The notes under the pieces were generated by a model. It saw nothing but the letters and a program-made list of their open reading frames with translations. It was not told where the DNA came from and did no database searches. Below, in pieces: positions 1-64,000 of a stretch of DNA of 64,000 nt (position 1 is its first letter; the number at the start of each line of letters is the position of its first letter). The stretch is taken from positions 310,001-374,000 of the forward strand of contig NZ_VLPL01000004.1 of assembly GCF_007558725.1 (NCBI RefSeq), written 5' to 3'. The position numbers and the translations under genes are program-made. This DNA comes from Fluviicola chungangensis (lineage in GTDB: Bacteria > Bacteroidota > Bacteroidia > Flavobacteriales_D > Crocinitomicaceae).

Positions 1-2
1 CA

Positions 3-1160
3 CAAGACCTTTACTTGTTCGCTGTGATGCTAATAATCGGAATTGTTTTCGTAATTCTGTTTACGATTATTTACGGGCGGCTGTTTTGTGGCTGGTTCTG
101 TCCCCAGACTATTTTTATGGAGTTTGTTTTTCGGCGCATAGAGTACTGGATCGATGGCGACTGGACACAACAAAAGGCACTGGACAAACAAGCCTGGAAT
201 GCGCAAAAAATAGGAAAACGAATCCTGAAACACAGTCTTTTCTGGCTGATATCCTTTGTAATCGCGAATATTTTCCTGGCTTACATCATCGGAAGTCGCG
301 CCCTGCTTAAAATTATTACGGAACCTGTTCATCTGCATATCGGCGGATTGATTTCTATCGGGATATTCACCACCCTGTTTTACTTCGTTTTTTCGTGGTT
401 GCGTGAACAGGTGTGTACCACGATCTGTCCTTACGGACGGTTACAGGGAGTGCTCCTGGACCAAAACTCCATGGTGGTCGCATACGACTATGTACGCGGG
501 GAAACACGTGCTAAATTCAGAAAAGGAGAAGACAGGCCGAGTGCAAAAAAAGGCGATTGTATTGATTGTGCCCAATGCGTTCATGTTTGTCCGACCGGAA
601 TTGATATCCGGAACGGAACACAGTTGGAATGCGTAAACTGTACAGCATGTATCGATGCCTGTGACTCCATGATGGAAGGAGTCGGGCTGGAAAAAGGATT
701 AATCCGGTTCGTTTCGGAAAACGGGATCAAAAACCGCACGCGTTTCCAGTGGACCCGGAGAGTTATTTCCTACACGGTCTTGTTAATTATACTGATCGGA
801 GTTTGGATCACCATGCTGGTCATGCGGGAAGATTTCTCTACGACCATTTTACGCCAGCGCGGATCCACCTACCAGATCACACAGGAAAAAGACATCAGCA
901 ATATTTTTGAGATTGATCTGACGAACAAAACAAAGGAACTTTTCCATGTGAAACTGGTTTCCGCTGATCCTTCCGTAAAACTGGAACTGGCAAATGATTC
1001 ACTGGAACTTCCGGGACAGAAACATATCCGCGAACGTTTCCTGGCGCGTTTCCCTTACGGATTCATTGAAAAAGGAACCCGTAAAATTGACATCATCATC
1101 TTAGGGAACGGAAAAGAAATTGATCGCGTTAAAGTCAAGGTGATCGGACCAAGTTTTTAG
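3..1160 (+). CDS. ccoG: Cytochrome c oxidase accessory protein CcoG (5' end outside window)
   Basis: Membrane-bound polyferredoxin that helps mature cbb3-type cytochrome oxidase (family role: CcoG/RdxA/FixG, linked to copper handling for CcoN). The reading frame is open to the left edge, so the N-terminus, probably including the first membrane helix, is missing. The visible part has a hydrophobic segment followed by the motif GRLFCGWFCPQT, two further membrane helices, the loop CTTICPYGR, and two 4Fe-4S clusters (CIDCAQCVHVCP and CVNCTACIDAC). One more helix follows, then a periplasmic beta-rich tail. A FixH-like gene begins 20 bases downstream, as in typical ccoNOP-ccoGHIS clusters; the oxidase genes are presumably just upstream. 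Confidence 0.93.
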   Translation, partial: QDLYLFAVMLIIGIVFVILFTIIYGRLFCGWFCPQTIFMEFVFRRIEYWIDGDWTQQKALDKQAWNAQKIGKRILKHSLFWLISFVIANIFLAYIIGSRALLKIITEPVHLHIGGLISIGIFTTLFYFVFSWLREQVCTTICPYGRLQGVLLDQNSMVVAYDYVRGETRAKFRKGEDRPSAKKGDCIDCAQCVHVCPTGIDIRNGTQLECVNCTACIDACDSMMEGVGLEKGLIRFVSENGIKNRTRFQWTRRVISYTVLLIILIGVWITMLVMREDFSTTILRQRGSTYQITQEKDISNIFEIDLTNKTKELFHVKLVSADPSVKLELANDSLELPGQKHIRERFLARFPYGFIEKGTRKIDIIILGNGKEIDRVKVKVIGPSF

Positions 1161-1180
1161 ACACATAAACCATAGAAAAA

Positions 1181-1606
1181 ATGAATTGGGGAAAACGAAT
1201 AATTATAGGAATGGTTCTGTTCATGGCCTTTATCCTTACGCTGGTAACCATCATGATGCGCCAAAAAATTGATTTGGTGGAAGAAGATTACTACACCCGC
1301 GAATTGAATTATGACGATCAGCTAAATGCACAAAAAAACTATGCTTCAGCGAATGAAAAAATCAGCCTGGAAAGCAAAGCAGACAGCATTCTGATCCATT
1401 TTCCGAAGTATTTTCAATCGGATGAAGTGACCATTCATTTTCAACGTCCGAACGACAAGAGCAAGGATGTTACCTTCACTATGAAACCCATCGAACGGGT
1501 GTTTATTCCAACAACCAAACTTCCTAAAGGGGTGTTTAACTGCACTATACAAGGTTCAATTCAGGATAAACACTACGAAATGTCTCAGCAAGTTACCATT
1601 CAGTAA
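1181..1606 (+). CDS. FixH/CcoH-like cbb3 oxidase assembly protein
   Basis: Small single-span membrane protein of the FixH family, needed for assembly or stability of cbb3 oxidase. 141 residues: a short cytoplasmic start (MNWGKR), one membrane helix at about residues 6-26, then the family-typical segment with VEEDYYTRELNYDDQLN, and a periplasmic beta-domain. It lies 20 bases after ccoG and its stop codon overlaps the next start codon (TAATG), so the three genes look co-transcribed. Identification rests on position, size and the DYY...E.NYD..L motif. Confidence 0.85.
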   Translation: MNWGKRIIIGMVLFMAFILTLVTIMMRQKIDLVEEDYYTRELNYDDQLNAQKNYASANEKISLESKADSILIHFPKYFQSDEVTIHFQRPNDKSKDVTFTMKPIERVFIPTTKLPKGVFNCTIQGSIQDKHYEMSQQVTIQ

Positions 1607-2331
1607 TGATTTTCCTGATTAGTTCATTCTTTTTGGGGCTTGCGGGGTCGTTTCACTGCATCGGAATGTGCGGGCCAATCGCGCTCGCACTTCCGTTAAG
1701 CAGGAAATCACCGGTACATACACTGATCGGGATCTTAACCGCAAATATCGGCCGGATAACTACGTATACGCTTTTGGGATTCCTGATCGGAAGCATTGGA
1801 TTTTCGCTCCATGTATTCCGTTTATTCCAAATCCTGAGTATTCTTTTCGGTATCGGATTGATCGCTGTTGCCTGGCGAAAGCACTGGCTGAAGCATGTGG
1901 AACTCCATACGCCCCGTTTCCAAAGATGGGTTTCCCGGATGATGTCCCAATTGCTTCGTCAAAACGGATCGCTGAAATTGTTCGGAATCGGGTTGTTAAA
2001 CGGGCTGCTTCCCTGCGGGATGATTTTCCTGGCTTTGACCAACGCTCTTTTGGCCGAGAACCCAATCGGAAGTGCCAGCGCAATGGCTGCATTTGGTGCC
2101 GGAACTCTTCCGGCGCTGGTTGGGGTGGGCTTTTTTGCTCAACGCATCAATCAAACTTTTCGCTTGAAACTAACCACCGCTTTTCCTTACCTTTTATCTC
2201 TTATCGGGGTGTTGGTAATCTTGCGGGGGGCCAATCTAGGTATCCCGGTTTTAAGCCCCAAAATGGAACAGCAAACTCAAGTGGGACATCCCAAGACGCT
2301 GGTGATTGAATGTCACAAACCCAAAAACTGA
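1606..2331 (+). CDS. Sulfite exporter TauE/SafE family membrane protein
   Basis: Polytopic inner-membrane protein, 241 residues, about six helices. Two half-repeats carry family signature turns: GSFHCIGMCGPIALALP near residue 15 and GLLNGLLPCGMIFLALT near residue 130, each containing Cys. Proteins of this COG2836-type group sit next to cbb3 maturation genes in many Bacteroidota; a role in metal or thiol transport for the oxidase is commonly suggested but not shown by the sequence. The start codon overlaps the stop of the FixH-like gene by one base, indicating translational coupling. The C-terminal 25 residues are hydrophilic and end in a His/Cys-containing tail. Confidence 0.85.
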   Translation: MIFLISSFFLGLAGSFHCIGMCGPIALALPLSRKSPVHTLIGILTANIGRITTYTLLGFLIGSIGFSLHVFRLFQILSILFGIGLIAVAWRKHWLKHVELHTPRFQRWVSRMMSQLLRQNGSLKLFGIGLLNGLLPCGMIFLALTNALLAENPIGSASAMAAFGAGTLPALVGVGFFAQRINQTFRLKLTTAFPYLLSLIGVLVILRGANLGIPVLSPKMEQQTQVGHPKTLVIECHKPKN

Positions 2332-2366
2332 TCTGATCAAATACAATTATTCCCTATCTTCGGTTT

Positions 2367-2786
2367 ATGGATACCAGCATATTTACAGATAAGACCGTTA
2401 TTCCTCAAGCCGGTGATTTACCAGGCGCACTGAAAGAAACTTATCCCTTATGGAATGCCATTCGTGATCATGTCCATGAATTATTCCCGGATGCCCTGGA
2501 TGAATGGCATTATTCCGGAGCCAAATACGGCTGGAGCTTCAGGATAAAAGACAAAAAACGCGTCATCGTTTACCTGCTCCCAAGGGAAGGATATTTCAAA
2601 GCTGCTTTCGTTTTCGGTCAGAAAGCAACGGACACCATTCTGGAAAGCACACTGGCACCGGTTATTAGGGAATTGTTGAAATCAGCCAAAGTGTATGCTG
2701 AAGGAAGAGGTATCCGGATAGATATCCGGGACGAATCGCTTATAAGTGATGTGAAGCAACTCATCGCAATCAAATTAAGCCATTAG
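2367..2786 (+). CDS. DUF3788 family protein
   Basis: 139-residue soluble protein resembling the DUF3788 family. Central features are the EWHYSGAKYGWSFRIKDKKR strip and the YLLPREGYFKAAFVFG core typical of these YdhG/DUF1801-like folds; molecular function unknown. It starts 35 bases after the TauE/SafE gene and may have its own weak promoter (TATCTTCG about 10 bases before the start codon). It converges tail to tail with a small gene on the other strand, with one base between the stop codons. Confidence 0.75.
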   Translation: MDTSIFTDKTVIPQAGDLPGALKETYPLWNAIRDHVHELFPDALDEWHYSGAKYGWSFRIKDKKRVIVYLLPREGYFKAAFVFGQKATDTILESTLAPVIRELLKSAKVYAEGRGIRIDIRDESLISDVKQLIAIKLSH

Positions 2787-2787
2787 A

Positions 2788-2949
2788 TTAGTCCAGGCTT
2801 TTCTGTAAGCTCATTTCTCCGAGCAATTTTTCCGGAATCGGTCTGCAGGCGCAATTCTTCTGATGTTCGATATGCCATTTAACCCGCTGCTCAAACGTTG
2901 CATTTTTCGGCATTTTGTTTTTCTTATGCCATTCCTTGTTTATTTTCAT
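2788..2949 (-). CDS. Small conserved basic protein, 53 residues
   Basis: Short open frame read directly from the minus strand. It begins MKINKEWHKKNKMPKNATFE and continues QRVKWHIEHQKNCACRPIP, ending about 17 residues later. Lys/His-rich with a CxC pair and a proline turn; no signal or membrane segment. I recall similar small proteins (KIxKEWHxxNxMPxNxTxxQRxxWHxxHxxxCxCR pattern) as widespread in Bacteroidota and other phyla, with no assigned function. Coding is supported by this pattern and by the neat fit between flanking genes. The downstream NAD(P)HX dehydratase gene is on the same strand but lies upstream of it in transcription. Confidence 0.75.
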   Translation of the reverse strand: MKINKEWHKKNKMPKNATFEQRVKWHIEHQKNCACRPIPEKLLGEMSLQKSLD

Positions 2950-3002
2950 CGGTATTGTTTTTAATGTTTACAAACCGCTGACTACCGAAAGGCCCATTAG
3001 TC

Positions 3003-3827
3003 TCAGGACCTGATTTCTTCAAACGCTTTCCCGAAATTGTTCAGTACATCCGTAATCAGCATGCTTTCCATACTCTGTTCGTTCAAGGTGATGTCTGCTG
3101 CCAGGCCATGAAGGTATACTCCTGTTTTTGCCGCAACATCCGGTGCGTATCCCTGTGCAATGAAAGAAGTAATTATCCCGGTTAATGCATCTCCCGATCC
3201 GCCTTTCGCCAATCCGGCATTTCCGGTAGTATTATAATACACTTCTTCGGCTGTGATGATCGCTGTTTCGGGTCCTTTCAGTACAATGACAATGTGGTAT
3301 TCACGGGCTTTATCCCTGGCTGTATTGATCCGTTCTTCCCGGTCCTTGTGCATACCGAAAAGCCGGTCGAACTCACACGAATGCGGCGTAATGATACTTT
3401 GTTCCGGAATACAGCTGAAGAGTTTTTTATTCTGGGAAATAATCGTCAGAGCATCTGCATCCAGTACCAGCGGAATCCGGGACTGAACCAGGACGGAAAC
3501 CAGCATTTCTTCGGAAACCTCATCCGTTCCGATCCCCGGACCGATCCCAATCCCGGAAAACCGATCCAGCGGATAATGGTCTTCTTCCCGCATAAACAAC
3601 ATTGCTTCCGGAACAGCAGTTTGCAAAATGAACCGTTCTTCGGCCGGAACACCAACGGTCAGTAAACCAACACCTGTCCGGGCCGCCGCCTTTGCTGCAA
3701 TAACAGCAGCTCCCATCATTCCTCTCCTTCCGGCCAGGATGAATGCGTGACCATAATCACTTTTATTGGACGTGGCCTCCCTGATTTTCAAACCTGCCTT
3801 TATGTAACTGTTCGTGAGTTTACCCAT
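3003..3827 (-). CDS. nnrD: ADP-dependent NAD(P)H-hydrate dehydratase
   Basis: Metabolite-repair enzyme that dehydrates damaged NAD(P)HX back to NAD(P)H using ADP. 274 residues covering only the ribokinase-like dehydratase domain; the NnrE epimerase domain, often fused at the N-terminus, is absent. Visible motifs are AGRRGMMGAAVIAAKAAART near residue 32, GIGIGPGIGTDE near residue 92, LDADAL, ITPHSCEF, and the catalytic GNAGLAKGGSGDALTGI loop near residue 205. It is the third gene of a minus-strand operon after a BON protein and a 124-residue protein (27-base gap), which places cofactor repair under the same low-oxygen-type operator. Confidence 0.9.
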   Translation of the reverse strand: MGKLTNSYIKAGLKIREATSNKSDYGHAFILAGRRGMMGAAVIAAKAAARTGVGLLTVGVPAEERFILQTAVPEAMLFMREEDHYPLDRFSGIGIGPGIGTDEVSEEMLVSVLVQSRIPLVLDADALTIISQNKKLFSCIPEQSIITPHSCEFDRLFGMHKDREERINTARDKAREYHIVIVLKGPETAIITAEEVYYNTTGNAGLAKGGSGDALTGIITSFIAQGYAPDVAAKTGVYLHGLAADITLNEQSMESMLITDVLNNFGKAFEEIRS

Positions 3828-3854
3828 CGTGAATAAATAAGATTACAGTTTAAT

Positions 3855-4229
3855 TTAGAGATTAAAATGTTTTTTTACAAATGCATTTTTCTCATTTTCA
3901 GTCATTTTATCTGTTGACTGAAGAGCCATTTTCACCTGCTTAAAACGTTCTTCGTTTTTCAGGTAATGATGAAATTCCGATTTTGCATCCGTTGGACCGA
4001 AAAGCAACACTTGTTCGTAACCGGCAGCCTGATCGGCAATGGCTTTAAAATAAACCTCCTGTAACTGCTGTTCTTTGTGGTGCATATGCTTTTCGCCTTT
4101 CTTTAGCGCTTCTTCTTTTACGACCGGTGAAAATTCCGATTCAATGGTCCGGGCTTTCTTATGTCCCGGATCGATCAGATCTGCAGAGGAATAATCCATC
4201 CAGATCCCAAGGTGTTTCTTTGATTTCAT
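3855..4229 (-). CDS. Conserved hypothetical protein, 124 residues (eRF1-like fold suspected)
   Basis: Soluble protein starting MKSKKHLGIWMDYSSADLID; a longer frame begins at 4277 but the internal Met fits better because the extra 16 residues read as non-coding. The pattern IWMDYSSA...LI, a Lys/Glu-rich middle, and YEQVLLFGPTDAKSEFHHYL resembles small stress-associated proteins distantly like the eRF1/host-attachment fold. That relation is inference; function unknown. It sits between a BON protein (60-base gap upstream) and nnrD (27-base gap), in one operon. Confidence 0.7.
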   Translation of the reverse strand: MKSKKHLGIWMDYSSADLIDPGHKKARTIESEFSPVVKEEALKKGEKHMHHKEQQLQEVYFKAIADQAAGYEQVLLFGPTDAKSEFHHYLKNEERFKQVKMALQSTDKMTENEKNAFVKKHFNL

Positions 4230-4289
4230 TTTTCTGAATTTTAGTGAACCAAAAAAGGCGGAAAACAGCTTTTCCACCTTTTACATCAA

Positions 4290-4961
4290 TCAGTCAATCA
4301 CGGCATATTCGTAATCCACTTCCAATTCGTTGTCTACATGCCAGATTCCGGGTGTTTTCCAGGCAATGCGTCCCGCTTCTTCTTTTTGGTAGAGGGAAGC
4401 GACCGTACCGGTAAGTTTCACTGTTCGACCCTGTACATGCACCCGGATGTCCTTATCATTTACAGCCCAACTGCGGTGAAGTGCGGCTTCGATTGCCCTT
4501 TGCTCAATGTCGTCATTCAGTTCGGATCTGATCTTTAAATGATTGAATACTCCGCGTACTCCCGTGATATGTTCAATGGAACGTTTAGCAGCTTCCCGTT
4601 GAAAATCCCAATGAACTTCACCATCCAATGTAACCCAACCGTTCTCTACCTTTGCCTGAATCTTTTCATCCGGGACCAGCAGGTCCGTTCTTAAAGAAAA
4701 AAGAACGTCTTCGGCAATATCCCCATCATCCTTTTTTTGAGAATTGGCAAACTTCACCTCCAATTCTTCCACAAGGGCCTTTACTCCGATAACGCTTTTG
4801 GCAGCTTTCTCTGCCTGCAGTTTTTTGGCATAATTATCTACCGTACCTGTCAGCGTCACAATCCCATCCTTCACAATAACCCCGATTTCCGCAGCCTTTA
4901 ATAAAGGTTCCCACTTAATGGTGTCCTGAACATCCTTTTGTAATTGTTCATTTGTTTTCAT
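4290..4961 (-). CDS. Triple BON-domain protein
   Basis: 223-residue protein made of three consecutive BON domains (about residues 5-72, 78-148 and 152-220), each showing the V.NG.VTL.G.V / A...V.GV pattern. No signal peptide is visible when started at MKTNEQLQKDVQ (4961). The longer frame from 5036 would place the operator-containing promoter inside the gene, so the shorter start is chosen. BON domains are thought to bind phospholipid or interfaces, and cytosolic triple-BON proteins of this type are stress-induced. A close paralogue lies at 7502-8185. First gene of the operon BON / 124-residue protein / nnrD. Confidence 0.88.
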   Translation of the reverse strand: MKTNEQLQKDVQDTIKWEPLLKAAEIGVIVKDGIVTLTGTVDNYAKKLQAEKAAKSVIGVKALVEELEVKFANSQKKDDGDIAEDVLFSLRTDLLVPDEKIQAKVENGWVTLDGEVHWDFQREAAKRSIEHITGVRGVFNHLKIRSELNDDIEQRAIEAALHRSWAVNDKDIRVHVQGRTVKLTGTVASLYQKEEAGRIAWKTPGIWHVDNELEVDYEYAVID

Positions 4962-5029
4962 GATTCTTTCAATTAAGATTACATGACAAAGAAACCCAAT
5001 CAGCCGGCCGGAAGAAATGAGCTCACTCA

Positions 5030-5072
5030 CAAACACTTATGACATTTCACAGGATCGTTTTGACCTCCGTCA
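5030..5072 (-). promoter_or_regulatory. Promoter with Crp/Fnr-type operator for the BON-nnrD operon
   Basis: Perfect palindrome TGAC-CTCC-GTCA at 5061-5072, centre 5066.5. A weak -7 box, AGTGTTTG on the minus strand (5030-5037), is centred 33 bp away, the same distance seen at the four other promoters of the region. A half-matching TGACATTTCACA lies at 5040-5051. The site overlaps the space just after the regulator gene. Confidence 0.6.
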
Positions 5073-5075
5073 CCA

Positions 5076-6134
5076 TCAGTTTTTCATTCCCACCAGCTTA
5101 TTGTAATCCAGGATGGTAATCGTGCTTCCTGAAATCTCGATGTATCTGTCTTCCTTAAAATCACTGAGGGTACGGATCACTGTTTCTTTGGCGGTCCCGA
5201 CCAGGTTGGCCAGGTCTTCCCGGGAAACATTCATACTGAATCGCTGATCCACATCGTTCTTATAGGTATCCGACAATTTTACCAAAGCTTCGGCCACCCG
5301 TTTTCTTACGGAATTGTAAGCCAGGCGCATCAGCTGTTGTTCGTTTTCGAGCAGGTTATCAGAAAGCAGTTCAATGAATTTCCGCGCGACTTCCGCATTC
5401 TTGTAGATGAGTGAAAAGAAATCGTCTTTGGGAATCATATAGATCTCGGAATCTTCGAGTGCAGCTGCGGAGTGAATATACTGTTCGTCTTTGAGAAGCG
5501 ATAAAAAACCAAAGAAATCGCCTGCTTTGTGCAAACTGCTGATCAGTTCTTTCCCCTGGTCATTCTTCTGGTATATTTTTACTTTTCCCTTATGAATAAA
5601 ATAGATTCCCCTGGGATAACCACCCTCGAGAAAAACAGTATCCTTTTTTTTGTAATGTCTCAGTTCCCGCGATTCGGACAATTCTTTCAGTGCTTCAAAA
5701 CTTTTGACTTCTTCCAAAAAATGGTTGACTCCTTCCATGTTCCTGGTAAATTGTTTTTTCAGGATATCTGTTTTATTCAGCCGTGTTTCGATGGCACTAA
5801 GCAATTCCTGGTCGGTGAACGGCTTGGTCAGGTAATCATCGGCGCCCATCGACATTCCTTTCCGCACATCTCCCCGATCCGCTTTAGCTGTCAGGAAAAT
5901 GAACGGAATTCCGGCTGTCGTCTCATTTTTAGACAACAGGTGGAGCACTCCGTACCCGTCCAGGACGGGCATCATGATATCACAAATGATCAGGTCGGGA
6001 AGTTCTTTGAGAGCCAGTTGCACTCCTTCTTTTCCATTTTCAGCGGTCAATACCTGGTATTGCGCCAGATCCAGGATTTCTGCCGTATTTTCACGGATAT
6101 CCGGATTATCTTCAATGAGCAGTATCTTTTTCAT
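5076..6134 (-). CDS. Response regulator fused to a Crp/Fnr sensor and DNA-binding module
   Basis: 352-residue regulator with three parts. A receiver domain (1-120) has phosphoacceptor Asp52 in DLIICDIMMP, Thr82 and Lys104 (YLTKPF). A cyclic-nucleotide-binding-like domain (about 150-270, HYKKKDTVFLEGGYPRGIYF) has no clear cysteine cluster, so it is not a standard FNR iron-sulfur sensor. A Crp-type winged helix (about 285-347) has recognition helix GTAKETVIRTLSDF, keeping the Glu and Arg used by FNR/CRP but with Ile where FNR has Ser. It follows its kinase by 10 bases in one operon. It is the best local candidate to bind the TGAC-N4-GTCA sites, including those before its own operon (inference). 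Confidence 0.92.
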   Translation of the reverse strand: MKKILLIEDNPDIRENTAEILDLAQYQVLTAENGKEGVQLALKELPDLIICDIMMPVLDGYGVLHLLSKNETTAGIPFIFLTAKADRGDVRKGMSMGADDYLTKPFTDQELLSAIETRLNKTDILKKQFTRNMEGVNHFLEEVKSFEALKELSESRELRHYKKKDTVFLEGGYPRGIYFIHKGKVKIYQKNDQGKELISSLHKAGDFFGFLSLLKDEQYIHSAAALEDSEIYMIPKDDFFSLIYKNAEVARKFIELLSDNLLENEQQLMRLAYNSVRKRVAEALVKLSDTYKNDVDQRFSMNVSREDLANLVGTAKETVIRTLSDFKEDRYIEISGSTITILDYNKLVGMKN

Positions 6135-6144
6135 AGGTATGTAT

Positions 6145-7347
6145 TTAACGTGGAATGACCAACTTTACGGTCGTTCCTTTATTTTGGGTACTTTCAATCG
6201 TGACATTCCCGTCCATAAGCTCTGCATACCGCGCAACGATATTCAGTCCCAAGCCGGTTCCCTGTATGTGAGTTGCGTTTCCGCCGCGGAAGAATCGCTC
6301 GAAAAGGTGTTGCTGATCCTCTTCGCTGATACCGATCCCATGATCTTTGACCCAAATGGCAATAGCCTGTTCGCTGACTAGTGCATGTAATTCGATCGCA
6401 GATTCTTCGGGAGAAAATTTAATGGCATTCGAAATTAAATTGAACAGGATGTTCCGGAGTAATTTGGCATCCAGCAGCACTTCCTCTTCACCTGAATAAT
6501 ACTGATCGATGTGTTGTTTCTCTCCTAACATGCCCTGCATTTCAGAGTCGATATCCCGCAGGAACTGCCGAAGGTTTATTTCTTCCGGCATATTGTGGAC
6601 CTTGCCTTCTTCCAGTTTGGAAACAGAAAGAAAATCGTTCAGAATGTCCGTGAGGTTCACAATGGATTTTTCGATTTTACGAATGTGTTTTGCATGATTT
6701 TCCGGATCATTCCGTTCGTTGTACCTGCTTACCAGCGAAAGGGATGACATCATAGTCGTAAGCGGAGTACGGAATTCATGAGAAGCCATCGAAACGAAGC
6801 GCGATTTCATTTCATTCAGCTCCTTCTCTTTCGCCAAAGAAGCATCGAGTTCTTTTTGGGTCCGCTCCAGTTCTTTGATTGCTTCCTCCAGCACAAGCGT
6901 CCTGTTTTTCACCTGTCTTTCAAGGTCTTCCGAATAATTGCGAAGATTTCTTTCTGCTTCTTTCCGAAGGGTGATATCTACTATAAAGGCGATCACGAAG
7001 GTTCCTTCGACCGTCTTGTAAGGACTTAGGCTGATTTCAACCGGAAATTCGGAACCGTCTTTTTTCAGTCCGAATAATTCCATCCCCAACCCCATGGCTC
7101 TTGCATGCGGATGGTGAACATAATTCGCCCTGTTATTCTCATGTTTATGGGTAAATCTGGAGGGCACAAGTGCTTCAATTTTTACCCCGTTCAATTCGCC
7201 CGGACTGTAGCCAAATAGTTTTTCAGCACTTGGGTTAATTCGTGTAATCAGTCCTTCTGCATTCGTCACCAGGATTCCTTCGGTCGCGTGTAAAAACAAC
7301 GCGTCGATTCCTTCTTTGCTTTCCATTCTTTTACGTTGGTATTCCAT
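6145..7347 (-). CDS. Soluble PAS-domain histidine kinase
   Basis: 400 residues, no membrane segments. One PAS domain (about 15-128) is followed by a coiled coil (130-180), then HisKA with phosphoacceptor His190 in SMASHEFRTPL, and an HATPase_c domain with N box (LFNLISNAIKF), G1 (DHGIGIS), F box and G2 (GTGLGLNIV). In the PAS domain, VPSRFTHKHENN and HHPHARAMGLG align by eye with the FixL segment carrying the haem-ligand His, but the FixL distal Arg is Met here and this pattern is common in non-haem PAS domains, so the ligand is open. It phosphorylates, presumably, the receiver-Crp regulator encoded 10 bases downstream. Confidence 0.92.
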   Translation of the reverse strand: MEYQRKRMESKEGIDALFLHATEGILVTNAEGLITRINPSAEKLFGYSPGELNGVKIEALVPSRFTHKHENNRANYVHHPHARAMGLGMELFGLKKDGSEFPVEISLSPYKTVEGTFVIAFIVDITLRKEAERNLRNYSEDLERQVKNRTLVLEEAIKELERTQKELDASLAKEKELNEMKSRFVSMASHEFRTPLTTMMSSLSLVSRYNERNDPENHAKHIRKIEKSIVNLTDILNDFLSVSKLEEGKVHNMPEEINLRQFLRDIDSEMQGMLGEKQHIDQYYSGEEEVLLDAKLLRNILFNLISNAIKFSPEESAIELHALVSEQAIAIWVKDHGIGISEEDQQHLFERFFRGGNATHIQGTGLGLNIVARYAELMDGNVTIESTQNKGTTVKLVIPR

Positions 7348-7375
7348 AACGAATATACACTTTTTGACCGGGTAT

Positions 7376-7440
7376 CAAAAGTAAAAGTTGTGTCAGGCGA
7401 ATTAGATGACTTTCGTCATCTTTGTTGCTGACAGTGGTCA
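7376..7440 (-). promoter_or_regulatory. Tandem-operator promoter of the kinase/regulator operon
   Basis: Two perfect palindromes: TGAC-TTTC-GTCA (7407-7418, extended to GATGAC/GTCATC) and TGAC-AGTG-GTCA (7429-7440), centres 22 bp apart. A consensus Bacteroidota -7 box, TACTTTTG on the minus strand (7376-7383), is centred 33 bp from the nearer site, placing that site near -41 where class II Crp/Fnr activators bind. The start codon is at 7347. Confidence 0.75.
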
Positions 7441-7456
7441 TACAGGCACGCAAAGA

Positions 7457-7479
7457 AGCACCCTCCTAAGAAGGGTGCT
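7457..7479 (-). terminator. Terminator after the second BON gene
   Basis: Perfect 8-bp stem AGCACCCT / AGGGTGCT with a 7-base loop; on the minus strand it is followed by TTCTTTG. It ends the transcript of the BON gene at 7502-8185. The T-tract is weak. Confidence 0.55.
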
Positions 7480-7501
7480 CCCTGTAACTCAAAACCTGGT
7501 C

Positions 7502-8185
7502 TTACAATTCTCTGCCCAGTTCCGCATATGAGGGAATTCTCACCTCAATGTTATTTTCCACAGCAGCAACTCCCGGCGCCTTCCAAACTACCTGTTCCGC
7601 TTCCCTTTTTTCAGAGTACGAACGCACTTTTCCAGTCAAAATTACCTTGTCCCCCACATTTTCTATGTGGATTCCATTTGCATCAATCGATGCACTTCGT
7701 TCAAAAGCCGCAACGATTTTCTTTTTGACATCGGCAGGATTCAACTTCGGAGTTACTTTCACCAGGTTACTGATTCCTTTTACTCCGGTAATGGACGCAA
7801 GGACATCCCGAACCGCATGTTGTTCGTAGGCCCAATCTACCATTCCTTCTGCTGTGACCCATCCATTCTCAACCTTTACTTTGTTTTTATCCGAAGGAAC
7901 GAGCACATTCCATTTCAGGGCATTTACTGCCGCATCTGCCAATTCGGTGTCTGTTCTCTGATCGTGGTAGCTCAGCTTAATCACAATATCTTCTGCAATT
8001 CCTTTGACTCCGGCCACTTTCAGGGCAGCTTTTTCAGCTATTTTCTTTTCCTGGTAGGTATCTACCGTTCCTGAAAGAGTAACCACCCCGTTTTTCACAG
8101 CAACACCGATCTCCGATGAATGGATCGCAGGTTCCCAGTTCAACTCTTCCATGACATGTTTTTGTATTTCAGCATCTGTTTTCAT
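7502..8185 (-). CDS. Triple BON-domain protein (second copy)
   Basis: 227 residues with three BON repeats (about 4-72, 77-147 and 152-220), each with the VKNGVVTLSGTV-type strand pair and an ITGVKG or VAGVKG turn. No signal peptide. Clearly a paralogue of the protein at 4290-4961, with the same start pattern (MKT-D/N-x-Q-x-x-K) and the same EVENGWVT-type motif in repeat two. It is monocistronic, ends at the hairpin at 7457-7479, and is read divergently from the DoxX/universal-stress operon. The promoter carries its own pair of Crp/Fnr-type sites. Stress-induced envelope or lipid-associated role suspected from the family. Confidence 0.88.
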   Translation of the reverse strand: MKTDAEIQKHVMEELNWEPAIHSSEIGVAVKNGVVTLSGTVDTYQEKKIAEKAALKVAGVKGIAEDIVIKLSYHDQRTDTELADAAVNALKWNVLVPSDKNKVKVENGWVTAEGMVDWAYEQHAVRDVLASITGVKGISNLVKVTPKLNPADVKKKIVAAFERSASIDANGIHIENVGDKVILTGKVRSYSEKREAEQVVWKAPGVAAVENNIEVRIPSYAELGREL

Positions 8186-8211
8186 ACTCAGCGAATTAAA
8201 AGTTTATACCA

Positions 8212-8276
8212 CAAAGATCCCATTTGAAAAGGCAATGGAGAATGACGGTGGTCACTGCGCAACCTGAAAAAACTCA
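8212..8276 (-). promoter_or_regulatory. Tandem-operator promoter of the second BON gene
   Basis: Near site TGAC-GGTG-GTCA (8243-8254) and weaker upstream site TGAA-AAAA-CTCA (8265-8276), centres 22 bp apart. The -7 box is GATCTTTG on the minus strand (8212-8219), centred 33 bp from the near site. Same geometry as at 7376-7440. Confidence 0.68.
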
Positions 8277-8277
8277 T

Positions 8278-8342
8278 TGATATACATCATCCCGGATCAT
8301 GACGCGCCTCATTTCCATTCGCTCCGATCCGCCCTAATTTTG
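8278..8342 (+). promoter_or_regulatory. Tandem-operator promoter of the DoxX/USP/Hsp20 operon
   Basis: Upstream site TGAT-ATAC-ATCA (8278-8289, close to the FNR consensus TTGAT-N4-ATCAA) and near site TGAC-GCGC-CTCA (8300-8311), centres 22 bp apart. Consensus -7 box TAATTTTG (8335-8342), centred 33 bp from the near site. It supports the start codon at 8361 rather than the longer frame from 8277, which would run through the promoter. Confidence 0.68.
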
Positions 8343-8360
8343 TCAGAAATACAAATCCAT

Positions 8361-8786
8361 ATGGAACTGATCGAACAATATCATACTGTCTCAGCAATCA
8401 CGATCGCACGTGTATTCCTGGGCTTTCTTTTTCTTTTCCAGGGATACGATGCAATTGTCAATATCGGGATGAAAACCGTTATCAATACGTACCAGGAGCG
8501 ATTCGTAAATAAAGGAATCCCCCGGTTACTGACATCCGTGGCTGCGGTATTTACTTCCTACACCGAATTGGTCTGCGGAACACTGCTGATCTTCGGACTT
8601 TTTGAATTCCCGGCACTTTACCTGCTCGGTGTAAACCTGATTATAGCTGGGATCGGTTTCGGAATGAATGAGCCGCTTTGGGATACACGCAATGTATTCC
8701 TACGTTTGGCGCTGCTTCTTTTTCTTGTAATGACTCCCCCGGAATGGCATGGTTTCTCATTGGATCACTTGTTCTTCCGATCATAA
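8361..8786 (+). CDS. DoxX family membrane protein
   Basis: 141 residues, four predicted membrane helices, DoxX-like: ARVFLGFLFLFQGYDAIVNI at the start of helix one, then a conserved FTSYTELVCGTLLIFGLF segment in the middle. DoxX-family proteins are small integral membrane proteins, some linked to quinone or thiol redox stress; the precise role here is unknown. Start chosen at 8361, downstream of a consensus -7 box. First gene of an operon with a universal stress protein 11 bases downstream. Confidence 0.82.
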   Translation: MELIEQYHTVSAITIARVFLGFLFLFQGYDAIVNIGMKTVINTYQERFVNKGIPRLLTSVAAVFTSYTELVCGTLLIFGLFEFPALYLLGVNLIIAGIGFGMNEPLWDTRNVFLRLALLLFLVMTPPEWHGFSLDHLFFRS

Positions 8787-8797
8787 AACTATTCGAC

Positions 8798-9619
8798 ATG
8801 AAAAAAATACTCGTCCCCACAGATTTCTCAAAGTCGTCTCACAACGCCTTAAATTATGCGGTTGAACTGGCAAGGGAAACCGGAGCAGAACTCTATCTGC
8901 TGCATGTTTACTCCATTCCGGTCTTTGCAGAGGATTCCGTACTTATAACAACGGAAGAATTTTTGAAAGAAGATGCCCTGTCGAACCTGGAAGATTTGAA
9001 GCAGCCGATTGACCAATCGAATCCGGAACTAACAATTACTTACACGACTTTACCCGGAACAGCTGTCGAAATCATTCAGGAGTATGCCAAAAAGCAACAC
9101 ATCGATCTGATCGTGATGGGCAGCCAGGGAGTTGGATACTTACAGGAGCGGATACTAGGCAGTACGACTTCAACACTTATTCGCAAAACCAGCATCCCGG
9201 TAATGGTCATCGACAAAAAGGTCAAATTCCGGAAACCGAAAAATATTGTTCTTGCTGTTGATTTTTCAGAAACGGATAACGAAACCATTCTGAAGCCCTT
9301 GAAACAACTGACGAAAACGTTTCAATCGCACATTTGTGTCCTGAACGTATTCACCGAGGCAGAGATCATCCCGACATTCAGCGAAATTGCGGAAAGCTTC
9401 CGCATCGAAAAGGCATTGAAGCACACTTACCATACTTTTTTTGAGGTGGAGCATCCCGATGTGGTTACCGGAATTAATGACTTTGTCAAAAAACATCACA
9501 TAGACCTGGTAACGGTTATTTCCCGGGATCATTCCCTGATCGGACGCATCTTCCGGGAACCGGTTTCCAAAGCAATGTCTTTCCACAGCCTCACTCCATT
9601 ATTAATTCTCCACGAGTAA
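8798..9619 (+). CDS. Double-domain universal stress protein
   Basis: 273 residues, two tandem UspA folds (about 1-140 and 145-273). The first begins MKKILVPTDFSKSSHNALNY and keeps the ATP-binding loop pattern G-2x-G-9x-G-S/T (GSQGVGYLQERILGST, about residues 107-122). The second lacks that loop (VISRDHSLIGRIFREP), suggesting one nucleotide site per chain. Started at MKKIL, which follows the DoxX stop by 11 bases; a longer in-frame extension overlaps DoxX and is rejected. It belongs to the Crp/Fnr-type regulon proposed here. USPs of this kind are induced by oxygen limitation or growth arrest in other bacteria. Confidence 0.93.
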   Translation: MKKILVPTDFSKSSHNALNYAVELARETGAELYLLHVYSIPVFAEDSVLITTEEFLKEDALSNLEDLKQPIDQSNPELTITYTTLPGTAVEIIQEYAKKQHIDLIVMGSQGVGYLQERILGSTTSTLIRKTSIPVMVIDKKVKFRKPKNIVLAVDFSETDNETILKPLKQLTKTFQSHICVLNVFTEAEIIPTFSEIAESFRIEKALKHTYHTFFEVEHPDVVTGINDFVKKHHIDLVTVISRDHSLIGRIFREPVSKAMSFHSLTPLLILHE

Positions 9620-9636
9620 AACTAATTCCGAGTCAA

Positions 9637-10041
9637 ATGAAAATAACTATCAACGACCAGCAAAGCATTTCACAAATCCGTGATTCGTTTAATCAGGCAT
9701 TTCCTTTTCTGAAACTGGAATTTTTTTCGAAGAGACATGAATCAGGACAGGCCTCTCCGCTTCAGTTTTTGATCCGGAAAGATGTAACACTGAAAGAATG
9801 CCGCACCGTCCACCATTCGGGTGAAATATCCATTACTCCCGAGATGAAGGTCAGTGAACTGGAACAGCTTCTTTGGACCGGTTTCGGATTGGGTGTACAG
9901 GTATTCCGAAAATCCGGGAATGTTTGGCTGGAAACCATTTTAACCGATACCTGGACCCTGGCGGAACAAAATGCGGAGGGGGAGTTCCTGAGTAAAGGAA
10001 TCGAACCCGACGAGCCTGAATATTACCAGGACCGCAATTGA
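9637..10041 (+). CDS. Conserved hypothetical protein, 134 residues
   Basis: Soluble acidic protein starting MKITINDQQSISQIRDSFN. Contains an alpha/beta pattern with a conserved-looking FPFLKLEFFSKRHESGQASP segment and EISITPEMKVSELEQLLW, then VQVFRKSGNVWLETI. I recognise it as a type found beside universal stress genes in Bacteroidota but know no function. It lies 17 bases after the USP gene and 34 before hsp20, so it is co-transcribed with both. Confidence 0.7.
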   Translation: MKITINDQQSISQIRDSFNQAFPFLKLEFFSKRHESGQASPLQFLIRKDVTLKECRTVHHSGEISITPEMKVSELEQLLWTGFGLGVQVFRKSGNVWLETILTDTWTLAEQNAEGEFLSKGIEPDEPEYYQDRN

Positions 10042-10075
10042 TACAGCATGTATGTTTAACCTTAAATAATGAGTT

Positions 10076-10513
10076 ATGAAACCAGAAAAAACATCCAAAA
10101 ATGAAGAGCTGACAGCTCCAAACTGGTCTGATTTCTTTACAGACCGCATCTTTTCGAACCGATGGCCATTTCATGGAATGAGTTTGTTCCCGGCAGTAAA
10201 CATCAAAGAAAGTGATGAAGCATTTCATACCGAAATGGCAGTTCCCGGATTTTCCAAAAAGGATTTTAAGATTGATGTAGAAGGATCCAATCTCACCATC
10301 AGTGCCGATAAGGAACATGAAACGGAGGAATCGAACGAACATTACACCAAGAAGGAATTTGAACGGAAATCGTTCTCCCGGACCTTTAACCTTCCAGAGA
10401 ACGTCAACGAAGACAAAATTGAAGCCGTTTACAAGGAAGGAATGCTTCAGCTGACGATCCCCAAAAAGGAAAAAACAAAACCAACCCTTAAGAAAAAGAT
10501 AACCATTTCCTAG
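10076..10513 (+). CDS. Hsp20/alpha-crystallin small heat shock protein
   Basis: 145-residue ATP-independent holdase chaperone. N-terminal arm (1-40) has the SLFPAVNIKESDEAF start of the alpha-crystallin domain; the domain (about 42-135) shows AVPGFSKKDFKIDVEGSNLT, the Y..KEF.R.SF.R.F.LPENV signature and AVYKEGMLQLTIPKKE. The C-terminal extension is Lys-rich and lacks an obvious IxI motif. Last gene of the DoxX operon; followed directly by a strong intrinsic terminator at 10523-10547. No CIRCE-like element is seen, so control is probably through the operon promoter. Confidence 0.95.
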   Translation: MKPEKTSKNEELTAPNWSDFFTDRIFSNRWPFHGMSLFPAVNIKESDEAFHTEMAVPGFSKKDFKIDVEGSNLTISADKEHETEESNEHYTKKEFERKSFSRTFNLPENVNEDKIEAVYKEGMLQLTIPKKEKTKPTLKKKITIS

Positions 10514-10522
10514 ATTGATTCA

Positions 10523-10547
10523 CTGCCCGGTAACTCCGGGCAGTTTT
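10523..10547 (+). terminator. Intrinsic terminator after hsp20
   Basis: Perfect 8-bp GC-rich stem CTGCCCGG / CCGGGCAG with loop TAACT, followed by TTTT. It lies 10 bases after the hsp20 stop codon and separates it from the next operon. Confidence 0.88.
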
Positions 10548-10634
10548 CGTATAAAACCACTCTGTCGCAGTTATCCCGGTAGTCATTACCGGAGCAATAA
10601 ACCCCAGCAAACAATTTAAAGCACATCCGAATAG

Positions 10635-10699
10635 TGATAAAAGTCACCCGTTGGAGAGATGGCAGTCATTCGTTTGGAACAGGTGATGCCCTAGTTTTG
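10635..10699 (+). promoter_or_regulatory. Tandem-operator promoter of the ATP-cone nuclease/RNase operon
   Basis: Upstream site TGAT-AAAA-GTCA (10635-10646) and weaker near site AGAT-GGCA-GTCA (10657-10668), centres 22 bp apart. Consensus -7 box TAGTTTTG (10692-10699), centred 33 bp from the near site; start codon at 10725. Identical spacing to the promoters at 7376-7440, 8212-8276 and 8278-8342. Confidence 0.68.
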
Positions 10700-10724
10700 C
10701 TCCAACAACACTAAAACAACTGTT

Positions 10725-11525
10725 ATGAAACAGGTTAAGATCGTTCGAAGACTTTCATGGCTTATTGCGGCATTGATTTGCCTGACAAGCTGGCAAGGCC
10801 TGGTTTCACCCGAAACTTACATCAAAGAAACCGAACTGTGGGCCGCCCAGGCAAGAGGACAAGACCTGATCAACCTGTACATCATCCCATTCTATCTCCT
10901 GAGTGTTTTATTGATTGACCGGAAGGAAAAGTACTTCGCGTTAATCTGGACCGGGATCAGTTGCTACTTTATCTATACGTTCCTCATTTACTGTTTTGAC
11001 ATCCAGTTTAACCGCCTGTTCCTTTTGTATGTATTCATACTCGGACTAAGCTGTTACTCCCTGTTCTTTCTGTTGTATTCGAACAGGAACACGATCCGGG
11101 TTTCCGGGGAAAACTCCTTTCTGCATCAGCTTACCGGGGGATATTTTATCTTTACGGCCGTTTTGTTCTATGGCGCTTGGCTTGCTGCTATCATACCGGC
11201 AAACCTGCTCAACAACATGCCACCCGACCTGGAAATGCTTCCCACCAACCCGGTTCATGTATTGGATCTTTCCATCGTTCTTCCTGGGATTTTTATCGGC
11301 GGGGTCCTGCTGATCCGAAACAAAAAGCCGGGTTATTTTCTGGCTCCCGTCATCCTTACTTTTTCATTATTGATGCAGCTGACCATCGGCGTGCTGATGC
11401 TCTTTTTAACGGATCATGGACAAAACACTCCGGTTGCGCTCATCTGGTTTATTTTTTCCCTCTCACTGATCAGCCTCATCCTTCTTCTTTCCCTGCTCAA
11501 AACGAATCACGCAGACTATGAATAA
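10725..11525 (+). CDS. Unknown multi-pass membrane protein
   Basis: 266 residues, about seven predicted membrane helices, with a periplasmic or cytoplasmic loop (SPETYIKETELWAAQARGQD) after the first helix and a proline-rich loop near residue 165. No family recognised; it is not an obvious transporter or sensor. It heads a tight four-gene operon and its last 8 bases overlap the next start codon. The promoter architecture ties it to the stress regulon. Confidence 0.75.
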   Translation: MKQVKIVRRLSWLIAALICLTSWQGLVSPETYIKETELWAAQARGQDLINLYIIPFYLLSVLLIDRKEKYFALIWTGISCYFIYTFLIYCFDIQFNRLFLLYVFILGLSCYSLFFLLYSNRNTIRVSGENSFLHQLTGGYFIFTAVLFYGAWLAAIIPANLLNNMPPDLEMLPTNPVHVLDLSIVLPGIFIGGVLLIRNKKPGYFLAPVILTFSLLMQLTIGVLMLFLTDHGQNTPVALIWFIFSLSLISLILLLSLLKTNHADYE

Positions 11526-12387
11526 TGAATTTACAATAACGAAAGCCTCCGGGGAAAAAAGTCCCTTTTCAGAGGAAAAAGTGCGTGCTTCGCTGCGCAG
11601 ATCGGGAGCAGACAATGAACAGATCGAATTCATTCTCCAGGAAATCCGGAACCAGCTTTACGACGGGATGACCACCCGCAATATCTATAAGATCGCCTTC
11701 GCACTGCTCAAATCGGGTTCAAGGCATCAGGCTGCCCGGTACCATTTGAAATATGCCATCATGGAGCTCGGCCCTTCCGGTTTTCCTTTTGAAAAATACG
11801 TAGCAGAACTTTTAAAGAAAGAAGGATACCGGACAAAAACCGGCCAGATCCTGCAAGGAAAATGTGTGACTCATGAGATCGATATCCTGGCGGAAAAAGA
11901 TTCCGAACAACTGTTGATCGAATGCAAATACCACAACCAGCCCGGGATTTCCTGTAATGTAAAAATCCCGCTCTATATTCACGCCCGGTTTAATGACATC
12001 GAGGCACACTTACTCAAAAAAGGTGTACACCCGGCAAAGCAACGAAAAGGCTTGATCGTCACAAACACCCGTTTTACCGAGGACGCGATCCAATATGCCG
12101 GCTGCTCGGGACTCCGGTTGATGGGATGGGCACATCCGTTCGGAAAAGGATTGAAAGACAAAATCGATCACTACGGACTGTATCCCATAACGTGTCTGAC
12201 TTCACTGACCGTTGCCGAAAAACAAAAATTACTGGGCATGGAAATCGTCTTGTGCAGCGAACTGCTAAACAAAACGGAATTACTGAAGTCCATCGGGATA
12301 AAAACGATCCGTGCGGCAACAGTGCTGAACGAAGTAAACAACCTTTGCGGACATCCGCCCTATCACCCGATTCATCAAACGCATTAA
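11518..12387 (+). CDS. ATP-cone domain fused to PD-(D/E)XK (Mrr-like) nuclease
   Basis: 289 residues. Residues about 4-85 form an ATP-cone (ITKASGEKSPFSEEKVRASL ... TTRNIYKIAFALLKSGS), the nucleotide-sensing module best known from ribonucleotide reductase and NrdR. Residues about 88-210 form a PD-(D/E)XK endonuclease-like fold: Glu92 in FEKYVAELL, then HEIDILAEKD (Asp122) and LLIECKYHNQ (Glu135, Lys137). All expected catalytic residues are present. An extra helical C-terminus follows. DNA or RNA cleavage gated by dATP/ATP is inference. Overlaps the preceding gene by 8 bases and is followed after 14 bases by a beta-CASP RNase gene. Confidence 0.85.
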   Translation: MNNEFTITKASGEKSPFSEEKVRASLRRSGADNEQIEFILQEIRNQLYDGMTTRNIYKIAFALLKSGSRHQAARYHLKYAIMELGPSGFPFEKYVAELLKKEGYRTKTGQILQGKCVTHEIDILAEKDSEQLLIECKYHNQPGISCNVKIPLYIHARFNDIEAHLLKKGVHPAKQRKGLIVTNTRFTEDAIQYAGCSGLRLMGWAHPFGKGLKDKIDHYGLYPITCLTSLTVAEKQKLLGMEIVLCSELLNKTELLKSIGIKTIRAATVLNEVNNLCGHPPYHPIHQTH

Positions 12388-12401
12388 ACGACCCGTTAAC
12401 T

Positions 12402-13805
12402 ATGAAAACAAACATATCGATTCATTTCTTGGGAGCGGCTTCAACCGTTACCGGATCCAAATACCTGATTGAACTCGCAGGAAAAAAAATACTCATCGAC
12501 TGCGGCCTGTTCCAGGGGTTGAAAGAATTGCGGCTGCTCAATTGGCAACCTTTGCCTTTTGATGCCTCGACCCTCGACGCGGTCATCCTGACACACGGGC
12601 ACCTGGACCACGTGGGGTATCTTCCTTTATTGGTCAAACAAGGATTCAAAGGAAAAATCCATGCTACAGGACCAACGATTGAAATTGCCCGGCTGATCCT
12701 CCTCGATAGTGCCAAAATACAGGAAGAAGACGCCGAACGCGCCAACCGCTTCGGGTATAGTAAACACCATCCCGCTAAACCGCTCTACACTGCGAAAGAA
12801 GCCGAAGCTGTTTTTCACCTGTTCCAAGTGCAAACGATCGACAACTGGATCAAACTATCCGACCTGTTCACTTTCCGTTTCCGCTACAACGGACACATTG
12901 TGGGAGCAACATTCATCGAATTGAAAGCAGCCGATAAACTGTTGGTATTTTCCGGCGATATCGGCCGGCAGGAAGACCCCCTATTGTTTGCTCCTCAAAA
13001 GCCCGAAAAAGCAGATGTAGTATTCATCGAATCTACTTACGGTGGGAGAATCCACCCCGCAAATCCGGAAACCCGTTTGGCAGAAGTTATTCAACAGGCT
13101 GCCACCAGGAACGGTACGATCATCATCCCGGTTTTTGCAGTGGAGCGTGCTCAATTGCTGATGTTTTACATCTGGAAACTGAAGAACGAAGGCCTGATCC
13201 CGGATTTACCCGTTTACATGGACAGCCCTATGGGGAAAGAAGTATTGCAAATCTTCGGTAAGCACCAGTCGTGGCACAAACTATCTCCTTCGGAAGCCAA
13301 ACAGATCCGCAGAGAGATCCGTGTGGTCGGTAAACCGGAAGAAACACAAAAACTGGCAGTCAGCAATCAACCCAAAATCATCCTTGCTGCTTCCGGAATG
13401 GCAACCGGTGGAAGAGTGCTCACTTATTTCGAACACTACCTCGGTCAAAAATCAGCAACCATTTTGATGGTAGGCTACCAAGGCGAGGGAACCCGAGGCC
13501 GCGCCCTGCTCGACGGTGCGAAGGAAGTGAAAATGCACGGAAAATTCTGGGATGTACACGCAACCTGTACGCTGGTGGAAGGATTATCCGCACATGCCGA
13601 CCAGGAAGAACTGATCGATTGGCTTAGCGGATTGACGAAAAACCCTGAAAAACTGTTTATCGTTCACGGCGAACGGGAAAGTTCCGAGGCCTTAAAAACC
13701 AAACTGGAACAGGTTTACGGATACCACTGCATTATTCCGGAATTAACTGATTGCTACACCCTTTCTGTGACAATTCCGGACGATGAAAAAGCTGTTCAGG
13801 CCTGA
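12402..13805 (+). CDS. Metallo-beta-lactamase/beta-CASP RNA-processing exonuclease
   Basis: 467 residues. Metallo-beta-lactamase core with Zn ligands in THGHLDH (His65, His67, Asp69, His70), a beta-CASP insert (roughly 190-370, with ESTYGGR and PVFAVERAQ), and a C-terminal RMMBL/KH-like part with ASGMATGGR and GLSAHADQEEL. Related to archaeal/bacterial CPSF-type and YsgB-like RNases that trim RNA. Start taken at MKTNISIHF (12402); an in-frame extension back to 12126 overlaps the upstream gene and is not credible. Co-transcribed with the ATP-cone nuclease, so the operon contains two nucleases. Confidence 0.93.
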   Translation: MKTNISIHFLGAASTVTGSKYLIELAGKKILIDCGLFQGLKELRLLNWQPLPFDASTLDAVILTHGHLDHVGYLPLLVKQGFKGKIHATGPTIEIARLILLDSAKIQEEDAERANRFGYSKHHPAKPLYTAKEAEAVFHLFQVQTIDNWIKLSDLFTFRFRYNGHIVGATFIELKAADKLLVFSGDIGRQEDPLLFAPQKPEKADVVFIESTYGGRIHPANPETRLAEVIQQAATRNGTIIIPVFAVERAQLLMFYIWKLKNEGLIPDLPVYMDSPMGKEVLQIFGKHQSWHKLSPSEAKQIRREIRVVGKPEETQKLAVSNQPKIILAASGMATGGRVLTYFEHYLGQKSATILMVGYQGEGTRGRALLDGAKEVKMHGKFWDVHATCTLVEGLSAHADQEELIDWLSGLTKNPEKLFIVHGERESSEALKTKLEQVYGYHCIIPELTDCYTLSVTIPDDEKAVQA

Positions 13806-14427
13806 AAACTGGCTGTTCATTCCCATGATTGGGATCGGGCTGTTCCTTGCATCTTATTTCCTTGCTGCCTATAACTATCCCGGGGGATCGAATGCCAATC
13901 GCCTGGGGATGGGTTTCGACTGGATCAATAATTACTGGTGCGATTTACTGGCTAAAACAGCAAAAAACGGCTCCCGGAATACCGGAAGAGTCTTTTCGCT
14001 AACCGGAACGATCATCTTATTCACTTCACTGGCCATTTTCTGGTACCATTTACCTGCTTTTTTCCATGAGCGCAAACGAAATATCCTCCTTATCCGCTAC
14101 ACGGGAAGCCTGTCCATGTTCATCCTCATTTTCATCTTTACCCAATTTCACGACAGTGTGATCGGTATCGGGAGCACGATCAGTGCCGTTCCCATGGCCG
14201 CTACATTGAGCGAATTAAAGAAGAACCGCTTGAAAATCCTGTATGTATTCGGCTGGATCTGCATCCTCCTCATCCTGCTGAACTTCATCATTTACATGAC
14301 CAACTGGCTGATTTCCTGGTTGCCGCTGATCCAGAAAATCACCCTCGTGCTTTTTTTGTCGTGGATTTTCCTGATTGCCCTGAAATGTTTGGCGATAAGC
14401 CGGAGGAAGAGTTGGTTGAGAAGCTGA
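13783..14427 (+). CDS. Membrane protein, DUF998-like
   Basis: 214 residues with about six membrane helices. The start has FIPMIGIGLFLASYFLAAYN and GFDWINNYWCDLL, and the middle has FTQFHDSVIGIG, a pattern resembling DUF998/Frag1-type membrane proteins. Function unknown. The start codon lies 23 bases inside the RNase gene, so translation is coupled. It ends the four-gene operon; the following 257 bases to the next gene hold no further frame. Confidence 0.72.
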   Translation: MKKLFRPENWLFIPMIGIGLFLASYFLAAYNYPGGSNANRLGMGFDWINNYWCDLLAKTAKNGSRNTGRVFSLTGTIILFTSLAIFWYHLPAFFHERKRNILLIRYTGSLSMFILIFIFTQFHDSVIGIGSTISAVPMAATLSELKKNRLKILYVFGWICILLILLNFIIYMTNWLISWLPLIQKITLVLFLSWIFLIALKCLAISRRKSWLRS

Positions 14428-14684
14428 AAAGAAAAAAACAGCAATCTCTGTATCAATGACCGGTATATTCACAGCAAAGCGGGCCTTTCTTTCCGGAGGA
14501 GGCAAAACAAAACGCTCTGAAACAATACATTCCGGAGAACTCTCAAAAGGAATTCCGCAACAAAAATTCAACGATAAACAGCTAAAACGTTATTAATAAT
14601 AATTCGTGCAACTCCGGAAATGGATGGCCGTCTTATATCGTAATACGTATTATTCATCACATAAATCACATTAATGAAAAAACT

Positions 14685-15167
14685 ATGAATCAAAAAAAAA
14701 TCATTGTTGCAGCAATACTCCTTATTGCCAGCTCAGGTGGACTTCATGCACAGGAAGCGGTTCCGGCCGCGGGTAATGAAGCCAGTGGTGCAGGAGGAAC
14801 ATGCAGTTACACTATCGGACAAATTGCTTACACTTCCAACTCCGGGGCAAACGGAGAAGTAAACCAGGGGGTTCAGCAACCTTATGAAATTCTTACCACA
14901 GCCGGGATAGAAGATCATACGATCACCTTAGAACTGGCTGCTTTTCCAAATCCAACCAATGGATTAATAACCATTTCGGTGAGTGAATACTCCCAGGAAA
15001 AGTTATCGTATCAACTTTTTGATACCCGGGGAAAGCTCCTTGAGGAAAAAGAAATCACCCAACCTGAAACCGGTATTTCTATGGACCGGTTAACCCCCGC
15101 TGCTTATTTATTGAAAATAACTGATAACGGTCAGTTAGTAAAAGAATTCCAAATCATTAAAAACTAA
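14685..15167 (+). CDS. Secreted protein with T9SS sorting domain
   Basis: 160 residues. Signal peptide (about 1-22, ending LHAQ), a short Gly/Asn-rich region (SYTIGQIAYTSNSGANGEV), then a type A T9SS C-terminal sorting domain from about residue 82 (AAFPNPTNGLITIS ... AAYLLKITDNGQLVKEFQIIKN). Exported across the outer membrane by the Por system according to family rules. The short passenger of about 55 residues is often seen before DUF1566-type surface genes and the next gene starts 5 bases later, so the pair is an operon. A perfect palindrome TAATACGTATTA lies 33 bases upstream of the start. Confidence 0.85.
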   Translation: MNQKKIIVAAILLIASSGGLHAQEAVPAAGNEASGAGGTCSYTIGQIAYTSNSGANGEVNQGVQQPYEILTTAGIEDHTITLELAAFPNPTNGLITISVSEYSQEKLSYQLFDTRGKLLEEKEITQPETGISMDRLTPAAYLLKITDNGQLVKEFQIIKN

Positions 15168-15172
15168 ACACC

Positions 15173-16213
15173 ATGAACAAACGAATAGTAAATACCGTAA
15201 TCCTGCTTCTGCTTGCTTTCAACCTATTTTCACAGGCACCGCAAAAAATGAGCTACCAGGCTGTCATTCGCAATGCATCCAATACCTTGGTAACCAACCA
15301 AAACGTAGGAATGCGTATCAGTATCTTACAGGGAGGCCCCACCGGAGGAGTGGTTTATCAGGAAACGCAATTACCGACATCAAACATCAATGGTTTGGTT
15401 AGCGTGGAGATTGGCGCAGGAACGGTTGTCTCCGGAACTTTTGCCTCCATTGACTGGTCAGCAGGGCCTTACTTTGTACAAACCGAAACAGATCCGGCGG
15501 GCGGAACAAATTACACGATCAGTGGAACTACACAGTTATTAAGTGTCCCTTATGCCTTACATGCAAACAGTGCAAATGAAAACGATCCGGTTTTCGATGC
15601 ATCCCTGGCATCCGGAATTACCGCTTCCGACACGGCAAACTGGAACCATCACACCGACTCTACAGACATTGCCGGTATGGGATATGTTGCCGGATTGGTG
15701 AAATATGAAGTAGGCGATTTCGCACAAGGCGGAGTGGTGTTTTACGTGGATGAAACCGGACAACACGGATTGGCAGTGGCGAAAAATGATTTACCTACCG
15801 TGAGATGGTTTGCGGGTACGTATGGTAAAACACGTGCGGACGGAAATGGTATTTATGCCGGTGCTGCTAACACGACCATTATTATCCCGGCACAAATCTC
15901 GTTAGGTGATGACGGCAATTCGTACGCTGCAGCAACCTGCAATGAACTGCAAATTACAGAAGGAACAATCACGTATTCCGATTGGTACCTTCCAACAACT
16001 GCAGAACTGGAACTTCTGGGGGCTAACTATACGATCGTTGACGCAACTGCAACAGCGAACGGCGGTACGAATTTATTAACATCTCCTTACTGGAGTTCGA
16101 CAGAAGCAAACAATACGGATGCCAATGCAGTGGTGATCACTCCCGGAGGAACTTCCATTCTACCCATTAACAAAGCTGCAACCTTTGAAATAAGAGCGGT
16201 ACGCCGGTTTTAA
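15173..16213 (+). CDS. Secreted surface protein with C-terminal DUF1566/Lcl-like domain
   Basis: 346 residues. Signal peptide (about 1-21), then the recurrent Bacteroidota start APQKMSYQAVIRNASNTLVT followed by a beta-sandwich with VGMRISILQG. The C-terminal 150 residues form a DUF1566-like domain (GGVVFYVDETGQHGLAVA, DWYLPTTAELELL, SPYWSSTEANN, ending EIRAVRRF). No T9SS domain. The natural RAVRRF end is intact although a foreign island starts at its stop codon: its TAA overlaps the stop of the minus-strand recombinase remnant. Confidence 0.8.
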   Translation: MNKRIVNTVILLLLAFNLFSQAPQKMSYQAVIRNASNTLVTNQNVGMRISILQGGPTGGVVYQETQLPTSNINGLVSVEIGAGTVVSGTFASIDWSAGPYFVQTETDPAGGTNYTISGTTQLLSVPYALHANSANENDPVFDASLASGITASDTANWNHHTDSTDIAGMGYVAGLVKYEVGDFAQGGVVFYVDETGQHGLAVAKNDLPTVRWFAGTYGKTRADGNGIYAGAANTTIIIPAQISLGDDGNSYAAATCNELQITEGTITYSDWYLPTTAELELLGANYTIVDATATANGGTNLLTSPYWSSTEANNTDANAVVITPGGTSILPINKAATFEIRAVRRF

Positions 16214-16470
16214 TTTAGAATAATCTTAGAAGCAAGGGTCATGGAATATGTTTTCATGGCCTTTGATGTATCATTCAATGACCCCAAGACTGTTTCTTTT
16301 TTCTTGTTCCAATTCTTCTCCTCAATATACAATCCGGTTGGTTTCTTAATCGTTTTTCCCTCGAAGCGAACCATGTAATTCAACGTGTACTTTCCTTCTG
16401 CGTTTAGCGGTTTATCATCCCGAAGCTTCACCCGGATTTTTGGCAATTCGTTTTCAATGTTCTTTTTCAT
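16210..16470 (-). pseudogene. Truncated tyrosine recombinase (arm-binding domain only)
   Basis: 86 residues matching the N-terminal arm DNA-binding part of Bacteroidota tyrosine recombinases: KIRVKLRDDKPLNAEGKYTL, NYMVRFEGKTIKKPTGLYI, then EEKNWNKKKETVLG. Full integrases have about 400 residues; the core-binding and catalytic domains (R..HxxR..Y) are absent. The frame stops within LASKIILN exactly where the neighbouring surface-protein gene ends, so the truncation coincides with the island edge. Most likely a remnant left by deletion or recombination. Confidence 0.72.
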
Positions 16471-16530
16471 TCCATTCGTTTATAAAACGAATATCTATGG
16501 CATATTCTGAAGGACAATGAAAAAATCTAA

Positions 16531-16833
16531 TTAAAAGTCAAACGGCAAATCATCATCATCCTCTTCAGCAATGATTGTTAGACTTTCAGTGTACTTCTCA
16601 AAGATTGATTGAATAGTTTCCACTACGGTTTTTAACTTACCATTATTTTGGTCAAATTCAGAAACTGTTAGATTGATCACTTCAGATGTATCAATGAAAC
16701 TGGTTAAATGAGACACTAATTCCGTAAAATCTACATCAGCACCGTATTCTATTTCAATTGATGCTTCTATAAGACCTGTTATTTCAATCTTTTGATTAAC
16801 TGAATCAAATTCTAAATTTGCTGTTTTACTCAT
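16531..16833 (-). CDS. Small acidic partner of the TrlF-like ATPase
   Basis: 100 residues, strongly acidic, ending EEDDDDLPFDF. Begins MSKTANLEFDSVNQKIEITG; alternating strands then a helix (GKLKTVVETIQSIFEKYTES). No family recognised. Its start codon lies 8 bases inside the upstream ATPase gene, so the two are translationally coupled and probably act together. The acidic C-terminal tail resembles tails that contact a partner or mimic DNA, but this is only inference. Confidence 0.7.
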   Translation of the reverse strand: MSKTANLEFDSVNQKIEITGLIEASIEIEYGADVDFTELVSHLTSFIDTSEVINLTVSEFDQNNGKLKTVVETIQSIFEKYTESLTIIAEEDDDDLPFDF

Positions 16834-19237
16834 TTTCGTTGTCTTTTAGTAGTTTTTGAATATTATATTTTTTTGATCTCATTTCAAATATGTATTCTCC
16901 TCCATCTAGGATGCTACATATTTCTTTTTGTGCAGATGGATCTTCGATTACATGTTGTTCATAAGAAATCCTGCTACCATCATTGTGAGCAATTATAACA
17001 TTTTCAGCATCACCATAAACTACAATTGATGGATTGTGTGTAACCAAAAAGACTTGTTTTTTGAATTTCACTTCTCTAAGTATCTCGACTAGTGTTTGTG
17101 CAATAAACTTATTTCCTAAATTATCTTCAGGCTGATCCACAAATACAAATTTGGAAGTTGGATTATGTAAGATTATTTGCAGGTACTTTTCAGAATTGAA
17201 CCCGGGACTGTTTCTTTCCGAAGTTGAACCATCTTCATACTTTAGATAATCCTGTGGGTTATCTAAGGTCTTGTATACCTCCTTTAATAAAGCTTTCGAT
17301 TTTCTTCGAAGTGTCTCTACCGTAATATCATTATAACTCTTAATTGTTTTGTTACCTGAAAGCACTCCAAGTAAATTAGTATAGATACTTTCACTTGTAT
17401 TTCCTCCACGGATTCCATCGAGAAAGATCTCATTTAACGAAAGGTCACTTTTGATTTCGACTACTAAGCGAATATTTTCAGCTATCAACATTTCCTTTTG
17501 CAATGAGTAATCAAAATCTTGAAACTGATTAGTGGTCTTTTTCAATTGAGCCAAACGGGAAAATCTTTGACCTATATCCCGTTTAAACTGCGACATTGAA
17601 TCCAGGGCGTCTGCTTTTCTTCTAGCAGATAAACTCAATAGTTTATTTTGTTCAATAACAAGTTTTTTTGTTTCATCCAAAAAAGCTTTCTTTTTTGTTT
17701 GCTTGAGATCCTTTTCTTGTACAAGTGATTTTTTCAAGCTTAATAGATTTTCAAAATCTTGAATGATTTTTAATTCCTCATCCGAAAATTCTAAAAATGA
17801 ATTTTGCTTAAATATGGTACTATTTACAGCCAGATTTTCTAAATTCTCAAAAGAATCTTCAATCAATTTCTGTTTATCATGCTCTTTAAAGATTTGTTCA
17901 TTTTCAAGCTTAAAAACATACTCACCACTTAATAAACTCTCAATGGTTGTTCCATGTAAAACAAAGTTTTTATTAAACTCACTATGTCCTCCGACTTGAT
18001 TATACTTATCTAAAACCCCTTCCAAAAGGTTGTTCAAATCATCTTTATGCTGGGTGAATTGTTGTTTTTGAAAATGATATTCGTCTTCTTTTCCTGCAGC
18101 CTTAGCTAAAACAAGTAAATTCTTCTTCTCGAAATAACTTACAATTTCATTTTGATTGATATACGTTATTTCTTCTTTTGGAATTGATGTAACAGTTTGA
18201 TAGGAAGCATCTCTAAAGCTTTTTATATTGGCATTTTTAAAATCAACATCATAAATATTTTGGTGTGAATCAACCCCGTCGATTTTTTCCCCCAACATAC
18301 TCATCATCAAACTTTTCCCACTAGATCTTCCTCCAATTAAAACATTCAAATGAGGGCTGAAGGTTATCTCGGTATCTTCAAGAACTGGATCTCCCGAAAT
18401 CCGCAAACTCTCAATGTAGTTAGTTTGCCCCTCTAAACTTGAATATTGTTCCTCGGACATTATTCTTGATTTAGGGTCAATAAATGCCAATCTAAGGGTT
18501 TCGAAACTTTTACTACCTTTCAAGTAATAAAACTCATGATTTGACCCTTCTTTACCAGTACACGGATAGTTTGCTGCATTATGGTTATCTGAAAACTGTA
18601 CATAAGCTTTATCCTCTTTTTTTCTGAAAGATTCAACAAGATGCTTATCAAACCCTTCGTTATAACGGGAAACATTTTTTTCAGGAACTTTCTCAAAAGC
18701 ACTTTGCATGAGAAGAACCATTTTTTGAGCTGTATTTAAGTCATCCTTATAGCTAGTAAGAATACTTTTTGTGTTACCCGCATGAGGAATGAAAAAAAAG
18801 TCTTCATTAGGGAAAAGAACTACTATTTCTTCAATAGATAAAACTCGATCATAATCACCAATTCCTTTCTCAGTATATTTCGCTTCGAGGGCATCATACA
18901 GTCTTTTTGCATTTATTTTATCCGAATGATTAAAGATTAACAAAGAATGATATGATTCAGGTCTTCCTCCTGTAACAACGATATCCAATTCAACGCCAAC
19001 TAGCAAAAGTGGGTCTTCAACCGGATTGTAAGCATCGTAATACTCATTATAAGCTTCATAATTGATAATATTATGATCTGTCATGGAAAAGATTTGGACA
19101 TCATTTTCCTTTAACTTGGTCTTGAGAGTATCAACCGAAAAGTTCCCCTTATAGTCGTTCTGTTTTGTCTTTTTACTCCAGTCTGTATGAATATGAAGGT
19201 CAACCCTCATCCAATTAGAGAACTTATTCAGTGTCAT
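16826..19237 (-). CDS. TrlF-like protein: PHP phosphoesterase domain fused to SMC-type ATPase
   Basis: 803 residues. N-terminal PHP domain (about 10-250) with metal ligands DLHIHTD (His15, His17), MTDHN (Asp54, His55), GVELD, PHAG and FSDNHN. ATPase head with Walker A GGRSSGKS (302-309), a long coiled coil (about 390-640), and C-terminal Walker B/D-loop FVFVDQPEDNLGN followed by LVTHNPS. This matches the TrlF family of PHP-linked AAA ATPases, whose members are often in defence islands; substrate unknown, with nucleic-acid or nucleotide phosphoesterase activity driven by ATP suspected. First gene of a two-gene operon with the 100-residue acidic protein. Confidence 0.85.
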   Translation of the reverse strand: MTLNKFSNWMRVDLHIHTDWSKKTKQNDYKGNFSVDTLKTKLKENDVQIFSMTDHNIINYEAYNEYYDAYNPVEDPLLLVGVELDIVVTGGRPESYHSLLIFNHSDKINAKRLYDALEAKYTEKGIGDYDRVLSIEEIVVLFPNEDFFFIPHAGNTKSILTSYKDDLNTAQKMVLLMQSAFEKVPEKNVSRYNEGFDKHLVESFRKKEDKAYVQFSDNHNAANYPCTGKEGSNHEFYYLKGSKSFETLRLAFIDPKSRIMSEEQYSSLEGQTNYIESLRISGDPVLEDTEITFSPHLNVLIGGRSSGKSLMMSMLGEKIDGVDSHQNIYDVDFKNANIKSFRDASYQTVTSIPKEEITYINQNEIVSYFEKKNLLVLAKAAGKEDEYHFQKQQFTQHKDDLNNLLEGVLDKYNQVGGHSEFNKNFVLHGTTIESLLSGEYVFKLENEQIFKEHDKQKLIEDSFENLENLAVNSTIFKQNSFLEFSDEELKIIQDFENLLSLKKSLVQEKDLKQTKKKAFLDETKKLVIEQNKLLSLSARRKADALDSMSQFKRDIGQRFSRLAQLKKTTNQFQDFDYSLQKEMLIAENIRLVVEIKSDLSLNEIFLDGIRGGNTSESIYTNLLGVLSGNKTIKSYNDITVETLRRKSKALLKEVYKTLDNPQDYLKYEDGSTSERNSPGFNSEKYLQIILHNPTSKFVFVDQPEDNLGNKFIAQTLVEILREVKFKKQVFLVTHNPSIVVYGDAENVIIAHNDGSRISYEQHVIEDPSAQKEICSILDGGEYIFEMRSKKYNIQKLLKDNENE

Positions 19238-19372
19238 AGAATTGTGGTTTCTTTAGATGCCAAATCTCATCATTTAAGTGAATAATAGCAAGAAGAATTA
19301 AAAAAATAAACGACTTAATCTCAAATCGTAGATCGTAATTTGTTTACGGTCTTCAGGTAGTATTATTGTATT

Positions 19373-19639
19373 ATGAAATATACAGGACACATATCAAAGT
19401 TGATTCAAAACAATAGTGCATTGAATCTGTCAAATCAAGCATTGGGAACCTTGATGAATATTATTTATCTTGAAGGAGCAATTTCATCGCTCGAGAACGT
19501 ACGAGCAAAAAATAAATATGCTGGAACCAAGAATAAATATGATGTTTGGATAAAAAACTATTCGGATAAGCTTGACAAAATCACTCAGAAACAAACTCCA
19601 GATAGACTTATCAATATGATAGCTAAAATTGGTAGTTAA
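19373..19639 (+). CDS. Hypothetical protein, 88 residues
   Basis: Basic, mainly helical small protein (MKYTGHISKLIQNNSALNLS ... LGTLMNIIYLEGAI). Contains two adjacent KNKY repeats (AKNKYAGTKNKYDVW). No family recognised. It is transcribed away from the TrlF gene, with a 135-base AT-rich divergent intergenic region between them, and ends 29 bases before the convergent 95-residue gene. AT-rich codon use matches the island. Confidence 0.55.
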   Translation: MKYTGHISKLIQNNSALNLSNQALGTLMNIIYLEGAISSLENVRAKNKYAGTKNKYDVWIKNYSDKLDKITQKQTPDRLINMIAKIGS

Positions 19640-19667
19640 ACCATCCAAACCCTTTAAATCCCTACTC

Positions 19668-19955
19668 TTACCTTATCGATTCACCAATCACACGAAGTAG
19701 TCTCTCCTTATCTGAAAAAGGCAATCCAATTAATGAAGTTAATATTGGAATTCTTAGCTCATTACTGATTATAAACCACATTGGATGTCCAAAAGTCTTA
19801 GGATAGCCTGCATCAGTGTCATTATCACCATTCCAACGCATAGCCAGAACACGATCTCTACTTTCCCAAATCCCAAAAGCAATAGAGAATTCTTGATTAT
19901 CATAAACAACTTCAATTACTTGAAAGTTTCCTGGATTTACATTTTCTGGTCTCAT
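19668..19955 (-). CDS. Hypothetical protein, 95 residues (second gene of a pair)
   Basis: Short alpha/beta protein with FSIAFGIWESRDRVLAMRWN and KTFGHPMWFIISNELRIPIL. No motif recognised. Its start overlaps the stop codon of the 155-residue gene (19952-19955, ATGA), so the two are translationally coupled. The resemblance to DUF-type small immunity or antitoxin proteins is superficial and not claimed. Confidence 0.6.
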   Translation of the reverse strand: MRPENVNPGNFQVIEVVYDNQEFSIAFGIWESRDRVLAMRWNGDNDTDAGYPKTFGHPMWFIISNELRIPILTSLIGLPFSDKERLLRVIGESIR

Positions 19956-20419
19956 AATGATTTAGGTATTAATTGTTCAATCCTCAAACAAGAAAACTCT
20001 CCTGTAATTCGTTTACCCGTATTCAAATCCTTAACCCTTATTGGGATTTCATATTTACGAGAAGAATATTTCATGTCGTGTTTACCTTCTTTTTGTACAT
20101 TTTGAATGTAATTCTCTATAACGGATTTTGACTGATCAGGATCATCTAAAAAGAATTGCTCTACAATTAAAGTATTATCTGAATCAAGTGCTAGTTGATC
20201 CATCTCTTCATACTTTAAATTCCTTAGCTGTTCATTATTATCAAGATTTTCAATTTGTGCTACAAATGAATCCTCCCATTTCATTCGATGAAATCCTGCC
20301 AATAATTCCTCTTGAAATAAAAGAGCTTCATCATAGTCAGATGCGTTAATTGTGGTCAAGAAATGAATTCTTATTCCTAGTTGGTTATTTACAAATCTAG
20401 CGTCAATTGAGTATTCCAT
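19952..20419 (-). CDS. Hypothetical protein, 155 residues (first gene of a pair)
   Basis: Soluble acidic protein starting MEYSIDARFVNNQLGIRIHF, with a helical middle (EEMDQLALDSDN) and a basic beta-rich end (YEIPIRVKDLNTGKRITGEF). No signal peptide, membrane segment or nuclease motif seen. Coupled by a 4-base overlap to the 95-residue gene. Divergent from the nuclease pair; the 185-base space between carries a perfect hairpin at 20526-20546. Confidence 0.6.
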   Translation of the reverse strand: MEYSIDARFVNNQLGIRIHFLTTINASDYDEALLFQEELLAGFHRMKWEDSFVAQIENLDNNEQLRNLKYEEMDQLALDSDNTLIVEQFFLDDPDQSKSVIENYIQNVQKEGKHDMKYSSRKYEIPIRVKDLNTGKRITGEFSCLRIEQLIPKSL

Positions 20420-20525
20420 AATTTCAATAAATAGTGATGACTCAAATTTAGCATTTTAGTTGATTATAGGTATAAGAACAAAGCAAGAAATCAGATGATT
20501 TAGTTCCAACGAATAAAAGTTAGAA

Positions 20526-20546
20526 GGACGTAAATAAATTACGTCC
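20526..20546. promoter_or_regulatory. Perfect inverted repeat upstream of the nuclease pair
   Basis: 8-bp arms GGACGTAA / TTACGTCC with loop ATAAA. It lies 58 bases before the start codon of the PD-(D/E)XK gene and next to a -7-like TATCTTTA. It lacks a T-tract, so an operator is more likely than a terminator. Confidence 0.4.
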
Positions 20547-20604
20547 ACACATGTTTATCTTTATAAAATCACTGAATTCAAATGAACTAAAATAAAGTAA
20601 ATAA

Positions 20605-21366
20605 ATGGCTGCACCAAAAGCGAAATCCCTACAACAAAAGCTTGGTTTTTTCGATGAGGATTTGAAAAACCCAACACATGATGAAATTCTAAAATGGGTA
20701 GATTTGAATATTGAGAAAGTTATAAATGATGTTTACAATTTACACGACTGGAATTCGGAGGTAGTAAAAGCCTTAGAAAATCACACGGAAAAAATTGTTA
20801 GAAAAGAATGTGGTTTATACAAAAACAAGAAAGAGAAACTCCTTGCAGATATAGTAACCAAGTATGATCCGACGTCAGAAAAAGAACAGTTAGCAATTGT
20901 AGAAAAAAGACTTAACATATTGAATTCTTTTAACGGCTTGTCAAATGAACTCCCTGTTCGAAGTAAATTTAAAGTGTCGAAAAAACAATGGGAGTTCACT
21001 GTATGTAATCAAACTACTAATCACCGAACTGGCTATCAATCTTCTAAGAATATTATAGGATTTGTAGATATGAGAGTGGAAATTGAATGCACCAAACTGA
21101 CTGTAAATGGCATCGATTTTGAAAATGAAGAGGTCTATGATAATATAGAATGGATTCAAACTGAAAAGGATGAGTATAGACAACCTCTTAAGTACGATAT
21201 TTACATTGAAGTTAAAACGAAAATCCCTTCTTTGGGGGAATTGTTCAGACAATTAAATACATACAAAGAATTTGTCAAAGGCTCATTCCTTGTTATTTGT
21301 CCTGATGATTCCGAAAAAGAGGTTATCGTAAGCCAAGGGTTTAATTTCTATAAATATGAGAAATGA
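20605..21366 (+). CDS. PD-(D/E)XK nuclease-like protein (partner of PIN-like gene)
   Basis: 253 residues. Helical N-terminal half (about 1-110), then a nuclease-like core: Glu130 in KKQWEFTV, Asp155 in IGFVDMRVEIE, and Glu202-x-Lys204 in DIYIEVKTKIPSLGELFRQL followed by the Gln/Tyr-containing helix. This spacing fits the PD-(D/E)XK superfamily; a long insert (160-195) separates the Asp and ExK motifs. No specific family recognised. It overlaps the next gene by 11 bases, indicating a two-gene system. Unlikely to be a classical restriction enzyme because no methyltransferase is near. Confidence 0.72.
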   Translation: MAAPKAKSLQQKLGFFDEDLKNPTHDEILKWVDLNIEKVINDVYNLHDWNSEVVKALENHTEKIVRKECGLYKNKKEKLLADIVTKYDPTSEKEQLAIVEKRLNILNSFNGLSNELPVRSKFKVSKKQWEFTVCNQTTNHRTGYQSSKNIIGFVDMRVEIECTKLTVNGIDFENEEVYDNIEWIQTEKDEYRQPLKYDIYIEVKTKIPSLGELFRQLNTYKEFVKGSFLVICPDDSEKEVIVSQGFNFYKYEK

Positions 21367-22375
21367 TTTTATGAGCCACTTTTATTATTTATCTGATTTA
21401 GGTGAGGTTGCCTTGCCAAGCGAAAAAGAAATTCAAGAATTAGAAGAGAAGGAAAGCAGTGAACTGCTAATAATCTTGGATAGCTGTGTTTGTTTAGATA
21501 TAATAACTTTTGTCAAGCACAAGAAATCAGCGAAAGTAGATAAGACGAAAATATTTAATCTGGTACGGTATGTACAAAAGCACAAGGTAAACTATACTTC
21601 AATTTTTGCGTTGACTGAGCTTTGTTATGATCGTTCAACCCTTGAAATAATTGAAGATAAGCTATGGGATTTTAAACATAAGGTTGACTTCGTATTTGGT
21701 TATCCAATAAAGTTATTAGAACGTTACGAATTCGATTTTGAGTTAAATTACGATATTCGCCCTCGAACATCATCTATGAAAGGTTCAATTCAGCCATTTT
21801 CAGCAAATCTTAACCTATACTATGCAGGATTATTAAAGATTCGTGAACTTGCAAATGATGGGTTGAAAAAGGAATATTCTGAAAAAAACATCAATCTATT
21901 TATCGAATGGATGAAAAATGAGTTAAACGTGATGTTAGGATTGGAATTCACTCTTGCCTTAGAAATATTTGGTGGAAATACTAAATTACTTTCAATGATT
22001 TCTATTGGTGCAAAACCGGAGCAAGTCAAAAAGAGATTGTGGGGTACAGCTTGGGATTTATTTCACGCTCGGATGAGTTGTAATCGAACTCAAATATCGA
22101 AAATGACGGGAATAAGAACACATCCCATTTTTATCACAAAGGATTATGCTCTTTACAAGGTTATGGCGCCTTCCGTTTTACACAATGTTCACTTCAATTC
22201 CTTAAATTTCAAGATTACCCATGAAAACAATTACCCTCTTCACTATTCAGATTTATTCATGCAAAATTTAAACGAAAGGTTACTTGAATTATCAGTTGAA
22301 AGAGTTTCAGAAGAACCAATTCTTGATGAATCTAGGGTGATTTCAATTATCGAAAACCTCGAAGCAAATCTATAA
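21356..22375 (+). CDS. PIN-like nuclease domain protein
   Basis: 339 residues, much longer than stand-alone VapC toxins (about 130). Four acidic residues fit a PIN active site: Asp42 in LLIILDSCVCLDII, Glu88 in SIFALTELCYD, Asp234 in LWGTAWDLFHARM and Asp263 in PIFITKDYAL. A helical insert of about 130 residues lies between the second and third. PIN domains are metal-dependent RNases; no antitoxin-like gene is adjacent, but the upstream PD-(D/E)XK protein is coupled by an 11-base overlap. An alternative start, MSHFYYL at 21371, would leave a 4-base gap. It overlaps the convergent nuclease gene at 22370 by 6 bases. Confidence 0.72.
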   Translation: MRNDFMSHFYYLSDLGEVALPSEKEIQELEEKESSELLIILDSCVCLDIITFVKHKKSAKVDKTKIFNLVRYVQKHKVNYTSIFALTELCYDRSTLEIIEDKLWDFKHKVDFVFGYPIKLLERYEFDFELNYDIRPRTSSMKGSIQPFSANLNLYYAGLLKIRELANDGLKKEYSEKNINLFIEWMKNELNVMLGLEFTLALEIFGGNTKLLSMISIGAKPEQVKKRLWGTAWDLFHARMSCNRTQISKMTGIRTHPIFITKDYALYKVMAPSVLHNVHFNSLNFKITHENNYPLHYSDLFMQNLNERLLELSVERVSEEPILDESRVISIIENLEANL

Positions 22376-22837
22376 TAAATCAAGTAAAGCTTGCCAATTA
22401 TTTAGAAATCTATCTTTATCTCCATAACCACCCGATTTGCTTTTTCTAATTCGAATCTTAATAGATTTATTTTCTCCTTTTAGTTCAGATTTAGGAAGAA
22501 TAAAAAATGAATTGTAATCATACCATAAACAGATTAGAATATCGAAATTCTCATATTCATTTTTAGTTACTTCAAACTCACGTGAACCCTCCGTCTTAGT
22601 ACTAGTTGCTGTCGTATAAAGACTTTGGCGAGTTTTGACCTCTACTTTAATCGTTTTATTCGTTTCAAGATTAACAAGAACAATATCACAGCCGGAATCA
22701 TCTAGGTTTTTAAATGCTTTCCAAGGCGTATCATGGATTCTTACATAAATTTGGAAGAGTACAGAATTTTCTCCTATATCTTTAAGCAATTCCTTTAAAT
22801 TTTGGGGCAGCTTCTTTGTCGGCTTTGAGATTTTCAC
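22370..22837 (-). CDS. PD-(D/E)XK endonuclease-like protein of the retron operon
   Basis: 155 residues. Core motif DDSGCDIVLVN (Asp51) followed by IKVEVKTRQ (Glu66, Lys68), the arrangement of compact Holliday-junction-resolvase/Mrr-like PD-(D/E)XK folds, with a basic C-terminal tail (KIRIRKSKSGGYG). Last gene of a four-gene minus-strand operon, 53 bases after the reverse transcriptase stop. It is the natural candidate for the toxic effector of the retron (inference). Confidence 0.75.
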   Translation of the reverse strand: MKISKPTKKLPQNLKELLKDIGENSVLFQIYVRIHDTPWKAFKNLDDSGCDIVLVNLETNKTIKVEVKTRQSLYTTATSTKTEGSREFEVTKNEYENFDILICLWYDYNSFFILPKSELKGENKSIKIRIRKSKSGGYGDKDRFLNNWQALLDLL

Positions 22838-22871
22838 GTGAATATGGTTACTTATAAGAAACCAAATATAA

Positions 22872-22898
22872 GTGAAATCCCTTAAATCCTTTATCTCC
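22872..22898 (-). repeat. GGATTT repeat, copy between RT and nuclease genes
   Basis: 27-bp segment on the minus strand matching the island-edge copy at 24775-24801 at 22 of 27 positions. It covers the RT stop codon and the gap before the PD-(D/E)XK gene. Confidence 0.45.
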
Positions 22899-23748
22899 CT
22901 CTTCTATTCGTTTTTCGAATATTCTCAACATATATTTGATATGCTTTGAGATCTCTCCTTAAAGCAATACCCTCTTTTGTTTTCTCCAATATTTTCTTTG
23001 GAGCATCGATGTAATTATTGAACACATCAATTCCGGTAATATTTTGAAAACCCTCGTATTTTGTTTTTCGACGGCTCAATTTAAATCCACTATCCATTAC
23101 AATTTCAAGTAATGTTTGTAAATGCTCCTTAAAGCATTGCTGAGATGAAAATGTTAGATCGTCCACATACCTTGTATAGGTGATTCCCTGTCTATTACAA
23201 AATTCGATTAGCCTAAAATCTGTTTCTAAAAAAACGATATTCGATACATGCGTGCTGGTCGGAGTTCCTTGAGGCAGTTCATATTTCCAAGTAGTAAATT
23301 TGGTTAACCAATGGCTATAATGATTCGAAAATTTCAATTTAAGGAACGTATCATAAACCCTATCATATTTGATGCTAGGATAGAAATCCTGTAAATCGGT
23401 CGTAAATTGAAACTTCTTACCTTGATGGGGTTTAGCATTAGTAATATTGCTCCTCTTCTTTACACCTCCATGAATATTAGATGGCATAGAAATAGGAACT
23501 AATATTCTTTCTTTAATTGCTCGTTGGATAACTTTAAGTTCTTTCAAAGAAGGTCGAATGATTCGTTTTTTCACCGTACCATCTTTGTACTTCTTACTTT
23601 CACCCGTAACCTTATCTTTCTTAATTTCTTCCCATTCCTTATAATAAGAATCAAGGTTTGAAGAAACCTCAGAAACCAACTCCTTTTTAATACCAATGTT
23701 ATGACAGAACTTTTTGAATTCTGACTTTTCAAACTCCGAAGAAATCAC
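22891..23748 (-). CDS. Retron-type reverse transcriptase
   Basis: 285 residues, compact RT. Visible motifs: VKKRSNITNAKPHQGKK with the retron-type NAxxH signature (NAKPH, 104-108), catalytic Asp118 in FTTDLQDFYPSI, LPQGTPTS (158-165), catalytic YTRYVDDLTFSS with YVDD at 194-197, and NITGIDV (237-239) at the place of the retron VTG motif. No integrase, maturase or CRISPR-linked domain. The start overlaps the XRE regulator gene by 20 bases. Retron RTs make branched msDNA from an adjacent RNA, and such systems defend against phage; the RNA is expected in the leader at 24310-24640. Confidence 0.87.
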   Translation of the reverse strand: MISSEFEKSEFKKFCHNIGIKKELVSEVSSNLDSYYKEWEEIKKDKVTGESKKYKDGTVKKRIIRPSLKELKVIQRAIKERILVPISMPSNIHGGVKKRSNITNAKPHQGKKFQFTTDLQDFYPSIKYDRVYDTFLKLKFSNHYSHWLTKFTTWKYELPQGTPTSTHVSNIVFLETDFRLIEFCNRQGITYTRYVDDLTFSSQQCFKEHLQTLLEIVMDSGFKLSRRKTKYEGFQNITGIDVFNNYIDAPKKILEKTKEGIALRRDLKAYQIYVENIRKTNRRGR

Positions 23749-24019
23749 TTATTAATGCTTTTACTTTTGGACCAATATTTTCAAACTGTTCTTTTTTCTC
23801 CACAGGTACATCTTCCGAATCAATTGACATAAAAAAAAGAACTGGCAATGGGATTTCCAATTCGTCACTGATCACTTTCAACGTAGATAAATTAGGTTCT
23901 TTCTTATTCCCCTCTATTTGAGAAAGGTAAGTTTGAGTTATACCACAAGCTCTGGCAAACTCTTCTTGAGTCTGCCCCTTTTGCTTTCTATTATTTTTAA
24001 TTACAGTTCCTAAATCCAT
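23729..24019 (-). CDS. XRE-family helix-turn-helix protein of the retron operon
   Basis: 96 residues. Cro/C1-type HTH in residues 4-60: NNRKQKGQTQEEFARACGIT then QTYLSQIEGNKKEPN, with a short C-terminal helical extension ending ALISDFFGV. Overlaps the RT start by 20 bases, so the two are translationally coupled. Could be the operon's repressor or, as in retron groups whose accessory protein is an HTH protein, part of the RT complex. I cannot tell which. Confidence 0.85.
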   Translation of the reverse strand: MDLGTVIKNNRKQKGQTQEEFARACGITQTYLSQIEGNKKEPNLSTLKVISDELEIPLPVLFFMSIDSEDVPVEKKEQFENIGPKVKALISDFFGV

Positions 24020-24080
24020 GAGTTGAAAAATTTAAGGAGCGCTCGGGTTAATGACGTACATTGATTTTCGAATCCATGGT

Positions 24081-24302
24081 TTAAGAAAAATAGCGAGTAA
24101 ATAACTCTACGACTTTCATAACCTCTTTACGAAGTTCTTTATTCGTTTTACCTTTCTTGTTCCTTAGAATTTGAAGTTTTTGCAATACTTCATTCAAGAT
24201 TAATAAATCTTGATCCGAGAGAGAACACTGGGTGTCCTTAGCGATAATTTGAATGCAAGCAATCAAACTATCGATGTTTCGAGTTTGTTTAATTCTACTC
24301 AT
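24081..24302 (-). CDS. Small helical protein at the head of the retron operon
   Basis: 73 residues, basic and fully helical in appearance (MSRIKQTRNIDSLIACIQII, SLSDQDLLILNEVLQKL, LRKEVMKVVELFTRYFS). No family recognised. It starts right after the roughly 330-base leader and ends 61 bases before the XRE gene. May be a real small accessory protein, or a frame lying on part of the structured RNA; the regular heptad-like Leu/Ile spacing favours a protein. Confidence 0.55.
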   Translation of the reverse strand: MSRIKQTRNIDSLIACIQIIAKDTQCSLSDQDLLILNEVLQKLQILRNKKGKTNKELRKEVMKVVELFTRYFS

Positions 24303-24309
24303 TTTACTA

Positions 24310-24640
24310 AAAATTTATTTTAATAGGCGACATTGCCCTGCATTACTGCAAGCCACCATGGTAGAATCAAATTCACATTCCTAAATGCGTAGACAATGTT
24401 CTCATACACTCACTTAAAATTCCTGCATTAAAAGACTTTAAAAGGATAAAGCATTAACGCTAAGCGCAATTATATTCATCTAGTCCAGTATCGCTATAGA
24501 CTTTCGCCGTGTTAGGGGGAAGAAGATAGGAAGGACATCTTATGAATCTTTTCTTTCCGCTAAAAACCCACAAGGGTTGCCAATTGGCTATAAGTTGAAC
24601 TTCATCTAGAAATTTGACCTCAAAACATTTTCAAAGAACG
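24310..24640 (-). ncRNA. Candidate retron leader RNA (msr-msd region)
   Basis: About 330 bases with no plausible open frame between a consensus -7 box (24647-24654) and the first gene of the RT operon. On the minus strand it contains several foldable elements: AACCC-TTGT-GGGTT followed by TTTTAGCGG (the TTAGCG context resembles the branch-G region of some known retrons); AGTCTA-(9 nt)-TGGACT; and a long hairpin spanning 24330-24399, ACATTGTC pairing with GGCAATGT (one G-U), then GCATT with AATGC. I could not identify the a1/a2 flanking repeats, so the assignment is tentative. Confidence 0.35.
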
Positions 24641-24646
24641 ATAAAA

Positions 24647-24654
24647 CAAAGATA
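24647..24654 (-). promoter_or_regulatory. -7 box before the retron leader
   Basis: TATCTTTG on the minus strand, an exact match to the Bacteroidota TAnnTTTG -7 element, about 345 bases before the first start codon of the RT operon. No clear -33 TTG was seen at the usual distance. Confidence 0.5.
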
Positions 24655-24714
24655 TATAAATATTACTCACAGTTAATAAGCTATTTCGCCGAACTTACCA
24701 ACATTTTGAGTCGG

Positions 24715-24768
24715 TTATCAACAAAATTACCCCCGTACTTCCAACAGGGGTTCTTTTCGGGGTGATAA
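24715..24768. other. Nested inverted repeat between tRNA-Asp and the retron promoter
   Basis: Outer arms TTATCA / TGATAA (24715-24720 and 24763-24768) enclose inner arms ACCCC / GGGGT (24729-24733 and 24747-24751). No T-tract follows on either strand. Together with its flanks (24303-24901), this is non-coding. Could be an attachment or recombination structure of the island; function unknown. Confidence 0.3.
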
Positions 24769-24774
24769 AACGTC

Positions 24775-24801
24775 GGATTTAAAGGATTTAGAGGATTTCC
24801 C
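24775..24801 (+). repeat. GGATTT direct repeats (9-bp period), copy near island edge
   Basis: Three GGATTT units at 9-bp spacing (24775, 24784, 24793). A related 27-bp stretch on the minus strand at 22872-22898 matches at 22 of 27 positions, and a weaker copy lies at about 19641-19665. All three lie between gene modules of the island. Confidence 0.5.
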
Positions 24802-24825
24802 GGAGGAACTAGATACAAAGCAAAA

Positions 24826-24854
24826 ACCCTAGAGCATTTGATACACTCTAGGGT
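24826..24854 (-). terminator. Terminator of tRNA-Asp
   Basis: Perfect 9-bp stem ACCCTAGAG / CTCTAGGGT with an 11-base loop, followed on the minus strand by TTTTTG. It lies about 50 bases after the tRNA 3' end. Confidence 0.85.
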
Positions 24855-24901
24855 CTTCTAAGCTTACAGCCATATAAGCTATTTTCTTTTAACGTTGTTT
24901 G

Positions 24902-24975
24902 CGGTCTGGACGGGACTCGAACCCGCGACCCCATGCGTGACAGGCATGTATTCTAACCAACTGAACTACCAAACC
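24902..24975 (-). tRNA. tRNA-Asp (anticodon GTC)
   Basis: 74-nt cloverleaf on the minus strand: acceptor GGTTTGG pairs with CCAGACC (one T-G wobble), discriminator G, D-arm GTTCAGTTGGTTAGAAT, anticodon loop CTGTCAC with GTC, T-arm GCGGGTTCGAGTCCCGT. The CCA end is not encoded. Its 3' end faces the AT-rich island, the usual orientation for integrative elements that use a tRNA gene. Confidence 0.96.
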
Positions 24976-25368
24976 AATTTTCTTGCTCTTTCGAACTCAG
25001 GCTACAGCCTGATTCAGAAATTGTGTAATGCTTTACGTTAAAAGCGTTGCATCGCCTGCGCCATAGCTTCAACGACGGTGCAAAGATACACCCAATTTTC
25101 ATTTCCGCAAGGAAAAATTTAAAAAAAAGTCGTTTTTATTTTACTGAGACACCATTTTTATTAGAAATCAATCAATTAATGTTGCAACTTTTTAAGGGTA
25201 TGGAGTGTGAAAATCTTGTGTTTCCGCAAAATACCTGTTAAACGGAATGAATTTATGGATAGACATGTGTCTATTTGCCCTCTTAAATCAATAGAATCTG
25301 TCTTTGAAATCACTTTCCTCATTCCTTTTACTCTTGAGTGAATTCTTAAAAAATTAAAAAATAATATC
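24976..25368. other. Non-coding spacer upstream of tRNA-Asp and pirin gene
   Basis: About 390 bases with no convincing gene. It contains a tight inverted repeat CAGGCT-AC-AGCCTG (24998-25011) and becomes very AT-rich towards 25350. A 64-codon open frame at 25047-25241 shows no coding character and is not annotated. Confidence 0.6.
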
Positions 25369-25405
25369 TACCATGGTAATTATTTCAAAAGTTGTTGTAT
25401 CTTTG
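25369..25405 (+). promoter_or_regulatory. Pirin promoter with palindromic operator
   Basis: Consensus -7 box TATCTTTG (25398-25405) preceded by a perfect 10-bp palindrome TACCATGGTA (25369-25378) centred 28 bp upstream, over the -33 region. Position suggests a repressor-type operator for the pirin/nitroreductase genes. Confidence 0.55.
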
Positions 25406-25437
25406 CTTCATAAACAATCCAAGAAAGGAAATACAAC

Positions 25438-26157
25438 ATGAAAACAATCTTCCACTCAGAAAGCTCCAGAGGCCATGCCAACCACGGTTGGTTGAATGCC
25501 AAGCATTCGTTCAGCTTCGCTTCCTGGTACAACCCGGAAAGAGTGCACTTCGGTACGCTACGTGTATTGAATGACGATACCGTTGCACCGGGAATGGGGT
25601 TCGGAACACATCCTCATGACAACATGGAGATCATTACGATCCCGTTGGAAGGAGCAATTGCACATAAAGACTCTATGGGAAACAGCGCAACGATCACCGC
25701 AGGAGAAATCCAGGTAATGAGCGCAGGAACCGGAGTACAACACTCGGAATTCAATCCGAATGAGGACCAGGACCTGAAATTATTCCAGATCTGGCTCTTC
25801 CCCAATAAACGCAACGTAGAACCGCGTTACGATCAGCAAAAGATCGCCGTGGACGAACACTTAAATGAGTTTGTACAGATCCTCTCGCCGAACAAAGACG
25901 ATGCAGGAGTTTGGATCCACCAGGATGCCTGGTTCCACATGGGAAAATTTACCGAGGACAAAACGCTGACATACGCATTGAAAAATCCGAACAACGGCAT
26001 GTATGTGATGCAGGTAGAAGGAAGTTCCGTGATCGACGGGCAACAGTTAAATCGTCGGGACGCATTAGGAATAATGGAAACTTCCTCCGTAACTTTGCAT
26101 ATCACGAAAGGCTCTACGCTCCTGCTCATGGAAATTCCGATGGAAGTGAAATTGTAA
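25438..26157 (+). CDS. Pirin family protein (bicupin, YhhW/quercetinase type)
   Basis: 239 residues, two cupin halves. The first has the pirin signature HGWLNAKHSFSFASWYNPER, and metal ligands in GFGTHPHDNMEIITIPLEG (His, His, Glu) and TGVQHSEFNP. The second half is degenerate (GMYVMQVEGSSVIDGQQL). Some bacterial pirins are quercetin 2,3-dioxygenases; the physiological substrate is unclear. No signal peptide. A nitroreductase gene follows after 10 bases, so the pair is an operon, typical of quinone/electrophile-response groups. Confidence 0.92.
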   Translation: MKTIFHSESSRGHANHGWLNAKHSFSFASWYNPERVHFGTLRVLNDDTVAPGMGFGTHPHDNMEIITIPLEGAIAHKDSMGNSATITAGEIQVMSAGTGVQHSEFNPNEDQDLKLFQIWLFPNKRNVEPRYDQQKIAVDEHLNEFVQILSPNKDDAGVWIHQDAWFHMGKFTEDKTLTYALKNPNNGMYVMQVEGSSVIDGQQLNRRDALGIMETSSVTLHITKGSTLLLMEIPMEVKL

Positions 26158-26167
26158 CAAAAGAGAG

Positions 26168-26785
26168 ATGAAAAATGCGTTAGCATGGCGGTATGCCACA
26201 CAAAAATACGATCCGGCGAAAAAAATCAGTGACGGGGATCTGCAGGAAATCCTGGAAGCAATTAACAGCGCTCCTACTTCCTACGGGTTGCAACCCTTCA
26301 AACTGATCCACGTCAAATCCCCGGAGTTGCGCGCACAATTGAGAGCTGCATCTTTTGATCAGTCGCCTCTTACAGACGCTTCAGACGTGATCGTATTCAC
26401 TGTGAACCGCAACGTGGAAGATCAGCACATCGACTCTTATATGCAACGCATCGTGGAAGTGCGCGAAGTAGAACGCGAAAAGCTGAACCGCTTCCAGCAA
26501 AACATGATCGGGGTATTATCCAACCTGAGCTCCGCGGAACTCATCGCATGGAATACCAAGCAGGCTTATATCGGACTGGGATTCGGTTTGGTGATGGCAG
26601 CACACCTTGGAATTGACAGCACCCCAATGGAAGGCTTTCAAAAGGACCGATACGACGAAATTTTAGGTCTGACAGACGATCATGCGGTCCTGGTACTAAC
26701 TTTCGGTTATCGCTCAGATGAAGATCACACGCAACACCACAAAAAAGTCCGCAAGACTTTGGAACAATTGGTAACGGTAAAATAG
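26168..26785 (+). CDS. NAD(P)H-dependent nitroreductase/oxidoreductase (NfsB type)
   Basis: 205-residue FMN-dependent dimeric oxidoreductase. Starts MKNALAWRYATQKYDPAKKI (FMN phosphate-binding region), SAPTSYGLQPFKLIHVKS, and the C-terminal LGLTDDHAVLVLTFGYRSDEDH. Family members reduce nitroaromatics, quinones or flavin; cytosolic. It starts 10 bases after the pirin gene with a RBS-like GAGAG. A YceI gene follows after 100 bases, possibly under its own promoter. Confidence 0.92.
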   Translation: MKNALAWRYATQKYDPAKKISDGDLQEILEAINSAPTSYGLQPFKLIHVKSPELRAQLRAASFDQSPLTDASDVIVFTVNRNVEDQHIDSYMQRIVEVREVEREKLNRFQQNMIGVLSNLSSAELIAWNTKQAYIGLGFGLVMAAHLGIDSTPMEGFQKDRYDEILGLTDDHAVLVLTFGYRSDEDHTQHHKKVRKTLEQLVTVK

Positions 26786-26885
26786 ATAGTAGGATATTAA
26801 GACTTCAGGATGTCAAGACGTTAAAACAGTAACTTCTGAACCTTCAAACAAACAAATAAATAAAAACAATCAAAATTCAATCAAA

Positions 26886-27404
26886 ATGAGTACAACGAAA
26901 TGGACAATTGACCCTGCTCACAGTGAAGTAGGATTTAGCGTAAAACACATGATGTTTACAAAAGTAACCGGAACCTTCGATGCAGTAGATGCAACCGTTG
27001 AAGCTGAAGACGGATTCAAGAATGTAGTAATCGATGCGAAAATCGATACAGCTTCAGTAAACACTCGTAACGAACAACGGGACGGGCACTTGAAGAGCGG
27101 CGATTTCTTCGATGTGGAGAATCACCCGCAAATTACTTTCAAAGCGGAACTTCCCGAGCTGAAAACAGGAAAGATCGAAGGTGAATTCCAATTGCACGGA
27201 GTAACAAAACGCATTCCCCTGGATATTGAATTCCATGGAGAGGGAAAAGATCCGTGGGGGAATGAAAAAGCAGCTTTCAGCTTTGAATCCTCTATCAATC
27301 GCAAAGATTTCGGTTTGACCTGGAACTCCGCTCTTGAAACCGGAGGTGTGCTGGTTGGAGAAGACGTGAAGTTACGCGGTGAAATTCAACTAGTTAAGCA
27401 ATAA
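26886..27404 (+). CDS. YceI family lipid-binding protein, cytosolic form
   Basis: 172 residues forming the lipocalin-like YceI fold: TKWTIDPAHSEVGFSVKHMM, ASVNTRNEQRDGHLKSGDFF, then VENHPQITFKAEL. No signal peptide, unlike the YceI copy at 44493-45032. The family binds polyisoprenoids such as ubiquinone precursors. Its place after pirin and nitroreductase suggests a role in quinone homeostasis (inference). A strong terminator follows at 27425-27455. Confidence 0.93.
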   Translation: MSTTKWTIDPAHSEVGFSVKHMMFTKVTGTFDAVDATVEAEDGFKNVVIDAKIDTASVNTRNEQRDGHLKSGDFFDVENHPQITFKAELPELKTGKIEGEFQLHGVTKRIPLDIEFHGEGKDPWGNEKAAFSFESSINRKDFGLTWNSALETGGVLVGEDVKLRGEIQLVKQ

Positions 27405-27424
27405 GTTTAGTAAAACAGTTTAGT

Positions 27425-27455
27425 AAGGACAGGTGATCAGCCTGTCCTTTTTTTT
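27425..27455 (+). terminator. Intrinsic terminator after YceI gene
   Basis: 9-bp perfect stem AAGGACAGG / CCTGTCCTT with a 7-base loop (TGATCAG), followed by a run of eight or more T. Confidence 0.92.
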
Positions 27456-27562
27456 GTTCTTTTAAAATCGGTTTTTACACATCGAATCAGAGGATTGGTT
27501 CATTCTTGTAATTGAAATCACAATTCATTTGTAATATTAAGTTCGAACTAATTTATTACTAC

Positions 27563-29440
27563 ATGAGGAGCCTACTATTACTATCCTTCAACCTATTCTT
27601 TATATCCTGTTTTGCGCAGCCAGCCAATGACAATCCCTGTTCGGCAACACCTTTAACCGTCGGAACATCCTGTTCTTTTGCCACGTACACCAATGCGGCA
27701 GCAACAGCAACAGGAGGAGTTCCAGCCCCCGGGTGTGCCAGTTACAGCGGCGGTGACGTTTGGTTTACGGCAGTCGTACCCGCAAACGGAATTTTAACCG
27801 TAGACATGAACTCGGGTGTCATTACCGATTCCGGACTCGCTTTTTATTCGGGAACATGCGGGTCACTAACCTTGATCGAATGCGATGATGACGACTCACC
27901 CAACGGGGCCATGTCCATGATCAATCGCACCGGATTAACACCCGGCGCAACGATTTTCATCCGTGTTTGGGAATATGGCGGTGATAACAACGGAACGTTT
28001 TCCATTTGTGCCAGTTCACCCGTCCCGATGACCAACGACGAACCTTGCACCGCTACTCCGCTAACGGCAAACGCATCGTGTTCCTACACTTCTGCATCCA
28101 GTATCGGAGCAACCGGCTCTGTAGGTCCTCCCGCTCCCGGATGTGCTTCTTATTCAGGCGAAGATGTTTGGTTCTCAACAGTGGTCCCTGCAACAGGATC
28201 TATTATGATCAATACCAATTCCGGTTCAATGACAGACAGCGGAATGGCACTATACACCGGAACCTGCGGTTCCCTCACTTTAGTGGAATGTGATGACGAT
28301 GATTCTCCCAACGGAGCCATGTCCATGATCTCAAGAGGTGGATTAACACCGGGAAGCACGGTTTACATCCGGATGTGGGATTATGCCGGCGGTTCGGGAA
28401 CATTCTCCATCTGTGTAGTTGCCGGTGCACCAACCAATTCATGCGGAAGTGCCGCAACGAATGACAACTGTCCCTCACCTGCTATTCTCACACAAGGTCC
28501 CGGGACCTTCAGTGCTTCAACAGACGTTACGTTCACATCCGACCAGCCGGGGAATTTAACCTCCGTATTTTGCGGTTCCATTGAGAACAATTCCTGGTAC
28601 CAGTTTACAGCGACCAGCACCACGCATTCCTTCCCGATTGCTTCGGTAACAGGATGTGTGAGCGGATGGGGAATCCAGGCACATGTATACAGCGTAACTT
28701 ATGATGCCTCCGGATGTTGTACCGGGTTCACTTCTATGTCCAATTGCTACAACCCCGGGAACACTACGTTGGGAACAGTTACTGCAACCGGGCTGACTAT
28801 CGGGAACACTTACCTGCTAATGGTTGACGGGAATTCCGGTGACGGCTGTGAATTTACTATTTCAGGATGGACGGCAACAGGTATTTTACCCGTAGAACTT
28901 TCTGAATTCAGCGGAAACCCAACCGGAAGCGGAAACCTGTTAAACTGGCGTACAGAAAGCGAATACAAGAACGATTACTTCGAAGTCATGTATTCCCGCG
29001 ATGCTGACCATTTTGAGAAAATCGGCGTAATCCAGGGAGTCGGAACAACCTCTGAAGCACAGGAATATCAATTCATTCACCAGGGCGTTCCGATGGGGAC
29101 CAGTTTCTATAAATTACAGCAAGTTGACCTCAACGGGGAAAGAACGGACTCCAAAATCATCTCAGTTCATTCCAAAGAAGAATCGGACGGCCTTTTCAGC
29201 GCCTATCCGAATCCGATGAGGGACCAATTAGTAATCCAGCTTCAAAGCTCCCGCAAACAGGTGATGGAGATCAACCTGACGGACCAAAAAGGAGTTTCCG
29301 TATTCAGAGAACAGCTTTCGGTTAATGAAGGAAATACCAACCTATACCGGGATTTGTCTTCATTAAGCGCCGGTGTTTACACCCTGATTATTACAAGCAG
29401 CACATCTTCCCGGAAACAGCGAATCATTAAAATTGACTAA
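27563..29440 (+). CDS. Large secreted T9SS protein with two PPC-like repeats
   Basis: 625 residues. Signal peptide MRSLLLLSFNLFFISCFAQ; the longer frame from 27512 adds 17 residues before this signal and is rejected. Two nearly identical modules of about 130 residues (roughly 22-150 and 158-285) share SGTCGSLTLIECDDDDSPNG-type cores, resembling PPC/carbohydrate-binding beta-sandwiches with Asp-rich Ca-binding loops. A third divergent module (about 300-450) follows, then a type A T9SS sorting domain (YPNPMRDQLVIQL ... SRKQRIIKID). Surface or secreted; ligand unknown. The next gene starts two bases later. Confidence 0.85.
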   Translation: MRSLLLLSFNLFFISCFAQPANDNPCSATPLTVGTSCSFATYTNAAATATGGVPAPGCASYSGGDVWFTAVVPANGILTVDMNSGVITDSGLAFYSGTCGSLTLIECDDDDSPNGAMSMINRTGLTPGATIFIRVWEYGGDNNGTFSICASSPVPMTNDEPCTATPLTANASCSYTSASSIGATGSVGPPAPGCASYSGEDVWFSTVVPATGSIMINTNSGSMTDSGMALYTGTCGSLTLVECDDDDSPNGAMSMISRGGLTPGSTVYIRMWDYAGGSGTFSICVVAGAPTNSCGSAATNDNCPSPAILTQGPGTFSASTDVTFTSDQPGNLTSVFCGSIENNSWYQFTATSTTHSFPIASVTGCVSGWGIQAHVYSVTYDASGCCTGFTSMSNCYNPGNTTLGTVTATGLTIGNTYLLMVDGNSGDGCEFTISGWTATGILPVELSEFSGNPTGSGNLLNWRTESEYKNDYFEVMYSRDADHFEKIGVIQGVGTTSEAQEYQFIHQGVPMGTSFYKLQQVDLNGERTDSKIISVHSKEESDGLFSAYPNPMRDQLVIQLQSSRKQVMEINLTDQKGVSVFREQLSVNEGNTNLYRDLSSLSAGVYTLIITSSTSSRKQRIIKID

Positions 29441-29441
29441 C

Positions 29442-29792
29442 ATGAAAAAAATATGCTTTTTATTTGTGATCTGTTTTTTCTCACAAGGTGTTTTTTCACA
29501 GACATCCGTATTCAAATTAAACCAGGAAAAAGCACGGTACAATCAAACTCAACATACTTCCCAAATTGTTTCGAATACTTTCTATTCTCAAACACCCGTT
29601 ACCCAGGCTGATCTTGTTCAGATCAGTGCTGTAATGGAAAACAAAGACGGATATGTATCGTGCACTCTGACTCCTCAGAATAAGCTCGTTGTGGAGCATG
29701 AGAACTGGGTAGAGACCAAAGACATTGTTGACGTCATCGGGCAATTTGTTCCGGTAAAACTGGAGGCGATCACAGAATATTCAACGAAATAA
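29442..29792 (+). CDS. Small secreted hypothetical protein
   Basis: 116 residues. Signal peptide about 1-20 (CFLFVICFFSQGVFSQ), then a short mixed domain (QTPVTQADLVQISAVMENKD, then VVEHENWVETKDIVDVIG). No family recognised and no T9SS tail. Start taken at MKKICF, directly after the stop of the large T9SS gene; co-transcribed with it and ended by the hairpin at 29813-29846. Confidence 0.75.
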   Translation: MKKICFLFVICFFSQGVFSQTSVFKLNQEKARYNQTQHTSQIVSNTFYSQTPVTQADLVQISAVMENKDGYVSCTLTPQNKLVVEHENWVETKDIVDVIGQFVPVKLEAITEYSTK

Positions 29793-29812
29793 CAACTGGC
29801 TAACTCTGGCGA

Positions 29813-29846
29813 GCCCCGTTTGTCACTTGGATGAACGGGGCATTTT
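29813..29846 (+). terminator. Terminator after 116-residue gene
   Basis: 8-bp stem GCCCCGTT / AACGGGGC with a 13-base loop, followed by ATTTTG. From here to 30063 no gene is seen. Confidence 0.8.
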
Positions 29847-30063
29847 GTTGGCACAAACCTGCACCTTCCCGTTGATCGGGAATTAAAACCCGTATCAAAT
29901 TTGCTCAATTCAAACAGAAGCAGCCGTATTTTTTATGCCTGCTGTAAAATGCACACCACCCGGAAATCAGGCTGCCATTTGAATCCCCCTGTGCGGATCA
30001 GTCCGGAAAAAACCGTCGGATTCAAAACGATAAACCTGTGATGCAAGTAGCTTTGATCCTGAC

Positions 30064-30097
30064 AAAAAAAAGCGGTCACTCTTTCGAGAGACCGCTT
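30064..30097 (-). terminator. Terminator of the giant surface-protein gene
   Basis: Stem AAGCGGTC / GACCGCTT (30070-30077 and 30090-30097) with a T-rich tract on the minus strand (complement of the A-run at 30064-30071). It lies 20 bases after the stop of the 2133-residue gene. Confidence 0.85.
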
Positions 30098-30117
30098 TCA
30101 CTTTTAAAGATAATCGA

Positions 30118-33100
30118 TCAGTTCTTCACAATTCGTTCGATGGAAGTACCTGCATCTGTTTTAATTCTTAGAGTATAAACTCCTCGTTCGTAAGCACTCA
30201 AGTCAACCGGATCTCCCGACTTAATCTGAGTTGTTTGAACCAGCTTACCTTGTACATCCATTACTTCAACAACAGCTGAAGCAGCATCCATTGTTATGAT
30301 AACCACATCGTGTGTTGGATTCGGATGAACGGAAATGATAGAAATCAAGTGTTCTTTGATTCCAACATTCGCAATAGTCACGCAATTGGAGGTATCCGAA
30401 CATGTTCCGTTTGACACCACTACCGCATAAGTCCCGTTAGCAGCTGGAGCAAATGTTTGTGCCGTTGCACCTGCAATCGGTGTATTTGTTGTACAGTTAA
30501 TCCACTGGTAAGTTGTACCTGCAGAAGCTGTAATCGTAGCATCCCCGTTATCTGTTGCCGTTGCAACGAATGGAGTAATTGTTAGATCCAAAGTAATGAT
30601 CGAATCACACCCTATTGCATTCGAAATGGTATCATTATACATTCCCGAGGTGGTATAAGTCATTCCGTTTTGAGCCCAAGTATATGCAGGACTACAAGTT
30701 GAAACCGTAAGCATAGAAGATGTTGGCATATTGATCGTCAGGTCTAAAGTGATAACTGAGTCACAACCTACTGAGTTTGAAATAGTATCCGTATACATAC
30801 CGGAAGCTGTATAAGTCATTCCATTTTGCGCCCACGTATAAGATGAACATTCTGTTACAGAGACAGAAGATGCAGAAGGCTGATTGATGATTAAGTTCAA
30901 TGTTATAACCGAATCACAACCGAACATATTCGTGATTGTATCTGTGTAAGCACCGGAAGCCGCATAAGTCATTCCATTCTGAGCCCATGTATAAGATGAA
31001 CATTCCATTACAGAAACAGAAGATGCAGAAGGACCTCCAATTGTCAGGTTCAACGTAATCACCGAATCACAGCCTAATGCATTCGTTAAAACCCCTGTAT
31101 ACACTCCTGAAGTAGTATATGTAGTATTGTTAACCGGCCAGGTATATGTTTGACAAGCCATTTGGTTTACCGTCGCTGACGTCGGATTATTGATCGTTAA
31201 GTTCAATGTAATGACCGAATCACAACCTAATGCATTCGAAATGGTAGCTGTATGCGTTCCTGAAGCAGTATATGTTGCGTTGTTGATCGGCCAGGTATAG
31301 CTACCACAAGCTGTTTGAGTTACCGTAGCAGCCGTACTGTTATTAATTGTCAGGTTTAATGTGATGGTGGAATCACAACCCACAGCATTCGATACAACAG
31401 CTGTGTATGCTCCCGAACTGGTATACGTTGAATTGTTTTGAGCCCAGGTATACGAATCACAAGCTGTTACGGTAACCGACGAACTTGAAGGTTGGTTTAC
31501 TGTCACTGCAACAGAAGCTGTAGAAGTACAGCCTGCTCCGTTAGTTGCAGTAATTGTATATGTTGTAGAAACAGTTGGAGCTACCCCTGTAGGATTCTGA
31601 GAACTTGAAGTGAAACCTGCCGGAGATGAAGTCCAAGCTAAACTTAAACCACTGGTACCAGTAAGGTTTACATCATCAATAATCCAATAATATCCCCAAG
31701 CAGAAACATAATTGAATCTGATACGCATATTCGGCTGATTCAAATATGGAGCAGTTAAAGCAATACTTTCGTTAGCTGGTACCTGAGCCAAATCCGTAAC
31801 CACTCCCTGGCTTCCCAATGGCAAATAATCTTTCAATGTGGACCATGTAGTCCCCCCATCTGTAGAAATTTCCAATCTCACAAGACTATCCCCCGAATTC
31901 CACTTACGGTACAAGTTTTGGAACGTTAGTGTTCCCGAAGTCATTCCTGCCGTACTGAATACAGGTGACACCAAAGTAGTTCTGGTCTTGTTACCGGAAG
32001 ATCCCATATCAGCATTCGACATGGCAAATCCTCCTCCATTCGGAGTTGCAAAATTCGAGAAGTATGTTGTATAGGAATATGGTGCATTCTGAATGCCAAA
32101 CCCTGTAGTTGCAGGTGCAGTTCCATTATACGTTGTTGTCCATGTACCTAAACCAGAGTTGAAATCCTGGATCAAAGGAGAAACAGTTGTAGGCAAAGAT
32201 GATGTAAGATTCACCAACTCTCCGTTGCAAATAGAATTATCAGAAACACCTGCAGTATTTGCCGCCGGATTCGCATTCACAGTTACAGAAACTGTATTTG
32301 TAGTTACACACCCGCCATCTACAGCTGTTACAGTATAGGTATAAGATCCTACAACTGTTGGAGTAATTGTAACCGGGTTTCCTGCAACCGGAGTTTCAGC
32401 ACCACTTCCCGCGGTACTTACCCAAGAGTAAGTATAGTTTTGCACTGGAGTTGGATTCGTATTCGCAGCAGTAAGATTTACAGAACCATTCAAACAAATA
32501 GCAGCAGCAGAAGTTGAAGCTGAAATAGCATCCGGTGTTGAAACTGTTACTGTAACCGGCACCCGTGCACTTTCACACCCCGTAACAGTATTCAATTCGC
32601 TTACATAGAATGTAGCTGTAGCTGAGATTGCCGTTGTATAAGTTGTTGAAGTACCTGATTGAAGAACAGTTCCTGCAACTGCCGCATCATACCACATAAA
32701 TGTTGGAGTTGGCAAACCACTTGTAGAAGTTACAGAAGCTGTTGGAACCTGTGTACCACACTGTGTAGAGTTTGCTGCAATCGGAGTTGAAGGAAGCGGG
32801 TTAACCGTTACCGTCACTGTTGGCGAAGGAGAAACGGAACAACCAGCAGCTGTAATTGTTGCCGTATAAGTAGTTGTTGCAGTCGGAGAAACCGTTAGAG
32901 GGTTTGTTGTTCCAACCGTTCCAACTCCGTCTGACCAGGAAACAGATGTTACTGCAGGCGCCTTGTTACCGGCAATCGTAAATGCCGGACGTGTACTTGT
33001 CGTTGTATTAGAGCTTGTACCCATACAAGCTTGGCCTGAAGATACAGCTGTAAATAAACAAGAAGCAGATGCATTATCAGCATATATTGCAAGGGATGAA

Positions 33101-36100
33101 ATAAAGGCTACCGATGCATCAGTAGTCACTGTAGAGCTGCTTCCCCCCGTATTAACATTTGAATAATTAAATGAAATGACAATATTAGACACACCATCCC
33201 AATTGAATGGAGTGGAGAACACATAATTATTCGTTCCCGTAGTCAATGTTTGAGCCGCATTTGAATAAACCTGAGTAAGCCCACTTACAATTGCTGTATT
33301 TGCTACAGCTGCATTTTGCGCAGTATGTCCTACATTGATGGTGAATGAGTTCATTGTTGTTGTACCTAAACTAGTAATATTTAGAGACAATGAAGTAATA
33401 TTTCCTGCGCTTAATCCCATTGCTGTCAATTCAGACGCACGATAAATATACTGCGTTTTAACCCCTCCATAACCATGATAGAAAGGAGAAATTCCTGATG
33501 ATGATGAAGTCCCTGAAGCATTACCGGTAACTACAGTTCCGGTTTTAATTAGGGATGCCGTTAAATTCGTTGATGAAGACACACAAATCGACGATGAAGA
33601 TGCAGTTGCTCCTGCGGTACTTCCGAATAACGGATCATCAAAATAAGTTGTTCCTGTATAACCGCTGTTAATCCCTAGAGAATTTGTTGCAGCAACTCCC
33701 CATGCAATTGTTGCATTGGATGGTGTTGGAACAGGAATCGTTCCTTCCCAGGTAGATCCGGAAACGTTCGTCATAACAATATTCGTTTGTGGAACACCAT
33801 TTACAGAATATCCGATAGTAGCTCCCGTTATTGTTCCTGCAGAAGTTGTAATATTTACAGAAACCAGACGAGCAGTTGCAACACATTGAGTGGTTGTTGG
33901 TGGTGTAACCGAATTCAAAGTAATAACCGGTGCCGGCGTGGTCCCTGCAAATTCATAAGCCCCCATATCAGGAGTAGCCGGACGAGTTGTACCTGTAAAG
34001 TCTGTTGTAATGGAAGGCGATGCAACTGGACTTGCCCCTCCTTCAACCTGCGTTACGATTCCGGCAACCGGGCGCAAAAAGTCAGAACTTGAACCTGTCA
34101 AGCTAATAAAGAAATTTCCTGCAGTTCCGTAACCTGCCCCCGTAAATGCAGCTTCACCTGTAATTGAATTTGCATCTCTAGGAGCAACAGCTGCCTGGTA
34201 AGAAAGCAAAGTCTGGTAAGATGTTGTTCCATCATACATAATCAAACGGGTCGCTGATGGCGTTCCTGCATAAAACAAATTACGGTTCGAAGTAGAAGCA
34301 TAATTATTCAATGCAACCCCGGAACGACGGAAAGCAACTGCAATTCCAGTACCAACAGGAGTTGTTTCATTGACAATGATATTATTTCGCATGTCTAATG
34401 CAGCTATTGTCGCAGTTGCATTTACCTGATGGTAGATCCCGGATGTTCCAAAGTTTGCTCCGGAAGAAGTTCCGCTCAGGTAAACCGAATTGTAATAAAC
34501 ACCATAAACAGCACCAGTTGAAGAAGAGTTAATATTAATTCCTCTGATAACATCAGTACCACTTGCAACCGGAGCTGTCAATCCGCTGATAATGTTATTC
34601 GATACATTTACGCCTGCACCACTAGTGATACTGACACCAAAAACTGTACCTCCGGCATTTGAGGAAGAAAGCGTGTAAATACGATTAGCATTGACATTGG
34701 TCATTGTCCCTCCGGAAATACCTATAGCACTTACCAAGCTCGCTCCGGTTGAAGACAATCCGTGGATATCATTGTTTGAAATGTTAACTACCGGTGAAGT
34801 ATTTGAAGAAGTAATTCCAACAACAGCTCCCCCAGTCCCGGTCGAAGACAATCCAAAAATCGTATTGGAAGTAACATTCAACGGATTAGCAGTATTTAAT
34901 GAAGCATTAATACTCATTCCCGTTACGGAACCCTGTCCCGTGACATTGGTAAATGTATTCCCTGAAATTGCTGATATCCCATTGAAATAACTAACATTCA
35001 ACAACGTAATTGATGAAGTACCTCCTGTCAGGTTATTAATCGTATTTCCGGTAATACTCTTAGTGCTTGTTCCGCTACCAGTACCATCCGTATTATTAAA
35101 ACCGGTGAAAGTAGTCCCTCCGGTTAAATTAATATTCGAGAAATTATTATTTGCATAGGTAGCCGTTGTCCCATTCTGAGAAGAACCATTTGTAGTCGTT
35201 AATGTTACTGTTCCACCCGCACCCGATTTCGTAAACTGAGTTCCAATGGTATTATTGGAAATTGTTGTAGAACCACCAGACGGAATCGTGAAAGAATGAG
35301 ATACAAAAGTAACACTTCCGGTAGTTGTAACAGTCAGGTTATTAAAACTGTTGTTACTAATTGTTGTGGTTAAGTTTGTACTCACAGTAGAAATGAACGT
35401 CAAAGTACCCGTTGGAGAAGCCACGCTGTGTCCAAAACCATTAAATTGGTTATTTGACATATCCAGTGTCGAAGTGGCAGAAGCAGATCCTGAAGGAGAA
35501 GTAATCCCCACAACAGATCCTCCTACAGCAGCTGACAATAAATTAAATGTATTATTTGAAAATACTTGTGAAAAGGTTCCTGTTGGAGTATTGGAAAATG
35601 CCTGAAGCTGAATTCCATTCAAAGTACCCGCAGTCACCGTTCCATTGCTGGCAAGAGTATTATAGGAACAATTTGTATTTTTTACGTTACGAACTAAAAT
35701 TCCGTTAACGGTTCCGGAAACACTACTAAAACCAGAAAATGTGCCGGTTAATCCGAAGGTAATTGAGTTCCCATCTCCGGACGCACCCCCGATTGTCAAA
35801 CCGGATGCATGATCAGCCGCCGCAGTAGGCCCTAAAACTACAATCCCCAAGTTAACTGATGAAATCGTGTTTCTCCTAATAGTCAAATTGTTATTATTAC
35901 CAGTAGTAGCAGTTGCCCCAGTAGTCATATTAGTTGCATTGTGAGTGGAATTTGCATAAATACCCATCGCATTCTGATACGTTGCACCCAAGCTAATGGT
36001 GTTGTCCGTTATAGTAACATTTTGACACCCGTCAGTGGTTGTATTATAAAACAATGCAATCCCAAACTCGGTCATGTTATTTGACGCAGCAGCAGTTGTT

Positions 36101-36519
36101 GTATTCGCTGCATTCTCTCTCAAATCCAATCCTGAAATGGTTACATAGTCAGACCCGATTAATTTGATAATTCCATCATTCAAGGCACCAGAAGTCAATG
36201 CCCCAGATGCAGTAATTACCGGTTTAGGTGCTCCGCCCGTTCCCTGGATAATGATCGGGTCTGCCACTGTTCCTGTAGCAGTAATTGTAAACCCTCCTGC
36301 CGGTGCCGTTTCGGTATACCCGGAAGGAACATTTAAAGTAACACCCCCGGAACCAATTCCGTTTGTGTTGATGTCGGTAATGAAGGCTGCAATGGTCGCA
36401 TAGTCAGTCGGAATCGTTTTGGTTCCCGAGACCTGTCCAAACAAACTTCCCGAACCAAGGATCAAAAGTGCAAAGCACAGAATGAACCCTGAAAAATTCA
36501 TGGTACTGTTTTTCAACAT
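30118..36519 (-). CDS. Giant T9SS surface protein with parallel-beta-helix and Ig-like repeats
   Basis: 2133 residues. Signal peptide (about 1-28, SGSLFGQ). Residues about 35-900 are Asn/Thr/Gly-rich with repeated NN.F.N...G and SGLT/ITGNTI turns, typical of right-handed parallel beta-helices. Residues about 930-1220 include a jelly-roll-like region (GYGGVKTQYIYRASELTAMG). Ig/PKD-like repeats with ATTTYTATITAAGC-type strands follow, then a second jelly roll (STDGGTTWSTLKDY). Six near-identical 51-residue repeats occupy about 1676-1982, and the T9SS type A domain is at the end (SVHPNPTHDVVIITMD ... IERIVKN). Resembles SprB-like or adhesin surface proteins; function inferred only. Confidence 0.88.
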   Translation of the reverse strand: MLKNSTMNFSGFILCFALLILGSGSLFGQVSGTKTIPTDYATIAAFITDINTNGIGSGGVTLNVPSGYTETAPAGGFTITATGTVADPIIIQGTGGAPKPVITASGALTSGALNDGIIKLIGSDYVTISGLDLRENAANTTTAAASNNMTEFGIALFYNTTTDGCQNVTITDNTISLGATYQNAMGIYANSTHNATNMTTGATATTGNNNNLTIRRNTISSVNLGIVVLGPTAAADHASGLTIGGASGDGNSITFGLTGTFSGFSSVSGTVNGILVRNVKNTNCSYNTLASNGTVTAGTLNGIQLQAFSNTPTGTFSQVFSNNTFNLLSAAVGGSVVGITSPSGSASATSTLDMSNNQFNGFGHSVASPTGTLTFISTVSTNLTTTISNNSFNNLTVTTTGSVTFVSHSFTIPSGGSTTISNNTIGTQFTKSGAGGTVTLTTTNGSSQNGTTATYANNNFSNINLTGGTTFTGFNNTDGTGSGTSTKSITGNTINNLTGGTSSITLLNVSYFNGISAISGNTFTNVTGQGSVTGMSINASLNTANPLNVTSNTIFGLSSTGTGGAVVGITSSNTSPVVNISNNDIHGLSSTGASLVSAIGISGGTMTNVNANRIYTLSSSNAGGTVFGVSITSGAGVNVSNNIISGLTAPVASGTDVIRGININSSSTGAVYGVYYNSVYLSGTSSGANFGTSGIYHQVNATATIAALDMRNNIIVNETTPVGTGIAVAFRRSGVALNNYASTSNRNLFYAGTPSATRLIMYDGTTSYQTLLSYQAAVAPRDANSITGEAAFTGAGYGTAGNFFISLTGSSSDFLRPVAGIVTQVEGGASPVASPSITTDFTGTTRPATPDMGAYEFAGTTPAPVITLNSVTPPTTTQCVATARLVSVNITTSAGTITGATIGYSVNGVPQTNIVMTNVSGSTWEGTIPVPTPSNATIAWGVAATNSLGINSGYTGTTYFDDPLFGSTAGATASSSSICVSSSTNLTASLIKTGTVVTGNASGTSSSSGISPFYHGYGGVKTQYIYRASELTAMGLSAGNITSLSLNITSLGTTTMNSFTINVGHTAQNAAVANTAIVSGLTQVYSNAAQTLTTGTNNYVFSTPFNWDGVSNIVISFNYSNVNTGGSSSTVTTDASVAFISSLAIYADNASASCLFTAVSSGQACMGTSSNTTTSTRPAFTIAGNKAPAVTSVSWSDGVGTVGTTNPLTVSPTATTTYTATITAAGCSVSPSPTVTVTVNPLPSTPIAANSTQCGTQVPTASVTSTSGLPTPTFMWYDAAVAGTVLQSGTSTTYTTAISATATFYVSELNTVTGCESARVPVTVTVSTPDAISASTSAAAICLNGSVNLTAANTNPTPVQNYTYSWVSTAGSGAETPVAGNPVTITPTVVGSYTYTVTAVDGGCVTTNTVSVTVNANPAANTAGVSDNSICNGELVNLTSSLPTTVSPLIQDFNSGLGTWTTTYNGTAPATTGFGIQNAPYSYTTYFSNFATPNGGGFAMSNADMGSSGNKTRTTLVSPVFSTAGMTSGTLTFQNLYRKWNSGDSLVRLEISTDGGTTWSTLKDYLPLGSQGVVTDLAQVPANESIALTAPYLNQPNMRIRFNYVSAWGYYWIIDDVNLTGTSGLSLAWTSSPAGFTSSSQNPTGVAPTVSTTYTITATNGAGCTSTASVAVTVNQPSSSSVTVTACDSYTWAQNNSTYTSSGAYTAVVSNAVGCDSTITLNLTINNSTAATVTQTACGSYTWPINNATYTASGTHTATISNALGCDSVITLNLTINNPTSATVNQMACQTYTWPVNNTTYTTSGVYTGVLTNALGCDSVITLNLTIGGPSASSVSVMECSSYTWAQNGMTYAASGAYTDTITNMFGCDSVITLNLIINQPSASSVSVTECSSYTWAQNGMTYTASGMYTDTISNSVGCDSVITLDLTINMPTSSMLTVSTCSPAYTWAQNGMTYTTSGMYNDTISNAIGCDSIITLDLTITPFVATATDNGDATITASAGTTYQWINCTTNTPIAGATAQTFAPAANGTYAVVVSNGTCSDTSNCVTIANVGIKEHLISIISVHPNPTHDVVIITMDAASAVVEVMDVQGKLVQTTQIKSGDPVDLSAYERGVYTLRIKTDAGTSIERIVKN
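30573..31492 (-). repeat. Six tandem 153-bp coding repeats
   Basis: Each unit encodes about 51 residues with the frame YTWAQNGMTYTASG and GCDSVITLNLTI. Units 1-6 keep the Cys in T-x-C-x-x-YTW and in GCDS, two Cys per repeat. Nucleotide similarity between neighbouring units is high, so the array is prone to copy-number change. Confidence 0.85.
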
Positions 36520-36917
36520 AATCTATAATTTAAGTAACAGTGCAAAAGTGAGACTATCCTTACTACAAACAAAATTGATATGCTAATTGGCATAGCAATA
36601 ATTGATTTAATAAACCGTTTTAGTGAATTTAACAAAAACTTAATAAATAGTTAAACACAAGTGAAATCAGGGTGAATCAAGTTAAAACGAGGGTGAAAAA
36701 GAATGTGAAAGCATGTTAATTATTTAACGTAATAATTTGAAACGATTCGGACACCCGATAAAAACCAATGCTCCTAAAAGCCTAAAAACGTTAATCATTT
36801 AGACATTCTGTTGCTTTTTAGTACTAAAATTTTAAAAAATCGTTTTTTAACATTAGTGTTAAATAATAGTTGACTATATTAACTATATTCTTGAAACTTT
36901 AAGTTGGCGGCTTCTCT
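36520..36917. other. AT-rich intergenic region
   Basis: About 400 bases between two minus-strand genes with no open frame or strong hairpin. It must hold the promoter of the giant surface-protein gene, but I could not single out a confident -7/-33 pair. Confidence 0.5.
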
Positions 36918-38165
36918 CTAGAAAATGCGAATAACTTTTTCAAATCCCCCGGAATCAGTCAAATGAAGTACCTGGAACTGGTTTATCCTGGAGATCATTA
37001 GCGGATTCTTATTCGACAGTGATTGTTCGGTTAACAATTTTCCATCAATACTGAATGTGCGGATTAAAAATGTACCTCCTGAAGAGGTCAATTCAATGAA
37101 TTCATCACTTGTTTTTACTTTAATTCCATCAAAAAGATGATCGTGCACTCCAAGGGTCGTCACCTGGATTGAAAAAGTGTCCGTATTGCAGGAAGAGGAA
37201 GCAATTAATTGAACATTATAAATTCCGTTTCCCCCGAATGTGTGTTGCGCATCTTCCGTTATTGCACTTTGACCATCCCCAAAATCCCAGGTATAAGTTG
37301 TTGCTCTTGAACTGGTATTTGTCAGCTGAATCGTGTCTCCATTTTGGACCAGGGTAAAAGAAGCTTGTGTCGGTTCATCAACAGGATGCAGGTGAAAATG
37401 ATCCAGTGAATCCAGAATAACTGCCGCAGCTGCATTTTGCAAAACCCATGCTTCTCCCGCACCTATTCCCGGATGATAATCCGATCCGGATGGAGATTCC
37501 CTGAAAAGAGATGTGTAAAAAGTACATGCAGCCAGATAGGTACCTTCTAAAGATGGATGCGATTCATCTGCATTGTAGAGATTAATTAACGGATAGTTTG
37601 CGCGAACATATGACCAAACCCTTCCAACCGGTGACACCATTGCGCGATCGCTGGAATCCGCCATGCGCATGTATGCATGATACAAGCGCGTATTCATTTT
37701 CTCGAATGTATTGATCTCCGACCATTGCGAATCACCGTTCTGTCTTCCCCAGGTCATGTAATACATCACATTACTGCAGGGATTATTCGCCCAAATACTG
37801 TCAGATAACTGCATCGCATAAGGCAAAGTCTGCGTATTAACCTGGACATCCGGAAAGCTCGGCTCCTGGCTTTGCCCCTGAATCACTACTACATCCCAGG
37901 GTTTGGAATGGATTTTCGAATAGGTTAACGGATCTGTTGTGTGATTTTGAAAAGTATAACCTCCGTTTGTCTTGGAGTCTATGGTTAGTTCTTTTCCAAG
38001 ATTAGCAGCAAGTGCTCCGAAAGTGCCCGGAAGATCGTTTACATAGGTATAACTGTTTCCAATGAAAAGAACAGAAACAGAATCCTGTGCACAGACATAA
38101 GAACCAACAACCGGGAAACAAAAGAGGAAAAGGATCCACCGCAACGGACAGGTAATTTTTTTCAT
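36918..38165 (-). CDS. Secreted DUF4886/SGNH-hydrolase-like protein with PKD domain
   Basis: 415 residues. Signal peptide (about 1-26). SGNH-like domain (about 28-255) of the DUF4886 type: SVLFIGNSYTYVNDLPG with the catalytic Ser in GNSYT, WDVVVIQGQSQEPSF, and the C-terminal DESHPS block providing Asp/His. A PKD domain (about 265-330, TYTWDFGDGQSAITED) follows, and the end resembles a T9SS sorting domain (GTFLIRTFSIDGKL ... FEKVIRIF). Probably an exported esterase or glycan deacylase; substrate unknown. Confidence 0.82.
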   Translation of the reverse strand: MKKITCPLRWILFLFCFPVVGSYVCAQDSVSVLFIGNSYTYVNDLPGTFGALAANLGKELTIDSKTNGGYTFQNHTTDPLTYSKIHSKPWDVVVIQGQSQEPSFPDVQVNTQTLPYAMQLSDSIWANNPCSNVMYYMTWGRQNGDSQWSEINTFEKMNTRLYHAYMRMADSSDRAMVSPVGRVWSYVRANYPLINLYNADESHPSLEGTYLAACTFYTSLFRESPSGSDYHPGIGAGEAWVLQNAAAAVILDSLDHFHLHPVDEPTQASFTLVQNGDTIQLTNTSSRATTYTWDFGDGQSAITEDAQHTFGGNGIYNVQLIASSSCNTDTFSIQVTTLGVHDHLFDGIKVKTSDEFIELTSSGGTFLIRTFSIDGKLLTEQSLSNKNPLMISRINQFQVLHLTDSGGFEKVIRIF

Positions 38166-38256
38166 TTTAGTACGTTTTACTCTTAAACACTGTTCCGGTT
38201 TTGGAGTTGCCCGAATATTTGCCTTATTTTACCGGTGGTATTGTAATCCTAAACAA

Positions 38257-40512
38257 ATGAAAAATGTCTTCATTGCCCTAATTTCGATCATCGCAAGTTC
38301 TCACCCGGTTCTTTCGCAGACTTACCTGGGATTTGAATACAATCCGAACATCCCGGTGAAGAACGGAACCACCACATTGAAAAATCCCTGGGCAGGCGGA
38401 ATCAATTACGGACAGTTTTCCACGATCGATTATAATTTCGATGGACTGGATGATTTGGTAATCTTTGACCGAAGCGGAGATGAGTTTGTTTTGATGGAAC
38501 ATACCATCAACGCATCTGTTCACGGATACCAATATGTTTACAAAGGATTCCGTTTTTTTCCCGCCGATTGCAGGTACCGGGCTGCCTTCGTGGACTATGA
38601 TGCAGATGGGAGAAAAGACCTTTTCACGTATGGAATCGGGGGAGTCAAGGTGTACCGGAACATAGGAAACGCATCGGTCGGCCTGCAATGGCAGTTGATT
38701 ACAGACATTTTGCAAACAGATTATGCCGGAGACATTTCCAACTTGTATGTGAGTGCAGGAGATATTCCGGCCTATACCGATGTCGATTTTGACGGAGATA
38801 TGGATGTGTTAACCTTCCACATCGGGGGTCAGAATCTCCTTTACCATCAGAACCAAAGCATGGAGCTTTACGGAATTCCGGATTCCCTGATCTTTATCCT
38901 GAAAAATCAGTGTTGGGGAAAATTCAGTGAGGACGCAAACAGCAATGATTTATTCCTGAATGAAACCGCTTACCCATGTGAAAACGGGGACATTCCGAAT
39001 CCACTGCGACCGGAAAACCCCGGGAAAGAGATAGAAAATGAAAGCATTACACGACATTCCGGTTCCACGATCCTTGCAATCGACCTGAATAATAATGGAG
39101 TCATGGACCTCATCCTGGGCGATGTCTCTTATCCGGGAATCAGTTTGTTAATGAACGGTGGAACAGCTCCCAATACCAATTCGGCAATGATCAGTCAGAC
39201 GCACGATTTTCCTTCTGCAGCAAATCCGGGTTACATGCAATTATTCCCTGCCATTTATTGGGAAGATGTGGACTTTGACGGAAAAAAAGACCTCATCGTC
39301 GCCCCGAACGCCCGAACAGTTTCCGAAAACCAAAAAAGTGTGCAATTCTTCAAGAATACGGGAACGAATGCCCTCCCCAATTTTGTTTTCCAGGAAAACA
39401 ATTTCCTGCAAAAGGATATGATTGATCACGGCTTGGGGAGTATTCCTGTATTAGTAGACGAGAATGGTGACGGCTTGAAAGACCTGCTGGTTGCAAACTT
39501 CGTACGCTATAAACCGACGCTGAACCTGGAATCCGTATTCCAATTATATCGAAATACAGGAACCGCTTCCAACCCGGAATTCACGCTTGTAAACAATGAT
39601 TACCTGGGACTTTCTTCCCTTGGATTGGGATTACGGGCCGTTCCGACTTTCGGAGATCTGGACGGTGACGGTGATTCTGATTTGATTATCGGCCAGGAAA
39701 ATGGTAACCTGGTCCGTTTCACCAACAATGCCGGATCGGGAAATTCACTGAGCTTTGGAGCAGCAACTCCTTTAACAGATCACAACGGAACAACGATCAA
39801 CGTGGTATCGTATGCTTTCCCGCAACTTTTCGACCTGAACAAGGACGGATTATTGGACCTGGTCATTGGAAGAAAAACTGGAGAAATATCCTATTATCAA
39901 AATACAGGCACGGGCAGCAATCCCATTTTTACCCTGATCACACAAAACCTGGGACAAGTGGATATTTCACCCAACCCGGACGGATATGCCGCTCCACATT
40001 TTTTCCGGGAAAACGACACCACCCATTTATTCGTCGGGGCCTACAATGGAAAACTGAACTATTACAGGAACATTGACGGTCATTTAACCGATGGAGATAC
40101 CTTCAGTTTGTATTCGGACAGTTACCTGGACCTGGAAACCGGTCTATACAGCACCGTTTTTGTCAACGACATTGACGGGAACGGCTTCCTGAACCTGTTT
40201 GTCGGGCAGGATTTAGGCGGACTATTCCTTTTCGAAGCTGATCCTTTAAGCACTTCCTCCTTAAATGAATGGAAGGCAGAATCAAACCTGGTGTTGTTCC
40301 CAAATCCCGGAAATCAATGGGTACAGGTTCTGGCAAAAAACGGATCTTCTTCCGGGTTGGAACTTCATGGAGTATATAACAACCTAGGACAAAAACAGTT
40401 CGTGGCACTTTCGGGAACGACAATTGATGTAAGCGATCTGAGCAGCGGTTCCTATTATTTTGTACTTGAGATGAATGGAAGAATTGAGCACTTGAACTTT
40501 ATAAAAAACTAA
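38257..40512 (+). CDS. Secreted FG-GAP/VCBS repeat protein with T9SS domain
   Basis: 751 residues. Signal peptide about 1-20 (HPVLSQ). Repeated Ca-binding loops of the D-x-D-x-D-G-x-x-D-L form (DYNFDGLDDLVIFD, DYDADGRKDLFTYG, DVDFDGDMDVLTF, DLDGDGDSDLIIG, DLNKDGLLDLVIG) mark an FG-GAP/VCBS beta-propeller fold like that of integrin alpha chains. The C-terminus is a type A T9SS domain (LFPNPGNQWVQVL ... EHLNFIKN). Surface or secreted; ligand unknown. Divergent from the DUF4886 gene with a 91-base shared promoter region. Confidence 0.88.
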   Translation: MKNVFIALISIIASSHPVLSQTYLGFEYNPNIPVKNGTTTLKNPWAGGINYGQFSTIDYNFDGLDDLVIFDRSGDEFVLMEHTINASVHGYQYVYKGFRFFPADCRYRAAFVDYDADGRKDLFTYGIGGVKVYRNIGNASVGLQWQLITDILQTDYAGDISNLYVSAGDIPAYTDVDFDGDMDVLTFHIGGQNLLYHQNQSMELYGIPDSLIFILKNQCWGKFSEDANSNDLFLNETAYPCENGDIPNPLRPENPGKEIENESITRHSGSTILAIDLNNNGVMDLILGDVSYPGISLLMNGGTAPNTNSAMISQTHDFPSAANPGYMQLFPAIYWEDVDFDGKKDLIVAPNARTVSENQKSVQFFKNTGTNALPNFVFQENNFLQKDMIDHGLGSIPVLVDENGDGLKDLLVANFVRYKPTLNLESVFQLYRNTGTASNPEFTLVNNDYLGLSSLGLGLRAVPTFGDLDGDGDSDLIIGQENGNLVRFTNNAGSGNSLSFGAATPLTDHNGTTINVVSYAFPQLFDLNKDGLLDLVIGRKTGEISYYQNTGTGSNPIFTLITQNLGQVDISPNPDGYAAPHFFRENDTTHLFVGAYNGKLNYYRNIDGHLTDGDTFSLYSDSYLDLETGLYSTVFVNDIDGNGFLNLFVGQDLGGLFLFEADPLSTSSLNEWKAESNLVLFPNPGNQWVQVLAKNGSSSGLELHGVYNNLGQKQFVALSGTTIDVSDLSSGSYYFVLEMNGRIEHLNFIKN

Positions 40513-40610
40513 CCAACTTAAAATCAACAAGTTAAAAACAATCTGTTCGTATCTTTGGGAACACTCTAATTTGGGAACTTGGAAATTTCAAAATTCCTGA
40601 AGAAAGAAAA

Positions 40611-41414
40611 CTAAAGTCTCAGATAAGTTTCAAAAGCGACTTGTTGCGACCATTGAATACATTGGATTTCCGATTCAAAAATCCCGTACAGAGTTGATCC
40701 GGAACCTGTCATAGCCGCATAGACCGCTCCGTTCTCATACAACTCTTTTTTAACCTGTTCCAATTGTGGGTATTTCAGGAAAACAAATCGTTCAAAATCA
40801 TTCACTAAATGAGTTTTCCAGGTTTGGACCGGTTGCTGTAACACCTCAATCAATGGAGCACGCGTATTATCCGGGACTACTCCTTCAAATGCTTCTTTAG
40901 TAGAAATGTGAATCCCCAGGTTTACCAATACGACCCACTTATTTTTCAGATCACAGGCCAAGGAGCTCAAAATTTCTCCGCGGCCTGTCGCATACTGAAT
41001 TCCTCCTTCGATAAAAAAAGCACAATCAGAACCTATAGAGGAAGCCATTTCCTTCAAGGTTTCGTTTCCGATCTCAGGCGCATAATGGTCGCGCATTAAC
41101 TTCAAGGCAAAAGCCGCATCCGAAGAACCGCCTCCCAAGCCGCCTCCCATCGGGATCAGTTTGTGCAGGTGGAAAGATACTGTTGGAATAGCTTTGTATT
41201 TTCGAAATTCCTTTTCAGCATCTAAAACCAAATTCCCATAACCGGGGATTTCCAGTCCAGATGAGGTAAATGCCGGTTTCTCACTTTCGACCAATTCGAG
41301 GATATCATTAAACGGAAGTTCCAACATCCCAGTTTCAATCTCATGGTAACCATCCTCCCGTCTTTTCAGGATGTGCAAACCCAGGTTTATTTTGCATGTT
41401 GGAAAATTAATCAT
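40611..41414 (-). CDS. ispE: 4-diphosphocytidyl-2-C-methyl-D-erythritol kinase
   Basis: 267 residues, GHMP kinase of the non-mevalonate isoprenoid pathway; phosphorylates CDP-methylerythritol with ATP. Visible: FPTCKINLGLHILKRREDGY at the start (with the Lys/Asn active-site motif), the ATP loop PMGGGLGGGSSDAAFALKLM near residue 88, and AMTGSGSTLYGIF near the C-terminus. Slightly short of the usual 280-290 residues but complete in motifs. It is divergent from accA with a 59-base spacer. Confidence 0.95.
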   Translation of the reverse strand: MINFPTCKINLGLHILKRREDGYHEIETGMLELPFNDILELVESEKPAFTSSGLEIPGYGNLVLDAEKEFRKYKAIPTVSFHLHKLIPMGGGLGGGSSDAAFALKLMRDHYAPEIGNETLKEMASSIGSDCAFFIEGGIQYATGRGEILSSLACDLKNKWVVLVNLGIHISTKEAFEGVVPDNTRAPLIEVLQQPVQTWKTHLVNDFERFVFLKYPQLEQVKKELYENGAVYAAMTGSGSTLYGIFESEIQCIQWSQQVAFETYLRL

Positions 41415-41473
41415 GCCGTAAAATTAATAGATGCGAACTATTTTCGTAAATTTCGCCCCTCAAAATAGCAATT

Positions 41474-42430
41474 ATGTCTACATATTTAGATTTTGAAGAA
41501 CCTTTAAAGGCTTTAGAAGAACAAATTGAACAAACACGTGAGATCGGCAACAGTACAGGCGTCGATATGTCCGACAAGATCCGTGATCTGGAAGAGGCAC
41601 TTACCAAAAAAACAAAAGAAATATTCAGCAAGTTGACCCCATGGCAACGCGTTCAACTGTCCCGTCATCCTGACAGACCCTATACATTGGCTTACATCAA
41701 TGCAATCACCGGTTTTTCTTTCCAGGAATTGCACGGGGACAGAACGGTAAGAGACGACAAAGCCATGATTGGCGGTTTCGGGTTACTTGACGGAAGAACG
41801 GTCATGTTTATCGGTCAGCAGAAAGGGATCAATACCAAAATGCGCCAGTACCGTAATTTCGGAATGCCGAATCCGGAAGGATACCGCAAGGCTTTGCGTT
41901 TGATGAAATTGGCTGAAAAATTCAACAAACCGATTGTAACGTTTATCGACACTCCTGGAGCATTTCCGGGGTTGGAAGCGGAAGAAAGAGGACAAGGAGA
42001 GGCCATTGCCCGCAACATTTATGAAATGATGCAGTTGAAAGTTCCTGTAATTTGCATCATCATCGGTGAAGGTGCATCCGGTGGAGCTTTGGGAATCGGT
42101 GTCGGTGATAAAGTCGTTATGATGGAAAATACCTGGTATTCGGTTATTTCTCCGGAATCATGCTCTTCCATTTTATGGAGATCTTGGGAGTTCAAAGAAA
42201 AAGCTGCGGAAGCGTTGAAACTAACGAGTTCGGATATGAAACGACTGAAATTGGTTGACGATGTGATTGAAGAACCACTTGCCGGTGCTCACAGAGACCA
42301 GGAAGCAAGCTTCCAAAACGTAAAGGATAAAATCATTCAATACCTAAGTGAATTGGATGCAAAAAAACCTGAACAACGAGTGGAAGAACGCATCGAAAAA
42401 TTCAATTCAATGGGTGTTTGGAACGGATAA
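41474..42430 (+). CDS. accA: Acetyl-CoA carboxylase carboxyltransferase subunit alpha
   Basis: 318 residues, the alpha half of the carboxyltransferase that makes malonyl-CoA for fatty-acid synthesis; partner AccD is outside the window. N-terminal helical hairpin ([20 protein letters not shown]), then crotonase-like core with [30 protein letters not shown], and then [20 protein letters not shown] near 155-175 and [15 protein letters not shown] near 205. Length matches the family. Monocistronic, ended by the hairpin at 42449-42488. Confidence 0.97.
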
Positions 42431-42448
42431 CACAGAGGAATTTATGAT

Positions 42449-42488
42449 AAATAAGTAGGGACGGAAAATTTTCCATCTCTACTTATTT
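42449..42488. terminator. Bidirectional terminator between accA and the convergent gene
   Basis: Long imperfect stem with AAATAAGTAG paired to CTACTTATTT and inner GGAAAATTTTCC; A and T tracts on both sides serve both strands. Confidence 0.8.
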
Positions 42489-43277
42489 TTATTCCCAATT
42501 AGTTACCGTTTCTTCATTATTCAGATCAATCAACAGGCTTACTTTGACACCTTTTTTCACCGTTACCAGTTTCTCATAAACAGCTTCCACCGAATAATTA
42601 TTCACAATCGTGTGATCCTGCCAAGTCCCATTCACAAATGATTGGTTCACGATCCGGATCCGGTGCATTCCTTTTGGAATTTTCAAAGCAAAGATTCCGC
42701 CCTTACTCTCAACAGATTGATCGGAAATTCCGTATACAACATTATCTACAAAAACCATCATGCGTGAAGGATGATCATACCCTTCTTCCACGTGAATGAA
42801 CTGCCAGTCAATTTTCATCGGATAGTGTTTCCCCCTGAACCTGGAATCCGGTTGATTTATATCTAATTCTTTTCCATCCTTCCCAAACCGGATAATGGAA
42901 ACTTCAGCTCCGTTCAGATCAAACTCTATCCGAACCTTCATGACTTGTTTAGCATGGACGTCAAACTCGCAAATAGCATTGATACTGAATTCATTCTCAA
43001 AAGTATGCTCCATCCACCTGCCTTCGTAATACGCTTCATTTACAAGCCGGATCCTGTGGATGGATTTTGAAAGAGTTAAGGAATAGGTTCCCCAATCACT
43101 TTGGCGAAAGGATGCTGAAACCGGCAGATCCAGTCCGTCAACAGATACTTTACATCTGTTTAAATGATCATATCCAACTTCAATCCCTTTGAATCGCCAT
43201 TCCAAAACTACCAAATGGTCTTTTGAATGTGCGTTCAAAAAAAGCAATACAAATACGCAAGTCAAGAAGTTGTTCAC
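42489..43277 (-). CDS. Secreted protein of two duplicated beta-domains
   Basis: 262 residues. Signal peptide about 1-18 (FLTCVFVLLFLNAHS). Two homologous halves of about 120 residues: the first has LEWRFKGIEVGYDHLNRCKV, SIHRIRLVNEAYYEGRWMEH and VRIEFDLNGAEV; the second has IDWQFIHVEEGYDHPSRMMV, GMHRIRIVNQSFVNGTWQDH and LLIDLNNEETV. No family recognised. No T9SS tail; probably periplasmic. Convergent with accA, sharing a terminator. Confidence 0.78.
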   Translation of the reverse strand: MNNFLTCVFVLLFLNAHSKDHLVVLEWRFKGIEVGYDHLNRCKVSVDGLDLPVSASFRQSDWGTYSLTLSKSIHRIRLVNEAYYEGRWMEHTFENEFSINAICEFDVHAKQVMKVRIEFDLNGAEVSIIRFGKDGKELDINQPDSRFRGKHYPMKIDWQFIHVEEGYDHPSRMMVFVDNVVYGISDQSVESKGGIFALKIPKGMHRIRIVNQSFVNGTWQDHTIVNNYSVEAVYEKLVTVKKGVKVSLLIDLNNEETVTNWE

Positions 43278-43495
43278 AGTTTTATCTGTTTCAGTATTAC
43301 AAAGTTAGTGATTATACCCAACTCTCCAACCTGGTAATGTGTTTTTAGTTGAACTCTTTTTATCCCTCCTTTACTTTTTACTAAAACAGCTTATTTTCAA
43401 AAAGCATTCCAACCATCGGATGAATTGTGCATTATAATACGTAGTTATTTTCCGGGGTAAATATTATCTTGGCAAACAAAAAGAAACGAACTAAA

Positions 43496-44410
43496 ATGAT
43501 TCAAAAGCTATTATTTATAGGAGCAGCGTGTTTCCTCCCACATTTATCTGGTGCTCAGGAAGCGGATTCAACGGAAGCTGCGGAAACGGAAAGCTCGGTT
43601 GATACGGATCTGGTGGAACAAACATTTCAATCAACCCGAATCGTGAGCGGTCATTCGGTAGAATGCCTGCGAAAAGGTGTTCTTGAATTCCGGGTTGAAC
43701 ACCGGTTCGGAGATCTTGCAGGTTCAAACGGAGGAGTTCAAAACTGGTTCGGATTGGATAATTCAAGTGACATTCGGTTGGGATTTGAATACGGGATTAC
43801 CAATAATATCATGATCGGCGTGGGAAGAAGTAAAGGAAACGGAACCCCTTACCGTTCATTACTCGACGGTTTCGGTAAATACCGCATTCTGCAGCAACGC
43901 AAGAAGGGAATGCCCATTTCACTTGCAGTAACCGGAAGCATGTTCTATACCTACATGAAAGCACTTCCTGATATTTATGCGGTCGGACATTTTCCTAAAC
44001 AGGAATACCGCTTTTCTTATTCCGCATCACTGAATATTGCACGCAAGTTCGGAGACCTGGTTAGTTTAGCCCTTATGCCAACAATGGTCCATCGAAACTA
44101 TGTTGCCGCAGATGATCAAAATACCTTGTTTGCCCTTGGAGGAGCGATGCGTTGGTCTATTACCCAGCGTTTGGGAATCATGGTGGAATATTACCAGGTT
44201 TTCCAGGATAAGGGAATACGCAAAGCCAACTTCAACAGTCTCGGATTTGCCGTAGAATGGTTGACTTTCGGACATAATTTCACGATCTACCTGACCAATG
44301 CACGAGGTTTCGGAGAAACACAATTCATCACCAACACCTACGACAATTGGTTAAAAGGTCAATTTAGGATTGGTTTTTGTATAGGAAGAAAGTTCGAGTT
44401 CGGTCAATAA
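43496..44410 (+). CDS. DUF5777-like outer-membrane beta-barrel protein
   Basis: 304 residues. Signal peptide about 1-20 (LFIGAACFLPHLSGAQ), an acidic linker, then alternating beta-strands (GVLEFRVEHRFGDLAGSNGG, DIRLGFEYGITNNIMIGVG, and the end FRIGFCIGRKFEFGQ) as in a DUF5777-type porin-like barrel. A TTG-started extension from 43469 is rejected because the ATG at 43496 directly starts the signal peptide. Such proteins often accompany YceI and c-type cytochrome genes, as here. Confidence 0.8.
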   Translation: MIQKLLFIGAACFLPHLSGAQEADSTEAAETESSVDTDLVEQTFQSTRIVSGHSVECLRKGVLEFRVEHRFGDLAGSNGGVQNWFGLDNSSDIRLGFEYGITNNIMIGVGRSKGNGTPYRSLLDGFGKYRILQQRKKGMPISLAVTGSMFYTYMKALPDIYAVGHFPKQEYRFSYSASLNIARKFGDLVSLALMPTMVHRNYVAADDQNTLFALGGAMRWSITQRLGIMVEYYQVFQDKGIRKANFNSLGFAVEWLTFGHNFTIYLTNARGFGETQFITNTYDNWLKGQFRIGFCIGRKFEFGQ

Positions 44411-44492
44411 ACAAGTTTAAGAATTCAAAGGAACTAACAAATTAAAAACCAAGGTCTTTGAATATTTTAAATAACCATAAAAACAACTGATT

Positions 44493-45032
44493 ATGAAAAA
44501 ATTAATTTATCCGGCCTTAGCAGTTTGCCTGTTCGCAAGCTCGGCTTTTGTAACACTTACCGCTTCAAAAGATTACACCTTCAAAGAAGGATTTACCATC
44601 GCATTCAAAAGCAGGGATCCTTCCGGGGAGTTTAAAAAAGCAAAAGGAACTATCAAGTTTGATGAAAATGATCTGGCGAATGCCAAATTTGATATTTCAA
44701 TTGAAGTGAACTCCATCAATACCGGAAACTCGATGCAGAACAAAAAAGCGCAGACTTCCGAGTGGTTTGAAGCAGACAAGTATCCTACAATTAAATTTGT
44801 TTCCTCCAAAGTGGAAAAATCCGGGGAGAACTATTCCATCACTGGAAAACTGACAATGAAGGGCGTTACCAAGGAGAAGAAAATTCCGGCAACCGTATCC
44901 AAATCGGGAAATGATCTTACGTTTAGCGGCAAGTTTACCGTCAACCGCATAGATTACGGGGTAGGACACAAAAGCGATGCTGTTCCTGATCTCATGAATA
45001 TCTCCTATTCCATTCCGGTAAGCGAAAAATAA
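44493..45032 (+). CDS. YceI family protein, exported form
   Basis: 179 residues. Signal peptide about 1-24, then the YceI barrel (TFKEGFTIAFKSRDPSGEFK, NTGNSMQNKKAQTSEWFEAD, KYPTIKFVSSKV, RIDYGVGHKSDAVPDLMNIS). Periplasmic lipid- or polyisoprenoid-binding by family. Adjacent to the next gene with no spacing (TAAATG), and followed by a cytochrome c lipoprotein: a small electron-transfer-type operon. A second YceI, without signal, is encoded at 26886-27404. Confidence 0.93.
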   Translation: MKKLIYPALAVCLFASSAFVTLTASKDYTFKEGFTIAFKSRDPSGEFKKAKGTIKFDENDLANAKFDISIEVNSINTGNSMQNKKAQTSEWFEADKYPTIKFVSSKVEKSGENYSITGKLTMKGVTKEKKIPATVSKSGNDLTFSGKFTVNRIDYGVGHKSDAVPDLMNISYSIPVSEK

Positions 45033-45443
45033 ATGCGGATGTTTAAACACTTTTTTTTTCTCGCATTAACTGCGGGCCTGTTTTCATCGCTGATCTCGTG
45101 GACCTATTCATCCATTTACAAAAGCATGATTGCAGATTTTACAGAAGTAAGCGGTTATTGGCACCTATTGTGCTTTTCACTGATGATTACACTGGGAATC
45201 AGCATACTGAGTACAGGTATTCACGCATTGGTCCGAAATAAATCGTTCGCCGGTTTTATTTGTAATTTCATCCTTTCAGGGTTTTCCGTATCGCTGGTAT
45301 TCTACATCTTCACCATGAATGATCCCGAATTCAAAAACGAGGATTCCATGGCCATGATCGATTATTTCAAAGGGTATATGATTCCATTCGTATTCATCCC
45401 GGCACTTTCCTGTATGACCTTTAAACCTTTATTTATTAAATAA
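45033..45443 (+). CDS. Four-helix membrane protein of unknown function
   Basis: 136 residues, four predicted membrane helices (FFFLALTAGLFSSLISW, LLCFSLMITLGISILS, FIPALSCMTF and one more), with an acidic loop MNDPEFKNEDSMAMIDYFKG before the last. No family assigned. The start ATG follows the YceI stop directly; a second ATG two codons later is possible. The stop abuts the cytochrome gene start, so the three genes are co-translated. Confidence 0.75.
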   Translation: MRMFKHFFFLALTAGLFSSLISWTYSSIYKSMIADFTEVSGYWHLLCFSLMITLGISILSTGIHALVRNKSFAGFICNFILSGFSVSLVFYIFTMNDPEFKNEDSMAMIDYFKGYMIPFVFIPALSCMTFKPLFIK

Positions 45444-45809
45444 ATGAAAAAAATACACGCTCCATTCTATGCATTGAGCGGCATGATTGTTTTAACACTG
45501 CTTGCCGCCGGTGCATGTTCAAAAGCAAAAACTCCTCCTCCTCTTCCTGAGGTTTTCTGTAACGGGACTATTTCATTCAGCACACAAATTGCACCAATGA
45601 TTGAAGAAAACTGTTCCGGATGCCATGGAGCCGGGGCCGGAACATCTCCGGTCCTTTCAAATCATGCGGAAATTTCTCAAAACGCAGATCAAATTATTCA
45701 TGCATTACGAGGAACTCCGCAACTCATGCCGGAGGGAGGCCCTGCTCTTGCAGATTCATTGATTCAACAGTTTCAATGTTGGCTTCAGCAAGGAACTCTG
45801 AATAACTAA
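45444..45809 (+). CDS. Monohaem cytochrome c-like lipoprotein
   Basis: 121 residues. Lipoprotein-type signal ending LLAAGAC (Cys25), then a haem-binding motif CSGCH (57-61) in a typical ISFSTQIAPMIEENCSGCH start, and a likely axial Met in PQLMPEGGP. Family pattern matches small cytochrome-c-domain (YVTN/planctomycete-type) proteins that receive electrons in the periplasm. Last gene of the YceI/membrane/cytochrome operon. Confidence 0.88.
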   Translation: MKKIHAPFYALSGMIVLTLLAAGACSKAKTPPPLPEVFCNGTISFSTQIAPMIEENCSGCHGAGAGTSPVLSNHAEISQNADQIIHALRGTPQLMPEGGPALADSLIQQFQCWLQQGTLNN

Positions 45810-45997
45810 AAATCCATTCAAAACAACAATTGAAAATTCCGTTAGAATTCCAATTGACAGCGAGAAAAAAACCTGCTGCTTCGGAAATTCACAACTAATT
45901 ACGGCAATTTCATAACAGTAAAAAACCGGTACACACATAACTTAGTAAGCACGCAACCCGAATGGACAGGTTATGTGAAACAACAGAAAAACACATT

Positions 45998-46873
45998 ATG
46001 AATAAAAACTACATTTATATCGGACTATTGGCTGCATCCGGTTTTTTGCTGAGCTTTTCAGCAAATGAGTCGGTTCAAAAAGTTAAAAACTTCAGCAAGA
46101 ATTACCATACATTAAACCAGGCCGGAAGTCCGGGAGGAAGAACGGGTGCTCCCGGTGACGGTACTTGTACACAATGCCATGCAGGAACAGTTCAGAGCGG
46201 ATCCGGATTCAATTCCGTTACCCTTCTTGAAGGAGGAAATGCTGTTACGGAATACCAACCATCAACTACTTATCAGGTTCAGGTCAGTATGGCGACAAAC
46301 AATGTAAAAAACGGATTTGAAATCGTTGCTTTGAACCCGAACAATACCGTAGCCGGAACCTGGACAATCACAGACGGAACACATACGAAGACAATTACTT
46401 CCGGAGGAAAATCACGTGTTACACATAAATTAGCGGGTACGAGCCTAACGAGTTGGTCTTTCAACTGGACATCGCCCGCAACCAATGTGGGAACGGTGAC
46501 TTTCTACCTGGCAACGAATCAAACAAACAACAACAGCAGCGATAACGGTGATATTATTCGCACATCACAGCATCCGTTCGGATCCCAGGCCGGAATAGCG
46601 GAAGTTTCTGCCAAAGTGGAAACACAAATTGCTTACCAGGAAAACACGAATTCACTGAATATCCAACTAAACAGCAAAGTGGACGGTTCGGTGTTCGTGA
46701 ATGTAGTTGAGCTCAACGGAAGATCAGTTTTCACAGAAAACCTCGGGCACGTCAGTGCCGGTGAGAGCGCGCTTTCAGTTCGATTGGACAATGAATTAAA
46801 AAGTGGAATTTACATGGTCAATGTTTCGGTAGATAATAACATGACAATGAAAAGAATCTTTATTTCCAAATAA
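45998..46873 (+). CDS. Choice-of-anchor V protein with haem-type motif and T9SS domain
   Basis: 291 residues; starts at MNKNYIYIGL (45998), the signal peptide, not the in-frame ATG 36 bases upstream. After the signal is APGDGTCTQCHAGTVQSGSG with a CxxCH motif (Cys57-His61), then a reelin-like/choice-of-anchor V beta-domain (STTYQVQVSMATNNVKNGFE, GTVTFYLATNQTNN) and a T9SS-like end (SGIYMVNVSVDNNMTMKRIF). The CxxCH may bind haem c covalently, which would make an outer-surface cytochrome. It lies 188 bases after the cytochrome c lipoprotein gene. Confidence 0.85.
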   Translation: MNKNYIYIGLLAASGFLLSFSANESVQKVKNFSKNYHTLNQAGSPGGRTGAPGDGTCTQCHAGTVQSGSGFNSVTLLEGGNAVTEYQPSTTYQVQVSMATNNVKNGFEIVALNPNNTVAGTWTITDGTHTKTITSGGKSRVTHKLAGTSLTSWSFNWTSPATNVGTVTFYLATNQTNNNSSDNGDIIRTSQHPFGSQAGIAEVSAKVETQIAYQENTNSLNIQLNSKVDGSVFVNVVELNGRSVFTENLGHVSAGESALSVRLDNELKSGIYMVNVSVDNNMTMKRIFISK

Positions 46874-46950
46874 GAAAGAGCAGTGCTCTTGAAAAACAGC
46901 CTGCCACAGTTGGCGAAAAGTCCGTGGCGGAAGATTGACTAAAATGATCC

Positions 46951-47015
46951 CTTTGCGCTCTTTGATTCTCTGCAGTTATTTTTCACCGCAAAGAGTTGAA
47001 GGGCGCAAAGTTTTT
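46951..47015 (+). repeat. Hairpin of the dispersed CTTTGCG / CGCAAAG intergenic type
   Basis: Outer stem CTTTGCGC / GCGCAAAG (46951-46958 and 47003-47010) plus inner CTCTTTG / CAAAGAG, followed by TTTTT. The text TTTTTCACCGCAAAGAG is of the kind dispersed between genes in many Bacteroidota. A degenerate relative, TTCACCGCTAAAGACC, lies near 50845. It may serve as terminator of the preceding gene. Confidence 0.5.
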
Positions 47016-47054
47016 ATAGCAAATGCCTCTTAATGGATCTCATTCGTAATTAAA

Positions 47055-47621
47055 CTATCCGATTCTTCTCTGAACCAATTCCTCCACCCGTTCGTAAAAC
47101 TGGGAAGGCGTAACGGTCCTCCATTCAATATCCTCCAAGTCGCCTCCCATTACAAAATAATGGTCCACCCGCGCTTTTTCAAATTCATGAATGACGTGAT
47201 CATGAAAATTGACCAGGGCAATCCAGCCATCTTCCACTTCGTCAAACCATTCTTCATAATAACAGTCGTCTGAATAGTGAAAATTCAAAACGTTCTCCCC
47301 GATGAGGATAAACTTATTAATTCCATGCGGCATCATTTCCTCGATCACATTTCGTTTCAGAGTCATGATATCATTCTCTATCGCATCATTCCACTCCCCG
47401 ATAAATTCCAGGATCGCGTACCCCTCTTCATAATCCGCAAACAGGATTTTAGCAAAAAGCGTTCTTGAACCGATATTATCCCACTGCGGATGGATCAGGA
47501 AATTATAAATCCGGTCAGTAAATTCAAATTCACTGTATTCTCTGTCATAAAATGGCGAAAGTGAATCCTCGGAAGCGATATATAAGTGTCTCCAATTAAA
47601 ATAAGGTTCAATAAAATGCAC
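47055..47621 (-). CDS. Conserved hypothetical protein, 188 residues
   Basis: Acidic soluble protein rich in Tyr, Trp and Glu (MHFIEPYFNWRHLYIASEDS, SPFYDREYSEFEFTDRIYNF, HYSDDCYYEEWFDEVEDGW). No signal peptide or membrane segment. Resembles a conserved Bacteroidota hypothetical of the same size, function unknown. Stands alone, divergent from the DUF4836 gene with a 101-base spacer. Confidence 0.75.
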   Translation of the reverse strand: MHFIEPYFNWRHLYIASEDSLSPFYDREYSEFEFTDRIYNFLIHPQWDNIGSRTLFAKILFADYEEGYAILEFIGEWNDAIENDIMTLKRNVIEEMMPHGINKFILIGENVLNFHYSDDCYYEEWFDEVEDGWIALVNFHDHVIHEFEKARVDHYFVMGGDLEDIEWRTVTPSQFYERVEELVQRRIG

Positions 47622-47722
47622 GGGATCAGCGTTTTAAATTTGGAATAAAAATTGTAAATAAGAACTTCGAAATTAAAAAGAAAGTCTACATTTGAGTGTC
47701 CATTTGAAACAAAAAATTACTC

Positions 47723-49213
47723 ATGAAAAAATACAATAAATCACTGGTATTCAGCTTATTTGCAATTATCGGAATTTTGATATTCAGCGCTTGCTCATCC
47801 GACTCTTCGGAACGCGACGCAGCCGATGCTGCTTCAGCGATAATTGAAGGTAATGAAAAAATCGTTGCCTTTGGGCACATCAGCGCCATGAATATCCTCA
47901 ACCATGCAGATTATAAAAGCATCCCGAAAGTAAACACCATTTTAGGAAGCGTCCTCGGAAACTGGAAAAGAGGTCTGGAAATTGACAAACCGATTTACTA
48001 TGCGTTGGAAGCTCCGTTCGGCCATGACGGCACACCGGAAACAGTCTATGCCATCATCAACATTAAAAACCAGGACAGTCTGGCATCCATCATTAGTGAA
48101 ATGGGGTATGCACTAGATAAGGACGGTGACATTTCCTATCACCAGGAAGACGACGTTACATTCGGAATCCGGAACAAATTGCTGATCGTGATCAGTAAAC
48201 CGGGAGATTATGACGGAAAAACAAAAATGAAAGAGGCATTTGCGTTAACGGAAGGAGATCTTTCCGAAGGCAAAACAGCAGATATTGTCGCACAAACAGG
48301 AGATATTGTTTCAGGAATTGACGTTGCACGCCTGTTGCATACATCGAACACAGAATTGGAAATACTTCCTGCTGAAAAGAAAGAACACCTGGATGAATTG
48401 GTTGAAGACGCATACATCAAGACAGTAGTGAATTTCACGGATGGAATGGCTACGATTGAATCTGATAACCTGTTTTCGGAAGACTTAAAGGACGAATTAT
48501 TCTTCAAGGATAACAACGGAAAAATGTTGGTCAGCCAATTGGGCGGCGGCGATCCTTGGATGGGAGTTGCAATGAACCTGGACTTGCGAAAAGGGGAAAG
48601 TTTCCTGAATGATTACTTACCAACAGCACAAAAACGGTTAACAGAAGATTTTCCGGGGGAAGTGAAATTTGCATTATTGGCACTCGGGCAAAACCCACTT
48701 TCCAAATTATTTTCAGGTCATGCAGGAATGGTCCTGAAGGGGGACCCTCAATCTGCTATGGGAATGGAACTGGAATACAACAGCTACTTGGGCCTTGGTC
48801 CGAAAGGAGATCTTTTGCAAAAAATGATGGATGACCAATTCTCAGCTCTTGCAGAAAAGAAAGGAGACACGTATGTAATGGGAGATCTGACAGTTAAATC
48901 AACGAAGAATGGAATCTTTGCTTCAAGCGGAAAAAAAACGGGAGGAAAATTAAGCCTGCCCCCTTACGCTAAGCATTTCGGTGAGGATAGTTTTTCCCTG
49001 TTCATTGCTTTTGAAAAAATGGATGTAAAAAGCCTGGAGCTGGAAGACGCAGCGAAAGTGATCGAGATCCTTCAATACGTAACTGTCAACGCGAACAGGG
49101 ATGGTTCAAAAATCGTGATCGCAGCGAAAAAGAAACACGTAAATATTCTGAAACAAGTAACTGATTTTTATGCAAATCAAATCATGGACAAAATGGATGC
49201 GATGGGAGTTTAA
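47723..49213 (+). CDS. DUF4836 family lipoprotein
   Basis: 496 residues. Lipoprotein signal (ILIFSACSSDSSE, lipobox Cys24). The body matches DUF4836: an N-terminal IVAFGHISAMNILNHADYKS, a repeated internal alpha/beta arrangement, and the later YAKHFGEDSFSLFIAFEKMD, then IVIAAKKKHVNILK. Anchored in the periplasm or outer surface; function unknown, with a role in envelope homeostasis guessed from family context. Followed by a strong hairpin at 49236-49267. Confidence 0.85.
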   Translation: MKKYNKSLVFSLFAIIGILIFSACSSDSSERDAADAASAIIEGNEKIVAFGHISAMNILNHADYKSIPKVNTILGSVLGNWKRGLEIDKPIYYALEAPFGHDGTPETVYAIINIKNQDSLASIISEMGYALDKDGDISYHQEDDVTFGIRNKLLIVISKPGDYDGKTKMKEAFALTEGDLSEGKTADIVAQTGDIVSGIDVARLLHTSNTELEILPAEKKEHLDELVEDAYIKTVVNFTDGMATIESDNLFSEDLKDELFFKDNNGKMLVSQLGGGDPWMGVAMNLDLRKGESFLNDYLPTAQKRLTEDFPGEVKFALLALGQNPLSKLFSGHAGMVLKGDPQSAMGMELEYNSYLGLGPKGDLLQKMMDDQFSALAEKKGDTYVMGDLTVKSTKNGIFASSGKKTGGKLSLPPYAKHFGEDSFSLFIAFEKMDVKSLELEDAAKVIEILQYVTVNANRDGSKIVIAAKKKHVNILKQVTDFYANQIMDKMDAMGV

Positions 49214-49235
49214 ATCAATTGACTATATCATGTGG

Positions 49236-49267
49236 AAAGGTTGTTCGTTCGGAGCAACCTTTTTTTG
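49236..49267 (+). terminator. Terminator after the DUF4836 gene
   Basis: Stem AAAGGTTG / CAACCTTT with loop TTCGTTCGGAG (49244-49254), then a T-run. Confidence 0.88.
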
Positions 49268-49392
49268 TTTACACAACATTCAAAACACAATGTAAATCAG
49301 GCAATTAAATTCAAAAACAATTTTATTTTCAGTTCATATTTCTTATCTCGCACATTCCTTTTTTTTGTACCTTGTAATGCCAAATTAAACTG

Positions 49393-49764
49393 ATGAAAGA
49401 AAAGAAAGATTGGAATCCACTGACTCCGGATGAAGAGCGTATCATTGTGCGAAAAGGAACGGAATACCCCTTTACAGGTCAATACAACAAATGGGACGAG
49501 CAAGGTGTTTTTGTATGCCGTCGTTGTGAAGCTCCGTTATACAGAAGTTCCGATAAATTTGATTCAGGCTGCGGATGGCCATCATTTGACGATGAAATTC
49601 CAGGAAGCGTGAAACGCATTCCCGATCCCGACGGAAGGCGTGTAGAAATTATCTGCGCCAATTGCGAAGGACACCTTGGCCATGTTTTTACCGGTGAACA
49701 CTTCACTCCCAAAGACACGCGCCATTGCGTTAACTCCTTAAGTATCTTATTTAAGAAAGAATAA
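49393..49764 (+). CDS. msrB: Peptide-methionine (R)-S-oxide reductase
   Basis: 123 residues; repairs methionine R-sulfoxide in oxidised proteins using thioredoxin. Zinc cysteines in two CxxC pairs (Cys42/45 and Cys88/91), the GCGWPSF signature, GHVFTGEHF, and catalytic Cys112 in RHCVNSLS. No signal peptide, so cytosolic. Length fits the stand-alone MsrB form; no msrA is adjacent. Converges with the transglycosylase-like gene (5-base gap). Confidence 0.96.
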   Translation: MKEKKDWNPLTPDEERIIVRKGTEYPFTGQYNKWDEQGVFVCRRCEAPLYRSSDKFDSGCGWPSFDDEIPGSVKRIPDPDGRRVEIICANCEGHLGHVFTGEHFTPKDTRHCVNSLSILFKKE

Positions 49765-49769
49765 CTTCG

Positions 49770-50723
49770 TTATTCAACGATTGTACTGCACGAATATACG
49801 GGAACCCCTTTTCGCTGAATAATCTGGTTTAATTGAATGTGCGCAGCCAAAGCCAATTGGGAATAATTCTGAGATGCATTTCCAAAGCTCGCCGCACTGG
49901 TTACCCACATTTTCTGAATCAATTCTTCTCCCGAACTAACCGGTCCTATGGCATTTACAACAGCTTTGACATTCAATGCTCCGGCGTGATACACATGCAT
50001 CGTCAATAAACGGAACCAAATAGATTGTTCGTCCACAACCAATCCCGCACTTTCGGCAATCCCTTTCGCTGAAGGAATACAAATCCGTTTCAACAATTGG
50101 GAAGCGGCGTAGGCCGAACGCATAAAATCTTTTCGTTCATCTACCGAACGATTCACTGTTAACCCCATGGAACGGGCAACGGCGGGCATCAATTGGAACG
50201 GGCCGTAAGCACCTACCGAAGATTTTTGCATCCTTCCCGGGCTTTCAATCAGCAAAATGGATTGTGCATACCACGGATCGACACCGAACCCCTCAAATGC
50301 AGAAACACCTTTCGGAAGACTCTCAAAGACCAGGTCAAACCGATAAAAATCATTTTTTCCGGTAGTCACATTAATCCGCTCGTCTGCTTTCAAACCAAGT
50401 AATGTGCGGACACTGTCTTTGAAGATGGTCTTTTGAGCTTCCGTTTGCGTATGCCAGTCTTTATTCGACATTTTTGCAATAATCTGCCGGGTAGAACCCA
50501 CGTTGATCAAAACGGAATCCGGTGAAAGGATCATAATCTGCTGCCAAAACTTAGGATGCTGAAGCTGATCCCACTGTGCTGCCTGTATTCCTGCTGCACC
50601 CATAATAATATGTTCAGAAGTACCTTCCGTAACAGCGATCATTTCTTTTTCCCAATTCGAATTTTGTGAGGAGGCAATAACCGGAATACACGCAAGTATT
50701 GCAAGGAGAGTGTTGCGTTTCAT
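49770..50723 (-). CDS. Lytic-transglycosylase-like exported protein
   Basis: 317 residues from MKRNTLLAIL (signal peptide about 1-20, VIASSQ); a 14-residue in-frame extension is rejected. The C-terminal half has a lysozyme-like signature: YAQSILLIESPGRMQKSSVG with the catalytic-type Glu in LLIESP, AYGPFQLMPAVARSMG, then FMRSAYAASQLLKR and a MHVYHAGA motif. Probably cleaves peptidoglycan glycan strands in the periplasm. The N-terminal about 150 residues match no domain I know. Confidence 0.75.
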   Translation of the reverse strand: MKRNTLLAILACIPVIASSQNSNWEKEMIAVTEGTSEHIIMGAAGIQAAQWDQLQHPKFWQQIMILSPDSVLINVGSTRQIIAKMSNKDWHTQTEAQKTIFKDSVRTLLGLKADERINVTTGKNDFYRFDLVFESLPKGVSAFEGFGVDPWYAQSILLIESPGRMQKSSVGAYGPFQLMPAVARSMGLTVNRSVDERKDFMRSAYAASQLLKRICIPSAKGIAESAGLVVDEQSIWFRLLTMHVYHAGALNVKAVVNAIGPVSSGEELIQKMWVTSAASFGNASQNYSQLALAAHIQLNQIIQRKGVPVYSCSTIVE

Positions 50724-50930
50724 TGTTGTTGTGGGTTTTTGGGTGATGCAAAGTAAGAAAAGCAAGTGAAAATTGCAATAAGTCTGTGAAATTTTAACTT
50801 CTTAAGTTGTTCTGTTTTCACTTTGGTCATCATCTGCTTTTTCTTCACCGCTAAAGACCCGGAGTCACAAAAAGTGTTCTTCGAAGTTAACCGCCCTTTT
50901 CTCCCACTCTTTCAAGCCGCCGGGATATTT

Positions 50931-52037
50931 TCAAAATCGCTTTAATCCTTCCCCGTTCACATATGCTTTCAAAATAACTTCCATTTCATCAATAGAAACC
51001 GGGAACCATTCTTCCTTAGCCACTTTCCGGATAGTCAGACGCTCTTTGACGGAAAATGTACCGTCCACAATCAACCCGAAAATCAGTAATCGCGCAATCG
51101 TTTCATTTTCCTGGACATGTTGACCGAACAGCTCATCAATCTTGACTTCCCGGTCATACTTCAGGTCCAAATCGGGAAAAATTGCCAGTACTTCTTTCAT
51201 AAAGGAATAAAGTGCAAAGTTGTATTGCCTTTTCTGTTGAGCAATAAAATGAAACAATTTGTTTAACTTTTCCTTTACCTGTACCAACCGTTCTTCGGGG
51301 AATTCACTCATAAAATCCCTCGTGGCAGCCGTAGCAACAATCCGCATCTGTGCTTCTTTCATCACTTGCCGGCTGCTCCAGGCATTCCAAAAAGCAAAAA
51401 TCGGAATCCCGATTAAATCAGTAACAATCCGCAAGGCATACCTTCCGAGAAGACGTCTGACCAAAAATTTCATCAGTACATTCGATAGGGTCGCCTTCAA
51501 TTTAGTCCCGAGCAAAAGTACGTAATACGAAAATCGCGTAAGTCCGATATACGGATCTATTTCCAATAATTTCATGTGCTTCGCGGGCATTTCCAAACCG
51601 GCTTCCGTCAACAGGGCAACCTGTTCCCTGTAATCTTCCCGGGAAGCGGAAGGATACCTGTAAATCTCACAAATGCGGCGAACAGCGTATATATTCAGCA
51701 TATTCAGGAGCCAGATCTCCGGGAAGATCATCACGACAGCGTATAAGGTATAGTATAACTCAAAATCAAATGTATACCCGAACAGTTCGAAGTGCTGTGC
51801 ATCCAATAAATTGGAAAAATGGAACGGAAAAATGACCAACATCACCGCACAGGCACCGATCAGACCGGCAATCAGGTAAACCTGCACCTGCAGCTTCTTC
51901 AGCTGCTTTTTTTGCTCCGCATTGAGTGTATAGCCCCTCCTTTCCTCATTCCGGATAGCTGCTGTTTTTTTACTTAAATACGTATTTCCCAGTCGAAATG
52001 CAATGCTCTTGTTTCGCTTCTTTTGAATTTCTTCCAT
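50931..52037 (-). CDS. Membrane protein of the LBF_2804-like family
   Basis: 368 residues. Two predicted membrane helices (about 52-72 and 92-112, AGLIGACAVMLVIFPF and LYAVVMIFPEIWLLNM), a short hydrophobic stretch near 205, and a long cytosolic C-terminal domain with alternating helices, ending DELFGQHVQENETIARLLIF, then GLIVDGTFSVKERLTIRKVA, which resembles a TerB/EF-hand-like helical domain. Similar to Bacteroidota/Leptospira LBF_2804-type proteins as I recall; function unknown. Confidence 0.68.
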   Translation of the reverse strand: MEEIQKKRNKSIAFRLGNTYLSKKTAAIRNEERRGYTLNAEQKKQLKKLQVQVYLIAGLIGACAVMLVIFPFHFSNLLDAQHFELFGYTFDFELYYTLYAVVMIFPEIWLLNMLNIYAVRRICEIYRYPSASREDYREQVALLTEAGLEMPAKHMKLLEIDPYIGLTRFSYYVLLLGTKLKATLSNVLMKFLVRRLLGRYALRIVTDLIGIPIFAFWNAWSSRQVMKEAQMRIVATAATRDFMSEFPEERLVQVKEKLNKLFHFIAQQKRQYNFALYSFMKEVLAIFPDLDLKYDREVKIDELFGQHVQENETIARLLIFGLIVDGTFSVKERLTIRKVAKEEWFPVSIDEMEVILKAYVNGEGLKRF

Positions 52038-52101
52038 AAGTATTGGCTAAAATTACAAAATAAGTGTTCCATTCTTATGTAACTTTGCATGGAAGAAAGA
52101 C

Positions 52102-52359
52102 ATGAAATACATCCGACAATTTTTTATTTCCGTTTTGATCATCCCGGTAAAAATCTACCAGTGGATCATCAGTCCTATTCTTCCCAATGCCTGCCGGTAC
52201 GATCCAACCTGTTCCGCATACATGATAGAAGCGCTAAGAATCCATGGACCAATCAAAGGTCTGTGGCTGGGAACCAGACGAATTAGTCGCTGTCATCCCT
52301 GGGGTGGACACGGATATGATCCTGTTCCCGAAAAAAAATGTTCCTGTAAAAAAGACTAA
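52102..52359 (+). CDS. yidD: Membrane protein insertion efficiency factor YidD
   Basis: 85 residues; assists YidC-dependent membrane insertion at the cytosolic membrane face. Clear family text: [57 protein letters not shown] with three Cys, and a Lys/Cys-rich tail. Here it is not next to rnpA or yidC. An alternative in-frame ATG at 52090 is in another reading frame and is not used. Confidence 0.95.
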
Positions 52360-52380
52360 GCGAGCAATTTAAGCAGTTCT

Positions 52381-52455
52381 ACTTTGAACTTTTCAAAAAA
52401 AAACTAAAAACATTTCGCCAATTCATTTATTTTATTTTACTTTGAATTACAAAGT
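52381..52455 (+). promoter_or_regulatory. Operator of the CreD module, copies 1a/1b
   Basis: ACTTTG-AATTA-CAAAGT at 52439-52455 ends 6 bases before the start codon of the 202-residue gene and overlaps a -7-like TTACTTTG. A degenerate copy, ACTTTGAA-CTT-TTCAAA, lies at 52381-52397. Confidence 0.65.
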
Positions 52456-52461
52456 TCTTTT

Positions 52462-53070
52462 ATGGAAAATGAAAAATATTTAGCACAGCTTCAGGAGATC
52501 CAATCCATGATGCAAAAATCCTCAAAGTTTTTGTCCTTATCAGGTATTTCAGGAATCCTTGCAGGCACCTATGCATTGATCGGAGCAGGGATTGTTTACT
52601 CCATGAGGGCGCGTTTCATTTCTCCTCTCCGGTTTAATTCTTCCGAATTCCTGACAGTTACCATTATTGCAGTGGCTGTGATGGTACTATCCTTTGCAAC
52701 AGGCGTTATTTTTTCGGTCCGGAAAGCAAAAAGAAAGAACGAAGTCATCTGGAACAAAGTATCCAAATTGTTTATCATGAGTTTCATGGTCCCACTAGTT
52801 ACCGGAGGATTGTTCGCTATTATTTTGGTCACCAAACGGGATTTCGGATTGGTATCCCCCGTCACGTTATTGTTTTATGGAATTGCGCTGGTCAATGCGA
52901 GCCGTTATTCTTTCGAAACCTTGCGAAATTTAGGCTTTGTCTTTATTATTCTGGGACTGATAAATAGTCTCTATATTGGTTATGGTTTGTATTTTTGGAT
53001 GTTCGGTTTCGGAGTTTGTCACATTTTTTATGGTGCATACATGTATCTGAAATACGATTATAAGAAGTAA
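52462..53070 (+). CDS. Membrane protein upstream of the CreD regulator
   Basis: 202 residues, six predicted membrane helices after a short N-terminal amphipathic segment (MENEKYLAQLQEIQSMMQKS). Ends with a Tyr/Lys tail (YMYLKYDYKK). No enzyme motif; similar proteins accompany small winged-helix regulators and CreD in Bacteroidota. Stop and next start overlap (TAATG). Its promoter carries the palindrome shared with creD. Confidence 0.75.
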   Translation: MENEKYLAQLQEIQSMMQKSSKFLSLSGISGILAGTYALIGAGIVYSMRARFISPLRFNSSEFLTVTIIAVAVMVLSFATGVIFSVRKAKRKNEVIWNKVSKLFIMSFMVPLVTGGLFAIILVTKRDFGLVSPVTLLFYGIALVNASRYSFETLRNLGFVFIILGLINSLYIGYGLYFWMFGFGVCHIFYGAYMYLKYDYKK

Positions 53071-53369
53071 TGACAAGTATTATATCAGATATCAACAAAA
53101 CGTTTGACCATCGGATCAGGCTGGGAATCATGTCCATCCTGATGGTGAACGATTCTGTGGACTTTAACAGGCTCAAAGAGCTGCTGGAAGTTACAGACGG
53201 AAACCTGGCTTCTCATATCAAGGCTTTGGAACAATCGGAATACATTGACATTAAGAAACAATTTATCGGTAAAAAACCCAACACTACATACGAAGCAACC
53301 CCACTGGGGAAACAGACATTTGCCAAGCATCTGGCCGCGCTTGAGCAATTAATCAAAACAAGTAAATAG
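53070..53369 (+). CDS. Winged-helix transcriptional regulator (HTH_34 type)
   Basis: 99 residues, a minimal MarR/ArsR-like winged helix: FDHRIRLGIMSILMVNDSVD, FNRLKELLEVTDGNLASHIK (recognition helix TDGNLASHIKALE), and a wing with FIGKKPNTTYEATPLGKQTF. No sensor domain visible. It lies between two copies of the palindrome ACTTTGAA-n-TTCAAAGT, the obvious binding site, and is coupled to the upstream membrane gene by a one-base overlap. Probably an autorepressor that also controls creD. Confidence 0.9.
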   Translation: MTSIISDINKTFDHRIRLGIMSILMVNDSVDFNRLKELLEVTDGNLASHIKALEQSEYIDIKKQFIGKKPNTTYEATPLGKQTFAKHLAALEQLIKTSK

Positions 53370-53387
53370 CTATTTTTTTATTCAATT

Positions 53388-53404
53388 ACTTTGAAATTCA
53401 AAGT
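53388..53404 (+). promoter_or_regulatory. Operator of the CreD module, copy 2
   Basis: Perfect palindrome ACTTTGAA-A-TTCAAAGT located 18 bases before the creD start, followed by the same TTCTTTTA text as the copy at 52439-52455 and overlapping a -7-like TTACTTTG. Confidence 0.7.
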
Positions 53405-53422
53405 TCTTTTAAATTAAACAGA

Positions 53423-54700
53423 ATGAAAACTCAAACAACGACAGACAAGCAAGAGCCTAACGGTTTTATGAAGTTCCTGAACGCGCCATTCGGGCGTTTT
53501 CTCTTGATCGGAACAATCACTATCTTTCTTCTTCCTCCTCTGGCACGGGTCATATTCCTGATCCAGGAACGAAAAGACCGGGCAGAAACCATCAAAGAAG
53601 AAATCCGTTCCGAATGGGGAAGTGATTTCATGTATAAAGGATTGGTGCTGCGGATTCCTCTCAAAAACAGCAAACAACACCTGTTCTACTTCCCGGAAAG
53701 TGAGAATACCACACTCCATGTAAATGCAAGTACCAAAAAGCGCGGAATTTATCATTTCCCCGTCTTTCAATCCAACAATCATACCTCAGCAGTATTCATC
53801 CCGAATCTGAACAATCCAAACCTGGATCTTTCAAAAGTTCAGATCGGTTTGTTAGCCCTGACCAAAACCCGTATCTCGAACATGGGAAAAATAGAAGTCA
53901 ACGGAAAAGGACTGGATGTCGAACAGGAAACCACGGCAGAAAGCAGTCCGGACAAGTTATTTTATGCAACGGCTCCATTCACTATTGACAAATCAACCAC
54001 CCAAATCAATGTCAATACCACTTACACTATCAATGGTTCCGGGAAAATCATCTTAAAAGGTTTTGCCAAAAAAAGTGCATATCAAATGACTTCAAACTGG
54101 GAAAATCCATCCTTTTCCGGAACTTCTCTTCCAAATCCGGATTCATTTCAAATCAAAAAGGGGTTTAAAAGTGCCTGGAGCATGATGAATATTGCCCAGA
54201 ATTCCAAAGTGGGCATCAATCAATCAAAACCTTATGGAAATTTATCTGAAGCATCAGTGGATTTCCTAGAATCGGTCGATCAGTATCAATTAAACGAACG
54301 AACGGTGAAATATGCCATCTTAGTGATTTTGTTAACCTTCACGGTGTTTTACCTCATCGAACTGATCGGAAAAATGGTGATCCATCCACTTCATTATTTG
54401 ATGGTGGGTCTTTCTCTCATTTTGTTTTACGTCATTCTGCTTTCTTTCTCCGAGCAATTCGGTTTTGCCCGTTCCTACTTGGCTGCCAGTATCGGAATCC
54501 TGTCTTTATTGAGCTGGTATGCTTATTCTGTTCTTCGATCGCTGAAGTTTGCGTTCACCATTCTTGCCGCCATTTCTATTCTTTACGGTTTCCTGTATGT
54601 GATTGTGAATTTGGAAACCTATGCTTTAATAGTCGGAAGTTTGGGATTATTCGCGGTTCTTTCCGCCATCATGAGCTTTACCCGGCGATTAAAAATGTGA
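53423..54700 (+). CDS. creD: Inner-membrane protein CreD (cell envelope integrity)
   Basis: 425 residues. One N-terminal membrane helix, a periplasmic domain of about 250 residues (SEWGSDFMYKGLVLRIPLKN at its start), then a cluster of about five helices (residues 295-415). The block from about residue 285 (NERTVKYAILVILLTFTVFY, then LIELIGKMVIHPLHYLMVGL) is the typical CreD signature, with LSFSEQFGF after it. In enterobacteria CreD responds to the CreBC system; here control appears to be by the adjacent winged-helix protein. Length is close to family size. Confidence 0.92.
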   Translation: MKTQTTTDKQEPNGFMKFLNAPFGRFLLIGTITIFLLPPLARVIFLIQERKDRAETIKEEIRSEWGSDFMYKGLVLRIPLKNSKQHLFYFPESENTTLHVNASTKKRGIYHFPVFQSNNHTSAVFIPNLNNPNLDLSKVQIGLLALTKTRISNMGKIEVNGKGLDVEQETTAESSPDKLFYATAPFTIDKSTTQINVNTTYTINGSGKIILKGFAKKSAYQMTSNWENPSFSGTSLPNPDSFQIKKGFKSAWSMMNIAQNSKVGINQSKPYGNLSEASVDFLESVDQYQLNERTVKYAILVILLTFTVFYLIELIGKMVIHPLHYLMVGLSLILFYVILLSFSEQFGFARSYLAASIGILSLLSWYAYSVLRSLKFAFTILAAISILYGFLYVIVNLETYALIVGSLGLFAVLSAIMSFTRRLKM

Positions 54701-54705
54701 GTTAC

Positions 54706-54755
54706 AAAAATCCCCGGCACTTTCCGCTGCGGCGGATTCAGCAACCGGGGATTTT
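54706..54755. terminator. Bidirectional terminator between creD and the convergent gene
   Basis: 12-bp stem with AAAATCCCCGG pairing CCGGGGATTTT and a 27-base loop; A and T tracts on the two sides. Confidence 0.85.
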
Positions 54756-54779
54756 CCTCTCTCCATCTCTCCTTGTGAT

Positions 54780-55901
54780 TTATTTGGTGTAGGTGTATTT
54801 ACGTGATCGGGTGATGTTGATTCCAAGCGAAATTCCGTAGATCGTTCCGTATTTATTCATACTCGCGTAAAAATTCAAAGGAACATTCAGAGCTCCCGGG
54901 CGGAAGGTCTTCCCGAATGCGAAGATGAAGTTGGTAGAAAAGTAGGTTGCTCCTCGCGTATCCGGTCGTTTAAAATAATCCATATGCGCGGCATTTGTCA
55001 CGCCCATATCGTCGTTCAGCTCCTGGAAGGTGTGAAATTTTCCATCATAATCTGTTGTTCCTGAAATCAGGCGTTTCATCGTAAACGACGGCCCCATGGC
55101 AATTTCCCAGGCCCCCTTTCCAAAACGTACACCATGCATAATAGCCAATGAAGGTATTGGAGTACCGTGTTCCATTCCTGCAACATTTCCCAAAAACTCA
55201 AACAAACCGCTAAACTTTTCACTTCCGGCATATTGCACTTCCAATTGGTAACCGATATTGAACAAGACGGGCAAGGTCCCCACTCCTCCGTCGCGCTCAT
55301 TCCGGGTGAAAAACTCACCGTTTTCTCCTGTTGCAACTGCAAAACCAATGCGGGGACCTGAATTATTCATCTTTCCCAAGCCGGTACTTGCTGTCGGACC
55401 ATCTTTAAAAAACAATGCTTTATAAACGGATAGATCTACGTCCATTTTCAACAACTTATAAATCATGATGTCCGTCATCCGGTTCAATTCGCGCGGTTGA
55501 TTTTCAAATTGTTCAATTTCATTCCGGTCTATTTCACCGGTTTTTACATTGACAATTTTCATCGAAATAAGGATGCGGTCACCAAGGCCTTCATAACTGG
55601 CACTCATTGCAAAATCAGAACTCAACTGGTTGCCTACTTTTCCAAGACAATCCTTCCCCATGCATTCTTTCATTTTATTATCCCCCAGCTTTTCAGCAAC
55701 ATCGTATCGATCGTTTACAACGTACTTTTTAGAATTTACCAGGCTTTTGTAGATTACAGAGCGCAAAATATCTTCATTGGAAGCGATGTTCCGAACCTCA
55801 ATTCCCGCAATGACCATTGAAGGCAGCTGTGATGTTTGAGCAAACGATTCATAAGTATATAATCCCAAACACATTAGAACTAGTTTTTTCATGGTTTTCA
55901 A
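54780..55901 (-). CDS. Exported two-part protein: CsgG/TolB-like N-domain and beta-barrel-like C-part
   Basis: 373 residues. Signal peptide about 1-21 (CLGLYTYESFAQ). The N-terminal about 150 residues (SMVIAGIEVRNIASNEDILR, YVVNDRYDVAEKLGD, DFAMSASYEGLGDRILISMK) resemble the anticodon-binding/CsgG-type module seen in lipoprotein-assembly proteins. The C-terminal half has alternating strands (GIGYQLEVQYAGSEKF-like and YGTIYGISLGINITRSRKYT) typical of an outer-membrane barrel. One CMGKDC pair at about residues 80-85. Function unknown; assignment by fold pattern only. Confidence 0.65.
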   Translation of the reverse strand: MKTMKKLVLMCLGLYTYESFAQTSQLPSMVIAGIEVRNIASNEDILRSVIYKSLVNSKKYVVNDRYDVAEKLGDNKMKECMGKDCLGKVGNQLSSDFAMSASYEGLGDRILISMKIVNVKTGEIDRNEIEQFENQPRELNRMTDIMIYKLLKMDVDLSVYKALFFKDGPTASTGLGKMNNSGPRIGFAVATGENGEFFTRNERDGGVGTLPVLFNIGYQLEVQYAGSEKFSGLFEFLGNVAGMEHGTPIPSLAIMHGVRFGKGAWEIAMGPSFTMKRLISGTTDYDGKFHTFQELNDDMGVTNAAHMDYFKRPDTRGATYFSTNFIFAFGKTFRPGALNVPLNFYASMNKYGTIYGISLGINITRSRKYTYTK

Positions 55902-56108
55902 TTTTAAGTTTCAGGACAAATTTGCTAGGTATGCATAGGAATAGAAAACGGAATTCTGCACCTTGATTTCTCACTGTTGCGATATTCCGTACAACATTTT
56001 TAAATAAAACAGTATTCTATTTTTTTGTTTGAAAACTAACATTCAAATTCGTTTCTTCGTTATATCACGAAAACAGAACATCTTGTTATCATCATATTAT
56101 GATATAAC

Positions 56109-56137
56109 AAAAAAGGCTGCTACATTACGTAACAGCC
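56109..56137 (-). terminator. Terminator of the M43 protease gene
   Basis: GGCTG-TTAC...GTA-GCAGCC hairpin on the minus strand followed by a T-run (complement of 56109-56114). Confidence 0.82.
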
Positions 56138-56163
56138 CTCTTCAGACTTAATAAGTCAATTAT

Positions 56164-59031
56164 TTACTTCTCTAATACAATTGGAATATGCTGCGTACCA
56201 ACCTCCGTTAAAACCCGGATCGTGTAAACACCTTTTGCCATATTTTTCAGATCGACATCCTGTTTGGAATCCTGCAGGTTGCTTATCTCGTAAACCACTT
56301 GACCTAATGCATTAAATACCTTAATTGAATTTAAGTTCACCACTCCCGAAGAAATAGTAAATGATCCGGTAGACGGATTCGGATAAACCGTAATGAAGTC
56401 CAATTCATTTTCAGCAATCGACGCACAACCGTCAACGGTAACTGTTGTCTGGGCAGAACCCGAACAACCATTTCCATTGGTGTAGTTGTAGGTTACCGTA
56501 GTAGAACTGATTCCTACTGTTGCTGGATTAAACTGGTTTCCGCTCACACCGCTACCTGAATAAGTTCCTCCTGCCGGGCTTCCCTGTATCAGGGTATAAG
56601 GTCCGTCCGTTACACAAAGCATCGGAACTGAGCCGAAGCTGACCGTTGGATTCGGATTCACCGTCACTGAAATACTGTTGGATGCCACAGAAGGACAAGA
56701 AGCGACAGTCGTTGTTGCAGTATATGTCCCGGAAGTCGAAACCGTAATAGAAGATCCGCTGGCAGCATTCGACCAAGTGGTAGCTGATCCGGTAGAAGAA
56801 GTCAGTGTAACCGATCCTCCCTGGCAGAATGTAGTTGCTCCACCGGAAGTAATTGTTGGCGCCGCTGGTGCTGCATTCACAGTAATATATCCCGTTTGAT
56901 TGGATGCATTCGATCCGCCGGAATTGGTCGCTGTTAAAGTTACGTTATAGGTTCCGGCTGTCGGGTAAGTCACTACCTGACTCGCAGAAGTCGAACTGGA
57001 AGGTGTTCCACCCGGGAACGACCAACTGTAAGAAGTCGGGTTATTCGTCGATGTGCTGGTATAAGTTACCGACTGGCCTGCGCAGATTGATTGACTTGTA
57101 GAACTAAACGATGCAACCGGTGCGGTTGGAGTACCGCTTACTCCAGTTAGATTGATATTATCAATATAGATGTTATTTCCGTTTCCTCCGATATTTCGGA
57201 AAGAAATCCAAACAATACTATTGCCGACGTACGGGGTCAAATCCACGGTATCGGATCTCCATTGAGACACGCTTGGTGAGAAAGAACCAGTTGTTGCATT
57301 TGCTGTTGCCAAAGTAGTATTTGATTTGGAGTAAACGGTGGTAAACGTATTTCCGCAATCTGTAGAAACCAGCACTTCCAATCCATCATAATAGTTCGAA
57401 TTATAAGGTGCATAAGCCACATCAAATACTAAACGGGCACTCGAATAAGCGGCAATATCTGCTTTTGGCAAACGCATTTCATCACTTCCCGATACAATAT
57501 TGTAATTGTCAAACTTCAAGGAATTTCCTGCAGTTGGCGCTCGTCCAACGGTGGAAGATCGCGTCCAGGTTCCGGAACCATTCGGATCAACTATCGTCCA
57601 TCCTGTAGGCGGGAATGTGGTAGAAACAAATCCTTCACTGATAGGTAAGCTCACTGTCGCATTGGAAGTTACGGTAATATAATTGGTCTTCGACTTGGAA
57701 TAAGTTGCTCCATTCGATGTAGCTGTTACACTCAAGCTCGCATTATAGGTTCCTGCTGTAGGATAAGTAACCGTTGGACTCACAGCCGTTGAAGTCGATG
57801 GCGTTCCGCCAGGGAAAGACCAGGAGTAGGTCGCAATTCCGGATGTCTGGCTAGGGGTATATGTAACCGTTGTTCCGGTACACATGGTTGGTTGGTTTGC
57901 GTTGAAATCCAATGCGCAAAGCGATGTTCCCGGTCCGCCACCGACAGCATTCAAATTAGCTGTTGTCCAGATATTGCTTCTTCCGCCCACACTGCTGGTC
58001 AATGAAGCTCTCATGCGGGTAACCTGCCCCTGTGTAAACATTTTGGAACAGTAGGAATAGTCCATGTAATTCTCAATGTTGTCAATCACGTTCGTTGCCC
58101 ATGAACTGAAATTATTCGGATCATTCGTGTCGTCACATGTATTAATACTTAGGTTATTACAATTTGTCACCCCAATACACATCGGTGTATCCTGCACATG
58201 ATCATCAATTGAACAACTTGAAGCAGTTCCCGGATTGTTATTATCACCCCAAACGTGTGAAAGGTTCAGCCAGTGCCCCACTTCATGCGTTAATGCACGG
58301 CTATTTGTAACCGATGCCGTACCGATCGAGCCACAGTAATCATCCAAAATAAAAATTCCGTTGTAATACATATTGGTTGCATTCGCAGTGGAATTTCCAT
58401 TCGGGTTGAATGTATAACCTGCTGCACCACCGATATCTTTACACACATAAATATTCAGGTACTTGTTGTGTGCCCAAACACCTTGGTACACATTATTGCC
58501 GGCAACAATCGCATTAACCTGCAACTGACCGTCCGAACCGTCATTCGTGATCGTATTCTGTGTACGGGTAATCCCCGAAAAACAGTTTCCGTTAGGCGCA
58601 ACTGTAGCAAAAACGAAATTGATCTCGGCGTCCGTAGGCATCCCTTGAAATGGAGCAGCCACATTATCCGCGTCTGCATTTAATCTTCGGTAATCCCGGT
58701 TTAAAATGGCCAATGCATCCGCTACCTGGGCGTCCGAGATATTCTCTGTTCCGCCGTTATGGAGAATGTGGAAAACGACAGGAATGGTATAAACTAACCC
58801 GGTAGATTTAACCGTCGGAGTAGAATGTCCTTTCGGCTTCGGATCAATGGTTTCTCTGAAAACGGTTGCGTAACGCGCCGGATCGTGTAATTGCATCTCT
58901 TGCATGCGGTGATGCTGGCTGCATTTTTCAACTTCTTGGGGAGAGACAAGCTGTTGAGGTTTTGATTGGGTAACTTGCGAAAAGGAAGTAAATCCCCATA
59001 GCATAGCTACAGAAAAGAAGAGTTTTCTCAT
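56164..59031 (-). CDS. Secreted M43 metalloprotease with PKD domains and T9SS domain
   Basis: 955 residues. Signal peptide about 1-19. Pro-region, then a pappalysin-type (M43) catalytic domain with zinc motif HEVGHWLNLSH (249-259) and a Met-turn region (NYMDYSYCSKMFT). Next come a PKD domain (YSWSFPGGTPSTST), a jelly-roll (SISEGFVSTTFPPTGW, VLVSTDCGNTFTTVYS), a second PKD (YSWSFPGGTPSSSTSASQ), two Ig-like modules, and a type A T9SS tail (VYPNPSTGSFTISS ... TQHIPIVLEK). Predicted to be released or surface-bound for protein degradation. Confidence 0.92.
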   Translation of the reverse strand: MRKLFFSVAMLWGFTSFSQVTQSKPQQLVSPQEVEKCSQHHRMQEMQLHDPARYATVFRETIDPKPKGHSTPTVKSTGLVYTIPVVFHILHNGGTENISDAQVADALAILNRDYRRLNADADNVAAPFQGMPTDAEINFVFATVAPNGNCFSGITRTQNTITNDGSDGQLQVNAIVAGNNVYQGVWAHNKYLNIYVCKDIGGAAGYTFNPNGNSTANATNMYYNGIFILDDYCGSIGTASVTNSRALTHEVGHWLNLSHVWGDNNNPGTASSCSIDDHVQDTPMCIGVTNCNNLSINTCDDTNDPNNFSSWATNVIDNIENYMDYSYCSKMFTQGQVTRMRASLTSSVGGRSNIWTTANLNAVGGGPGTSLCALDFNANQPTMCTGTTVTYTPSQTSGIATYSWSFPGGTPSTSTAVSPTVTYPTAGTYNASLSVTATSNGATYSKSKTNYITVTSNATVSLPISEGFVSTTFPPTGWTIVDPNGSGTWTRSSTVGRAPTAGNSLKFDNYNIVSGSDEMRLPKADIAAYSSARLVFDVAYAPYNSNYYDGLEVLVSTDCGNTFTTVYSKSNTTLATANATTGSFSPSVSQWRSDTVDLTPYVGNSIVWISFRNIGGNGNNIYIDNINLTGVSGTPTAPVASFSSTSQSICAGQSVTYTSTSTNNPTSYSWSFPGGTPSSSTSASQVVTYPTAGTYNVTLTATNSGGSNASNQTGYITVNAAPAAPTITSGGATTFCQGGSVTLTSSTGSATTWSNAASGSSITVSTSGTYTATTTVASCPSVASNSISVTVNPNPTVSFGSVPMLCVTDGPYTLIQGSPAGGTYSGSGVSGNQFNPATVGISSTTVTYNYTNGNGCSGSAQTTVTVDGCASIAENELDFITVYPNPSTGSFTISSGVVNLNSIKVFNALGQVVYEISNLQDSKQDVDLKNMAKGVYTIRVLTEVGTQHIPIVLEK

Positions 59032-59214
59032 AAGCGTAGTTTAATTTTGAAATATAGTTTTTTAGTTCTGGGAGTGAAATTTAATCAAAAAATCATTTCA
59101 AAAACCTCATCCTGATCCCAATAAATGAATTTGTGAATATCTTTTCGGGTAAAAAACAGGTTTATTATTTCACAAAAACATCGTTGATACTATTAAAATA
59201 CAACTTATTCAAAA

Positions 59215-59248
59215 CAAAAAACCGGATTGAATTAACTTACAACCCGGT
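59215..59248 (-). terminator. Terminator after the aminotransferase gene
   Basis: ACCGG / CCGGT stem with an 18-base loop, followed on the minus strand by TTTTTG. Confidence 0.65.
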
Positions 59249-59268
59249 AAATTTATTTTTCGGATCGC

Positions 59269-60561
59269 TTACTTCAGTTTCTCCAGAGCAGCTTTCAGAT
59301 TCGAAATGACTCCGTCCACATCTTCCAGTTTACAGGTTCCGACAGAAAGACGATACCAATTGGAATCATCTGAAGACCCGAAAGCATAGAACGGAACGAT
59401 CGCTACTTTTGCTTCATCCAGGATATATTTCGTCACATCCTGCGTGGTTTCAAGCACCTTGCCAGATTCGGTTTTCAAACCGTGTAAGGCAAATTGGACT
59501 GTCAGATAGATTGCTGCCTCTGGAGCAATCGCATCGATGCGGTGTCCCGCCGATTTCAACGACTGGATTCCGTTATAAAACCCGACCAAACGCGCATTGA
59601 TTTCCGATTTGATGTGGTTCAGATACTTATCGTACTGACTTAGTTCATTTAAATAGTTTGCCGTGGCCACCTGCTCTGCTTTTGGCGCCCAAGCTCCCAC
59701 ATGTGTTAAGATCGATTTGATCTTGTTGATGACGAACTTGGGTCCCATAGTCCATCCTACACGAACTCCGGTAGCTGCCAGGGATTTCGAAATTCCGTCT
59801 ACAAACAAGGTATATTCGCGCATTTCGGGACGCAGGGAAACCGGATTATAGTGTTCAATTGAACCATGTGTTAACGGCCAGTAAATCTGGTCGTACATCA
59901 CATACAGTGGTTTCATACCGGATAATGTGCGTTTGTTATTTTCAGCCAATACCAAATCACAGATCTGCTCCAGGTCTTCTTTTGAAAAAACCGTTCCTGT
60001 AGGGTTTAAAGGCGAACACAGGGCCAATAAACTTGCCTCCGGAAGGAACGGAGCAATTTCTTCTGCACGTGGCATGAAATTATTCTCCGGACTGGTTTCG
60101 ATCAAAATCGGACGAGCGTTATTCAAATAAGTATAATGATTGTTATTCCACGATGGAACAGGAAAAATAACCGCATCTCCCGGATCGACAATTGCCTTGA
60201 AAATAGCATAAATTGCCGGGCGGGCACCACCGGTAATAACGATTTCGTCCGTCGCATATTCCAGGTCTCCGCGTTTACTCAGCAGCTGAGAAACTGCCTG
60301 GCGCAATTCCAACATCCCATCTGCAGCCGGATAATTTGTCTGATCATCTTCGTATGCTTCCTGGATGAACTGCTTTAATTCAATCGGTATCGGAAAAACT
60401 TTCGGATTAAAATCCCCGATCGTCAGGTTATAAACCTTTTCCCCTTGCTTGATCTTCTCATTAACCTCTGCAGCTAACTTGATGATCTCAGAACCAATAA
60501 TATGTTCTGCCAATTTAGAAACACGCGGAGTTGAAAGTTCATTTTTTGTATTCATAGCCAT
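59269..60561 (-). CDS. Pyridoxal-phosphate aminotransferase, class I/II
   Basis: 430 residues, fold-type I aminotransferase. Visible: VYNLTIGDFNPKVFPIP at the start, TNYPAADGMLELRQAV, VITGGARPAIYAIF, the Asn in CSPLNPTGT (186), Asp224 in MYDQIYWPL, PLP lysine Lys259 in VDGISKSLAATGVRVG, and Arg267 of the phosphate cup. Sequence resembles aspartate/aromatic-type transaminases; the exact amino acid cannot be told from this. A start at MNTKNELS (residue 3) is also possible. Stands alone between terminators. Confidence 0.93.
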   Translation of the reverse strand: MAMNTKNELSTPRVSKLAEHIIGSEIIKLAAEVNEKIKQGEKVYNLTIGDFNPKVFPIPIELKQFIQEAYEDDQTNYPAADGMLELRQAVSQLLSKRGDLEYATDEIVITGGARPAIYAIFKAIVDPGDAVIFPVPSWNNNHYTYLNNARPILIETSPENNFMPRAEEIAPFLPEASLLALCSPLNPTGTVFSKEDLEQICDLVLAENNKRTLSGMKPLYVMYDQIYWPLTHGSIEHYNPVSLRPEMREYTLFVDGISKSLAATGVRVGWTMGPKFVINKIKSILTHVGAWAPKAEQVATANYLNELSQYDKYLNHIKSEINARLVGFYNGIQSLKSAGHRIDAIAPEAAIYLTVQFALHGLKTESGKVLETTQDVTKYILDEAKVAIVPFYAFGSSDDSNWYRLSVGTCKLEDVDGVISNLKAALEKLK

Positions 60562-60748
60562 GACTACTTAAAATTAGTGTCGCAAAAATATACACAATTG
60601 TTAGCATTCATGAAACGAAATTTTAAAATTCGGTCAAAATATTAGAGATGTTAATTAGGATTTCAGGATGTTAGGACTTAAATTCTCATAAAAGAATAAA
60701 ACCCAGTCCTGATGTCAGAATATCCGAATGTCTTAAAGTCCAAACAAA

Positions 60749-60776
60749 AAATCCGGACCACAAACTGATCCGGATT
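60749..60776 (-). terminator. Terminator, copy 1 of a duplicated hairpin
   Basis: Stem AATCCGGA / TCCGGATT with loop TCAGTTTGTGG, then a T-run on the minus strand. The same hairpin with identical loop is repeated at 61676-61703. Confidence 0.75.
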
Positions 60777-60794
60777 CAAAAAACAAGTAACTAA

Positions 60795-61616
60795 TTACTT
60801 CCAGCTGGAAACAATCAGCTTAATATCTTCTTTATCTAATTTAGGAACATTCTTAATGTAATGTCTGGTATACGCAATCGACTTATCGTTCAAATTATAA
60901 ATCGTAATTTCTGAAAATTGACTTGGATTCAGGTACAAAACACAATAGTTATCAGCTTCAGTGGATTCCAATTCAAGAAAACGGTCAAAATTTACAAATT
61001 CATATTTAATGCCTGCCTTAGTCAATTCTGCTTCGTTCACCAGGGTTTTCTTTTCAGAAATTATCAGTAACGTTTTCGTTTTCAACACTGTCGCATTCGG
61101 AAGGTACAAAGTGTTCATCGTATTGAAATAAGGCAAACCTCTTTTTTCAATTTTATTTGCGTTCATTTTAACCGCCATATCATTCAAAGCATTGATCATG
61201 TAGGGCAAAAAATAGAAAATGCTTTTATTGTCGATCACATCTGTAAATCCGCTGATATCAACAACTGCCGTTGTATTATAAAGAGTCATCCCCTTTTTCT
61301 TTAGCGTTTTCTCGCTTACAATTGTCAGGTTAAACGGAAAAGGCACACCTTCATTCGCTAAAAGGGTTAATTGAACATCATCCGCATTCAGTACATCTCC
61401 CTTTGATTTATCAATGATTTTCACAGGAGAAACTTTCCAATAGTCATTCAAAGCTTTTACAAAAACTTCATCCGATGCTTTATCTCCACTCAGAACATAA
61501 CTTAACCCATTTTTCATGAGGTTTTGGTAATCTTCATCTCCGATATCCTGGTAATAGGTTTGTCCAAAGGCAGGTAATGAAATCAGGGAGATGAACAGCA
61601 ACTTGATTTTTTTCAT
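60795..61616 (-). CDS. Secreted hypothetical protein, 273 residues
   Basis: Signal peptide about 1-18 (LLFISLISLPAFGQ), then a soluble alpha/beta protein (DIGDEDYQNLMKNGLSYVLS, TLYNTTAVVDISGFTDVIDN, VKMNANKIEKRGLPYFN). No family recognised and no T9SS tail. Two adjacent Asp/Glu-rich segments may bind metal, without a recognisable motif. Monocistronic, with an intrinsic terminator right after it. Confidence 0.7.
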   Translation of the reverse strand: MKKIKLLFISLISLPAFGQTYYQDIGDEDYQNLMKNGLSYVLSGDKASDEVFVKALNDYWKVSPVKIIDKSKGDVLNADDVQLTLLANEGVPFPFNLTIVSEKTLKKKGMTLYNTTAVVDISGFTDVIDNKSIFYFLPYMINALNDMAVKMNANKIEKRGLPYFNTMNTLYLPNATVLKTKTLLIISEKKTLVNEAELTKAGIKYEFVNFDRFLELESTEADNYCVLYLNPSQFSEITIYNLNDKSIAYTRHYIKNVPKLDKEDIKLIVSSWK

Positions 61617-61675
61617 TTGTTAGATTATTTGATTTATACTGCCGTAAAGGTACTGGTTTATTTTCTACAAACTAA

Positions 61676-61703
61676 AAAAATCCGGACCACAAACTGATCC
61701 GGA
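61676..61703 (-). terminator. Terminator, copy 2 of a duplicated hairpin
   Basis: GTCCGGA / TCCGGAT with the same TCAGTTTGTGG loop as the copy at 60749-60776, then a T-run on the minus strand. It follows the cupredoxin gene. Confidence 0.75.
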
Positions 61704-61727
61704 CTTCCTTCATACAACGAACAATTC

Positions 61728-62312
61728 CTAGTTCTTAATAAACTTATCCTGAAGGATCGTACCTTCCGCACTGATCTCAATCACATAAGTTCCTTGCTTC
61801 AAAGAAGAAACATTCAACTCTTTTTTGTTTTTCAGGTTTTCTGACAATACCCGGTGTCCGGACATGTCATAAATCACCACATTGAAATCCGTTGCCTTAG
61901 TTTGGATTGTAATGGTTTCTGTTGCAGGATTCGGACCGAAACTGATTGTTGCAGCCGTTTGCTCCCCCAATCCCAAATTCGGATCAACTACCGTTACTTT
62001 TCCTGTCATCACTGAGGAATGCACATTGCAACGGTACATGTACACACCCGCAATATTGAAACGTTTTCCAAACGTCCAGTTTGTACCGGTTGTCAGCATG
62101 GAAAAGGATTCAGGGTTTTGCGGAAATGTCGCTGTTGTCCCGTTCAGATTGTGCGAACCGTTGTTGTTGTTTATCCATGTTACTGAATCTCCAAGATCAA
62201 TGGTCACATCATTCGGTGACCAAGACATTGCTTGCGCATCTACGGTGTAATTTGTTTGTCCGAATGCGACCGGGGCCAAACACATCATAACTAATTGAGT
62301 AAATCTCTTCAT
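61728..62312 (-). CDS. Secreted plastocyanin-like copper protein with T9SS domain
   Basis: 194 residues. Signal peptide about 1-19, then a cupredoxin domain (about 20-110) with type-1 copper ligands His54 (GSHNLNG), Cys95 and His98 (YRCNVHSSVM) and Met102. The end is a type A T9SS sorting domain (SFGPNPATETITIQ ... LQDKFIKN). Predicted to be a copper electron carrier exported to the cell surface or medium, an uncommon destination for a plastocyanin-type protein. Confidence 0.88.
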   Translation of the reverse strand: MKRFTQLVMMCLAPVAFGQTNYTVDAQAMSWSPNDVTIDLGDSVTWINNNNGSHNLNGTTATFPQNPESFSMLTTGTNWTFGKRFNIAGVYMYRCNVHSSVMTGKVTVVDPNLGLGEQTAATISFGPNPATETITIQTKATDFNVVIYDMSGHRVLSENLKNKKELNVSSLKQGTYVIEISAEGTILQDKFIKN

Positions 62313-62539
62313 AAGCTCTTTTTTTAATAGAAGTTATATTATTAAATATTATTTAAGAATATAACGCACTTGGTGAAGGAAGGTTGGAAACCGATCGAAA
62401 GTTTTTTTCAGTGAAGTGTAAATTCATCCTTTCATTCGTAATCAGGAATTCGGTATTCATAATTAGTTTGGGCCGTCCCACATTTGTCCCGGTCAACTTC
62501 TCCAAACTTTCTCTATTTTTAAAATTCTAAATTCACTTT

Positions 62540-64000
62540 ATGAAAAAACTAGTTGCTTGGATCATGATTGGTGCGATGGTAGCCAGCCTTCGAATGCCGA
62601 ACCCGCCGGAACAAACTTCAAACACACCGCTTTGGATGCGTTACCCGGTCATTTCCCCGGATGGAAAAACAATCGTATTCACTTATAAAGGGGATATCTA
62701 CCAGGTAGCCGCCACAGGAGGAACTGCTGTTCCAATCACTCTGAGTGAGGCCTATGATTTTATGCCTGTATTTTCCCCGGACGGAAAAACGATTTATTTT
62801 GCATCGGATCGTTACGGGAATTTTGATGTGTTCTCTGTTCCCTTAGAAGGCGGAACAACCAAGCGATTGACGCTTCATTCCAGCAACGATTATCCGCAGT
62901 GTCTTTCACCGGATGGAAAACGGGTAGTTTTCATCGCTTCACGTGTTGACAATGCAGCCATGTCTCAATTTCCATATGGAGCTTTGGGTGAGATCTATTC
63001 CGTTGGAATTGATGGTGGACGTGAAAAACAGGAACTTTCAATCACTGCTGAAAACATCAAATGGAATAAAGCCGGAACCAAAATGATCTTCCACGATAAA
63101 AAAGGATACGAAGATCAATGGAGAAAACACCACCGATCGTCTGTTACACGAGATCTATGGATGTATGAAAAAACAGGCGATCATTTCACCAAACTGACAG
63201 AATTCGACGGAGAAGACCGCAATCCGGTTTGGAACAACGATGAAAGCAGTATCTTTTATTTAAGCGAAAAAAGTGGTTCGTTTAACGTCTGGAAAATGAA
63301 TCCGAACTCACCTGCTTCTGCAACCCAGGTTTCCAAATTTGATAAAAACCCGGTTCGTTTCCTTTCCATTTCAGACAACAACATCCTGTGTTATGGGTAT
63401 GACGGTGAAATCTACACACAGAAAGAAGGTGCAAACCCTGAAAAAATCGCAATCAAAATAAACACCGAAGACCGCAGTGCAGATCTTCAAAACAAAGCAG
63501 AAACAGGCGGAGCGGGTGAAATTGCAGCTTCACCGAACGGCAAGGAAGTGGTTTTTACCAATCACGGAGATGTGTTCGCTGTTTCTTTGGAGAATGGAGT
63601 AACCAAACAAATCACCAACACGCCGGAAGAAGAGCGAAACGTGAGTTTTTCTCCCGATGGAAAAGCAATCCTGTATGCTTCGGAACGCAACAAGATCTGG
63701 GGAGTTTACCAAACCACCATGGTCCGTAAGGAAGATAGCTATTTCTACGCTTCTACGCTGCTGAAAGAAGAAGCATTGGTGGTAACGGAAAATGAATCCT
63801 TCCAACCGCAATATTCCCCTGACGGAAAAGAAATCGCGTTCCTGGAAAACCGCACAGCAGTAAGCATCTACAACCTGGCGAGCAAGAAGATCCGCAATGT
63901 ACTTCCTGCAACCAAAAACTATTCCTACAGCGACGGTGACCAAACATTCAACTGGGCTCCCGACAGCAAGTACATCCTGGTTTCCTTCCTGCAGGACGGA
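62540..64000 (+). CDS. Tricorn-protease-like protein (3' end outside window)
   Basis: Open frame of 487 codons from ATG at 62540 to the window edge. The start MKKLVAWIMIGAMVASLRM looks like a signal or anchor, followed by TolB/WD40-type propeller repeats (PVISPDGKTIVFTYKGDIY, PVFSPDGKTIYFASDRYGNF, QCLSPDGKRVVFIASRV) and a second propeller (VWNNDESSIFYLSEKSGSFN). This is the N-terminal part of the tricorn/S41 peptidase architecture; the PDZ and S41 protease domains would lie beyond the window. Likely a large exported or periplasmic oligopeptidase. Confidence 0.85.
   Translation, partial: MKKLVAWIMIGAMVASLRMPNPPEQTSNTPLWMRYPVISPDGKTIVFTYKGDIYQVAATGGTAVPITLSEAYDFMPVFSPDGKTIYFASDRYGNFDVFSVPLEGGTTKRLTLHSSNDYPQCLSPDGKRVVFIASRVDNAAMSQFPYGALGEIYSVGIDGGREKQELSITAENIKWNKAGTKMIFHDKKGYEDQWRKHHRSSVTRDLWMYEKTGDHFTKLTEFDGEDRNPVWNNDESSIFYLSEKSGSFNVWKMNPNSPASATQVSKFDKNPVRFLSISDNNILCYGYDGEIYTQKEGANPEKIAIKINTEDRSADLQNKAETGGAGEIAASPNGKEVVFTNHGDVFAVSLENGVTKQITNTPEEERNVSFSPDGKAILYASERNKIWGVYQTTMVRKEDSYFYASTLLKEEALVVTENESFQPQYSPDGKEIAFLENRTAVSIYNLASKKIRNVLPATKNYSYSDGDQTFNWAPDSKYILVSFLQDG

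Follow-up and report, generated by a model that had tools for sequence, protein, structure and literature searches.

Which protein reads the TGAC-N4-GTCA palindromes in this part of the Fluviicola chungangensis genome, and does their arrangement mark promoters of a coherent set of genes? An earlier note on the 64,000-nucleotide stretch analysed here (the window) had proposed an FNR-type class II activator and a shared promoter layout. We followed both proposals through the window, the rest of the genome and related genomes.

Palindromes and their spacing in the window

Direct reading of the sequence finds all nine palindromes at the positions given in the earlier note. Those at 5061 (TGACCTCCGTCA), 7407 (TGACTTTCGTCA), 7429 (TGACAGTGGTCA) and 8243 (TGACGGTGGTCA) are perfect and the one at 10635 (TGATAAAAGTCA) has one mismatch, with weaker copies at 8265 (TGAAAAAACTCA), 8278 (TGATATACATCA), 8300 (TGACGCGCCTCA) and 10657 (AGATGGCAGTCA). 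At the four promoters for which pairs had been claimed, the sequence bears out both the 22-bp spacing of the two sites and the 33-bp step between the centres of the nearer site and the -7 box (Table 1), and these four promoters show the fixed distance between activator site and promoter box that is of the class II type. With at most one mismatch in 12, the window holds five pairs at spacing 22 against ten in total over 27 other spacings (13-40); lone 12-mers at the same tolerance occur at chance level (25 observed, 22.7 expected).

The promoter near 5061 required correction. The 33-bp distance from this site to the weak box AGTGTTTG (5030-5037) is as the note described, but L016, a close relative, has not kept this box, and the comparison rules it out as the -7 box. 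The orthologous region of L016 carries three tandem sites upstream of TTTCTTTG, and this element, together with the leader that follows it, is identical in the window (4987-4994) and in L016. Judged from this comparison, the palindrome at 5061 is the one of three that is farthest from the -7 box, which lies at 4987-4994.

Table 1. Promoters and genes of the window
Feature	Position	Strand	Details
Paired promoter, kinase and regulator genes	7376..7440	-	sites 7429-7440, 7407-7418; -7 box 7376-7383 (TACTTTTG); 0 mismatches to full pattern
Paired promoter, BON gene 7502-8185	8212..8276	-	sites 8265-8276, 8243-8254; -7 box 8212-8219 (GATCTTTG); 1 mismatch; conserved in L016
Paired promoter, DoxX-USP-9637-Hsp20 run	8278..8342	+	sites 8278-8289, 8300-8311; -7 box 8335-8342 (TAATTTTG); 0 mismatches; conserved in L016
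Paired promoter, run of 10725 membrane protein, Mrr-type nuclease, beta-CASP RNase	10635..10699	+	sites 10635-10646, 10657-10668; -7 box 10692-10699 (TAGTTTTG); 1 mismatch to full pattern
Promoter of BON (4290-4961), 3855-4229, NnrD run	4987..5072	-	corrected location; three sites 5061-5072, 5040-5051, 5018-5029; -7 box 4987-4994; inner pair 2 mismatches
CcoG/FixG end, last visible gene of cbb3 run starting before window	15..1160	+	Pfam FixG_C
NAD(P)H-hydrate dehydratase (NnrD)	3003..3827	-	Pfam PF01256
Three-BON-domain protein	4290..4961	-	Pfam
REC-cNMP-HTH_Crp fusion regulator (REC-CRP), 352 aa, proposed activator of paired promoters	5076..6134	-	Pfam
Soluble PAS-HisKA-HATPase histidine kinase, FixL-like PAS	6145..7347	-	Pfam
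Three-BON-domain protein	7502..8185	-	Pfam
DoxX protein	8361..8786	+	Pfam
Double universal stress protein (USP)	8798..9619	+	Pfam
Protein of unknown family	9637..10041	+	no Pfam match
Hsp20 chaperone	10076..10513	+	Pfam

Recurrence of the layout and the genes behind it

The scan of the genome that the earlier note proposed gave a divided answer. The bare 12-mer is not enriched (36 exact matches against 43 in a reversed control), whereas the paired arrangement is: the full pattern, a pair plus TANNTTTG with at most three mismatches, has 20 matches against 4 in the reversed control, the latter not split by mismatch number. These chance-level counts, in window and genome alike, rule out the 12-mer alone as a regulon marker; the marker is the pairing.

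We then considered 80 loci with homologues of the fusion regulator REC-CRP; they are mutually related and rank highest among at least 587 relatives. TGA-N6-TCA pairs number 100 at spacing 22 and at most nine at every other spacing from 3 to 59. Of these 100 distinct pairs, 73 are flanked by TTTG at +27 on one or both sides, and no other offset in the range 0-49 accounts for more than seven. Pair and TTTG together yield 80 matches on both strands, in 45 of the 80 loci (67 per Mb), and none in ten shuffles; in this count, as in that of the 105 promoters below, one pair may count on both sides. At least one pair lies near the regulator gene at 49 loci, and 31 are without. The -7 box of the promoter consensus derived here is partly built in, because the input promoters were chosen for a good -7 box. 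The scan of related genomes came out in favour of the paired spacing: of the 247 genomes examined in this class, 143 have pair and TTTG, with no match in the reversed control. Whole genomes with REC-CRP (124) average 3.5 matches each, against the density of 67 per Mb at the 80 loci.

A coherent downstream gene set is supported, far above reversed and shuffled controls. The predicted regulon is larger than the window from which it had been proposed, and takes in the cbb3 oxidase, hemN, ferrochelatase and a globin outside it. Genes linked to paired promoters include those for cbb3 oxidase, hemN, USP, Hsp20 and BON proteins. Among 105 paired promoters with an ORF at the 80 loci, 20 precede the kinase gene, ten cbb3 CcoNO and seven a CcoI-like ATPase, while homologues of the protein of unknown family (9637..10041) come first after 13. 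In many relatives the 22-bp layout is found again upstream of genes for respiration and stress.

A candidate regulator encoded in the window

The REC-CRP fusion and its kinase are both encoded inside the window, and had been overlooked by the earlier note as the likely owner of the sites. Pfam places Response_reg at residues 4-116 of the regulator, cNMP_binding at 159-243 and HTH_Crp_2 at 278-347; a cNMP-binding fold followed by HTH_Crp, both over cut-off, assigns the protein to the CRP/FNR superfamily, and a LuxR/GerE-type HTH (NarL/DosR family) is absent, since only the Response_reg, cNMP_binding and Crp HTH models of Pfam match. As in response regulators, there is a phospho-acceptor Asp with its helpers, in addition to a partner kinase: among 81 aligned REC-CRP sequences the acidic pair, Asp52 and Lys104 are found in all and Thr82 in 80, and the recognition-helix residues Glu317, Ile320 and Arg321 are likewise invariant. 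The fusion is not an FNR proper: of the three comparable Cys columns conserved among FNR-like proteins, two are occupied in none and the third in 16 of the 81 sequences. The N-terminal CxxC columns fall outside this comparison, as they align against the receiver domain. No NCBIfam model exceeds its cut-off among the best 25 of 103 matches to the regulator, and the predicted structure of the whole protein has a pTM of 0.39, at which the domain arrangement is not usable. Among solved structures, 2gau (E 4.1e-27) comes closest to the CRP part; this Crp/Fnr family member is a 232-residue chain without a receiver domain.

The kinase gene lies directly upstream of REC-CRP at 74 of the 80 loci. Like FixL, the kinase has a PAS domain with a candidate haem-holding His: its His69 aligns with the FixL His that holds the haem, and is present in 57 of 75 aligned kinases, the His stretch being missing in the other 18. 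Matches to the PAS in the PDB include FixL, DosP/EcDOS and 10jx, and a Foldseek search with the PAS model returns haem PAS as the best PDB matches, with LOV and other PAS proteins also in the list; no NCBIfam model is over cut-off among the best 25 of 85 matches to the kinase. These similarities suggest that the kinase is probably a haem-type oxygen sensor. Pairs are nevertheless present at 9 of the 18 loci whose kinase has no His stretch, so haem is not necessarily the signal in every case.

The promoter pattern is commoner in genomes with the regulator. In tables compiled by hand, 124 genomes have REC-CRP (best E at most 3.5e-66, the weakest being that of G155, cut by a contig end) and 104 of them carry the pattern, against 39 of the 123 without REC-CRP, a group of 123 that includes 20 genomes with best E between 5e-50 and 6e-41. 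Within families the corresponding counts, also hand-compiled, are 64 of 78 against 25 of 56, a comparison limited to the 23 families (134 of the 247 genomes) that show both states and uncorrected for kinship below the family. The exact pattern is missing in 20 of the 124 genomes, among them G191 of the same family.

We consider it likely that REC-CRP is the main activator, with low-oxygen input from the haem-PAS kinase and with paired sites that accommodate two dimers. The soluble kinase would sense low oxygen through haem and phosphorylate the receiver domain of REC-CRP, whereupon the phosphorylated regulator is predicted to fill both sites and to recruit RNA polymerase to promoters with a TAnnTTTG box, among them its own. 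The two CRP/FNR-type dimers would sit on one DNA face, the proximal one in the place of a -33 element (near -41 relative to the start) and its partner two helical turns farther upstream. Since the promoter of the regulator and kinase genes is itself paired, autoregulation is predicted. The output would be a low-oxygen programme comprising the cbb3 oxidase and its assembly, hemN, and the protective USP, Hsp20, BON and DoxX proteins. More speculatively, and with rather less confidence than in the activator itself, the regulator may act as a phosphorylation-gated dimer of dimers whose receivers touch only at 22 bp; FixL-FixJ-FixK would then be collapsed into a one-protein cooperative switch, the iron-sulphur input having been swapped for a kinase while the DNA code and promoter layout were kept.

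These sites could instead belong to the standalone FNR-like protein of the same genome (G000:C18, 230 aa, with an N-terminal CxxC and further Cys), an iron-sulphur oxygen sensor of which the kinase and REC-CRP genes would be mere targets. We regard this as unlikely, even though its best NCBIfam match is Fnr (below cut-off) and its group shares the Glu-x-x-Ile-Arg recognition helix of REC-CRP (Glu in 11, Ile in 10 and Arg in 12 of 12 standalone CRPs, drawn from this genome and nine others picked for having pairs without a clear REC-CRP). Pairs do occur in 29 of 50 genomes with an FNR-like protein but no clear REC-CRP, these 29 being part of the 39 above; yet they are dense around the REC-CRP gene, and by the same hand-compiled tables are present in 69 of 87 REC-CRP genomes without a strict FNR-like match (best E at most 1e-42), or 62 of 80 when the definition is widened by 19 genomes with weaker standalone matches. 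A plain FNR as sole owner is accordingly the less likely case, while G000:C18 may share part of the sites, above all the single-site ones.

That the two proteins share the sites more or less evenly, with one working palindrome per promoter and the second a leftover or repressor site, seems improbable to us: a single-site form does exist in 199 of 247 genomes (about 21 genomes having one control match each) and 12 times in the own genome (control 0), but a leftover site would hardly keep so strictly to a spacing of 22. We give practically no credence to chance, under which an observer would have read a pattern into the short palindromes of an AT-rich genome. The lone 12-mer is indeed at chance level in window and genome; the spacing peak at 22, the TTTG at +27, the -7 distance and the recurrence, set against reversed and shuffled controls that both gave zero matches, refute such an origin.

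If REC-CRP does own the paired sites, many Bacteroidota would have a predicted low-oxygen switch with a simple, searchable promoter code, which would explain a possible joint switching of cbb3 oxidase, haem synthesis and stress proteins and offer a test case for the exchange of a sensor with the DNA code retained. Among the open-licence papers listed, titles and abstract starts gave no description of a REC-CRP fusion or a 22-bp layout in Bacteroidota, which is not proof of absence.

Comparison with known systems

At FNR class II promoters the activator site lies near -41. The present system is predicted to share this position, and has in common with FNR the CRP/FNR fold and two recognition-helix residues, Glu and Arg. 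It differs in the fusion's lack of iron-sulphur Cys, in a half-site TGA instead of FNR's TTGAT, in the pairing of sites, and in an Ile where the FNR recognition helix has Ser. The CRP/FNR type and class II-like layout that the earlier note proposed are supported by our controls, whereas a protein other than plain FNR is the likely binder. The DevR/DosR regulon contains USP and Hsp20. An excerpt on DevR/DosR (PMC3029386) describes a hypoxia-linked response regulator whose receiver domain is required for cooperative binding to adjacent sites, the proximal one overlapping the -35 element; its DNA-binding domain is, however, of the NarL type and not a CRP. In HcpR of delta-proteobacteria, the consensus wyTTGACnnnnGTCAArw as excerpted (PMC1274295) includes the TGAC-N4-GTCA core, but the predicted targets given there are hcp/frdX; the Bacteroides HcpR2 motif from the same excerpt, GTAACnnnnGTTAC, differs from ours and removes HcpR2 as a candidate owner.

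A similar overall design is that of the FixL-FixJ-FixK cascade of rhizobia, which offers a haem-PAS-like kinase, a receiver and a CRP/FNR-type output, together with a gene set of cbb3 oxidase (fixNOP), fixG, a fixI-like ATPase and hemN. Published abstracts describe FixL signalling via FixJ to fixK. The FixK/FnrN consensus is given as TTGANCNNGATCAANG (PMC4999443). In contrast to the separate FixJ and FixK, receiver and CRP here form one 352-aa chain and therefore one step fewer, and the sites are paired at 22 bp. The present system would probably be a compact form of the oxygen-response cascade of nitrogen fixers.

Promoter layout around the regulator and kinase genes

The REC-CRP fusion (receiver, cNMP-binding and HTH_Crp domains) and a PAS histidine kinase are encoded between the paired promoters of the window, where the site and box coordinates of the earlier note all proved correct on re-reading the sequence: four promoters each carry two palindromes spaced by 22 bp, with 33 bp between the nearer one and the -7 box. 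Among 80 loci that encode a homologue of the fusion, TGA-N6-TCA pairs at 22 bp occurred 100 times, in 49 loci, compared with nine at 23 bp and at most four at every other spacing from 3 to 59. In 73 of the 100 pairs one or both sides had TTTG at +27 (both in seven), any other offset from 0 to 49 accounting for at most seven pairs, and TANNTTTG stood at +23 in 47. Counted per strand, pair plus TTTG gave 80 matches in 45 of the 80 loci (67 per Mb), clustering ahead of the kinase gene and immediately downstream of the one for the regulator; ten dinucleotide shuffles gave none. The promoter consensus reads TGAYaAaaRTCAt, ten bases, TGAy....sTCATt, then TAnnTTTG.

The arrangement, not the bare 12-mer TGAC-N4-GTCA, is the special feature. 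Taken alone, the 12-mer was not over-represented (36 in the genome vs 43 in the control), and with one mismatch allowed the window holds 25 against 22.7 expected, which is chance level. By comparison, pair plus -7 box with up to three mismatches matched 20 times in the genome and four times in the reversed control. Ten matches had at most two mismatches: the four window promoters and a fifth in the window, two next to a USP gene of the window's contig, and one apiece on contigs C12, C15 and C16. At the fifth promoter, the earlier pairing of the 5061 site with a weak box at 5030-5037 was replaced after comparison with a close relative (L016), which has three sites, TGATTTTTGTCA, TGAGTAGTATCA and TGAGTAAGCTCA, in 22-bp steps followed by TTTCTTTG; the leader behind it is identical to that of the window. 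The first gene downstream differs, being a homologue of 3855-4229 in the relative and a BON gene in the window.

Coordinates of the promoters and associated features in the window
Feature	Position	Remark
Fifth promoter, scan match	4987-5051	
Fifth promoter, sites	5061-5072, 5040-5051, 5018-5029	steps 21 and 22
Fifth promoter, box	4987-4994	
REC-CRP fusion	5076-6134 (-)	
PAS histidine kinase	6145-7347 (-)	
Kinase promoter	7376-7440	
BON promoter	8212-8276	
DoxX run promoter	8278-8342	
Nuclease/RNase run promoter	10635-10699	
ATP-cone fused to Mrr-type nuclease domain	11518-12387	in a run with beta-CASP RNase, paired promoter ahead
Exact palindromes	34692, 36023	within ORF 30118-36519 (2133 aa); regarded as chance

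Elsewhere, three copies of a TGACGTTTGTCA palindrome in exact 58-bp steps (C2:84558, 84616 and 84674; L010-L012) look like a tandem repeat, not promoters. Runella and Dyadobacter loci (L049, L050, L054, L059-L067) encode REC-CRP and a kinase with the histidine, with no pair in the stretch examined. The ORFs behind paired promoters at 3995 and 5475 of L041 resemble REC-CRP (33%) and the kinase (29%) more weakly and may belong to a second system of this kind.

Genes behind the promoters and the sensed signal

Across the 80 loci, 105 oriented promoters had an ORF behind them: kinase (20), DoxX (15), USP (15), the 9637 family (13), the 3855 family (2, one promoter being counted twice), REC-CRP-like (2), Hsp20 (2), BON (1) and 35 others, including CcoNO (10), CcoI-like ATPase (7) and, by Pfam, ScdA/RIC-like (1) and cytochrome c (1). 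Within the genome itself, 12 sites had an exact box (control 0), among them those ahead of the genes for the kinase, ferrochelatase, HemN, homogentisate dioxygenase, DoxX, a globin, a USP and proteins of thioredoxin-like and DUF983 type; behind one of the 12 no ORF was found. The contig just before the window encodes Hsp20, USP, HemN, a P-type ATPase, CcoNO, a FixP-type cytochrome and CcoG, a set resembling the rhizobial fix genes, and a three-mismatch pair lies upstream of CcoNO. From this gene set and the PAS domain we infer low oxygen as the signal of the regulon. The 9637-10041 protein, without a Pfam match and with homologues directly after 13 of the 105 promoters, is a good candidate for a low-oxygen function. 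Small proteins of about 127 aa with a similar start (…YTQHNEN/YKQHEEN…) also stand behind paired promoters at C15:139507 (L152), L044, L051 and L052, the first having no Pfam match.

At 1e-3 the PAS domain matched 14 PDB sequences, all FixL (7), DosP/EcDOS (6) or 10jx, which the fold search titles 'heme binding PAS domain'; LOV and other PAS proteins came lower in that list. Kinase His69 aligns with the FixL histidine that holds the haem. His69 is present in 57 of 75 kinases and its stretch missing in the other 18, and since nine of those 18 loci keep pairs, a signal other than a haem-sensed one is possible there.

Regulators that probably use the layout

The exact pair plus TTTG occurred in 143 of 247 genomes of the class (reversed control, 0 of 247), and the single-site form in 199. 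The layout found by the earlier note from sequence alone is real and widespread. Of the 124 genomes in which a REC-CRP was clear, 104 had the exact pair plus TTTG, vs 39 of the 123 others; within families the figures were 64 of 78 vs 25 of 56. Split by regulator, the proportions were 35/37 with both REC-CRP and a standalone FNR-like protein, 69/87 with REC-CRP only, 29/50 with FNR-like only and 10/73 with neither; REC-CRP therefore appears sufficient, and the layout is probably open to the FNR-like protein as well.

Three CRP-type proteins exceed the Pfam cut-off in the genome. Recognition residues Glu317, Ile320 and Arg321 of the fusion are present in 81 of 81 sequences and their equivalents in 11, 10 and 12 of 12 FNR-like proteins, ten other CRP proteins having Ser or Thr at the Ile position. 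A phylogeny of 55 proteins places the CRP parts of 33 fusions in a single group (99/97), adjoined by the 12 FNR-like proteins (92/90). All 12 FNR-like proteins carry CxxC, and each of three more columns holds Cys in 10 to 12 of them; among the 81 fusion sequences those three columns hold Cys in 0, 0 and 16. This pattern fits a putative exchange of input, in either direction, between an iron-sulphur sensor and a receiver with its kinase.

The proximal site occupies the position expected of a -33 element. As 22 bp is two helix turns, two dimers so spaced would share one DNA face, and their receiver domains may mediate cooperation between them, a proposal modelled on DevR, for which cooperation via receiver domains is reported (PMC3029386). 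The predicted structure of the fusion leaves the domain arrangement unfixed. The whole represents a new form built of familiar components, in which a receiver-bearing activator of the CRP/FNR type and a FixL-like kinase come together with a strict double site.
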